This document shows positions 1 to 36,618 of a stretch of DNA of 36,618 nucleotides, one piece after another. Positions within the stretch are counted from its first letter, which is position 1. Every line of letters begins with the position of its first letter. Origin of the DNA: PVC group bacterium (GTDB lineage: Bacteria; Verrucomicrobiota; Verrucomicrobiia; Chthoniobacterales; SZAS-18); the NCBI GenBank assembly GCA_903642295.1, contig CAHJWO010000006.1:1-36618 (forward strand), written 5' to 3'. Below the pieces are notes generated by a model, which was not told the DNA's origin, ran no database searches, and saw nothing but the letters and a program-made list of their open reading frames with translations. The position numbers and the translations under genes were made by a program.

Positions 1-307
1 AAAACCACCCTCAAAACACAGCCATCAGCGGCAAGGCGGAAGGTAAAATCCTAGTAAAATCTCGCCAAAGGGAGGTTTTCTGAGACGGTTGTGGACGCTT
101 CCTACCACCCTTCCGACAAACCACCGTTTCTGACCCCACGCAGATGTTTCTGAATAGGTTGTTTGCCAAGATAGCAGCCTACTCCCTAATCAAGGAACAT
201 TTTTGAAACGGCGCTCCCATTCGGCGACGCTGCGCTCGGCCACCAAAGTCGTCTGTTTGGGCTTGTTTAAATTTAGAAATCTTATAGCCTGTGGCTCTTT
301 GTTTCGC
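1..307. other. Upstream intergenic region with one arm of an inverted repeat
   Basis: I see no gene here. The segment 116-129 (acaaaccaccgttt) is the exact reverse complement of 3280-3293, so the secreted-protein gene is bracketed by a 14-base inverted pair, with looser similarity extending on the outer side of both copies (a ggacgc..cctacc-like stretch). No convincing promoter or ribosome binding site can be picked out. The reading frame of the downstream gene stays open back to a TTG at 203, but the protein context favours ATG 308. Confidence 0.4.
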
Positions 308-3190
308 ATGAATATGCCCGCTTTTTCTTGTCTTGGCCGCACGCTTCAGCCCTTCCTTGTAGCGAAATTCGCCACGCTCCTGTCTTGTCTCACTTTTGTC
401 TCCGCGCTTTCTGTGCACGCCCAGGACGGCACCATCGACCCCAACTTTGCCCCCGGTGCAGGGGCCTTCTCCACGAAGAGCCTTCTTCCCACTTCCGTTC
501 GCAATATCCATCTCCAGCCTGATGGCAAAATCCTGATTGTGGGCGCGTTCAATTCTGTGGACGGCTTGCCGCGTTATGGCCTCGCTCGCCTGAACGCGGA
601 TGGCACCGTTGATCCTTCGTTTATCCCAGACCTCTCCGAAAGTGTCGAGGCCGGTATGTTGACCAGAGTCCAAGCGGACGGAAAAATTTACTTCGCTCCC
701 AGCTTCTTCCAATCCACGGATCCCCTACTTGAGCGTTTCAACCCCGATGGAACTCGCGATACAACGTTCAGTCTGGATCCGTTCGCCACGGACTCATCGA
801 TCGATTCGCTGACCATCCTGCCAGACGGCATGCTGCTCGTGACAGCAAACGGCGCTGACTATTACAGCCCGGAGCGGAAATTCTTCCGACTTTATCCCGA
901 CGGTTTGCTCGACCCCAGCTTTCACAATCCTACGGATGGTTCCGTGGGATCTCCGTTCGTTTATCCGGATGGCAGGATCCTTGTTCTCGGTTCCTTTACG
1001 ACGGTCAATGGCATTCCTACGCCCCGCTTCTCCCGTCTGAACTCCGATGGCTCCGTGGATCCGTCCTTCAAATCGCCTTTCGTAGTTTTAGATATTTACG
1101 GACGGGATTCAGGTCCTAAAGGCTTCGCTGTTGCCCCGGATGGCAAGATCATGACCGTCGGTGGTGATCTGACTCAGACCAACGGATATGGGCCCTCTCT
1201 ATTGCGCCGTCTGAACACCGACGGCAGCGTGGATGCCAGCTTCGTCGTGGACCCGGCGGTGGAGTATGGATCTCCTGTTTTCATGCCCGACGGCAAGATG
1301 ATCGTCCCAGTAAATGATCCGGGGGTACCCTATTCGGGCGATTCGGTCGCGCGCTTGAATCCGGACGGCACTTTGGACACCACGTTCGAGTCTGTCTCGC
1401 TGAATGTAACTATTGACCAAAGTATGGAATCCATCGTCAGGGATCAAACGGGAAATCTGCTTGTTTGCGGTCTGCTTTATGGCCCCCCTCCAGCGTCGCA
1501 AAAGGCGTTAGTGCGCCTCAAGCAGGTGGGGGAAACCTTTCCCGCGCCGCAGATCATCAGCGCCGCTTCTGCTTCTGGCCAAGCAGGCAGCCCATTCAAC
1601 TATCAGATCGCCGCGACCAACACCGCTGTCTCCTACGGAATTCTCAACTTGCCACCTGGTTTGACGATCAATGGCCAAACTGGCTTGATTAGTGGCATTC
1701 CCAGCGTGCCCGGATCTTTCGTGCTCACGGTGTCCGCGACCAACTTGGGCGGCACCGGCTCGGCCCCCCTGATCTTGAACTTTTCCCCGGCGGCGATCTC
1801 TACGCCCGTCATCACCAGCAAGCTACGGCTGTATGAACGAGTTTATGAAACCCTCTATTTCAACTACGGAATTCAAGCAACAAATTCGCCGACATTTTAC
1901 TCGGCTACTGGGTTGCCCGTCGGACTTCGTGTCAATCCACAAACGGGGCTGATCACCGGCTTTCTCCCTGTCGGCACCTATACGTTCAATATCTTGGCGG
2001 GCAACGCGGGCGGCTTCGGCACTGCCAACTTGGAACTCATTGTCAGTACGGACCCGCCGCCCGTCCCCATAATCACCAGCCCACTGACCGCAACCGCGCA
2101 AGTCGGCCAACCTTTTTCGTACCAGATTACGGCGACGGGCTACTACTCTGGTCTCTTCGCGGGCGGATTGCCAGCTGGCCTCACGGTCCCGAACAGCCTT
2201 GACACGGAATATACAGGTTTGATCTCCGGCATACCAACGGTGGCAGGCGTTTACAAAGTCACTTTGATTGCGCTCACCCCAGGCACCTATGATGGCTTGG
2301 CTACCTTGGTGCTCACCGTAGCTCCCGCCACGCCCGCATCGTCGTCACCGACGATCACCAGCGCCGCCGTGGCGAGCGGACAGGTCGGCACAGTGTTTAC
2401 GTATCAGATCAGGGCCACCGACTCGCCTACCAGCTACGCAGCCGTGGATTTGCCTGCAGGTTTCAACGTGGATACGGCGAGCGGCCTGATCAGTGGCGTG
2501 CCTCAGGAGGCTGGCACGTTTACGCTCCATCTGACTGCCTCCAACGCGATTGGGGACGGCACCGCCATCCTCACCTTGACGATCACAGCAGACCCGACGA
2601 TAGCGGCCCCGGCGATCACCAGCGCGTTGAGCGTGGCAAGGCCGGTCGGTCAGCCGGTGACCTATCAGATCACCGCCAGCAACGGGCCGTTGAGCTATGC
2701 AGCCACCGGGCTACCTGCGGGTTTGCGTGTCGATAACGCGACCGGGCTGATCACAGGCACGCCGACGGCAGTGGGCATGTCCGCCATCGGCATCTCTGCC
2801 ACTAACACGGGTGGCACCGGCACGGCGACCCTGATCCTGACCATTGCTCCGGCGGTGCCGACCGTGACCTTAACGGCAACGACGCCGACGGTGACGGCAG
2901 GCAGCGGCAACTTGGGGGTGTTCACCCTGAGCCTGTCGGCGGCCCAAGACCACGATGTGTTTGTCGCCTTCACCATCAAGGGAACGGCGGCCAACGGCAA
3001 CGACTACGTGCTGCTCAAAGCCACCAAGAAGATCAAGGCGGGCAAGACAAGCAAGCCCATCAAGATCACGCCGCTGGGCGAAGGAGCCGGGACGGGGGTC
3101 AAGCGCACCGTGGTGCTCGTCCTGCAACCCGGCGACGGTTACGAGGTGGGGACGGCAGGCAAGGTCAAGGTCAAGATCATTGGCCAGTAG
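308..3190 (+). CDS. Secreted delta-60 repeat / putative Ig (He_PIG) domain protein
   Basis: Large exported protein of unknown substrate, about 960 residues. I place the start at ATG 308 because it gives a clean signal peptide ending in a VHA-Q type cleavage site; the longer TTG start at 203 would add an improbable N-terminus. After the signal come about six delta-60-type repeats (units like 'QPDGKILVVG..' followed by 'RLNADGTVDPSF'). Then come about five He_PIG-type Ig units with the recurring pattern PxITSxxxxxGQxGxPFxYQIxATN...GLPxGLxxxxxTGLISGxPxxxG. The last ~110 residues, rich in Thr, Val and Lys, resemble a Calx-beta-like domain and end without a sorting signal. Such proteins are abundant in Verrucomicrobiota and are thought to be surface or secreted adhesion/structural proteins; the function here is inferred only. 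Confidence 0.9.
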   Translation: MNMPAFSCLGRTLQPFLVAKFATLLSCLTFVSALSVHAQDGTIDPNFAPGAGAFSTKSLLPTSVRNIHLQPDGKILIVGAFNSVDGLPRYGLARLNADGTVDPSFIPDLSESVEAGMLTRVQADGKIYFAPSFFQSTDPLLERFNPDGTRDTTFSLDPFATDSSIDSLTILPDGMLLVTANGADYYSPERKFFRLYPDGLLDPSFHNPTDGSVGSPFVYPDGRILVLGSFTTVNGIPTPRFSRLNSDGSVDPSFKSPFVVLDIYGRDSGPKGFAVAPDGKIMTVGGDLTQTNGYGPSLLRRLNTDGSVDASFVVDPAVEYGSPVFMPDGKMIVPVNDPGVPYSGDSVARLNPDGTLDTTFESVSLNVTIDQSMESIVRDQTGNLLVCGLLYGPPPASQKALVRLKQVGETFPAPQIISAASASGQAGSPFNYQIAATNTAVSYGILNLPPGLTINGQTGLISGIPSVPGSFVLTVSATNLGGTGSAPLILNFSPAAISTPVITSKLRLYERVYETLYFNYGIQATNSPTFYSATGLPVGLRVNPQTGLITGFLPVGTYTFNILAGNAGGFGTANLELIVSTDPPPVPIITSPLTATAQVGQPFSYQITATGYYSGLFAGGLPAGLTVPNSLDTEYTGLISGIPTVAGVYKVTLIALTPGTYDGLATLVLTVAPATPASSSPTITSAAVASGQVGTVFTYQIRATDSPTSYAAVDLPAGFNVDTASGLISGVPQEAGTFTLHLTASNAIGDGTAILTLTITADPTIAAPAITSALSVARPVGQPVTYQITASNGPLSYAATGLPAGLRVDNATGLITGTPTAVGMSAIGISATNTGGTGTATLILTIAPAVPTVTLTATTPTVTAGSGNLGVFTLSLSAAQDHDVFVAFTIKGTAANGNDYVLLKATKKIKAGKTSKPIKITPLGEGAGTGVKRTVVLVLQPGDGYEVGTAGKVKVKIIGQ

Positions 3191-3471
3191 CTACGGGAGA
3201 AGCCGCGCGTTCGTTGTTGGACAGCCGTGAGGTGATGGAACGTGCGCAGGCAGATTACAGTTCGGGCATTCGTTTCAAAAAACGGTGGTTTGTGACACTG
3301 TCCGTGCTGCCACGGTGGCGTAGGACGCCCTGTATCACCGCCCGCCAGAGGATTTACGATAATCACGCGCCATCCGCTCTGCCGTAGCCGCTCGGCTTCC
3401 AATAAGTTCCCTTATTGGAAATTCTAGGGCGGTCGCCTATCCCACGTTTTGGCGCGTGTGACACAGATTGA
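3191..3471. other. Convergent intergenic region with inverted-repeat arm
   Basis: Gene-free stretch between two converging genes. It carries the second arm (3280-3293, aaacggtggtttgt) of the inverted pair whose first arm lies at 116-129, and a strong hairpin at 3397-3420, listed separately. The sequence looks like dispersed intergenic repeat material rather than coding DNA. Confidence 0.4.
3397..3420. terminator. Perfect 10-bp hairpin between convergent genes
   Basis: Stem TTCCAATAAG / CTTATTGGAA with a TTCC loop, perfectly paired. It sits between the stop of the secreted repeat protein (3190) and the stop of the metalloprotease gene (3472). It could therefore act as a bidirectional terminator, although the stem is AT-rich and has no long T tract on either side. 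A protein-binding palindrome is the alternative. Confidence 0.45.
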
Positions 3472-4392
3472 TCAGAAGCCGACCGCTGTTGCTAATTTCC
3501 GGCTATAAACTCCAAGTGTCTGAACGTGGTATTTGGTAGCAAAGCTCTCGAAGCAAAAGTAATGCGAATCTCCGTTTACATCGGTGAAAATGATTTCACC
3601 CGTTCCAATTGGACCCCGTTTGCCGTAGGTGCAGTATGACTGAAGTCTCGCAAAGATGTCGTTTTCACCCACACCTCCGAACTGTTGTTTAAACGCCGGC
3701 GATTCGATGCAACGCTGACAGGGTTGCATGGGGTCTTCGGCCTGAGCAAGGTAATGGGGATGAACAGAAGTCAGGGCTACCACCGGCGTATCAGCCCAAA
3801 CTTCCTCCACATACCTCCACAACGTCGAGGTAATTGTGTTGCCGAAGTGTTTGGCGATGAGGCGAATGCTCTCTAAAGAGACCGGCAAGCTGCGCGCCAT
3901 GGTGACGAACAATTCTTGGAAGAACAGCAACTGACCCGCGCCGTAATTTGCCTCAGATTCGATCACCTCCAAACAGCTAGGACTTAGCTCTTTAAGAGTA
4001 TCCCCAAGCATGAACTGCTGGTGCCAGGGAATGAGGCTATGTAAAGTTTCGTGGGTTTCGAACCAGCGGTGCTTCAGCAATGGTTCGTTCGCATCCACGA
4101 GGATCCTTCTTCGGTCAGGTACCCAAAGTGCGGACAACTCGGCTCTTTTGATCACATCCCAGAGTAAGGTTGGCCGGATGACGATTTGCTTGAGGCCGAT
4201 CCTAACTTTGCTCACAAATTCTTGTACGGCGCTGTCGTCTCCACTTCGATAATAGCGCACGTCAAGGTCTAGCAAGGCGCGTACGTCTTCAAGTTTGAGG
4301 GGGGGAGAAGGGTTACCCAGCCCACGAAGGACCTTAGTGACCTGCACTTGGATGTCCCTTTTCTCGTATTCGCCAAGGAGGAGGTTCTTCAT
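3472..4392 (-). CDS. ImmA/IrrE-type zinc metallopeptidase
   Basis: A 306-residue protein with the metallopeptidase signature HETLH at residues 114-118 and a downstream Glu in 'ESEANYGAGQLLF' (about residue 147), the arrangement seen in ImmA/IrrE proteases (HExxH plus ExxxN). Family members cleave XRE-type repressors, often after DNA damage or phage infection; CapP of CBASS and other defence operons is the closest functional analogy. It is the last gene of a leftward operon, 14 bases after the XRE-type gene, which is the expected partner and probable substrate. The C-terminal ~90 residues contain four Cys (two in a CQRC pair) and may bind metal or sense a signal. Family assignment is solid; the target is inferred from neighbourhood. 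Confidence 0.85.
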   Translation of the reverse strand: MKNLLLGEYEKRDIQVQVTKVLRGLGNPSPPLKLEDVRALLDLDVRYYRSGDDSAVQEFVSKVRIGLKQIVIRPTLLWDVIKRAELSALWVPDRRRILVDANEPLLKHRWFETHETLHSLIPWHQQFMLGDTLKELSPSCLEVIESEANYGAGQLLFFQELFVTMARSLPVSLESIRLIAKHFGNTITSTLWRYVEEVWADTPVVALTSVHPHYLAQAEDPMQPCQRCIESPAFKQQFGGVGENDIFARLQSYCTYGKRGPIGTGEIIFTDVNGDSHYFCFESFATKYHVQTLGVYSRKLATAVGF

Positions 4393-4406
4393 GGAAATTT
4401 CTGCGA

Positions 4407-4994
4407 TTAACTGAGTTCCGAGAGATGCTTAACGAATTGAGCCAGCAAATCCTTTTCGTCTTTGGTTAGTTTACCCATGCCGTTCGAACAGGCCGCAAAA
4501 CGGAATCTTTCAGCCTCATGTTCGCGGTCCTTCTTGATGATTACGCCTGAAAACCTAGCAAGAGAATCAGTCGGCAGTTTAAAGAATCTTTCCAACTGAA
4601 ACAGCGTTCTGGGCTTGGGTAAATACCCAGGAGATTCCTCGATCAAATGTATCTCGTTTACACTGATGTCTGCCTTTTTTGATAATTCTTCTATCTTTAG
4701 GTTTTCTCGACGCCTGAGCATTTGCATCAATCTACCAAAGCCTTGGTCCGGTTGGCCTTCGACTACGTGGTCTGGCGGAGAATAGCTGCCGAACGGAATG
4801 ATTTTGGCCTCTGAGGCGGCGAGAGCAGCCTCAATCGTCCTTTTGGCCTCATCGGAGAGTTGTTGAGGATCCCGGTTGAAGGCGCGGATGACCGCGTCAA
4901 CTTCGGCTTCTCCAGCTTCCAGGATCAACTCGCAGAAAGCTCGATGGACATTAGGGGAATTTTCCTGGCTATCTGCCGATTGATCGTGATTCAT
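4407..4994 (-). CDS. XRE-type helix-turn-helix regulator paired with protease
   Basis: A 195-residue protein with an XRE/Cro-like HTH at roughly residues 86-140 (FGRLMQMLRRRENLKIEELS, then ISVNEIHLIEES). The ~80 residue N-terminal part resembles no domain I can name, and the C-terminal ~50 residues may hold dimerisation or cleavage sites. The gene begins 26 bases inside the 3' end of the sigma-like gene and is followed after 14 bases by the ImmA/IrrE-type protease, so the three are probably cotranscribed and coupled. By analogy with CapH/CapP and ImmR/ImmA pairs, it likely represses the divergent conjugation operon until cleaved; this is inference. The ATG at 4994 is the only sensible start. 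Confidence 0.8.
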   Translation of the reverse strand: MNHDQSADSQENSPNVHRAFCELILEAGEAEVDAVIRAFNRDPQQLSDEAKRTIEAALAASEAKIIPFGSYSPPDHVVEGQPDQGFGRLMQMLRRRENLKIEELSKKADISVNEIHLIEESPGYLPKPRTLFQLERFFKLPTDSLARFSGVIIKKDREHEAERFRFAACSNGMGKLTKDEKDLLAQFVKHLSELS

Positions 4995-5589
4995 GGTAGG
5001 ATGTAATTTTGCGCAAGATGCGTTTGCTAAGGGTGGCGTACACAGTGTCGGAAAGTTTCAGGAGGGATTGGATGTCCTTCTTTTCATGCCCATCTGCGCG
5101 GTGCTTGAAGACAGCAAAAGCTTCAGGATCATCGTCAAACAACGCATAGATGGCTTTTACGTCTTCTTTGGCTGCCGCGCGCAAATCCATGTCGCGGTTG
5201 TGATTCCGAAGATCCCGTAACTTGTCCAAAGGATCATCTACGCTTTCCCCGTTTTCGTCATCGGAGACCTGTCCGGCTTCAACTCGGCGCTGCATTTTGG
5301 GAACTTCGTGACCAGCGATGTTCTCCATGGCTCTGCCGAGGTGCAGCAGAATGCCTACTCCTCGCCGCCATTGCTTCCTGCCATCGAGGGTTCGTTCGAC
5401 AGCCTCGTGGAAGAGTTCCCGGGGTTCCATTCGACCGGGTGGTATCCTGAATGCACGGCAGCAAACGAGCGCAATTGCTTCCAGCTTCTTTAGTTCGACA
5501 CCGCTGAGTGCATGGATGGCACTGCGTGCCTCGCTGAGCGAGGCATAAGTCGGCGACTCCTGCGTGTGCGGTGTGCAAACCGGATTCAT
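4969..5589 (-). CDS. Sigma-70-like factor of the conjugation locus
   Basis: A 206-residue protein resembling a small sigma-70/ECF-type factor. Residues about 30-100 hold a helical segment (LEAIALVCCRAF, ELFHEAVERTLDG) similar to region 2. The C-terminal 60 residues (DDPEAFAVFKHRADGHEKKDIQSLLKLSD.YATLSKRILRKI) look like a region 4 helix-turn-helix. The central part is Asp-rich and variable. It is the first gene of the leftward operon, and its start at 5589 lies 95 bases from the start of the divergent multi-Ubl gene. A dedicated sigma factor here suggests that the operon pair is read from non-standard promoters. An alternative is a phage-type HTH activator that only resembles sigma. Confidence 0.65.
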   Translation of the reverse strand: MNPVCTPHTQESPTYASLSEARSAIHALSGVELKKLEAIALVCCRAFRIPPGRMEPRELFHEAVERTLDGRKQWRRGVGILLHLGRAMENIAGHEVPKMQRRVEAGQVSDDENGESVDDPLDKLRDLRNHNRDMDLRAAAKEDVKAIYALFDDDPEAFAVFKHRADGHEKKDIQSLLKLSDTVYATLSKRILRKITSYHESRSIGR

Positions 5590-5684
5590 CCCGATTTATG
5601 CCGCTTGGGGTGACCTCCACGGACAAAAAAGAAAAAGGTTTTTCATTGTCTTCACACCGGGGCATCGCGGGCAACAAAACCCAT
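5590..5684. promoter_or_regulatory. Divergent promoter region of the Ubl locus
   Basis: These 95 bases separate the start of the sigma-like gene (5589, leftward) from the probable start of the multi-Ubl gene (ATG 5685, rightward). They should contain both promoters and any operator for the XRE protein. I see an A-rich tract (aaaaaagaaaaagg, about 5624-5637) but no convincing -35/-10 pair of housekeeping type and no obvious palindrome. That is compatible with recognition by the local sigma factor, but does not prove it. Confidence 0.45.
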
Positions 5685-6809
5685 ATGACCGATAACAATC
5701 CAACTCAAGTTCAACCGGAACGCAGCGCCACCCACGCACACGCCAAATGGTTCCTCGTCCACGACGACGTTTCCTTATCCGTCCCAGCACCGGTGGTACG
5801 TGTCAGTGTGATCAAAGCTCAGGCGTCCATCGCGCCGGGTAAACGTCTGGTTCGTGACCACAACTCCCCAAACGATGTCCTCCTCAACGATGACCAGACG
5901 GTGGACCTGCGCGAAGGAAATGTTTTCTACACCTTGGACGCCGAGGATATTGAAGGGGAGCGCGACCATTGCAGCCAGCCAGCCAAGCTGGCCATGCTCG
6001 TCGATGACCGCGCCGAGATCATTGGCACTCCCCACCAACATGGACGCAGCATCCGTGATCTGTTCGACATCCCCGTCGGGTCTCTGCTCTTCCGAGATTT
6101 GGACACCCCGCACGATGAGCCCATCGCTGACGACCAAGTTGTCGAGTATGGCGACGGTCCTGTGTTCTACAGCCGTCACCACCAGAAGACTATCCTCAGC
6201 ATCGTGGTCAACAAAAAGACCTTCACGGCAGAAAACGGCGTGAAAGAAGAGATGACCGGACTGGCTATCGCGTCGCTCGTCAGTCAAAATCCGGCGCAGA
6301 CCGACGTGTACAAGCGTGAGGGTGGAACCCGCAAAGCTGTGGGCCTGCATGAAACCATCCGGGTGATGACCGGCGACGAGTTCGACGTGATTCGCCAGCA
6401 GGTGCAGGGAGGTTTTGAGCCCACGCGCATCGAAAGGGAGTTAAACATCCTGCGCGTCGGCGGAGCCAACGTGGTTTTTCATGGCGGGACTCCCGCAGCG
6501 GTGGTGTACCACGATCTCCCCGTGCGAGCGGGGAACAGCGTCGGCGTAGCCAAGAGCGACGTGCTGGTGCTGGTGCCCAGCGGTTACCCTGCCCAGGCCA
6601 TCGACTGTGCCTTTCTGCCGCAAGGGTCGCCTTTGTTGGGACGGGTTCCTGGTGCGCCCCAATACGCCGTGGTCGTTGGCGGTTGTGCATGGACTCAGGT
6701 CAGTTATCATCCGCACAACGGAGGCGGAGGCCCTCCTTGGAACAAGGATTGCCTGGGATTTCACACGTACATTGATGAACTGCTGGCCTGGTTGGACAAA
6801 GCGCAATGA
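5685..6809 (+). CDS. Multi-ubiquitin-like / E2-like fusion protein
   Basis: A 374-residue protein from ATG 5685; an upstream start at 5571 would overlap the divergent gene and add an unlikely tail. Residues about 20-85, 100-165 and 169-243 are three beta-grasp-like units of the multiubiquitin type, the first two closing with the same 'GxVFYT/S' edge after a 'DDQTVDL' or 'DDQVVEY' turn. Residues about 247-374 match the Prok-E2_E family: 'RIERELNILR', 'VLVLVPSGYP', 'GCAWTQVSYHP' and a terminal 'FHTYIDELLAWL'. Candidate active-site residues include Cys308, Cys334, Ser340, His342, Cys356 and His360; I cannot say which is catalytic. A Gly-Gly at 242-243 falls exactly where the third Ubl meets E2. 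The stop overlaps the JAB-E1 start in ATGA, implying translational coupling. Role inferred: Ubl donor and conjugating enzyme in one chain. Confidence 0.85.
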   Translation: MTDNNPTQVQPERSATHAHAKWFLVHDDVSLSVPAPVVRVSVIKAQASIAPGKRLVRDHNSPNDVLLNDDQTVDLREGNVFYTLDAEDIEGERDHCSQPAKLAMLVDDRAEIIGTPHQHGRSIRDLFDIPVGSLLFRDLDTPHDEPIADDQVVEYGDGPVFYSRHHQKTILSIVVNKKTFTAENGVKEEMTGLAIASLVSQNPAQTDVYKREGGTRKAVGLHETIRVMTGDEFDVIRQQVQGGFEPTRIERELNILRVGGANVVFHGGTPAAVVYHDLPVRAGNSVGVAKSDVLVLVPSGYPAQAIDCAFLPQGSPLLGRVPGAPQYAVVVGGCAWTQVSYHPHNGGGGPPWNKDCLGFHTYIDELLAWLDKAQ

Positions 6810-8353
6810 ATCGGCGCATCCAGTCTGACCAGACCCGGGGACATTGTTCCCTGCGGATCACCGAGACCTGTCGCACTCGATTAGAGACGCACCTCTACCG
6901 GCGCTATCCCGAGCGTGAATGGGGCACCTTTTTCCGCTTTGGCTGGCGACGAACGTCTTGGGGGGTAGCATTGTTCTTCGTCGATGGCTTGTGGCCTCAG
7001 TCAGGGGATTTGAATCGAACCGTTGGCATCGTTGAAATCCGTAGCCAGTACACTCTGCGGGCTGTCGATGCACTCGCGGCCAGCGAACTGGGAATCGGGG
7101 TCATCCATTCTCACCCAGAAGGCGCAGACACGTTCCCTAGCCGACTCGATGACGATATGGATGGGTATTTCGCCGGGTTGTTCGGCGACTATGCTCCAGA
7201 TCGGCCTTACGCCAGCATCATCTTTAGCCGCGCGGAGGATGGAGAGTTCCGATTCACTGGCCGCATCTACGTGGATGGCGGGTGGCTGCCGCTCCAAGAT
7301 CTATTTACCTGCGGAGATGCTTTGGAGCTCCAAACATGCCAGCTTTACGAAGATCCACTTCAAGGCAAACGATCCCGCTTTGAGCAAGAAAGCGAGCAGG
7401 GTGCAGCGCTTGCAACGACGGCGCGCCTGCGCTCCTTTCTGAGCGATACGGCAGGTAAGCGCCTGCACCAGTCAACCGTTGCGATCATCGGCTGTAGTGG
7501 TACTGGATCGCCTGCCGTCGAAGTGCTCGTACGTGCTGGTGTCGATAAATTCGTGCTGGTGGACTACCAGCGCCTTTCCGTTTCGAATTTGGAGCGGGTG
7601 CATGGCAGCACAATGCAGGATGTCATGGCAAAAGTTCCTCCCTTCAAGGTGGAAGCGATGATGCGGATGATCCATGAGATCAATCCCGAAGCCAATGTGG
7701 AAGCTATTGTCGGCAACATCCTTGACGAGGAAGTCCTTGACGCCTTGCTCCGGGCAGATGTCGTCCTTAATTGCACGGATACTCAGCACTCGCGGGCGTT
7801 CTTGGGTGATTTGGCCGCCCACTACCTTTTGCCCTCGCTCGACCTCGGTGTGTTGCTAGAAGGAGCAGGTGGTCGGGTTCACGCTCAGGTGGGGCAATTT
7901 ACCTGGTTTGAACCCAATCTGCCGTGCGCGTTTTGTGGGCAGATGGTGGACTACGCAACTTTAGCTTATGAAATGATGAGTGACGAGGAGAAGGAGCAAC
8001 GCCGGGAGGCTGCCCAACTCGCCCGGGAACGCGGCGTTGACGCAGATCAGTACTGGCGTGGTGAGCCGCCGCAACTGCTTACCGTGGGCTATTTAACCTC
8101 CATGATCGGCAGCTTGGGAGCCGGTTATGTGATCGGGGCGCTGACGGGCAAATTCAAAATGCCGCATTCAAGGTTCCAATTCGACATCAACTCACCATCT
8201 TTGGGGGTCGTCGAAATTGACCGGCTTCATGGCGAAGGCTGTTCCTGTGCCTCAAAAATTGGTTTTGCTGATCAAGCCCGAGCTGACCGGAGTGTGAGTC
8301 GGCCTGCCCATTGGCCGAAAGCCAACAAGATTCTGCATCATCCAAATGGATGA
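6806..8353 (+). CDS. JAB deubiquitinase-like / ThiF-E1 fusion protein
   Basis: A 515-residue two-domain enzyme. Residues about 20-170 form a JAB/JAMM metalloprotease: HSHP at 101-104, then Ser112 and Asp115, giving HxHPx7Sx2D exactly, with Glu38 as the probable upstream catalytic Glu. Residues about 205-500 form a ThiF/E1-type adenylating domain: nucleotide loop IIGCSGTGSP from 227, 'VDYQRLSVSNLERV' from 252 with the usual Asp and Arg, 'LNCTDT' about 321-326. A CxxC at 374-377 and CSC near the C-terminus may bind zinc. The E1 part should adenylate the Ubl C-terminus; the JAB part should trim Ubl precursors or cleave conjugates. JAB-E1 fusions next to E2/Ubl fusions are typical of bacterial ubiquitin-like operons. 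All recognisable catalytic residues are present, so the protein is probably active. Confidence 0.9.
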   Translation: MNRRIQSDQTRGHCSLRITETCRTRLETHLYRRYPEREWGTFFRFGWRRTSWGVALFFVDGLWPQSGDLNRTVGIVEIRSQYTLRAVDALAASELGIGVIHSHPEGADTFPSRLDDDMDGYFAGLFGDYAPDRPYASIIFSRAEDGEFRFTGRIYVDGGWLPLQDLFTCGDALELQTCQLYEDPLQGKRSRFEQESEQGAALATTARLRSFLSDTAGKRLHQSTVAIIGCSGTGSPAVEVLVRAGVDKFVLVDYQRLSVSNLERVHGSTMQDVMAKVPPFKVEAMMRMIHEINPEANVEAIVGNILDEEVLDALLRADVVLNCTDTQHSRAFLGDLAAHYLLPSLDLGVLLEGAGGRVHAQVGQFTWFEPNLPCAFCGQMVDYATLAYEMMSDEEKEQRREAAQLARERGVDADQYWRGEPPQLLTVGYLTSMIGSLGAGYVIGALTGKFKMPHSRFQFDINSPSLGVVEIDRLHGEGCSCASKIGFADQARADRSVSRPAHWPKANKILHHPNG

Positions 8354-8385
8354 CGGTCAGTCTAGCTTAACCTTTGGTGCGTCGG

Positions 8386-8874
8386 TTATGGCACCGTGCC
8401 AGATCTTGCTTCCACACCGTTTTCGTCCGGTGGCTTTTGCAGGGTGAAACGCACGGCCACCACCTTGCCGCCGCGGCGTTGCACCTGGTGGTGAACTCGG
8501 AAGTCGGCGTGTGCGTGCAGTTCCGCCAGCGGCTGCCCGACAGCCTCGCGCTCGAAGTCTGTCCAACGCGTAAACTCATCGGCGCGGTCTAGTTCGTGCC
8601 GCAACGTCGCCTCGCTCAACACTTGCATGCCCTCGTGGTAACCAGCCATCGCGCAGGCTCGCCAGTACCATCCCACAGCGCGTTTGCTCGGCAGCCGGGC
8701 GAGACCCGCAACGCTGGCCTGCCGTTCCTGTTCCGCCGCCTCGGTGTCGAATCGGATGTGATGCACATACACCCCTTCTTGGCGCAACCGCCGCACCTCG
8801 GGCGTGAGGGGCGGCAGCTTGGGCAACGAAAGGAGCACGGTAGTCGGGGCTGGCTGCTCAGTGTTTTCGTCCAT
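8386..8874 (-). CDS. Hypothetical protein
   Basis: A 162-residue protein I do not recognise. I start it at ATG 8874 because an agagga sequence lies five bases upstream; the frame stays open to 8976 but the extension is Arg-rich and lacks a signal. The sequence is hydrophilic, with 'LPPLTPEVRRLRQEGVYVHH' near the start, a central helical stretch (GWYWRACAMAGYHEGMQVLS) and a C-terminal strand-rich end. No transmembrane segment. It converges on the JAB-E1 gene with a 32-base gap, so it is not part of that operon. It could be a small island protein; no function is proposed. Confidence 0.6.
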   Translation of the reverse strand: MDENTEQPAPTTVLLSLPKLPPLTPEVRRLRQEGVYVHHIRFDTEAAEQERQASVAGLARLPSKRAVGWYWRACAMAGYHEGMQVLSEATLRHELDRADEFTRWTDFEREAVGQPLAELHAHADFRVHHQVQRRGGKVVAVRFTLQKPPDENGVEARSGTVP

Positions 8875-9104
8875 GCTGATCCTCTGCGTTTTGCTCGTTT
8901 CCACAGGAGGTGAATCTACACCATGAGTCCGTTCTTCTCGTGCACGACGAGCTCTGACAGGCAGTCGTGCCCCCAAACCCGGTCTTTACATGATTGTGTC
9001 TTCGCCGGGCAAGCGACGTGCTGATGCTTATTTGGTCCCGTCGCGTGTGTCTCTCCACGTGCACGCGCGGCCACCCCACCTAATTTCTACGTCCTTCGCT
9101 TGCC

Positions 9105-9941
9105 ATGGCTCGCCGCTCCAAACCGCCGAATTTCGCCCACGATCTCCACCACGTTTTTCTGCACGTTCCTGCTTGGTTGTGCCTGCCAGCAGCCGTCATC
9201 GCGTATCTGGGAGTGCAACTCGGGCTCGGCGTGGCTGCGTCCAGCAACCCGCTGTACCGTGGCCTCGCACAATCCGGCTCCCTGTTCGGCTGCATGGCGG
9301 CGGGCATGGTGCTCGTGGCCGGGCTGACCGCAGCCCTCAAGAAAGCCGAGCGGCGGGTGCTCTTCGACAAGCAGCGCAGCATGGAGTCGATCCGCGCGTT
9401 GAACTGGGTCGAGTTCGAGCAACTGACGGGCGAGGCGTACCGCCGCCAAGGCTACCAGGTCACCGAGAATGGTGGCGGCGGGGCCGACGGCGGCATCGAC
9501 CTGATCCTGCGCAGAGAGGGCGAGAGGTTGCTGGTCCAGTGCAAGCAGTGGCGGGTGTTCAAGGTCGGGGTCAAGCCGGTGCGTGAACTTTATGGCGTGC
9601 TGATGGCGCACGGGGCGGACGGAGCGATCTTCGTCACCAGTGGGACCTACACCCAAGAGGCCAAGGACTTCGCGGCAGGCAAGCCCCTCAAACTCGTGGA
9701 CGGCGAGGCACTCGCCCGGCTGATCCTGCCGGTCCAGGAGGCAAAATCCACGCCGCCACTTCGCGGTGATGTGCGGGTCGTCGAGCCTTCTCCAGCCGCC
9801 ACTCAAGATGCGCCGGAGTGCCCGGGGTGCGAGCGGGCAATGGTGCTGCGAACCGCCGGGCGCGGAACCAACGCAGGCTCGCAGTTCTGGGGTTGCCCAG
9901 CGTATCCCCGCTGCCGGGGAACACGTCAGGTTGCACGGTGA
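9105..9941 (+). CDS. Membrane-anchored Mrr-type restriction endonuclease with topoisomerase zinc ribbon
   Basis: A 278-residue protein with three parts. Residues about 18-80 contain two hydrophobic segments (PAWLCLPAAVIAYLGVQLGL and FGCMAAGMVLVAGLTAAL), suggesting a membrane hairpin. Residues about 95-210 are an Mrr_cat/restriction endonuclease-like domain: 'WVEFEQLTGEAYRRQGYQV', then 'GGADGGIDLIL...LLVQCKQW', the D..QxK nuclease core, and 'GADGAIFVTSGTYT'. The C-terminus is a topoisomerase-type C4 zinc ribbon (CPGC ... FWGCPAYPRC). Proteins of this architecture are common in bacterial islands and are presumed to cleave foreign or modified DNA, though the membrane anchor makes a DNA-uptake or quality-control role possible. 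The catalytic core looks intact. It stands alone, without a methylase. Confidence 0.85.
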   Translation: MARRSKPPNFAHDLHHVFLHVPAWLCLPAAVIAYLGVQLGLGVAASSNPLYRGLAQSGSLFGCMAAGMVLVAGLTAALKKAERRVLFDKQRSMESIRALNWVEFEQLTGEAYRRQGYQVTENGGGGADGGIDLILRREGERLLVQCKQWRVFKVGVKPVRELYGVLMAHGADGAIFVTSGTYTQEAKDFAAGKPLKLVDGEALARLILPVQEAKSTPPLRGDVRVVEPSPAATQDAPECPGCERAMVLRTAGRGTNAGSQFWGCPAYPRCRGTRQVAR

Positions 9942-9986
9942 GCCCTAGCGGCGGGCAGAAGGAATTGCTCCATTCGGCAGCACGGC

Positions 9987-10418
9987 ATGGAGACCGAGAA
10001 CCTCGAAACCCAGGGGAAATACTCAAGTCACGGAGGGAGTTGGTTCTTCCAGCATCTCTTACTGCGACGAAGTGACTCTCACGCTAATGCCACGACGTGG
10101 TGGTGGCACGCTTTTGCGTCTTTCCACCCAGCGCAGCCAGCGTCAAAAATTGGTGTACGCGTGGGCGACATCCTTTGTATTGGGGACGAGATTCGTCGAG
10201 GACGTACCCACCTAATGGAAATCACACTCGAAGTTCGCCCCGACACTCTGCATCGCTTCATGGCCGCTCACGCGGAACTGACGACATGGCTTGGTTACAT
10301 TCCTCCACTCGAATGGTTCATGGCCTTCGCGCTGGATTCCAGCAACCCCACCGAGCTGGAGAAAACCCTTCGCCAGATGGGCCAAGATTATCTCAGAAAT
10401 CGGCGCTCGTTGGAGTGA
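9987..10418 (+). CDS. Hypothetical protein
   Basis: A 143-residue ORF, 45 bases after the Mrr-type nuclease gene in the same orientation, so possibly cotranscribed. It has a Trp-rich stretch (ATTWWWHAFASFHP), a strand-rich centre (IGVRVGDILCIGDEIRRG) and a helical C-terminus ending in 'LEKTLRQMGQDYLRNRR'. There is no signal peptide or clear membrane segment. I do not recognise it and there is no good ribosome binding site, so the start is uncertain. Amino-acid composition looks like a real soluble protein rather than a shadow frame. Confidence 0.5.
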   Translation: METENLETQGKYSSHGGSWFFQHLLLRRSDSHANATTWWWHAFASFHPAQPASKIGVRVGDILCIGDEIRRGRTHLMEITLEVRPDTLHRFMAAHAELTTWLGYIPPLEWFMAFALDSSNPTELEKTLRQMGQDYLRNRRSLE

Positions 10419-11141
10419 ACGCCTGGTGGGACTAATTCGAATGTGTTCAAGTTGCCACGCCGCGTCCTTACTCGACCGTAACCATGCGTGCCTGGAACAG
10501 TCCGGATGCGGCCACACTGCTGAATCGTCATTGCCATTGTAACACTAACCTGGACGCGAGGCACGTTGAGCGTCGTAGCGCGAAGGGCGCTGGCAGCTGG
10601 GAACCGGGAACCCTCGGCTACGTGATGGCAACGGCGAAGGGTCCCGACCGTGGGTGCAAAAGGTTCCTTTCGCCACCGGCACGCCGTGCGGCGCTCAGAT
10701 TGCTTCCCAACAGAGCCCCATCCTCCAACGGCGCAGGTCCTCTAAAGAGCCGCCGCGCCACAGCAACCGGAGCGCCGAGCCTCAATGAAGTCGGCTGGCC
10801 GCCGGGGGACACGTCCCTGATATTCGGGAACGGTCGCAAGTTGGGTCGGGCTCACCGCCGCTGATCCAGGAGATGCACACTGCCGCCCTGGCTCTCGCTT
10901 AGCGCGAGCGGTCCGACCTCATTTTTCGCTGGCGCGAGGGTCAGACCTGCCGCCAGGGGCCTTCGGCACCCGGCCATGCACATCTCCTTCGCTCTCCTGT
11001 TTTCCCGGCGAATGAACGCCATAGAAAGAAGCAGGATCAGGAGCCGTAGTACCAGCATCTCCCAACGGTGAACCGCTTCTCGGCGAAGCGAGCTGTTCCA
11101 TTCAAATTTCTTGATGAAGATTTTGCTGGAGCTTTAACCCG
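10419..11141. other. 723-base region without a supported gene
   Basis: Open frames occur on both strands but none has a protein-like composition; they are Arg-, Pro- and Gly-rich as expected from random frames in GC-rich DNA. I see no tRNA, no transposase remnant and no terminator with a T tract. A weak imperfect stem (gctctcgc tta gcgcgagc, about 10890-10910) is present. It may be decayed coding DNA or the long leader of the sbcD gene. Confidence 0.35.
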
Positions 11142-12554
11142 GTGTCGTATCAAGGTTCGTCTTCCATGACTGACGGGCCTCTTCCACCATCGTCCAACAC
11201 CGAGGCGTATGCATTTGTCTCCACCGAAACACCGGCAGCCGCTGAACCTTTGGCCTCCAACCACGGGGTGGTGGCTGCCAAGGCACCGAACACTTACCGC
11301 GTTCTACACACGGCAGACTGGCACTTGGGCAAGTATTTGGTGACACACTCACGCGTCGAGGAGCACGACTGCTTTTTCAACTTTCTGTTGCAGGCCATTG
11401 GGCAACACGAAGTGGATGCGTTGATCATCGCCGGTGACGTGTTCGACACCCCGAACCCGCCGCAGACCGCCGTCCGGCAATACTACAATTTTCTCGCTCG
11501 CTTGCGATCCGCAGGAGCCTGCTCGGTGGTGATCGTAGCGGGCAATCATGATTCTCCAAGCCATCTGGAGGCACCGAGAGAGGTGCTGCAATCCTTGTCG
11601 TGTCACGTCGTCGGTACTTTGGCCGCGCGGTGTGAAGATTGGCTGGTTGCACTGCCCAACGGGGACGATGCCAAGCTGGTCGTGGTGGCAATGCCCTTCT
11701 TACGCGACGCCGATCTGCGCGTGGGGATGTCGGGGCAAAACGCCGAAGAAATACGCGCAGCCTTGGCAGCGGGCATCAACCGCTGCTACACCGAGGCGGC
11801 CCGAGCAGCCCGAGCGTGGCAAGAACGAGGAGTTCCCGTGCTGGCAACCGGACACCTGACGGTGGTCGGTTCAAAGAGCAGTGACAGTGAACGCGACATC
11901 CACGTCGGTGGATTAGGTGCGGTGACGGCGGATTGTTTTTCCGAAATATTTGCCTACGTAGCACTTGGGCACCTGCATCGTCCTCAATCCGCGGGGGGGC
12001 GTCAACACGTTCGCTACTCTGGATCTCCTCTGGCCCTGAGTTTCAGCGAAGCAGACGACTCGAAGGAGGTGCGCATACTCGACTTTGCCGACGGCGGTTT
12101 GGTCGGGCAGTGGGCGCTGCCTGTACCCTGTACGCGACGCTTGGTGCGGGTAAAAGGCCGGTATGAGAACCTGGCCGAAAACTTGGTGGCACTCGCAACT
12201 CAACTTGCCGACAATAACATCTTGCCGTGTTGGGTGGAGGTCACCTTAGAAAATACCCCGGTTACCAATAATCTTTTCGAGGAAGTACGGCGGCTGACGG
12301 AGCCGCATGGATTGGAATTGATTCGCATCACCCTTGGGACCGGGAACAAGCCAGCCGGTCTGACCATAGCAGAGGGAGTCGAGGCAGGGGCGGACGACGC
12401 GTGGTTGGCGATCCTTGAAGACCCGAAGGTGGTGTTTGACCGCCGCCTAGAGGCGGAAAAGGAAAGTCTTGCCACCGAAGATCATGCTGCGCTGACAACC
12501 GCTTTCGCAGAACTGTGCGAACTCCACGCGGCGCAGCACCGGGAGGCCGCATAG
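11142..12554 (+). CDS. sbcD: Exonuclease subunit SbcD
   Basis: A 470-residue Mre11-type nuclease subunit. The metallophosphoesterase motifs are all present: 'HTADWHLGK' (Asp59, His61), 'IIAGDVFD' (Asp99), 'VAGNHDSPSH' (Asn135, His136, Asp137), 'LATGHLTV' and 'YVALGHLHRPQ'. With SbcC it forms the complex that cleaves DNA hairpins and protein-blocked ends. About 50 low-complexity residues precede the catalytic domain, longer than usual. The GTG at 11142 has a ggag about ten bases upstream; ATG 11166 is an alternative, and a true start nearer 'YRVLHTADW' cannot be excluded. It is followed after 36 bases by sbcC, forming an operon. Confidence 0.93.
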   Translation: MSYQGSSSMTDGPLPPSSNTEAYAFVSTETPAAAEPLASNHGVVAAKAPNTYRVLHTADWHLGKYLVTHSRVEEHDCFFNFLLQAIGQHEVDALIIAGDVFDTPNPPQTAVRQYYNFLARLRSAGACSVVIVAGNHDSPSHLEAPREVLQSLSCHVVGTLAARCEDWLVALPNGDDAKLVVVAMPFLRDADLRVGMSGQNAEEIRAALAAGINRCYTEAARAARAWQERGVPVLATGHLTVVGSKSSDSERDIHVGGLGAVTADCFSEIFAYVALGHLHRPQSAGGRQHVRYSGSPLALSFSEADDSKEVRILDFADGGLVGQWALPVPCTRRLVRVKGRYENLAENLVALATQLADNNILPCWVEVTLENTPVTNNLFEEVRRLTEPHGLELIRITLGTGNKPAGLTIAEGVEAGADDAWLAILEDPKVVFDRRLEAEKESLATEDHAALTTAFAELCELHAAQHREAA

Positions 12555-12590
12555 CTGGCCATTTTTTGCTACGACCAATTTTCTGCTGGC

Positions 12591-15500
12591 ATGAAGATTC
12601 TCCGCGTTCGCTTCAACAACCTGAACTCCCTGTGTGGCGAGCAGCCGCACGAGGTAGATTTCGAAAACGGTCCGCTCCAAGGCGTGTCCCTGTTTGCGAT
12701 CACGGGTCCGACCGGGGCTGGTAAATCGACCTTTCTTGATGCCATCACGCTGGCCCTCTATGGCCGTGCGGCGCGCTACGCCGACGTGTCCAGCCCTGAA
12801 GACATGATGAGTCGGCATTGTGGTGAGTGTCAGGCTGAGGTGGAGTTCAGCGTCCCTGCCGGGCGCTATCGGGCGGTGTGGCAACTGCACCGCAAACGCA
12901 GGAAGCCGGATGGACCCTTTCAGCCAGCCAGGCGTTACATCTATGATGCCGTTACCGGCGCAACCCTGGCTCAAAATGTCCGCGAAGCCGATGATAAGAT
13001 TCAGCAAATCATCGGTTTGGATTACAGCCGGTTTCTGCGCTCCGCCATGCTGGCTCAAGGTGAGTTTGCCAAGTTCTTGAAAGCGGGCGCGTCAGAACGC
13101 TCTGAATTGTTGGAATGCTTGACTGGTACCACCGTTTATTCGGAACTCGGGCAGCTTGCTCACAGTGAAGCAACGCGTCGGCAAGCGGGTCTCAGTGCGC
13201 GGGAAAACAACCTCGCCAATGTCGTCCTGTACACCGCACCGGAGCGACAGGAACGTGCAGAAATCCTCGTTCGGCTGGAAGCCGAGTCCGAAGCGATTCA
13301 GCAGGAGAAAGGCCAGGTGGACCAAGCACTCTCCCTCGCCCGTGAACTCGCCAAGGCACTAGGCAACGAGCGGCAAATTGTTCAAAGGCAAAACGAGCTT
13401 GATCGTCGCCAGCAGGCAGCCGAGCCGGAACTGGCCCGGTTGCACATACACCTTCGCACCTTGCCCTTTGTGGAAGCTTTGGGGCGCCTGGATGCGGCCA
13501 TTGAACAACATCGTGTTCAGAAGGGCAGGTTTTCAGCGGCTGAATCTGCCCACACCAAAGCAGACCGGGAATATCGTGCCACCCTGGCCGCCGCAGCCAG
13601 CTTCGTCGAAAAATTGGCGACTGATAGCAGGAACCAACTCGCAGGGCTTCAAGAGACGGTTGAAACCCAGATGCAGAAGCGGTGCGAAGTTTTCCAATGG
13701 TTGGACCAGCATGTCCGGGACGGGGCGGAACTCGAAAGTGCCCTGCCGATCTTGCAGACCGGTTTGTATGACCTGTCCCACCGCAGAAGCGTTCTGCAAG
13801 AAGCTCAACGCGGCGTCGCCGAGGTAATCGCAACGGTGGCAATTCAGGAAAAGTCGCTCCCTGAGTTCGAACGAAGCCTGGTGACGACACAGCAAACTTT
13901 GGCCGCGCGCACCACGGACAAAGCGCAGGGGGAAGAAAAATTGCAATCACTCCTCGCTGGGGGCACGACCGCCGAGATGCGGACCGGGATAGACGATCTG
14001 CAAAAGCGTCTTGATTCAATCAAGGAATCGACCGCTCAGGTCGAGCGCCGTGACGAGTTGCAAGGGAAACTCGATTCAGATCGCAGGCAGTTGCTCACTC
14101 TGATCGACAGCCTCAAAGCGGCAGATGGTCAGGTCGCGGAGTTGATCGACAAACGGCGGACAGCCGAGGAACAACAAAGTCAAAAGCGTGACCATTTAGA
14201 GCAGGTGCGATTCCGCCAGAGCTTTGAGCAGCACCGTGCAACGCTTCGAATCGGTGAGGCTTGTCCTCTGTGTGGAGCGTTGGACCATCCCTACGCGGAG
14301 AGCTACCAGCCAAGGTTCGATCCTAACCAACTTGAAGTTGAGTTGCAGGCGCTGACTTCAGCCCTCGGGGACCTGGACGCAGGGCTTATCCAAGCTCGGG
14401 CGGTACAAACTAGCTGCCAAACGCAAATGGCGTCGTTGGAAAAGGGGACTCGAGAAGGGGAATGCGCGGTGGCAGCAGCGAACCAGAGAATAGACGCCGT
14501 CGCGGCGAATCTGGGGCTTGCGGATAGCAAACTGACTGCCTTGCAGCAGGCAGCGGTCGATATGCTGTCGCGTCAAAACGTTTTGAAGGACACACTGGCC
14601 CAGGTCGAAGAGGTCGAGAAGACAGTCAGCAAATTTACGGTCGAACATTTGCGTGCACAGCAAGCCATGGATTTTGCCGTGGGAGAGCATACGCAGCAGG
14701 TCGGGCGATTGCGCGAACTTCAGCTTCAACAACGCAACCTTTCCGAATCGGTTCACCGCGCGACGAGCGAGTTGGAAAAGTGCGTCGAGGGCCTGACAGT
14801 TCAGATGGAGCGGTTTGGGTGTGGCGTTCCAGTGTCAGGAGACGAAACGTCGAGCCAACAGCTTCTCGGGGACCGACAGAGCCGTTACCGCAAGCAGGAT
14901 AATGCACGGCGGGATTTGGACGGTACGATCGTGGCCGCACAATCCGCGGTGCAGTTTGCCAGCCAAGCCTCGGCTGAGCTAACCAGCCAAGCGGCAGAAT
15001 TGCTTCGGCGAATGCAGACACAGCCAGTTACCAGTGAGGAGGCCGCATCTTCGATGCGGGTCCACCCTGTTTGGAGTAAACTTGGAGACGTTTTGCAAAG
15101 CCTCAGTTCATCCGAGTTGGCCCTGCAAACGGCGCACGGGAACTGGGGGCATTGTCAACGAGCGGTCGAAGCGGCTGGCAATTTGGTCAATCAACAAACT
15201 GCCGACCTCACGCAACGCCTCGCTTCATCGGGTTTTGACTCCCTGGCAGAGTTGCGGGCTGCGCGGCTGGAGGATGGGCAGGCTGCAAAGCTGGAGATGC
15301 TGGAAAAAGAACTGGCTGCACAGGCCAGTGAACTGAAAGGTCATGCGGCAGCGGGGCAGACAGAAATACAGGATCTCCGCGCCAAAGAAGCACCTGAAGA
15401 GGCGGCGATCCCGGTTTTGGAGGGGAAATTCGCCACCCTGGAACAAACCTACAAGCAACGGCTCTCTGAAATCAGTCAAACTCGGGTAGAACTTGCCCAG

Positions 15501-16070
15501 GATGATACAAAACGCCGCGAGCACGAACGGGGTATCGCGGAGTTGGCCGAGGAACGCGTCCGGCTTACGGTGTGGACCCGTTTGCAAAGTTTGATTGGTT
15601 CGCACGATGGAGCAAAGTTCCGTAAATTCGCACAGGGAATCTCTCTGGATCTGCTCGTACGTCGAGCCAACAGTCATTTGCGACGCCTGAATGACCGGTA
15701 CGAACTGCGTCGAAGAGAAGGTGAACAGTTGGATTTGGACATCGTTGACCATTACCAAGCTGGCGTCACGCGGCCTTTGGCCAGCCTGTCGGGCGGCGAG
15801 AGCTTTCTGTCCAGCCTCGCGCTGGCTCTGGGGTTGGCTGACCTAGCCAGCCGGAAAGTGCAGATCAACTCTCTATTCATCGACGAAGGCTTTGGAACGC
15901 TGGACGCTGAAAGCCTGGACGTGGCCATCTCGGCGCTCGATGGGCTGCGACGCCACAACAAAACCATCGGGGTTATCTCCCATGTAGAACTGCTCAAGGA
16001 GCGGATTTCAACGCAGATCATGGTTGAAAAAGGTGTCGGTGGAACGAGTCGGCTTCTCGTAAGGCTTTGA
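12591..16070 (+). CDS. sbcC: Exonuclease subunit SbcC (Rad50-like ATPase)
   Basis: An 1159-residue SMC-like ATPase. Walker A is 'GPTGAGKST' at residues 39-47. Long coiled coils flank a zinc hook 'CPLCGALDHPY' (Cys558, Cys561). The ABC signature 'LSGGESFLSSLALALGLADL' begins at about 1065 and Walker B 'LFIDEGFGTLD' at about 1095. It dimerises with SbcD and couples ATP hydrolysis to nuclease action on hairpins, palindromes and blocked ends. Length, motif order and adjacency to sbcD are typical, so the gene is probably functional. SbcCD also degrades some phage and palindromic DNA, which fits the island setting, but this may simply be the housekeeping copy. Confidence 0.95.
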   Translation: MKILRVRFNNLNSLCGEQPHEVDFENGPLQGVSLFAITGPTGAGKSTFLDAITLALYGRAARYADVSSPEDMMSRHCGECQAEVEFSVPAGRYRAVWQLHRKRRKPDGPFQPARRYIYDAVTGATLAQNVREADDKIQQIIGLDYSRFLRSAMLAQGEFAKFLKAGASERSELLECLTGTTVYSELGQLAHSEATRRQAGLSARENNLANVVLYTAPERQERAEILVRLEAESEAIQQEKGQVDQALSLARELAKALGNERQIVQRQNELDRRQQAAEPELARLHIHLRTLPFVEALGRLDAAIEQHRVQKGRFSAAESAHTKADREYRATLAAAASFVEKLATDSRNQLAGLQETVETQMQKRCEVFQWLDQHVRDGAELESALPILQTGLYDLSHRRSVLQEAQRGVAEVIATVAIQEKSLPEFERSLVTTQQTLAARTTDKAQGEEKLQSLLAGGTTAEMRTGIDDLQKRLDSIKESTAQVERRDELQGKLDSDRRQLLTLIDSLKAADGQVAELIDKRRTAEEQQSQKRDHLEQVRFRQSFEQHRATLRIGEACPLCGALDHPYAESYQPRFDPNQLEVELQALTSALGDLDAGLIQARAVQTSCQTQMASLEKGTREGECAVAAANQRIDAVAANLGLADSKLTALQQAAVDMLSRQNVLKDTLAQVEEVEKTVSKFTVEHLRAQQAMDFAVGEHTQQVGRLRELQLQQRNLSESVHRATSELEKCVEGLTVQMERFGCGVPVSGDETSSQQLLGDRQSRYRKQDNARRDLDGTIVAAQSAVQFASQASAELTSQAAELLRRMQTQPVTSEEAASSMRVHPVWSKLGDVLQSLSSSELALQTAHGNWGHCQRAVEAAGNLVNQQTADLTQRLASSGFDSLAELRAARLEDGQAAKLEMLEKELAAQASELKGHAAAGQTEIQDLRAKEAPEEAAIPVLEGKFATLEQTYKQRLSEISQTRVELAQDDTKRREHERGIAELAEERVRLTVWTRLQSLIGSHDGAKFRKFAQGISLDLLVRRANSHLRRLNDRYELRRREGEQLDLDIVDHYQAGVTRPLASLSGGESFLSSLALALGLADLASRKVQINSLFIDEGFGTLDAESLDVAISALDGLRRHNKTIGVISHVELLKERISTQIMVEKGVGGTSRLLVRL

Positions 16071-16213
16071 CTAACAGGTGCTCCCCTGCGGCTAAAGCGA
16101 GATCAAAAACCCGATCCTTGTTCGACAGTTGGGGATTGCCGACTTTCCACGGGCTCACTCAATTTAAATAATTATGCCAAATTTAGCGGGCTGGTATTCC
16201 ACGTGGACGGGAG

Positions 16214-16756
16214 TTGCCAGGAGGCATCCGCTTAGGGCATCATCCCGGCTTTGCCGTGCACTCTCTGGACACTCACATCCGGGCCGCCGAGGGGTTCTTG
16301 GAACTGGGCTTGCCGCGGCAAGCCCTCGCGGAGCTGGAAGGCATGGAGCTTGCCGCTTGGCGAGCCGACGCCCGGACCCTGGAGCTGCGCGCCTGGAGCT
16401 TGCGGGCGTTGGCGGACTGGGAGCAGATGGAAACGGTCTGCCGCCAGCTTTGCGCGCGAGCCCAGGTCAACGGACGCTGGCGCAAGCTGCTCGCCCTGGC
16501 GGTCCAGCGTGGCCAGTGGGACCATGGGTTGCCTGGCTTGCGGGTCCAGGCGGCGATGTTCAAGCCCGAGGACCCGGGAGCCTACCTGGTCCTCGCCGTC
16601 CACGAACTGGGCCTGGGTCATCCGGGGCGGGCCGCTGCCCGTCTGGCGCAGGCGATCCGGCTCTGTCCGGCCTACGCAGACCTCGCTCGCAGCAGCGCGG
16701 AACTCGCGGTTTTGTTGTCCCCGTCCGTTCAAGGGGATCGTCCGGGCGCGCCGTGA
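16214..16756 (+). CDS. TPR-like protein
   Basis: A 180-residue protein made of alternating short amphipathic helices with Ala/Leu/Gly spacing of the tetratricopeptide type: 'AAEGFLELGLPRQALAELEGM', 'LELRAWSLRALADWEQMETVCRQL', 'WRKLLALAVQRGQWDHGLPGL', 'AYLVLAVHELGLGHPGRAAARLAQAIRL'. The start is uncertain: TTG 16214 and GTG 16256 are both possible and neither has a good ribosome binding site. It is probably a protein-protein interaction module. Such stand-alone TPR proteins of about this size recur in Verrucomicrobiota. An overlapping open frame (16174-16797) lacks a protein-like sequence. Confidence 0.6.
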   Translation: MPGGIRLGHHPGFAVHSLDTHIRAAEGFLELGLPRQALAELEGMELAAWRADARTLELRAWSLRALADWEQMETVCRQLCARAQVNGRWRKLLALAVQRGQWDHGLPGLRVQAAMFKPEDPGAYLVLAVHELGLGHPGRAAARLAQAIRLCPAYADLARSSAELAVLLSPSVQGDRPGAP

Positions 16757-16764
16757 TCTCTCAA

Positions 16765-16793
16765 CGGGTGGTTTTTAGCCGCCCAACCACCCG
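16765..16793. terminator. Hairpin between convergent genes
   Basis: Perfect 9-bp stem CGGGTGGTT / AACCACCCG with an 11-base loop, directly after the stop of the TPR-like gene (16756) and before the stop of the leftward PEP-CTERM gene (16854). Its position suggests a bidirectional terminator, although there is no flanking T tract; the ttttt within the left arm and loop could serve only the rightward reading weakly. Confidence 0.45.
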
Positions 16794-16853
16794 CTGACCC
16801 CCGAACTGCCGCCGCTTTCCTTTGGACCCGCACCAAGCTCGCTCTCTCTGAAC

Positions 16854-17819
16854 TCAGACGCCGGGAGAGATAGGGGAGGAGCTGGTGGCCATCCGTCGCC
16901 GGAGTGCCCCGACGAGCACGCCCGCCGCCACCAACCACCACGTCGCAGGCTCGGGCACCGCGCCGAAGGCAAGGTAGGCGGGGGTGGGAACGCCCACGGC
17001 AAACGTGCTCACCGCCAAGCCGTCCGGGCTGATCCGGCTGATCTGATCGAGCCCGGAGTCCCCCGCGTAGAGGTTGCCGCTGGCGTCAAAGGCCAAACCG
17101 ATCGGAGCCGCGTTGGCCGGCAGGGAGGCAAAGAGGCTCACGGCTCCGGCGGGGGTGATCCGGTCGATCAAGCTGGAGCCGAAGCTGGCCACGTAAAGGT
17201 TGCCGTTGCCGTCAAAAGCCAACCCCGTGGGGCGGGCGTTGGCGGGCAGGGTGGCGAAGAGGCTCACCGCACCCGCCGGACTGATCTGGCTGATCTGACT
17301 GGTGCCAAAGTCCGCCGCGTAGAGGTTGCCGCTGTCATCGAAGGCCAAGCCGTTCGGGGCGGAACGCAGGGGTAGCGTGGCGAAGGTGCTGACTGTGCCG
17401 CCAACACTGATTTGACTGATCTGGTTGCTGAAGTTGCCCGCCGCGTAGAGGCTGCCCGTGCTGCCGAAAGCCAGCCCGTTCGGACCGGAGTTGGCTGGCA
17501 GGGTAGCGAAGGGCGTGGCACTTACCACCCCGGTCGGGGTGATGCGGCTGATCTGGTTGTTGAAGAGGTCTGCCACATAGAGGTTGCCGCCGTCCAGGGC
17601 CAGTCCCTGGGAGTTGGCGTTGGCGGGCAGCGTGGCAAAGGCGCTGACCGTCCCTGTTGCCCCGACCTGATAAATGGAAGAACCACCGGAGGAAACGTAG
17701 AGGGTTTGCTGCGCGCACACAGGCGACAGCGCACCCAGGAAAAGGGTGGCGGCCAGCACCGTGGTGAGCGGGCGGATTCCGGAGCGGGCGTGGGAATGAA
17801 GAAGGGGTGGGTTGGTCAT
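16854..17819 (-). CDS. PEP-CTERM-anchored beta-propeller repeat protein
   Basis: A 321-residue exported protein starting at ATG 17819; the frame is open further upstream but would overlap the next gene. It has a signal peptide (TTVLAATLFLGALSPVCAQ), then about five and a half tandem ~42-residue NHL/SMP-30-like units of pattern 'ISxISPxGxVSxFATLPxNxxPxGLAFDxxGNLYxADxxxxQ'. The C-terminus is a PEP-CTERM signal: 'VPEPATWWLVAAGVLVGALRRR'-type, with the PEP motif, one membrane helix and an Arg cluster. It should be processed by exosortase and placed at the envelope or in exopolysaccharide. Five units fall a little short of a closed six-bladed propeller, unless the partial repeat completes it. Confidence 0.88.
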   Translation of the reverse strand: MTNPPLLHSHARSGIRPLTTVLAATLFLGALSPVCAQQTLYVSSGGSSIYQVGATGTVSAFATLPANANSQGLALDGGNLYVADLFNNQISRITPTGVVSATPFATLPANSGPNGLAFGSTGSLYAAGNFSNQISQISVGGTVSTFATLPLRSAPNGLAFDDSGNLYAADFGTSQISQISPAGAVSLFATLPANARPTGLAFDGNGNLYVASFGSSLIDRITPAGAVSLFASLPANAAPIGLAFDASGNLYAGDSGLDQISRISPDGLAVSTFAVGVPTPAYLAFGAVPEPATWWLVAAGVLVGALRRRMATSSSPISPGV

Positions 17820-17902
17820 GGATGATGGTGGAAAAAGTGCAAAGTCCGGGCACCAGCAAAGCATCCGGCACGTGGGCAGGGTCGTTGGGAGAAAACCGCG
17901 TT

Positions 17903-19216
17903 CTACGGGGCGGTGGGGGAGGTCTGGAGTTGGGCCGAGAGCACGAAGCCCGTCGGATCGGTGACGAATCCGTTGAGACGACCGGTGAGGCGGTGCTCCG
18001 AGAGCCGCAGCCACACAGCGTCGGGTTGGGTGTAGTGGCGCTGGAGGTTGAGCAGAGCGACCGGGATGGCTTCGCTGTACACTCCCTCCTTGCCGGTGGC
18101 GCTCACAAAGCTCAGGCGCAGGTCGCCTTTGGGCAGCGGCCCGGCGTGATCCGGCGAGCGTGCGGGCTCACTGGTTTCGGGGGAGGCCCCCAGATCCAGC
18201 GGCAGTTCCTGAGAGAGCCGGGCCGAGTAGGTGAACGTTTCACCCGGCGTGGCAGGCAGCCGGATCTCCAGGCCCACCGTCTGCGGCTCCGCTGCGGCCC
18301 CGGCGGGCGGGGGCAGGAAGCGCACTTCCGCTGGCACCACGCTGCCACGGTGGTTGATCTGGCCGCGGTAAAGCGTGCCGGGCAGGACGGACTGGACCAG
18401 ATCCGCCACGTAGCGGGCGTCCAGGTCGGCCTTCTTCGCCCGGGCCTGCGCGATATAATCTTTGGCTGCCTGCTGGAAGGCGGCGGCCTCGGCACTGCCG
18501 AGCACCACGTTGGGGCTGGCAAAACTGGAACGCGGAACACCGGCTTCGGGAATGTTCAGGTCCACGGGGGCAAAGCGCCAGTGGTTCACCTGCCACTCGG
18601 CGGAGAGCTGGCCGTAGATGGGCGGCATGGATTGATTGGCCTTGTGCAGGAGAGCGAGGACCGGCGCTTCGGCAGGAGGAGCGGCTGGGATCGGCAGGTC
18701 AAAGGCCGGGTAGAGCCGGGCGTAGGGAGAACGCTCGTAGGCCGCCTGCCAGCGTGACCAGTTTGCCAGTTCTTCCCCTGCTGCCTGGACGGCGCGGGCT
18801 GGCTCTCCCGGGGCAAGGCCGAAGAGGTCCTCGGTCGGGGTGAAAGCGAAGCGGACGTTGCAAAGCCAGGCCCGCTGGGACGGGGATGTGTTCGGCAAGA
18901 TGACCGGTGCGTCCATCTTCACGTCCGTGACCTGAGCGAAGGGGGGCGAAGCAGAGCGCAGAAAAGCCGCGACATCAATCAAGCGAGGCTTGTCGCTGGA
19001 AGTAGCCTCCGCACCAGCAGACTGGGTTTGCGGAGAGCCGGACGTTTGGTCGCTCTCAGAAGTCAGCTTTGGTTTACAGGCGGTTAATGCCAGGATTGGA
19101 AGCAGCACAGACAGTAGCCAGGGCCGTGAACCCAGTCGATCCGTGATGCTGAGTTTCGTCAAAGCAAAACGGCCCTGACACTTTTTCATCCAAACGCGAC
19201 TATCGTTTGAGAACAT
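17903..19216 (-). CDS. Predicted lipoprotein, unknown function
   Basis: A 437-residue protein from ATG 19216, which has ggaag nine bases upstream; ATG 19189 and 19225 are alternatives. Its lipobox 'LLPILALTAC' predicts an outer-membrane or periplasmic lipoprotein. A Ser/Thr/Glu-rich linker follows, then a long globular region. Recognisable features are a segment resembling 'DARYVADLVQSVLPGTLYRGQINHRG' and a C-terminal strand-rich domain with Pro-rich linkers. I cannot name a family. It lies 83 bases upstream of the PEP-CTERM gene in the same direction, so the two may be cotranscribed; no functional link is evident. Confidence 0.75.
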   Translation of the reverse strand: MFSNDSRVWMKKCQGRFALTKLSITDRLGSRPWLLSVLLPILALTACKPKLTSESDQTSGSPQTQSAGAEATSSDKPRLIDVAAFLRSASPPFAQVTDVKMDAPVILPNTSPSQRAWLCNVRFAFTPTEDLFGLAPGEPARAVQAAGEELANWSRWQAAYERSPYARLYPAFDLPIPAAPPAEAPVLALLHKANQSMPPIYGQLSAEWQVNHWRFAPVDLNIPEAGVPRSSFASPNVVLGSAEAAAFQQAAKDYIAQARAKKADLDARYVADLVQSVLPGTLYRGQINHRGSVVPAEVRFLPPPAGAAAEPQTVGLEIRLPATPGETFTYSARLSQELPLDLGASPETSEPARSPDHAGPLPKGDLRLSFVSATGKEGVYSEAIPVALLNLQRHYTQPDAVWLRLSEHRLTGRLNGFVTDPTGFVLSAQLQTSPTAP

Positions 19217-19261
19217 GGTCTGCATCTTCCGAAAGAAAGGTTGGTAAATCAATCGTTTTTA

Positions 19262-19282
19262 GACTGTCTGATTAAGATAGTC
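19262..19282. promoter_or_regulatory. Candidate operator between lipoprotein and XRE genes
   Basis: Inverted repeat GACTGTCT-gatta-AGATAGTC, one mismatch between arms, placed 28 bases before the start of the XRE gene at 19311 and upstream of the divergent lipoprotein gene. Its size and location fit a self-regulatory operator of an XRE protein. No binding data can be inferred from sequence. Confidence 0.4.
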
Positions 19283-19310
19283 CGAAAACAGCAGGCAGCA
19301 TGGGATTGCC

Positions 19311-19616
19311 ATGCCGCCCGCTGCTTCTCCTGATCCCCAGCGCCGTTCCCAGCGCACCGGGCATAAAACCATCTACACCCCGCCTTATGAACTGGTTGTT
19401 GCCCAACTCAAAAAGGCGCGTCTAGCGGCGGGTCTCAGCCAAGAGGATTTGGCGGATAGGCTGGGCCGCACGCAACTGTGGGTCAGCCGTACCGAACGCG
19501 GGGAGCGGCGGGCCGACCTCATCGAGTGGTTAGAATACATACTTGGCTGCGGCGCGGACGTTCACGAACTCATTCGGGAGGTGAGCAAAGAAGTGCATCT
19601 ACCTCGCAGGCGGTGA
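19311..19616 (+). CDS. XRE-family transcriptional regulator
   Basis: A 101-residue protein with a canonical XRE/Cro HTH at residues about 28-82: 'VAQLKKARLAAGLSQEDLADRLGRTQLWVSRTERGERR'. The first ~25 residues are a basic, disordered tail. It is followed by a convergent gene whose stop is 43 bases downstream. A related but distinct XRE protein is encoded at 20967 on the other side of that gene. It probably regulates itself through the inverted repeat at 19262-19282, and perhaps the neighbouring lipoprotein gene. Confidence 0.85.
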   Translation: MPPAASPDPQRRSQRTGHKTIYTPPYELVVAQLKKARLAAGLSQEDLADRLGRTQLWVSRTERGERRADLIEWLEYILGCGADVHELIREVSKEVHLPRRR

Positions 19617-19658
19617 AGCGTCGATAGATTCTGCTGCCCACGCACAGCATCGCCAAAG

Positions 19659-20921
19659 TTACCAGCCAAGTTCCGGCTGCCGCCAAGGATGGCGGTCCTG
19701 CACCCGCCGGGCCAAGGCTTCGTACTCTGCGAACAACGGGTGATCCAGGTCGGAGAGTCGGTGCTCCACGCGCAGGCGCAGTGCCCCCGCGTAGGTAGGG
19801 TGCAACACGGCTGCCTCATGGAAGAAGTCGGCCAAATCGTCGAACACACAAACCTCCCGGGACCGCACCACTCGCCAGCCTTCCGGGTGGAGGCACGCCG
19901 TCTTGGACGTGATGGGCATCAAGAGTTCCTCGAAGTGCGCCTGCGCCGGGGAGCACGACGGGGGCTCGGTGTCGGTGCTGGCCGCTGCTGGACCAAAGCG
20001 GGTGAAGTGGAGGTCCACCAGTCCCTCATCCACGCGGAACCACCGCGGCTCCGTGCGTCGCCGCTGCCAACCGCGCAGATCCACCCAGAGCAGACGCTCC
20101 TCGTACTCCAGGGCCAAGGCGAGCGCCCGGGTCATCTTGTCCACGACCTGCTCTTCCAGTTCCGCGTACTCGCGCTCTCGCCGGACGCGCTGGCGCTCGC
20201 GCAGCCCAGGCCCGCGGTCCCTGCCAGTCAGGAGGATGCCGCCATCCACCCCCAAGCCCAGCGCACCTTCTGCCGGATTGATGCCACGTTGCAGGCAGGC
20301 ACCGACCAGCCGCTCTCTGCACAGATCCAGCCACCCTTCCGTGAAGACGAGTGCGCGCTCCAAACACTCCACCGCGTAGAACTCGGTGTAACCCTCGTCC
20401 TTGCGACCAGGATAGCGCCGCCAGCTCTTGCGGGCGAGGAAGTCCGCCGTGCTCCACGGCTTGGCAGCCCCGGGGCCACCCTCGGTGACAGAACCGCCGA
20501 GCGCATCGCGCAGGGCCAGTTCGAGACGGCGTGCCTCCCAGCGGTCTCCGACGCGCAGCACGGCGGAGCGAGGCAGGTCAAACGCGCCCCAAACTTTCTG
20601 GTGCTGTTGGTGGCGGAGCCCCAGGCAGTCAGCAATGCCCAGCTTGAAGAGACCAGCTAAATCTCCCGTGGTGTCCGCACAGACCAGAAAGTAGAGGCAA
20701 GATCCGGCTAGATCGGCTGTAGGACCATCCACCGGATCCACGACTTCGTTTCTCGGTTGGCTGCCAACCATCGACACGGCACCCGTCGCCGTGCCGGTGT
20801 CCTCAAGAGGCGAAGCAGTTTGCTCCGGGGGATGATCGGCAACCTGAGAGGGTGGAAGCGTGACAGCGGCACCAGGATTCGCTAGGTTCTTGTCTTGGTT
20901 CGGTTGATCAAAGTTTTGCAT
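19659..20921 (-). CDS. Unknown protein with possible GIY-YIG-like N-terminal domain
   Basis: A 420-residue protein. After a Pro/Thr-rich leader of ~70 residues comes a segment that resembles a degenerate GIY-YIG or T5orf172 nuclease fold: 'CLYFLVCADTTGDLAGLFKLGIAD' then 'GLRHQQHQ' and 'DRWEARRLELALRDAL', matching the YxY...KxG, Arg and Glu pattern. The remaining ~270 residues are charged, with 'LRERQRVRREREYAELEEQVVDKMTRAL' likely helical and a C-terminal part I do not recognise. It is divergent from an XRE gene with only 45 bases between and shares its two operators. The arrangement resembles a regulated toxin or plasmid/island gene. The nuclease call is tentative. Confidence 0.6.
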   Translation of the reverse strand: MQNFDQPNQDKNLANPGAAVTLPPSQVADHPPEQTASPLEDTGTATGAVSMVGSQPRNEVVDPVDGPTADLAGSCLYFLVCADTTGDLAGLFKLGIADCLGLRHQQHQKVWGAFDLPRSAVLRVGDRWEARRLELALRDALGGSVTEGGPGAAKPWSTADFLARKSWRRYPGRKDEGYTEFYAVECLERALVFTEGWLDLCRERLVGACLQRGINPAEGALGLGVDGGILLTGRDRGPGLRERQRVRREREYAELEEQVVDKMTRALALALEYEERLLWVDLRGWQRRRTEPRWFRVDEGLVDLHFTRFGPAAASTDTEPPSCSPAQAHFEELLMPITSKTACLHPEGWRVVRSREVCVFDDLADFFHEAAVLHPTYAGALRLRVEHRLSDLDHPLFAEYEALARRVQDRHPWRQPELGW

Positions 20922-20958
20922 GATTCCTCAATAGAATCATAATTCCACAACAGAATCA
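20921..20958. promoter_or_regulatory. Two abutting 19-bp palindromic operators
   Basis: TGATTC-CTCAATA-GAATCA (20921-20939) is followed immediately by TAATTC-CACAACA-GAATCA (20940-20958). Each is an ATTC-N7-GAAT palindrome, spaced exactly 19 bases apart. They fill the 45-base gap between the divergent starts at 20921 and 20967 and even touch the start codon of the leftward gene. This is the classic layout for an XRE protein repressing both divergent promoters, so the 20967 product is the likely ligand. Confidence 0.75.
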
Positions 20959-20966
20959 AACACAAA

Positions 20967-21254
20967 GTGGGAAAGTCCATCGTCACTCTGCATTCAGAAG
21001 CGTACCGGAAGTTCGCCAAAGAACTGACCGGTCTGCGTGAAAGGGCGGGGCTGACCCAACGAGAACTAGCCCAGCGCACGGGAATGGCACAGAGCCAAGT
21101 GGCCAAGCACGAACTAGGTGCCCGCCGCATGGATGTCATTGAGCTGGGTATCGTTTGTACGGCATGTGGGGAGCCCATCGAGGAATTTGTGCGCCGTTTG
21201 CACGACGACACGCCGCAGCTTCCCAAGCGATCATCCCGCCTCGATCAAACGTGA
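20967..21254 (+). CDS. XRE-family transcriptional regulator
   Basis: A 95-residue HTH protein starting with GTG at 20967. The XRE domain covers residues about 13-75: 'RKFAKELTGLRERAGLTQRELAQRTGMAQSQVAKHELGARRMDVIEL'. The short C-terminus contains one of two Cys (VCTACGEP) and a charged tail. It sits directly beside the tandem operators at 20921-20958 and is divergent from the possible GIY-YIG-like gene, so it probably autorepresses and controls that gene. Similar but not identical to the XRE protein at 19311. Confidence 0.85.
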   Translation: MGKSIVTLHSEAYRKFAKELTGLRERAGLTQRELAQRTGMAQSQVAKHELGARRMDVIELGIVCTACGEPIEEFVRRLHDDTPQLPKRSSRLDQT

Positions 21255-21329
21255 CGCAGTGTTCCGGGAGTGCCCGCACCCTGGCCAAGTACCAGCCGAA
21301 ACAGATGTGCTTAGAGCCAAACTGGGCGG

Positions 21330-21542
21330 GTGAGCCGCAAAGTGTATCCGACCGGCGTGGGTGACGAGAAGTGGGAGTTCGTCACCCCACGCTTGACCTT
21401 GCTGCGGGAAGACGCCGCCCAGCGACTGCATACCTTGCGCGAACTCTTTGAGAGTGGTGCGCTGGATGGTCGAAGCGGGTTGTCCTTGACGGATGCCAAG
21501 TGCTCCCTGGACGAAACTATGCTTTGTGAAGCCGAAGGTTAA
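21330..21542 (+). pseudogene. IS5-family transposase, N-terminal fragment
   Basis: A 70-codon remnant. 'SRKVYPTGVGDEKWEFVTPRLTLLREDAAQRLHTLRELFE' matches the start of IS5-type transposases, where the pattern is YPSDVSDEEWxFVxPYLTLxxEDAPQRxHxLREVFNGLRW. After 'ELFE' the similarity stops and an unrelated tail reads to the stop at 21542. All catalytic parts are missing, so it is a dead fragment left by an old insertion or deletion. Confidence 0.75.
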
Positions 21543-21884
21543 GAAGAGATGATCCAGGATATGTCGAAAGAATAGACTTGGCGACGGCTTCAACCGTCGA
21601 CAAACAAACGTCTTACCTAACGTTGCTGTTTAGCCTGCACGGGCAAATCCTGGAGCTGCGGCACGGCCAATTTGGCCTTGGTTGCCCGACGTTTCCGCCA
21701 CCCAAAAGAAGCTCCCTCCAAGCCGCCGTCAGGCCTTGACTGAGTCAGTGCGGCGTAGTTCACCGTTTACGTATTTACCCACTTAATCTTTGAGGGCAGG
21801 TCTTTGATGTTCAGGCAAAACCAAGACCCACGCCAAATGGCTAGGGATTGCCAGAGCATCTGGCAGTCGGACTGAGTCCTGTGG
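21543..21884. other. 342-base gap downstream of relaxase gene
   Basis: No supported gene. It contains short palindromes, among them ggccaatttggcc (about 21677-21689) and tgactgagtca near 21737, with a related ggactgagtcc near 21869 just after the relaxase stop. The latter pair may belong to termination or to IS/relic sequence. The IS5 fragment lies immediately to the left, so part of this region is probably decayed mobile DNA. Confidence 0.35.
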
Positions 21885-23444
21885 TCAGCGACGTAGGCCA
21901 CCGCGCGTTGGCTGGACGGCCTTGACGGCGGTCCCCTCGCCAGTTTCGTTGGCTGCTTCGTCCGCCTTGCCTGCTGGAGCTTGCGAGGTCCCTGGATTAG
22001 TCTGCACTGCTACCGGCGCAAATTTCTCCGCGCCGGAAATTGCCACGGGCCGGTTGCGCGCCGCACTCATCAGCAGTTCCTTCGAAGGAGGCAACGGCAC
22101 GATGATGATGCCCCGGGCGGCCAAATTGGCGCGGTTGATGCGGTCGGCCTCGATGCGGATGGAATCCTCGTTGATTTGCTGGCGGACCTTGGCCATGCGT
22201 TCGCGGTAATCTTTGAGGTGGATGACCATAGCCCGCCGGATCTCCCTCCAATCGTAGCGACCAGCGGCTTCCGTCATCACGGCTCGAAAAATCACCGTAG
22301 GCGTGTTTTTACCGAGATAGTCGAGGTGTTTTCTCCTGGCGTAGAGAATGAAATCGCGCAGAGCGGGCAAGGGGGCTGCGACCACCACGGTGGGGTTGTT
22401 GGAACCAAGGCGCGACCCGGGCCGGCGCTGCTGGATGGCGGGGTCGCTTTTGTCCATCACCTCCAGGTACGTCCGCATCTCTATGTTGCCGAGTTGACCG
22501 GTCCACCTGACAGCTTCATCGCGCAACAGGGCCGGGTCGTCGGAGGCTTTTGTTTTCGGTTTGCGCAGGTCATCGGCGAGCAGGCGGCGGAACCGGATCG
22601 CACTTCTCTGGGGGTGGATTGGCAGCCCGGAGCGGCCCGTCTGGCTCATCAACCCAGACGCCGGTGCATTTGGGATTGGGAGAATCTGGGCACCGGCGTC
22701 TTCCCCGGCCTTTTGAACCGCGACCGTTGCTTTGCTGAAAACCTTCCGTAGCGGCAACAAACTCCTGAGTTCCGGGAGTCCGTTTGGCCGCATGATGATC
22801 TCTGGTCCCAATCCTATCAGACGGAGTTGTCGGGCAAGTTCATGGCCGTAACGCAGTTCGAGTTTCTGCCGGTAGTGGCCACCAATTTTGATCTGGATGG
22901 CCCGCCAGTCACCCGAATCGTTCTTGCCTACATTCGGAATCACCAGATGGGTGTGGAGGTGAGGGTCGTTTTCGCGGGTGTGGGTGTGGTGAAAGCTAAC
23001 TCCGATCCACTTTTGAATCTTTGGGTGTCCTGCCCGCGTAGGATGGATGATAGTTGTCACTTCCCCGGCAACCTTTTCTATGGCGGCGACGTGGGCGTTG
23101 AGGACAGCGCGGGCAGTGGGATGGTCCGGGCGGAGTAGGGCGGCAATGGAGACCGTCTTTGGAGCGGCAATGGTCAGGTCGTAATAGGCTCTTTTCCGGT
23201 TCACGCTGGGGGCGAGACGAACTTTCTGGGTGGGATGGAGTCCACGTCCAAGGCGGGTGAGGTGTTGGGCGCTGGGAGGATTCGTATCACCGAGGCCCAC
23301 TTCTGTACTTCCTCCACCAAACCACCGGGGACGCAAGGAGACTCCGGGTTTGATCGGACCTTCATCAGAATCGCCGGTCTGGAGGTGGAGACGAAAGTAC
23401 GTCCCGGCTTTGGAGGCTTGGGTACAACGAGTCAGGCGAATCAT
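21885..23444 (-). CDS. MobF (TrwC-like) relaxase
   Basis: A 519-residue conjugative relaxase. The N-terminal ~270 residues match the TrwC domain: 'YYDLTIAAPKTVSIAALL' around residue 90, and the metal-binding triad in 'FHHTHTRENDPHLHTHLV' (about residues 152-169), typical of MobF HUH relaxases. The catalytic Tyr is probably one of the early Tyr residues (Tyr16 or the 87-88 pair). The rest is a charged, Pro/Ala-rich C-terminus without a helicase domain, so it is shorter than TrwC/TraI and resembles relaxases of mobilizable elements. It nicks oriT and pilots the strand into recipients. No type IV secretion genes are visible, so mobilisation would need a helper. The candidate oriT lies just upstream. 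Confidence 0.85.
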   Translation of the reverse strand: MIRLTRCTQASKAGTYFRLHLQTGDSDEGPIKPGVSLRPRWFGGGSTEVGLGDTNPPSAQHLTRLGRGLHPTQKVRLAPSVNRKRAYYDLTIAAPKTVSIAALLRPDHPTARAVLNAHVAAIEKVAGEVTTIIHPTRAGHPKIQKWIGVSFHHTHTRENDPHLHTHLVIPNVGKNDSGDWRAIQIKIGGHYRQKLELRYGHELARQLRLIGLGPEIIMRPNGLPELRSLLPLRKVFSKATVAVQKAGEDAGAQILPIPNAPASGLMSQTGRSGLPIHPQRSAIRFRRLLADDLRKPKTKASDDPALLRDEAVRWTGQLGNIEMRTYLEVMDKSDPAIQQRRPGSRLGSNNPTVVVAAPLPALRDFILYARRKHLDYLGKNTPTVIFRAVMTEAAGRYDWREIRRAMVIHLKDYRERMAKVRQQINEDSIRIEADRINRANLAARGIIIVPLPPSKELLMSAARNRPVAISGAEKFAPVAVQTNPGTSQAPAGKADEAANETGEGTAVKAVQPTRGGLRR

Positions 23445-23514
23445 CGGTAAGTCTCAGGAAAGCAGGGGGCGTGCTTGTGTCCCAGAGCGTCGGTCCGAAA
23501 CGAGCGATTTCTCG

Positions 23515-23613
23515 ATACTTTCTTCTTTGGGCTTGAGCCCACGAAGAAAGTATTAGCGGACCTTACGGAACCCGTGACGATTCTACCCCCAAAAACCCGT
23601 GACGATCTACCGC
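23515..23613. other. Candidate oriT: inverted repeat plus direct repeats
   Basis: Upstream of the relaxase gene lies a near-perfect inverted repeat, arms ATACTTTCTTC..TGGGCT and AGCCCA.GAAGAAAGTAT, spanning 23515-23553. It is followed by two direct copies of cccgtgacgat(t)ctacc starting at 23571 and 23596, 25 bases apart. An inverted repeat beside the nick site and short direct repeats for an accessory protein are the usual components of an oriT. No recognisable nic consensus was identified. The region also separates divergent promoters, so a transcriptional role is possible. Confidence 0.5.
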
Positions 23614-23654
23614 CTTCGTCCCGGTTGGCGCGGCTTTTGCTCGAAAAAAGCGGC

Positions 23655-24398
23655 ATGGCGACCAAGAAAAGCGAGACGAACCCCGGGGATGATCCCGGGC
23701 AGGACGCCCGCTTGTCCCCGAAACTCTCAGCGTATGTAAATATTATTCTTACAAGGCGTTTCGTAGAGGCGCAGAGCTTCCCAAAGCTCATTAAATCCCT
23801 GGCGCAAGACGGAATTGCAACTAGCGGCGGAAGGCTCAAAGAATTTGTCCGCCGAGTGCTCTGCGTCGTTGGTCCAGCACAGGCTGCCCGCATCGGTGCA
23901 AACCAGGGGTTGCTTGTGGTCGTGCGGCGACGGTTGGGACTGCCGCTGGAGCCGCGTGGCCGCAAGATCGCAGCCGTGAGATCACGCAAGCGTTTTGATC
24001 CCCGCAACCGGCGACGGCGGCGGATTCGGATCGGTCCCAACCCTGGCCGTCCCGCCGCGCCGTCGCCTCGCCACCGGGATCCCGTATCAAGTCTCAAGGA
24101 TCAGCCGGTCTCTACAGGTATTGTGCCGGAAGCTTTGCCCGCCGAAGTCTTCGCGTTCGAGAAATTGGGGCGTCTCGAACTGGCCGCGCTCAACCAGGAA
24201 GCTATTCGCAAGATTCGTCTGATCTCTCGCCATGTAGTCACCAACGTTCGAGGCACCTGCTTGAACATCCGAACGCGTGAGGACTATGGTGCCGAGGATC
24301 TTCAGCAGGAATTCGGGCTTACCTACGCCGAGGCTCGCAGCTGTTATCTCACGTTCGATCCTGCCCCGGTATCGAAGACCGGCGGGGTGCGAGGTTGA
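23655..24398 (+). CDS. Unknown basic protein divergent from relaxase
   Basis: A 247-residue protein from ATG 23655. The frame is open to 23475, but that extension would run through the repeat region. The central part is very basic (VVRRRLGLPLEPRGRKIAAVRSRKRF and an RRRRRIRIG run), suggesting nucleic-acid binding. Residues about 20-80 are helical (LSPKLSAYVNIILTRRFVEA, FPKLIKSLAQDGIATSGGRLKEFVRRVL) and may form a HTH or ribbon-helix-helix-like fold. Its place opposite the relaxase and next to the oriT-like repeats suggests a relaxosome accessory or regulator; this is inference and I recognise no family. Confidence 0.6.
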   Translation: MATKKSETNPGDDPGQDARLSPKLSAYVNIILTRRFVEAQSFPKLIKSLAQDGIATSGGRLKEFVRRVLCVVGPAQAARIGANQGLLVVVRRRLGLPLEPRGRKIAAVRSRKRFDPRNRRRRRIRIGPNPGRPAAPSPRHRDPVSSLKDQPVSTGIVPEALPAEVFAFEKLGRLELAALNQEAIRKIRLISRHVVTNVRGTCLNIRTREDYGAEDLQQEFGLTYAEARSCYLTFDPAPVSKTGGVRG

Positions 24399-24434
24399 TG
24401 GATGTTTAGTTTGGTTTCCATCTGCCGGGTCTAA

Positions 24435-25036
24435 ACCCACCGTCTTTAGACGGTCTGCTTTGAGCACGTGGGAGGACGCGTTATGATCGGAGGATAGCTG
24501 AGTATCACCACGGGGGGCACACGCCCTACGGCTGAAGTATCTTCTGGTATGGATCACCAAGGTGCCGTTTTCCGGTGCTCAAGGGCGACGGGGCCTTGCG
24601 CTGTCAAGACTTGATCCGCGAGATTTGCCAGGCGAAGGAGGTCAGGATCGTGCGCGGGGCAGTATCGGCGGATCATCTACATCTGCTGGTCAGTGCGCCA
24701 CCGCAGATCGCACCGAGCAAGCTGGTGCAATACCTCAAAGGCAGGAGTTCGCGCAAGCTCTAGGAGGAGTTCCCGAGCCTGCGCAAACGCTACTGGGGCC
24801 AGCATCTGTGGGCGAGGGGCTACTTTTGCGCCACGGTCGGCGCAGTGGATGAGGACACGATCAAACGTTACATCGAGGAGCAAAAGTGGGACGATGATGG
24901 CGAGGGGCAGTTCCGCATCGTGACGGGGGAACCGAAGACTTGAAGTCGGCTCTTCAGCCGAAGGCTTTCAAGCGGCTTGAGCCGCCAGCGGACTTTCAGT
25001 CCTTCTCAAACCTACCTGCTTTAGCTGGTAGTGGTT
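24435..25036 (+). mobile_element. Decayed IS200/IS605-family element
   Basis: Ends are defined by subterminal hairpins typical of this family: left ACCGTC-ttta-GACGGT (24439-24454), and right CTACCTGC-ttta-GCTGGTAG (25012-25031, one mismatch) leading into gtggttta. Inside the right half are further stems, TCGGCT-cttc-AGCCGA (24946-24961) and GCGGCT-tg-AGCCGC (24972-24985). Only a broken tnpA lies between, and no tnpB. The exact termini are approximate because single-strand transposition leaves no target duplication. An IS701-family element has landed at its right end. Confidence 0.7.
24503..24943 (+). pseudogene. Broken IS200/IS605 TnpA (HUH transposase)
   Basis: Translating piecewise gives a Y1 transposase: 'YHHGGHTPYG' (frame of 24503), then 'LKYLLVWITK' in a shifted frame (from about 24532), then back to the first frame for 'RFPVLKGDGALRCQDLIREI...SADHLHLLVSAPP...LVQYLKGRSSRKL'. 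An in-frame TAG follows at 24761-24763, and readthrough gives 'EEFPSLRKRYWGQHLWARGYF'. The HxH metal motif (HLHLL) and catalytic Tyr (VQYLKG) are still legible. Two compensating frameshifts plus an amber codon make a functional product unlikely. Confidence 0.8.
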
Positions 25037-25039
25037 TAG

Positions 25040-26431
25040 TACTACTCCGTCAGGTAGAGTCAGGTGGCTGGAAGTGGGTGTGACACCAGGGGCAGCGCCC
25101 GCTCAGGCGGATGAGCACGGCTTGCAGAAGTCGGCGCACCTGCGGGAGCGTGGGCGGGGGCAGACTTTTTTGTGCATGGCGGCGCAGACGCGCCTGTTCC
25201 TGGCGCAGGAAGACGAACGCCGCCGTGACCAGGGCGACATGGTGGTGGAAGCCCTGCCAAGAGCGTCCCTCGTAATGGTCCAGACCAAGTTCGTCCTTGA
25301 GCTCACGGTAATCCTGCTCCACGCGCCAGCGCGCTTTGGCCGTGGCGACGAGACGCTCCAGAGCAACCTTCTTCTTGGGCAGGCGTGCGAGCCAGTAGCG
25401 CGTGGGCGCGGGTTCCTCCTCGGGCCACTCGATCAGGGCGACCTTCTCCACGCGCTCGGGTTGCGGTCCCTGCCGCCAGCGGTTGGCGGCCCACAGGCTC
25501 AAGGTGGCAAAGCGTCCGCGTTGTGGCCCCTTGCTGCCGTGACGCCACGTCACGCGCTTCCACGCCGAAGCGGGTAACGCCTGCGCGATGGCCAGCAGGT
25601 TCTTCGGTTCGGGCGAGAGCAGGGGCCGGCGGTGCGCGGGCCGCCCCCGGCGCGAAACCGCGGGGACGCCAAAGCCGGGTTCTTCCATCCAGCCGGTGGT
25701 CGTCCATGGAACCCGCCCGCAGTAACGCAGGCCGCGTTGGTGCAACGCCGCCCGCCACTCGAAAGCACCGCCGTACGCCTCGTCGGCCAGCACGATCCCG
25801 GCGGGCATCTGCCAGCCCAGTGTTTGGTCGATGAGTTCCAAAGCGAGATCGAGCTTGCTGCGGTGAACGACCTGCGCCGGGACGCCCGCCCGCTGGCGGC
25901 GGGCCGTGTCCCCGGTCCAACTTTCGGGCAGGTAGAGCCGCCAGGCCAGCGGCTGGCTGGTGCCGTTTTGCTCGTCGGCGCGGTGCAGGCTAACGGCGAT
26001 CTGGCAGTTGGCCTTCTTGCCCAACGCGCCGCAGTACTGGCTTTGCACGCCTGCCGAGTGGTCCCTGGCTTTAGGGAAGCTCGTTTCGTCAATGATCCAG
26101 TAGTCGGAAGGCGTGCGGGCCGTCGCCTTGGCGAGACCTTCCAGGAGACGGTCTGCCGACCACGGACTCTGGTTGACGAACTGCTGTAAGGCCTGGTCGC
26201 TCTGGCCCAGGCGCGTGGCCATCGGTTCGACGCTCTTGCGCTCGCCATCGAGCAAGAGCCCCCGCACGTACACGCCTGCCCAGTGCCGCCGCTTCGAACG
26301 TCCCATCGAAGCGGTCAAACCGGTCAGAAAACTCTCCAGGTTCTTCTCCACCCGCTCCAGTTCGCGCACTTGCGTCCCGCCAGCATGGACAGCTCCCAAG
26401 CAAACTCAAGCCGCTACTACACGGAGTATTA
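25040..26431 (-). mobile_element. Intact IS701-family insertion sequence
   Basis: About 1392 bases. The terminal inverted repeats are TACTACTCCGTCAGGTAG at the left end and TAATACTCCGTGTAGTAG read inward from the right end, 14 of 18 identical. The element is flanked by TTAG on both sides (25036-25039 and 26432-26435), a 4-base target duplication fitting the YTAR preference of IS701. It lies within or at the end of the decayed IS200/IS605 element, so it is younger. Length, ends and a single long transposase ORF agree with a recent complete insertion. Confidence 0.88.
25050..26399 (-). CDS. IS701-family DDE transposase
   Basis: A 449-residue transposase. Family features in order: 'MATRLGQSDQALQQFVNQSPW' near the N-terminus, first catalytic Asp in 'YWIIDETSFPKA' (about residue 123), second in 'IVLADEAYGGAFEWR', and the YREK-like Glu in 'VEQDYRELKDELGLDHYEGRSW', giving an intact DDE triad. 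The C-terminus ends with 'RCPWCHTHF', a CxxC-type tail. It fills almost the whole element between inverted repeats. No frameshift or stop is seen, so it is probably active. Confidence 0.92.
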   Translation of the reverse strand: MGAVHAGGTQVRELERVEKNLESFLTGLTASMGRSKRRHWAGVYVRGLLLDGERKSVEPMATRLGQSDQALQQFVNQSPWSADRLLEGLAKATARTPSDYWIIDETSFPKARDHSAGVQSQYCGALGKKANCQIAVSLHRADEQNGTSQPLAWRLYLPESWTGDTARRQRAGVPAQVVHRSKLDLALELIDQTLGWQMPAGIVLADEAYGGAFEWRAALHQRGLRYCGRVPWTTTGWMEEPGFGVPAVSRRGRPAHRRPLLSPEPKNLLAIAQALPASAWKRVTWRHGSKGPQRGRFATLSLWAANRWRQGPQPERVEKVALIEWPEEEPAPTRYWLARLPKKKVALERLVATAKARWRVEQDYRELKDELGLDHYEGRSWQGFHHHVALVTAAFVFLRQEQARLRRHAQKSLPPPTLPQVRRLLQAVLIRLSGRCPWCHTHFQPPDST

Positions 26432-26435
26432 TTAG

Positions 26436-26637
26436 AGGATGCCTGAAAAGGGGTGATTTGATGGCAGTTTAGAGGTTGAAAGTCTTCGTTCACGCCACCG
26501 ATTATCGAAGAAAACTTGATCTATCTAGTGCTGAGCGGTACCGCCGCATCTGCGCTGTGACGCAGGATGGACGGTGAGGCCATCCCACGGCCTCAAGGGC
26601 CAAGTGCCTTCCTTCCCCCCTGGCCATTCGACGCCTC
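26436..26637. other. Gap between IS elements, no gene seen
   Basis: Right of the IS701-type insertion there is a short stretch that carries no protein-like frame. Part of it, from about 26580, is probably the eroded upstream part of the following transposase fragment. No repeats beyond the TTAG duplication are evident. Confidence 0.3.
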
Positions 26638-26996
26638 TTGCTCCCAGCAATCCGGACGGGTTCGCACGAAGTCAGCTGGGTGGGCTGGTACCGCCACATA
26701 ACTCTGGCCATGACCGCCCAGGCGCTTCTGGCGCTCACCGATGCCCGGCTCTTCGCCAAACCGGCGGCGAGTGAAAAAGCCTTGGCCGTTTTCAAAAAAA
26801 GCCGCGGGCCGCCGCCGCTTGATCCGCGTCAGCGTGGCGAGGTGCGCCGCTTTTTTGTCGCGCTGCTCTGGGGAACGGCCCGCGTGCTTATCGCCCACGT
26901 GCTGCGCTGGCCAAACTGGCATCGACACCATCAGGCCCTCGCCAAGCTCTTCCACTACAAAACTCGCCGCGCTCTTGCCTATCTACACCTGTAATA
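26638..26996 (+). pseudogene. IS701-type transposase, C-terminal fragment
   Basis: Only the last ~115 codons of a second, different IS701-family transposase survive: 'EVSWVGWYRHITLAMTAQALLALTDARL' followed by 'DPRQRGEVRRFFVALLW' and 'WHRHHQALAKLFHYKTRR', the usual C-terminal signatures. The stop (26992-26994) is followed at once by taata and then CTAA (26997-27000), consistent with the IS right end and a YTAR target site. The left part is deleted. The fragment abuts, and apparently truncated, the gene remnant to its right. Confidence 0.75.
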
Positions 26997-27000
26997 CTAA

Positions 27001-27519
27001 GCTGGCTGGCGGCGTCGCAGGAGAGCGAATCGAGGTTGTCGGCCCGCGCGATGTTGCGCGCCCGCCGGTAGGTGACGCTGCCGCGCTTGAGGATGGTTCC
27101 GGCGTCGTCCGGGTTGAGGAACTGCGGCACCTTGCCTTGGCTGATTTTCGTCCGCAGGAAGGCTAAGCATGCATCGTGTTGATCCTGGGGAACTTCGAGG
27201 ATCTGGCCCGAGTAGCGGTACAAGCCGGTGGAGGTGTCGAAAGCAGATTGGAGCGTGTCCCGCGCTGCCGCGAAGTATTTGGTCTGGATGGCAACGCCAT
27301 TGACGATGCGGTCGGCACCGTTGGGCGCGTTGTTCAGGCCGCTCATCTCAACTCGGCGCAGGCACAACCTGTCGGCCAGCGCGTTGGCCTCCTCGGCGGC
27401 GAATCCGACGCCGCCTTTGGTGTGAAATTTGCTGACCTGGGTGTTTTCCAGCCCTTTGCTGAGTTCGGCGGTGTAAAGCCGGTCAATAGCATGTGGTCGT
27501 CGGCTGGGTCGGCGGTCAT
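27001..27519 (-). pseudogene. IS-truncated, frameshifted gene of unknown family
   Basis: Read from ATG 27519, frame one gives MTADPADDHML. A single missing base near 27485 then shifts to the frame encoding 'DRLYTAELSKGLENTQVSKFHTKGGVGFAAEEANALADRL', 'NGADRIVNGVAIQTKYF', 'TGLYRYSGQILEVPQDQ' and 'GSVTYRRARNIARADNLDSL'. These blocks look like a family I have seen in scattered bacterial genomes but cannot name. The reading ends where the IS701-type remnant begins at about 27000, so the 3' part is lost. Although adjacent to the Shango-like operon, it is not evidently part of it. Confidence 0.6.
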
Positions 27520-27588
27520 GAGAAAAGTTCTTTGACGAATGAAGCTAGTCGCTTGCTCTTCCGGTTTTCAATTTTGAGTCGGTGGATT

Positions 27589-29772
27589 TTATATGACCTC
27601 ACGCGCAACCGCCTGTGCTTCTGGCAGGGCGAGCACTTCCTCGACGAAGGCCTTCTGCAACAGCGTCTCCGGCACAAACTCGTCGAAACGGTCGCGTTGG
27701 AAGCTTCGGAGCGGCTTCAGCAAATCGTCTTCGGCGAAGGCTCCCACCGCGACCCGCCGCCGATGCTCGGCAAATTGTTCGACCGTAAGTTTTTGATAAC
27801 GCAGGCAGAGGTCATCGTGTTCGACATTGATATTATCGGCCTTCGCGCAAAGCTGCAAAGTCTGGAGCACCCTGCCGCCCCGCCAAGGGAACCATTCGAT
27901 GCCGTGTATTCCCACGACGATGTCGCTCCCGCCGAGGCCCGCGTCTGCAAAACATTTGCGGGCTTCGGCAAGGTACTCAGTGGCCGATGCATTCAAGAAT
28001 GCGATCTCTTTCGAGTCGCGCAGGATACGCTTCATCCGTTGCGCAACCACGGGGTGCATGTGACCAATCCCGCCGTTGAAGCGGGGCTGTTTCCAACCCT
28101 TTGCGGGCGTGACGCCAACGCGCTTGCCAAAGTGATCCACGAAACTCACCCGCCAACGCCGACCGGCGAAAAGCATGAATTCTCCCTCCGCCGGAATGCT
28201 GTCCTGCGGCAAGAGACCGATGGCCTGGCCGTCGTGCTCAATGCAATATTCGATCTGGCTGGCGAAGGCCGCATAGAAATCCCGGCTTTCGACGATCCGT
28301 TCGCCGGCGGGGGCAAGGATTAGCTCGCCGGTTGGCACCTGCTCGACCAGGGTGCGTGCGGCAAGACCACGCAGCAGAATCGCGAACTGGTCCGCCGCCA
28401 GTCTGCGAAAGGCACCTCGCAAGCAAAGCACATCGTAGAGAGCTGCGGCTGTCGCTCCGCCGGTTTGACGCAGCACGCTGAAGATTTGGTGAACGATCGT
28501 GCTAAAGTGGTGACGCTCGGCTTCTGGGGGCTCCAGCCAACGTTCGCCGTGCAGGTCAAGGAGAGCGATGGCGCGGACCAATTCCGGGAAGAGCCTATCC
28601 GTCAGAGATGACCGCTGGGTAATCGGACTATCCAAGGTGTAAAGCCGCAAGATTTGTGGCTCGCCTTCCCGGCGTCCGGAGCGACCAAGCCGCTGCACGA
28701 GTGAGGCCACGCTCCATGGCGGACCCACCTGGCCAACCGCGCGAACCGCGCCAAGATCAATGCCCATTTCCAGAGTGCTCGTGCAGATCGCCGTCACAGG
28801 CTGACCAGATTTAAGTTCGCGTTCTGTTTCCAGCCGCAGATCGCGGCTCAGAGAACCATGGTGCAGAACGAACGGATTGCGCGGCCAACGTTCGCGTTCA
28901 GCCACGGCACGCAGTTTGTCTGCCAGCAGTTCAGTTTGCCGTCGGCTGTTGCAGAAAACGAGGTTGCTCTCGCCACGAAACCGTTGTGACACGTCGACGG
29001 CCACCGCAGACAGGCCCCCACGCTGCCTTTGATCCGCATCGCCGCTCACTGGCTCCCCACCCACCTCAGGATCATCCAGGTAGGCTTTCAGACCGACTCG
29101 CAGTTCTTTGCCCTGGGTCTGGTCTTGGAGAATACGCACACTGGTCGGCGTCTCGGCGCAAAGAAATGTTCGTGCTGGTGCAAAATCGCCGATGGTAGCC
29201 GACAGCCCGACTTTCCTTGGCTGTGTACCGGTGGCGATGGCCAAGCGTGCGAGCAAACTGCGCAGGTGAATGCCGCGCACATTGTCCAAAAAAGCGTGGA
29301 GTTCGTCGATGACTACGAAGCGAAGATGCGCGTACATCCGCCGCAGATGGCGGTCGTAGTTGATAAATTGGCTTTCGAGCGATTCCGGCGTGATCAGCAA
29401 AACGCCGGAGGGTGATTGGCGCAGGCGTTGCTTGTCGGTGGCGCTCACATCGCCGTGCCAGCGATGCACCGGAATTTCCGCGAGCGCACACAGGTCCTCA
29501 AGCCGACGGAACTGATCGTTGATCAATGCCTTCAGCGGGCTAATGTAAAGGACCCCAATCGAACTTGGGGGAGCGGAGGCGACCCGCGAAAGGATGGGAA
29601 GGAAAGCGGCCTCCGTTTTACCGCTGGCGGTCGCAGCGGAAAGTACGAGATGATCTTCCGTGTCGAAGACGGCACGGATCGCTTCGACCTGTAGTGGCCG
29701 CAATTCGCCCCACCTTTGCTCCCAGATCGCCTCCTGGACTTTCGGGTGCAGACTGGCGAATGCTGCGCTCAT
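27589..29772 (-). CDS. Lhr-like DEAD/DEAH helicase, SngC-like
   Basis: A 727-residue superfamily 2 helicase, third gene of the leftward operon. Motifs: Q-type 'LRPLQ' (24-28), Walker A 'ATASGKT' (46-52), 'YISPLKAL', 'DELH' (156-159), 'GLSATIGD', 'TSTLEMGID' and 'QRLGRSGRR'. The long C-terminal part (~330 residues) resembles the Lhr/BrxHI type with a winged helix and accessory domains. The start lies five bases after the ATPase stop, so translation is coupled. BREX type 2 loci pair a similar helicase with BrxD, and the Shango system uses one with TerB and ATPase proteins. Probably unwinds or remodels invading DNA; motifs are complete. Confidence 0.88.
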   Translation of the reverse strand: MSAAFASLHPKVQEAIWEQRWGELRPLQVEAIRAVFDTEDHLVLSAATASGKTEAAFLPILSRVASAPPSSIGVLYISPLKALINDQFRRLEDLCALAEIPVHRWHGDVSATDKQRLRQSPSGVLLITPESLESQFINYDRHLRRMYAHLRFVVIDELHAFLDNVRGIHLRSLLARLAIATGTQPRKVGLSATIGDFAPARTFLCAETPTSVRILQDQTQGKELRVGLKAYLDDPEVGGEPVSGDADQRQRGGLSAVAVDVSQRFRGESNLVFCNSRRQTELLADKLRAVAERERWPRNPFVLHHGSLSRDLRLETERELKSGQPVTAICTSTLEMGIDLGAVRAVGQVGPPWSVASLVQRLGRSGRREGEPQILRLYTLDSPITQRSSLTDRLFPELVRAIALLDLHGERWLEPPEAERHHFSTIVHQIFSVLRQTGGATAAALYDVLCLRGAFRRLAADQFAILLRGLAARTLVEQVPTGELILAPAGERIVESRDFYAAFASQIEYCIEHDGQAIGLLPQDSIPAEGEFMLFAGRRWRVSFVDHFGKRVGVTPAKGWKQPRFNGGIGHMHPVVAQRMKRILRDSKEIAFLNASATEYLAEARKCFADAGLGGSDIVVGIHGIEWFPWRGGRVLQTLQLCAKADNINVEHDDLCLRYQKLTVEQFAEHRRRVAVGAFAEDDLLKPLRSFQRDRFDEFVPETLLQKAFVEEVLALPEAQAVAREVI

Positions 29773-29777
29773 GATGA

Positions 29778-31127
29778 CTAGAGCTTGAAGGCGGTCAGGT
29801 CACTGTCGCGTTCGTCCGGAGTAGGGCCGCTACCCGTGGCAACCTCTTCCTCGGCGGACATCGGCGTCACTGGCTTGGTAAGCACCGTCGCGCTGAGTAG
29901 GTCTTGCCATGTCTTGCCCGGATTCTGGTCGAGCAGGTTGAGCAAACCCACGAACGAGCGCACCACGTCACGCGGCGTGCGGAAGTAATCCGCGCCGAGG
30001 GTGTCGTTCGCCTGCCGAAGCAATGCGACGATCCCGTCGTCGGGCACCGCGACCTTGGCAGGATCACCCCCGGCATGGACGTGAGCGATGTTTTGAAGCA
30101 GCACGAACAAATCCTCCGGCGTAAGGGGCTGCAAGCGGACCACCGGGCCCGAAAGGTCCACGAGCCCTTGCTGACGCGCGAGAGTGTTATCCGCCAACCG
30201 GCTACGCAATGCCTCGTAACTGAAGAGGCCACGCCGCTTATCTTCCAGACACTCATCGGTGCCCGCGAAAATGAAACCCAGTCCGCGCACGTTGCCTTGA
30301 AAACTGTCGTTGAGCAGGGTCAAAAGCGCTTCGTAGTTTGCCTGCCGCGCACGCGAATTGGCCAGTCGGTGGGAGAGCACCACCATCTCGTCAAGATTTA
30401 CGATCAATCCACCGAAACCCGCGTTGCGCACGAACGCCGCCATCAATTTGAGGCCGTCGTACATTGATTCGTCGTCGATGATTCGCCGCACGCCCAGATC
30501 GGCGCGCGCTTCGGTCTTCGTCGTGTATTCGCCGCGCAGCCAGCGCAACGCTGCCGCTTGCAGCGTGTCATTCTTCTCCGTGTAGCCCCGGTAGAAGGCA
30601 CGGACAACTTCTGCGAACTCGAACCCGCCAACGTGTTCTTGCAACCCGCGCAAGTCCTCGCCGATGCGCTGTTCGACATCCGCCGCGGAGCCACCGCTGC
30701 TTTTCACCGCGTGCTGCACTTGCGAGACCCAGCCAGACACCACGCTGGGCAACGCACCGCCGTCAGGCTGAGCCTTGGTTGCCAGGTTGCGCATTAATTC
30801 GCTGTAGAGTCCCCGGGCCTCCCCGCCGCTGGCATACAGCCGCCGCTCCATGCTGAAGTCGGCCTGGGCAACCACGAGCTTCTTTTGGAAGGCAAGATTG
30901 CGCACCAAATTGAGAAAAAAGCTTTTCCCGCTGCCGAATCGTCCCACGACGATGCGAAAGGACGCGCCTTCGTCACCAACCCGGTCGAGGTCTTGCAACA
31001 ACGCCGATACCTCCGCTTTCCGGCCAACTTGGATCAGATGCAATCCTTGCTTGGGCACGAGACCGGCCTGCAACGACTGTAGTACAGCGTCGCGTTCGCG
31101 CCGCTTAATGGGAACAGGAGAATTCAT
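29778..31127 (-). CDS. BrxD/SngB-like P-loop ATPase
   Basis: A 449-residue AAA-like ATPase of the DUF2791/BrxD type. Walker A 'GRFGSGKS' at residues 62-69, Walker B 'GLIVNLDEM' around 245-253, and downstream sensor-like 'GLGFIFAGTDE'. The start overlaps the TerB gene stop in ATGA; the stop is five bases before the helicase start, so the three genes form one tightly coupled operon. In BREX type 2, BrxD sits beside a Lhr-like helicase; here the TerB partner makes Shango the better match. It probably couples ATP hydrolysis to loading or activating the helicase. Role inferred. Confidence 0.88.
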   Translation of the reverse strand: MNSPVPIKRRERDAVLQSLQAGLVPKQGLHLIQVGRKAEVSALLQDLDRVGDEGASFRIVVGRFGSGKSFFLNLVRNLAFQKKLVVAQADFSMERRLYASGGEARGLYSELMRNLATKAQPDGGALPSVVSGWVSQVQHAVKSSGGSAADVEQRIGEDLRGLQEHVGGFEFAEVVRAFYRGYTEKNDTLQAAALRWLRGEYTTKTEARADLGVRRIIDDESMYDGLKLMAAFVRNAGFGGLIVNLDEMVVLSHRLANSRARQANYEALLTLLNDSFQGNVRGLGFIFAGTDECLEDKRRGLFSYEALRSRLADNTLARQQGLVDLSGPVVRLQPLTPEDLFVLLQNIAHVHAGGDPAKVAVPDDGIVALLRQANDTLGADYFRTPRDVVRSFVGLLNLLDQNPGKTWQDLLSATVLTKPVTPMSAEEEVATGSGPTPDERDSDLTAFKL

Positions 31128-33550
31128 GCAGTGAAAGGAGCTTGGCCTACAGTCAACAGCGAGCGGGCAACCTGCACGGTGTCCGTTCGGACCAGCAGGA
31201 AGTCGCCGAGCGCCTCGTCGGACCAGACGTTGATGGAATCGAAAAGATCATCCGGCAAAAGATGGTGCCGCTCGGCCAAACTGTCGAATTCCGCAGGTGC
31301 CCATCCGTCGCGCTCGATCAAGGTCAGCAAGGGCGAGTGAAAGCGTGGGTCTAACGCCTCGAGCCAGTCGGTCGAGACTGGCTGCGGCGATGATGCAAAA
31401 GTTGTTTCCTCGCTGACTGCCGGAGCCTCTTCCGGATCGGTCATGACCACCGACAGAAGCGAGATGACCTCGCGGGTTTCCTGGGTAAGCACAGCGATGC
31501 GCTCCCGGTCCAGCGCGAACGTCGAAGGCTGCGGACGAGGCGGAACAGGTTCGCCGGACGACCGGCTCCCACCCGCCTTCTCGATGACCACTTCGCGGAA
31601 GGCTTCATCACCACGCAACACGTTTTCCACGGCGTCGATTTCTAACTCGAAAGCCCGCGCCATTCGACGCAGAATTTTCAACTCTTCGAGGCTGATCTTG
31701 CCGTTTGCCGCGGCGACGCGCACCATCATACCGAGCACGATGACGCGGCTTTGCGCCGGGATGGCCCGGGCGATCTGTGGAATCGCTCGCAACGCCACGT
31801 TGGAGTCGCGCCTTAATGCTGCCTCCGTCGCTCGGACCGTTTGCCATTCTGTCTCCTGCTCAATTTGCAACGCCACGATCTTATAGAAAACTTCCATCTC
31901 CGTTGTGCCGACCTCGCCGTGCGCAGCGGCGATCGCTATGGCAAGATACAAGCACCACACCACCCCCCGCAGCCGCAGCGCATCAACCTCGTGCGGACCG
32001 GCGGGGTAGAGCACGAGTTCCTGCGACCAGGACAACGGCAGGCCAAGGAGCACTGGGTCCGGCGCAAGGTTCCAGCCGAGGCCCAAGGCCAGTGTTACTA
32101 CTTGCTGCGACTGCACGCTCGTCAGCTTTGCGCGCTCCCCCACCCCGGCCAGTGCCGCCAGCGTTCCCGCCGGGACGAACACTTGGTCCTCCTCGCGCGG
32201 CAGGTCGGTGAGCAATTCGTCGAAAGCCTCCCGGACAGGGTGAGCCTCCGTGCGCCGCAGCTCGTTCGGCAGAGCGTGCCACGCCGCCAGCGCCGCCGCG
32301 TCCCCGGTCTTCTTGGAGCTGATGGCCCGGCTGTAATTCGTCAGCGCTTCGACGCAGGAATTCCAGATCTTCGGCAACGCCTCGAACTGCTGCGCGGTTC
32401 CCAGAACATCCGGCAGGTCCACCTGCAAGCTGTCCGTATCCTTTTGACTATACCACACCTGCGAAATCGCATTGCTGGCGGTCCGGTAGGGAACCTGGGT
32501 CGGCCGCTTGCCTGCCCGCAAAGTCAAGCCAGCGGGATACCGCTCGGCGAACCGCTGCGCGAACAGCGCCCAGAACTGTTCCCGCGTCCGGGACACGACG
32601 TTGCTGCGTTGGCTTTCCTCGTTCGCGAGGGCCACGCGGTAGCCGACCGACCAATCCATCGGCTCGCCGCGTTGATATAGGCTGGCCAGTACGAAGCGCA
32701 GACCTTCCGCGTCGGCGCGTTCGCCGTCGAACTCCAGCAACCGGGGCCAGATCACGCGGTAGGCTTCGCCGCCGAGCTGCCAGCCGCCGAAGTGCAGGAG
32801 TCGCAGAAAACAATTCTTCCAAGACCGCGCACGATGCGCGGGTCCGTATTGTTGCAGCAGGCGGATGATTTCTTCGAGCAGCGCGGGGTCGCGGTCGCGG
32901 TCCAAGATCACGCGCCGTTCCACGCCGTAGAAGAACAGGAACAAATGGCCGAGCGAACGCCGCGCGGGGTCCGCGTCCGTGCGTCCGGCGGCGAGCCATT
33001 CGAGGTAAGAGCGGCGTTGCGCCGGAGTGATCCGGTCGTACCCGGCATAATACCCGAAGTCCTCCGTGGGGTCGGCGGCCACAGGGTCCACGCGCAGGGA
33101 TGGGATGATCGCCGAAGGCTCGCCCGGCCAGTCCATGGCGCGTTCGAGCGTGTATACCATGCCGCCTGCGATCTGTAAGCCGTCGATGTCGAGGGACTGG
33201 TTGGGAGGATGCCAGACGGGTTTCGGCTTAGATCGGGTCCTGGGGGTGGCCGCCAGGATCGTCCGCGGGGAAGTGCCGAACACGACCTTGATCTCGAAGG
33301 GGTTATCGGCGGGCATTTGCGGAACCGCAGGCCGTTCGGGCGACGCTTGCGCCGGAACGAGCCCGGCTGGGGGCCGCAGAGTTTCCACTGCGCGGTGGGC
33401 TGGCGCGTCGTGGGTTAGGGCAGGCTTGGCTGGCCGTGAAGCCAGAGCACCCACAGCCCACCCAAAGATGAAGCCGACCACACCCCCGCCCCGCCCGGCA
33501 GCCCAGCCGAGCAAGCATGCGCCCGTTATGGCGAGAATCCATCGCATCAC
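31124..33550 (-). CDS. TerB-domain protein, SngA-like
   Basis: An 808-residue protein, first gene of the operon; it begins GTG-ATG and either codon can start it. A glycine-rich hydrophobic N-terminus (residues 2-37) suggests one or two membrane segments. Residues about 110-270 look like TerB_N: 'SLDIDGLQIAGGMVYTLER', 'YYAGYDRITPAQRRSYLEWLAAGR', 'LGHLFLFFYGVERR'. Residues about 530-640 form a TerB core with 'LYLAIAIAAAHGEV' and 'MMVRVAAANGKISLEELKIL', the latter holding a metal-binding-like acidic loop. About 730-800 resembles TerB_C. TerB with ATPase and helicase defines the Shango antiphage system as I recall it; the membrane anchor suggests envelope-associated sensing. Confidence 0.87.
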   Translation of the reverse strand: MMRWILAITGACLLGWAAGRGGGVVGFIFGWAVGALASRPAKPALTHDAPAHRAVETLRPPAGLVPAQASPERPAVPQMPADNPFEIKVVFGTSPRTILAATPRTRSKPKPVWHPPNQSLDIDGLQIAGGMVYTLERAMDWPGEPSAIIPSLRVDPVAADPTEDFGYYAGYDRITPAQRRSYLEWLAAGRTDADPARRSLGHLFLFFYGVERRVILDRDRDPALLEEIIRLLQQYGPAHRARSWKNCFLRLLHFGGWQLGGEAYRVIWPRLLEFDGERADAEGLRFVLASLYQRGEPMDWSVGYRVALANEESQRSNVVSRTREQFWALFAQRFAERYPAGLTLRAGKRPTQVPYRTASNAISQVWYSQKDTDSLQVDLPDVLGTAQQFEALPKIWNSCVEALTNYSRAISSKKTGDAAALAAWHALPNELRRTEAHPVREAFDELLTDLPREEDQVFVPAGTLAALAGVGERAKLTSVQSQQVVTLALGLGWNLAPDPVLLGLPLSWSQELVLYPAGPHEVDALRLRGVVWCLYLAIAIAAAHGEVGTTEMEVFYKIVALQIEQETEWQTVRATEAALRRDSNVALRAIPQIARAIPAQSRVIVLGMMVRVAAANGKISLEELKILRRMARAFELEIDAVENVLRGDEAFREVVIEKAGGSRSSGEPVPPRPQPSTFALDRERIAVLTQETREVISLLSVVMTDPEEAPAVSEETTFASSPQPVSTDWLEALDPRFHSPLLTLIERDGWAPAEFDSLAERHHLLPDDLFDSINVWSDEALGDFLLVRTDTVQVARSLLTVGQAPFTA

Positions 33551-33637
33551 GCGCTACACGGAATTGGGCACCCCGCCAAGAATGCCGGTCATGATTTAGC
33601 CGAAAATATAGAAGCTGGAGCCTCCAAGACAAGCGCA

Positions 33638-33657
33638 TCCCAAGCCGGAGCTTGGGA
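33638..33657. repeat. REP-like palindrome
   Basis: Perfect stem TCCCAAGC-cgga-GCTTGGGA followed by acgagg, upstream of the TerB gene. The surrounding text (gaagctggagcctcc ... gagcttgggaacgagg) is of the dispersed repeat type found between genes in many bacterial genomes. It lies between the TerB start and the stop of the upstream peptidase-like gene, where it could also end transcription. Confidence 0.55.
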
Positions 33658-33680
33658 ACGAGGAAAATGTGGAGGACGTA

Positions 33681-34556
33681 TCATTTGGGAAAGACAAGCT
33701 GCATGTAAATCGAAAGCAGGTCGGCACCCCAAATCATCCATAGGATGGCGGCAGCCGATAAGAACGGGATGAACGGCACTTTTTGATTCGTTTGAGACGA
33801 GGAGATGCGAGGACTCACCATCGCGCCGATGAGCGCACCTCCAAGAAACGTGAATATCGCGCCTTGCCAGCCGAAGAACGCGGTGAAGGCTGACATGGCT
33901 TTAACGACACCATACCCCATCGACTCGCGTGGCATTGATAAGTGGGTCAGATGCCCGTCGATCTTGGAAATTTCTTTTAGAGGATGACGTTTTCTTCCAA
34001 TAATGACGCGATCCAAGCGAAACACCAATTCTACAGACCCAAGCGAAGCCGAATCAATGCGTGCATCGTCACACTCCATACGAATTTCGTCGGTATCACG
34101 GGAAAACAAATCATTCCAAGGAACGATATCGCCATTGATGTCGAGGATAGCGGACTCGTCATCAATTTGTTTCCAAACGAACGGCGTCTCTTCATCAAAT
34201 TCGATCCTGCGTGGCCCGTTATATCGTCTGTAAAGTTCAATGAATGCCGCAAGCACCCAAAATGTGCATGCAGCACCACCGAGCGAAAGATACACCCCCA
34301 TCTTCCATGTTGATTGTCCCATGAGACTGGGAACAAATGCGCACGCCATCCCACCGAAGAGTATGCCTGGGAGAGTAATTTTGTCGGGGATGCTGTCGCT
34401 ATCAAACACGATGTTGCTAACGGAAAGGCCAACGATTGTCCCGCTAACCACAGCATAAATAATAGCGATGGGAACAGGGCGGAACACAAACAGAAGCGGG
34501 ATGATGCACGCGGCAAGCGCAAAGGTCCAAACACCACACTTAAGTTTTGGATTCAT
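33681..34556 (-). CDS. Prepilin peptidase-like (A24) protein lacking a catalytic Asp
   Basis: A 291-residue membrane protein with several hydrophobic helices and a soluble insert of about 90 residues in the middle. It resembles type IV prepilin peptidases. The first aspartate site is kept in 'FDSDSIPDKITLPG' (about 51-64). The second, normally GxGD, reads 'MGYGVVKAMSAF' with Val217 in place of Asp, which a single A-to-T base change explains. The helix after it, 'FFGWQGAIFTFLGGALIGAMV', is typical of the family. It is likely inactive as an aspartyl protease or a recent loss. The start could be ATG 34580 instead of 34556. No pilin genes are near. Confidence 0.65.
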   Translation of the reverse strand: MNPKLKCGVWTFALAACIIPLLFVFRPVPIAIIYAVVSGTIVGLSVSNIVFDSDSIPDKITLPGILFGGMACAFVPSLMGQSTWKMGVYLSLGGAACTFWVLAAFIELYRRYNGPRRIEFDEETPFVWKQIDDESAILDINGDIVPWNDLFSRDTDEIRMECDDARIDSASLGSVELVFRLDRVIIGRKRHPLKEISKIDGHLTHLSMPRESMGYGVVKAMSAFTAFFGWQGAIFTFLGGALIGAMVSPRISSSQTNQKVPFIPFLSAAAILWMIWGADLLSIYMQLVFPK

Positions 34557-34594
34557 GCCGTGTAGTTGAGCACATTCCATGCTTCCAGAGCGGT

Positions 34595-35197
34595 CTAAGC
34601 CTGAAACACCGCCGCTGCAATGTTGCTCGGGTTGCCGATCTCCTCGTCGCCGATGACGCCGATCACCATGTACTCGCGCGCCTGCAACGTCGGCCCGGCG
34701 GGGGCGGGCGTCTCGTCGTGGAACGGAAAGCGCACCCGCTTGGCCGCCAACAAGTGCCACGGCGCCGTGCCCTCGGGCTGCCAGTACACGTTCAGGCTGT
34801 CGGCCCCGAGCTTCTTGGCCACCAACTCCACGTAACCGTGGTGGGCGGTGGCGTCCAGCGCGGGGCGGTAGGTCTCCCGGTTAAACGTCTCGGGCGTCGT
34901 GTACACGCCCAACGCCGTCGCGTCGCCCTCGGTGAAGCCGGTCGTGGACTTGAGGTTCTTCGTGTCCAGCCGGATCGGCCCGAGCACCCCGGCCTTGGCG
35001 GCGGCGAGTTGCCCGATGGCGGTGTCGAGCACGGCCTGGGTCGCGGTGTTCAGGGTGTCCAGGTTCGCCGTGAGCGTGTTCACCTTGGCCGTTGGCCAGG
35101 AGACCCGGACGGCGATGGGCGAGAGCTGCGCGGCGTAGTTCACCGCCCAGCCGTGCAAGTTTTTGTGGCTGTCGGGAACGAAGTCGCGTTTGGTCAT
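34595..35197 (-). CDS. Hypothetical protein
   Basis: A 200-residue soluble protein. The N-terminal half is helical ('MTKRDFVPDSHKNLHGWAVNYAAQL', 'LDTLNTATQAVLDTAIGQLAAAKAG'). The C-terminal half is strand-rich and resembles a fibronectin-like or Ig-like module ('LGADSLNVYWQPEGTAPWHLLAAKRVRFPF', ending 'REYMVIGVIGDEEIGNPSN'). Similar proteins are, from memory, frequent and uncharacterised in Verrucomicrobiota genomes. It is downstream of the AE/FG-repeat ORF on the same strand (gap 49 bases) and upstream of the prepilin-peptidase-like gene. Confidence 0.75.
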   Translation of the reverse strand: MTKRDFVPDSHKNLHGWAVNYAAQLSPIAVRVSWPTAKVNTLTANLDTLNTATQAVLDTAIGQLAAAKAGVLGPIRLDTKNLKSTTGFTEGDATALGVYTTPETFNRETYRPALDATAHHGYVELVAKKLGADSLNVYWQPEGTAPWHLLAAKRVRFPFHDETPAPAGPTLQAREYMVIGVIGDEEIGNPSNIAAAVFQA

Positions 35198-35246
35198 GCG
35201 AGGAATTTACGAGACGGGGCGATTTGTTGTCCAGCCTATGGGTGGG

Positions 35247-35549
35247 TCAGTCAGAAAAAATGCCCGGAGCCGAGCTCTCGGCAGGAGGGGCGACGGTTTC
35301 GGCGGCGGGAACAGTAGGGACGGCGGGGAAAGGCGGGATTGGCGCGCCGAAAGCAGCGAGTTGACCGCCGAAAGCCCGGCTTTCGGCAGTTAAATTGAGA
35401 CTTTCGGTGCCGAAAACGCCGTTTTTTACGCCGGAAGTTGCATTTTCGGCCGCGACGGCGCGAACTTCGGCGCGGGGAACCCAGGTTTCGGCAGCTCGGC
35501 TCCCGCTTCCCCCGCCCAAAGCAGCGGCTTTGGCGACGCTTTGGCGCAT
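35247..35549 (-). CDS. Possible small AE/FG-repeat protein
   Basis: A 100-codon frame of low complexity rich in Ala, Glu, Phe and Gly. Most of the gccgaaa/ttcggc hexamers in this stretch fall in one frame as Ala-Glu or Phe-Gly (AAET, AAEN, FGTES, TAES, RAFGG, AAFG, PAES). That in-frame regularity argues for a translated repeat protein, though it could be a coincidental product of a DNA repeat. No domain is recognisable. It is the upstream neighbour of the hypothetical 34595-35197 gene on the same strand. Confidence 0.4.
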   Translation of the reverse strand: MRQSVAKAAALGGGSGSRAAETWVPRAEVRAVAAENATSGVKNGVFGTESLNLTAESRAFGGQLAAFGAPIPPFPAVPTVPAAETVAPPAESSAPGIFSD

Positions 35550-35839
35550 GGCGGGATGATTCTCCCTGGCCGAGGGCGCGGGAGGAGCAAAAGCCCGCCG
35601 GGGTTCAGCGTCGTGACGTTTGGCTTTCGCCTGCCACCGGGGCAGGCACGCCCGTTGGCGGCAGGTGGAGCGCCTGTCCTACAACGCTTAATCAAGCGAC
35701 ACCAAGCTGAACACCACTCTGATTCCGAGTGCGACCACCGTACTGTGATCGTTGTCAAGCCGGGCAAAAAGGCTTCATCTTGACGCCTTTTTTTGCGTCC
35801 TTAAAATATCGAATACCCGTTAGGCCCAAAACCTCTCCC
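35550..35839. other. Intergenic region before ankyrin gene
   Basis: No supported gene. It contains a hairpin at 35765-35795 (GCAAAAAGGC ... GCCTTTTTTTGC, a terminator-like stem with T run, on either strand) and a GTTAGGC at 35819-35825, a consensus attC core, 15 bases before the GTG of the ankyrin gene. No matching left half of an attC site was found for this core. Confidence 0.4.
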
Positions 35840-36246
35840 GTGAGACAACTATTTACCACCGTCGCTTTGGTGACCACGGGATTTCTGCTCGGCTGGTTTG
35901 GGCACCTTACTTTCACCGATGATCCTCACACGGGTTCACTACAGTGGCAGTTTGTGGCTGCTCTGCGCGGGGATCTTGGCAGCGTGCAGAGTTGCTTCGA
36001 CCAAGGTGCCACATCGACGGAACTCCCGTTGCCAAGAATGGGGTGGACTCTGGCTTTTCTGCTTTGTTGCAGGCCGCTGGTGCCGGGCAGCCTGAGGTAG
36101 TCGAGTGGCTCTTAGCGCACGGTGCAAACCCAAATCAGCAAAGCTCCGACTCGTGGCCTTTAGTTGCTGCCGAATCCCGTGTTACGGAGGCTGCCCAGGC
36201 GGTAGAAGTTCTCAAGAAGCACGGAGCGAAAGGCCTCTACCCTTGA
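35840..36246 (+). pseudogene. Ankyrin-repeat protein with one-base frameshift
   Basis: From GTG 35840 the frame gives a signal/membrane segment (VRQLFTTVALVTTGFLLGWFGHLTF) and the start of an ankyrin unit, 'FVAALRGDLGSVQSCFDQGA'. At about 36010 the ankyrin continues in the next frame: 'IDGTPVAKNGVDSGFSALLQAAGAGQPEVVEWLLAHGANPN' and 'WPLVAAESRVTEAAQAVEVLKKHGAKGLYP'. One missing C in a gcc(c)ac run restores a continuous ~135-residue envelope-anchored ankyrin protein. It may be a real pseudogene or a base-calling error. Confidence 0.75.
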
Positions 36247-36252
36247 ACTTCA

Positions 36253-36359
36253 CCAAGCTCAACCAAGCGCTAAAGCCGACCGCCGGGGCGTCTGGATCAC
36301 ACTTTTGGTTCCGCGTTTGACCCCGCCCCGACGGCGGCTGAGTTTGGAGGCGCTAGACT
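36253..36359 (+). repeat. attC-like inverted repeat
   Basis: Left arm from 36266 (agcgctaaagccgaccgcc) and right arm from 36324 to 36354 pair as an imperfect long hairpin, with unpaired bases as in attC sites. The left side begins GCTCAAC, like an R'' core (RYYYAAC), and the right ends GCTAGAC, one base from GTTAGAC. It follows the ankyrin stop by a few bases and precedes the next start by eight, the usual position of an attC between cassette genes. Its degenerate core leaves the possibility of a dispersed attC-derived repeat. Confidence 0.5.
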
Positions 36360-36366
36360 TCCAGCC

Positions 36367-36570
36367 ATGCTGCCACGGACCCGCAAACTTTGGATGGCCT
36401 CGCTGGCGGTCTTGATCGTCTTAGCAGTCTGGTTCTTGGTTGCAGCTTTGCTACCCAAGAGCCCGTTTGGCAGGGCCGCTTTTTACAATTTGTACCAAAT
36501 GGCATTTTGGCGAGCAAATTTCCTGCCGTACTACTCCCATATTGGGGACGACGTAGAAAACGGATTATAA
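36367..36570 (+). CDS. Small single-pass membrane protein
   Basis: A 67-residue ORF. Basic N-terminus (MLPRTRKLW) followed by a hydrophobic helix (MASLAVLIVLAVWFLVAALL), then 'PKSPFGRAAFYNLYQMAFWRANFLPYYSHIGDD', aromatic and possibly membrane-peripheral. It starts right after the attC-like repeat. I do not recognise it; small size and no known family make the call moderate. Confidence 0.55.
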   Translation: MLPRTRKLWMASLAVLIVLAVWFLVAALLPKSPFGRAAFYNLYQMAFWRANFLPYYSHIGDDVENGL

Positions 36571-36618
36571 AGCACGTTAAGACACTTGGAGAGGACGAAG
36601 CGGGCGGTACTTTCCCGG

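Follow-up and report, generated by a model that had tools for sequence, protein, structure and literature searches.

A fused two-gene Bub-type operon beside a divergent CapH/CapP-like cassette in a verrucomicrobial contig

The 36,618-nucleotide stretch of Verrucomicrobiota DNA analysed here (hereafter the window; contig CAHJWO010000006.1) contains a genuine, intact operon of the Bub type, a described family found here in a new host group. The reading that we favour, and hold to be very probable as a whole, is that of a Bub (type 6e) operon with a divergent CapH/CapP-like cassette, in a region rich in defence genes and apparently mobile; the mechanism of the operon is deduced by homology to the Citrobacter system. 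The recently characterised Bub-type pathway is thereby extended to Verrucomicrobia, Planctomycetes and Gemmatimonadetes.

Results

Two overlapping fused genes

The operon is made of two uninterrupted reading frames on the + strand. The first, a bubA-bubB-type fused gene (5685-6809), encodes P0001, a protein of 374 aa composed of three ubiquitin-like (Ubl) domains and an E2-fold domain, as recognised with Pfam, AlphaFold2 and Foldseek. The second, of bubCD type (6806-8353), encodes P0002, 515 aa long, in which Pfam, profile and fold comparisons identified a JAB metalloprotease followed by a ThiF-type E1. Stop and start codons overlap in an ATGA (6806-6809, + strand), a sign of translational coupling. 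A preliminary description of this DNA had placed the two coupled frames at exactly these positions, and the Ubl3-E2 and JAB-E1 fusions that it read in them were borne out: beta-grasp and E2 folds were predicted, the Multi_ubiq and ThiF families and, weakly, Prok-E2_E and Prok-JAB were matched, and homologues of the first gene co-occur with JAB-E1 genes.

In P0001, Pfam returned Multi_ubiq at residues 187-238 (9e-7) and Prok-E2_E at residues 270-371, the latter under the family cut-off (1.3e-3). The AlphaFold2 model, built from an alignment of 12 sequences with a mean pLDDT of 84, comprises three beta-grasp domains (22-85, 102-165 and 172-237) and an E2-like domain (246-371); its pTM of 0.43 means that the mutual arrangement of the domains is not predicted. 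Ubl1 and Ubl2, delimited by the secondary structure of the model, are encoded at 5748-5939 and 5988-6179 (+ strand). Ubl3 with its C-terminal tail (residues 172-243; 6198-6413, + strand) is the predicted activated unit, based on the Multi_ubiq match and on a fold match to BubA(155-229). Because the Ubl-E2 profile gave only sub-significant sequence matches in the PDB, fold comparison was needed for this protein: Foldseek paired the model with solved multi-ubiquitin proteins at 1e-11, with BubA(155-229) at a TM of 0.71 to target, and with BubB at a TM of 0.67 to target and 3.3 A.

Only Ubl3 has a Gly-Gly end, where the E2 domain joins (Gly242-Gly243; 6408-6413, + strand). Gly243 is invariant in the alignment of 12 fused proteins. 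In two relatives with one standalone Ubl and a separate E2 (L031 and L033), the Ubl terminates 7 and 2 residues, respectively, beyond the equivalent glycine. Finally, the BubA chains deposited for Citrobacter stop at residue 229 of a 362-aa protein, and the BubB chains start at residue 230, or at 228 in a single construct. From these three observations, the best reading is therefore a predicted cut by JAB after Gly243, the product of which would be a single tri-Ubl modifier rather than three monomers.

The E2-fold domain (residues 244-374; 6414-6806, + strand), recognised by its fold match to BubB, has no conserved cysteine in an alignment of 18 homologues from several phyla. All 18 share Ser340 and His342, and each has Ser or Thr at position 361; three rows of the alignment are N-terminally trimmed, which leaves the Ser340-361 stretch unaffected. 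As no Cys is kept across the 18 homologues, cysteine chemistry in this domain was ruled out, and judged from the alignment it does not qualify as a canonical E2. The preliminary description of a ubiquitin-like conjugation operon with Ubl, E2, E1 and deubiquitinase was thus right as to operon type and domains, and overstated in speaking of four activities, since the E2 is without a catalytic cysteine.

P0002 matched ThiF at 2e-32 and Prok-JAB at 1e-4, the second again under the family cut-off, and its model (13 aligned sequences; pLDDT 84, pTM 0.85) consists of a JAB and an E1 domain. The JAB motif H101-S-H103-P-x7-S112-x2-D115 (7106-7150, + strand) is invariant among the 13 sequences, and E38 is also intact. 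The glycines of the E1 nucleotide-binding loop GCSGTG (residues 229-234; 7490-7507, + strand) are invariant or nearly so in the same alignment. Both motifs had already been noted as intact. The conserved cysteines of the E1 are C323 and the pairs C374/C377 (CxxC) and C479/C481 (CxC), the pairs having a zinc-site-like spacing; besides C323 and these presumed zinc ligands, no catalytic cysteine was evident in the 13 sequences. Tyr416 (8051-8053, + strand) aligns, by alignment and by fold, with Tyr370 of Citrobacter BubCD (Y370F in PDB 9eav), and is kept in all aligned sequences save one, which is gapped there. To place Y370, a C-terminal fragment of the E1 was run through phmmer, which gave no match, and the residue was placed by way of a near-identical Citrobacter plasmid protein.

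Assignment to the Bub family

Searched against the PDB, the JAB-E1 profile had Citrobacter BubCD as its best match (6e-30). By fold, the top eight chains found with P0002 were all BubCD (2e-30 to 9e-28), followed by ThiF at 1e-14, and Bil chains were absent among the top E1 matches; identity over the fold alignment with Citrobacter BubCD is about 20%.

On a plasmid of Citrobacter braakii, a multi-ubiquitin gene encoding 362 aa overlaps a ThiF gene encoding 456 aa, with a DUF6527 gene behind. The 456-aa protein matches the BubCD of the PDB at 1e-252. As the 229/230 split between BubA and BubB chains falls within one protein, the Citrobacter-type system is therefore likewise a Ubl3-E2 / JAB-E1 pair. 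The window operon is identical to Citrobacter Bub (BubA, BubB and BubCD; PDB 9ea4, 9ea5, 9ea8, 9eae, 9eav and 9d59/9d5a) in gene layout, folds and junction position, and P0002 has the JAB Asp and the Tyr in common with it. Differences are that Citrobacter has, in addition to a DUF6527 gene, a predicted regulator of two genes lying upstream on the operon's own strand, that its E1 is without the CxxC pair of P0002, and that its Ubl terminus is Asn-Gly, whereas that of P0001 is Gly-Gly.

The same architecture was reported in 2006 by Iyer et al. (PMC1779556) as type 6e, in which a polyUbl of 2-3 domains stands beside a JAB-E1 fusion, the usual form in this type; a fusion of the polyUbl to a cysteine-less, inactive E2/RWD-like domain occurs in some species. 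From this match in architecture, we take Bub to be type 6e. P0001 has three beta-grasp domains, where one to three are expected, joined to a cysteine-less E2-fold domain; in P0002 a JAB precedes the E1-like domain, JAB and nucleotide motifs are intact, and the E1 is nearest to BubCD by both sequence and fold. Type 6e usually also includes a metal-binding protein Y (Cx3C...Hx2C; PMC1779556), presumably DUF6527, which differs from the situation near the window clade, where it was not found. The lack of this gene in the clade and the low identity to Citrobacter count against our assignment. The operon had been described as an unusual, compressed variant of Bil; this does not hold, its nearest relatives being Bub / type 6e, with the same two fused genes in Citrobacter and such fusions on record since 2006.

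Relatives and their distribution

A first wide search returned mostly ordinary ThiF/MoeB proteins. When genome contigs were scanned, 13 true relatives (L022-L034) emerged; every one comes from a metagenome-assembled genome, in most cases of Verrucomicrobia or Planctomycetes and in one of Gemmatimonadetes. The Ubl3-E2 / JAB-E1 pair was present in 11 of the 13 (the E1 frame of L034 being short), with identities of 41-47% (first protein) and 41-51% (second protein); L031 and L033 were the two with a separate E2 mentioned above. A further fused pair, L056, brings to 12 the relatives that keep two adjacent fused genes, and this layout is therefore not due to chance. In the order of the window, relatives of P0001 were found in 5 of 97 sampled genomes, its own genome counted, a patchy distribution as expected for an accessory system. 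Scanning viral contigs with the JAB-E1 profile gave no relatives. When the own genome was searched for the Multi_ubiq family, not even the window gene was recovered, nor did a control respond, so this search was given no weight.

Neither the surroundings of any of the 13 relatives nor the own genome, at 91.7% completeness, yielded a DUF6527 gene, with a Caulobacter control genome positive; the domain is present in Citrobacter, Mesorhizobium, Bradyrhizobium and Deinococcus and on pPla86_1, a plasmid from Planctomycetes. A fused operon of two genes that lacks DUF6527 is thus a conserved arrangement and not an oddity. A weak DUF6527 match at 7023-7442 (8e-4, 13 bits) was discarded as a shadow frame within the JAB gene.

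A divergent regulator cassette

Three divergent genes on the - strand, overlooked in the preliminary description, lie upstream of the operon and form a CapH/CapP-like regulator. The first (4969-5589, 206 aa) has no family match of its own, and is called possibly sigma-factor-like only because its homologue on pPla86_1 (L040:1932-2402) weakly matches sigma70-ECF (4e-3). The second (4407-4994, 195 aa) encodes a CapH-like HTH protein of XRE type (Pfam HTH_3; PADLOC capH, 5e-4), and the third (3472-4392, 306 aa) a CapP-like metallopeptidase of ImmA/IrrE type with an HETLH motif (PADLOC capP, 5e-7), homologues of which lie beside other Bub operons. As in CapH+CapP, an HTH protein and an M78/ImmA-like peptidase adjoin the expected operon promoter; the cassette differs in its third, possibly sigma-like gene and in the weakness of its capH and capP matches. 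In closer relatives, PADLOC scores reached 4e-53 for capP and 8e-21 for capH. A divergent gap of 95 bp (5590-5684) separates these genes from the operon and is, by its position, the expected promoter/operator region. Promoter and terminator scans of this gap were empty and no promoter consensus was seen in it; it contains three imperfect inverted repeats.

Plasmid pPla86_1 bears homologues of all three regulator genes in the same order, upstream of a Bub-type operon and there on its strand, with identities of 41% for the peptidase, 32% for the HTH protein and 32% for the first gene. A three-gene regulator is thus common to the window (3472-5589) and to pPla86_1 (L040:1902-3932), each time beside a Bub-type operon. 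Among the other relatives, L023, L025, L032 and L034 have an HTH and CapP-like pair. Cassettes that join genes for a sigma-70-like protein, for a small uncharacterised one and for a CapP-like peptidase, divergent from polyUbl operons, were seen at L022:5725-7706, L024:1061-2801, L028:5783-7736, L049:7636-9435 and L055:7091-8915, and in part at L030:1580-2552 and L056:6758-7767, where the third cassette gene is not in view. When the sigma-like protein of L028 was compared to 76 genomes of the class, the matches were the query itself, two further polyUbl operons and, weakly, an ordinary sigma factor.

In an EMBO J 2026 article (PMC13373217), CapW or CapH+CapP is assigned to 219 of 544 Bub operons, and CapK+CapS is added; the passages considered here name no sigma factor as a Bub regulator. 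PprI/IrrE, a metallopeptidase of the same type as that in the window, is reported to sense DNA damage via ssDNA (PMC10904395). We infer that the window operon may be under DNA-damage control. More tentatively, and with doubt, we propose that in this clade a protease-controlled sigma factor switches on the polyUbl operon: the small protein would be a candidate anti-sigma partner of the sigma-like protein, and DNA damage would activate the CapP-like peptidase, freeing the sigma-like protein for transcription of the operon. These sigma-like/CapP cassettes give a clue to the induction of such pathways.

Genomic neighbourhood

Directly after the operon, on the opposite strand, a Rep3_C match (plasmid initiator winged helix, 4e-6) spans 8386-8976. 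It is followed on the + strand by an Mrr-type restriction endonuclease with a zinc ribbon (9105-9941), just downstream of the Bub operon, and, after the Mrr gene, by an SbcD/SbcC-like nuclease pair (11142-16070). A TrwC-type relaxase gene (21885-23444, - strand) suggests that a conjugative element carries, or once carried, this region. Further on, a BrxC/BrxD-family ATPase gene and an adjoining, overlapping gene for a TerB-domain protein (29778-33550, - strand) look like another defence-type operon.

Discussion

The chemistry, the target, the induction by DNA damage and the phage- or stress-induced defence role proposed for this operon are deduced from the comparisons above. As to role, the system could instead be a general stress-response modifier without an anti-phage function. 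This possibility, which we find doubtful though by no means far-fetched, draws on the association of many Bub operons with DNA-damage-type regulators described in PMC13373217, where phage protection by Bub is also stated as not demonstrated. The defence-related neighbours in the window (Mrr, the BrxC/D-like ATPase, the TerB-domain protein and the relaxase) and the patchy distribution argue rather for defence.

As to mechanism, homology to Citrobacter Bub suggests four steps. JAB would cut P0001 after Gly243 and so separate the E2-fold protein from a tri-Ubl whose Gly-Gly terminus is free. With ATP, the E1 domain would then adenylate the C-terminal glycine of Ubl3. The Ubl would next be handed on without cysteine thioesters, probably via hydroxyls (Tyr416 of the E1; Ser340 or Thr361 of the E2 domain), the E2 fold helping to position the target. 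Lastly, JAB could also take the tag off. The cysteine-free hydroxyl relay of the third step is suggested by residue conservation and by the title of a PDB entry. A pure scaffold role for the E2 fold is a serious rival to this step, even if on balance we judge it unlikely: the domain would be a non-catalytic, RWD-like scaffold, and the E1 would transfer Ubl straight to a held target or to the E2 itself. Iyer et al. called the domain inactive and RWD-like (PMC1779556), its Cys is unconserved, and a BubCD-BubB-BubA complex has been solved, all of which fit a scaffold; however, invariant Ser340 and His342 and the Ser/Thr at position 361 in 18 sequences suggest more than that. A scaffold would be compatible with membership of the Bub family and contests the third step alone. 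For the hydroxyl relay, the wide alignment leaves few candidate nucleophiles, namely E1 Tyr416 and E2 Ser340 and Thr361, which makes the chemistry directly testable.

A compressed, ISG15-like antiphage variant of Bil with a working cysteine cascade appears highly improbable. BilABCD (PMC11354881) likewise combines Ubl, E2, E1 and JAB functions, so that the four activities are alike in principle, but it spreads them over four genes, and its E1 and E2 both have catalytic cysteines, whereas the window has two fused genes, no conserved E2 Cys, and an E1 without an evident catalytic cysteine outside C323 and the presumed zinc ligands. BubCD also leads by a wide margin among the E1 fold matches, the top of which include no Bil chain; one solved multi-ubiquitin match is labelled Ubl-BilA by its depositors, but it covers the Ubl part alone. 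Equally remote is a sulfur-carrier or cofactor pathway in place of protein conjugation, for the ThiF/MoeB type of the E1 and its zinc-site-like CxxC and CxC pairs, missing in Citrobacter, would suit one, but the tri-Ubl precursor with its fused E2-fold domain, the patchy occurrence (5 of 97 genomes of the order), the resemblance of the adjoining regulator to those of immune operons and the lack of identified cofactor genes next to the operon all speak against it.

Returning to the Bub-type operons, sister polyUbl operons of other layouts were observed in relatives of the window's genome. Three of them, L047:3962-6542 and L048:118-2690 (same order, one genome of the same genus) and L055:4323-6945 (same class), consist of three genes encoding a polyUbl, a cysteine-free E2 and a JAB-E1 with an HCHGG motif, and their third Ubl is without a C-terminal Gly-Gly. 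Fused and split forms therefore coexist among close relatives. At L049:5054-7511, in the same order, a polyUbl adjoins a different E1 whose N-terminus is JAB-like, and no E2 of the kinds tested adjoins it. On a Terrarubrum plasmid (L037:4642-6410), where the annotation shows no E2 between or beside the two genes, a single Ubl ending LGGANDARERILS is directly followed by a JAB-E1 gene whose product is 40% identical to P0002.
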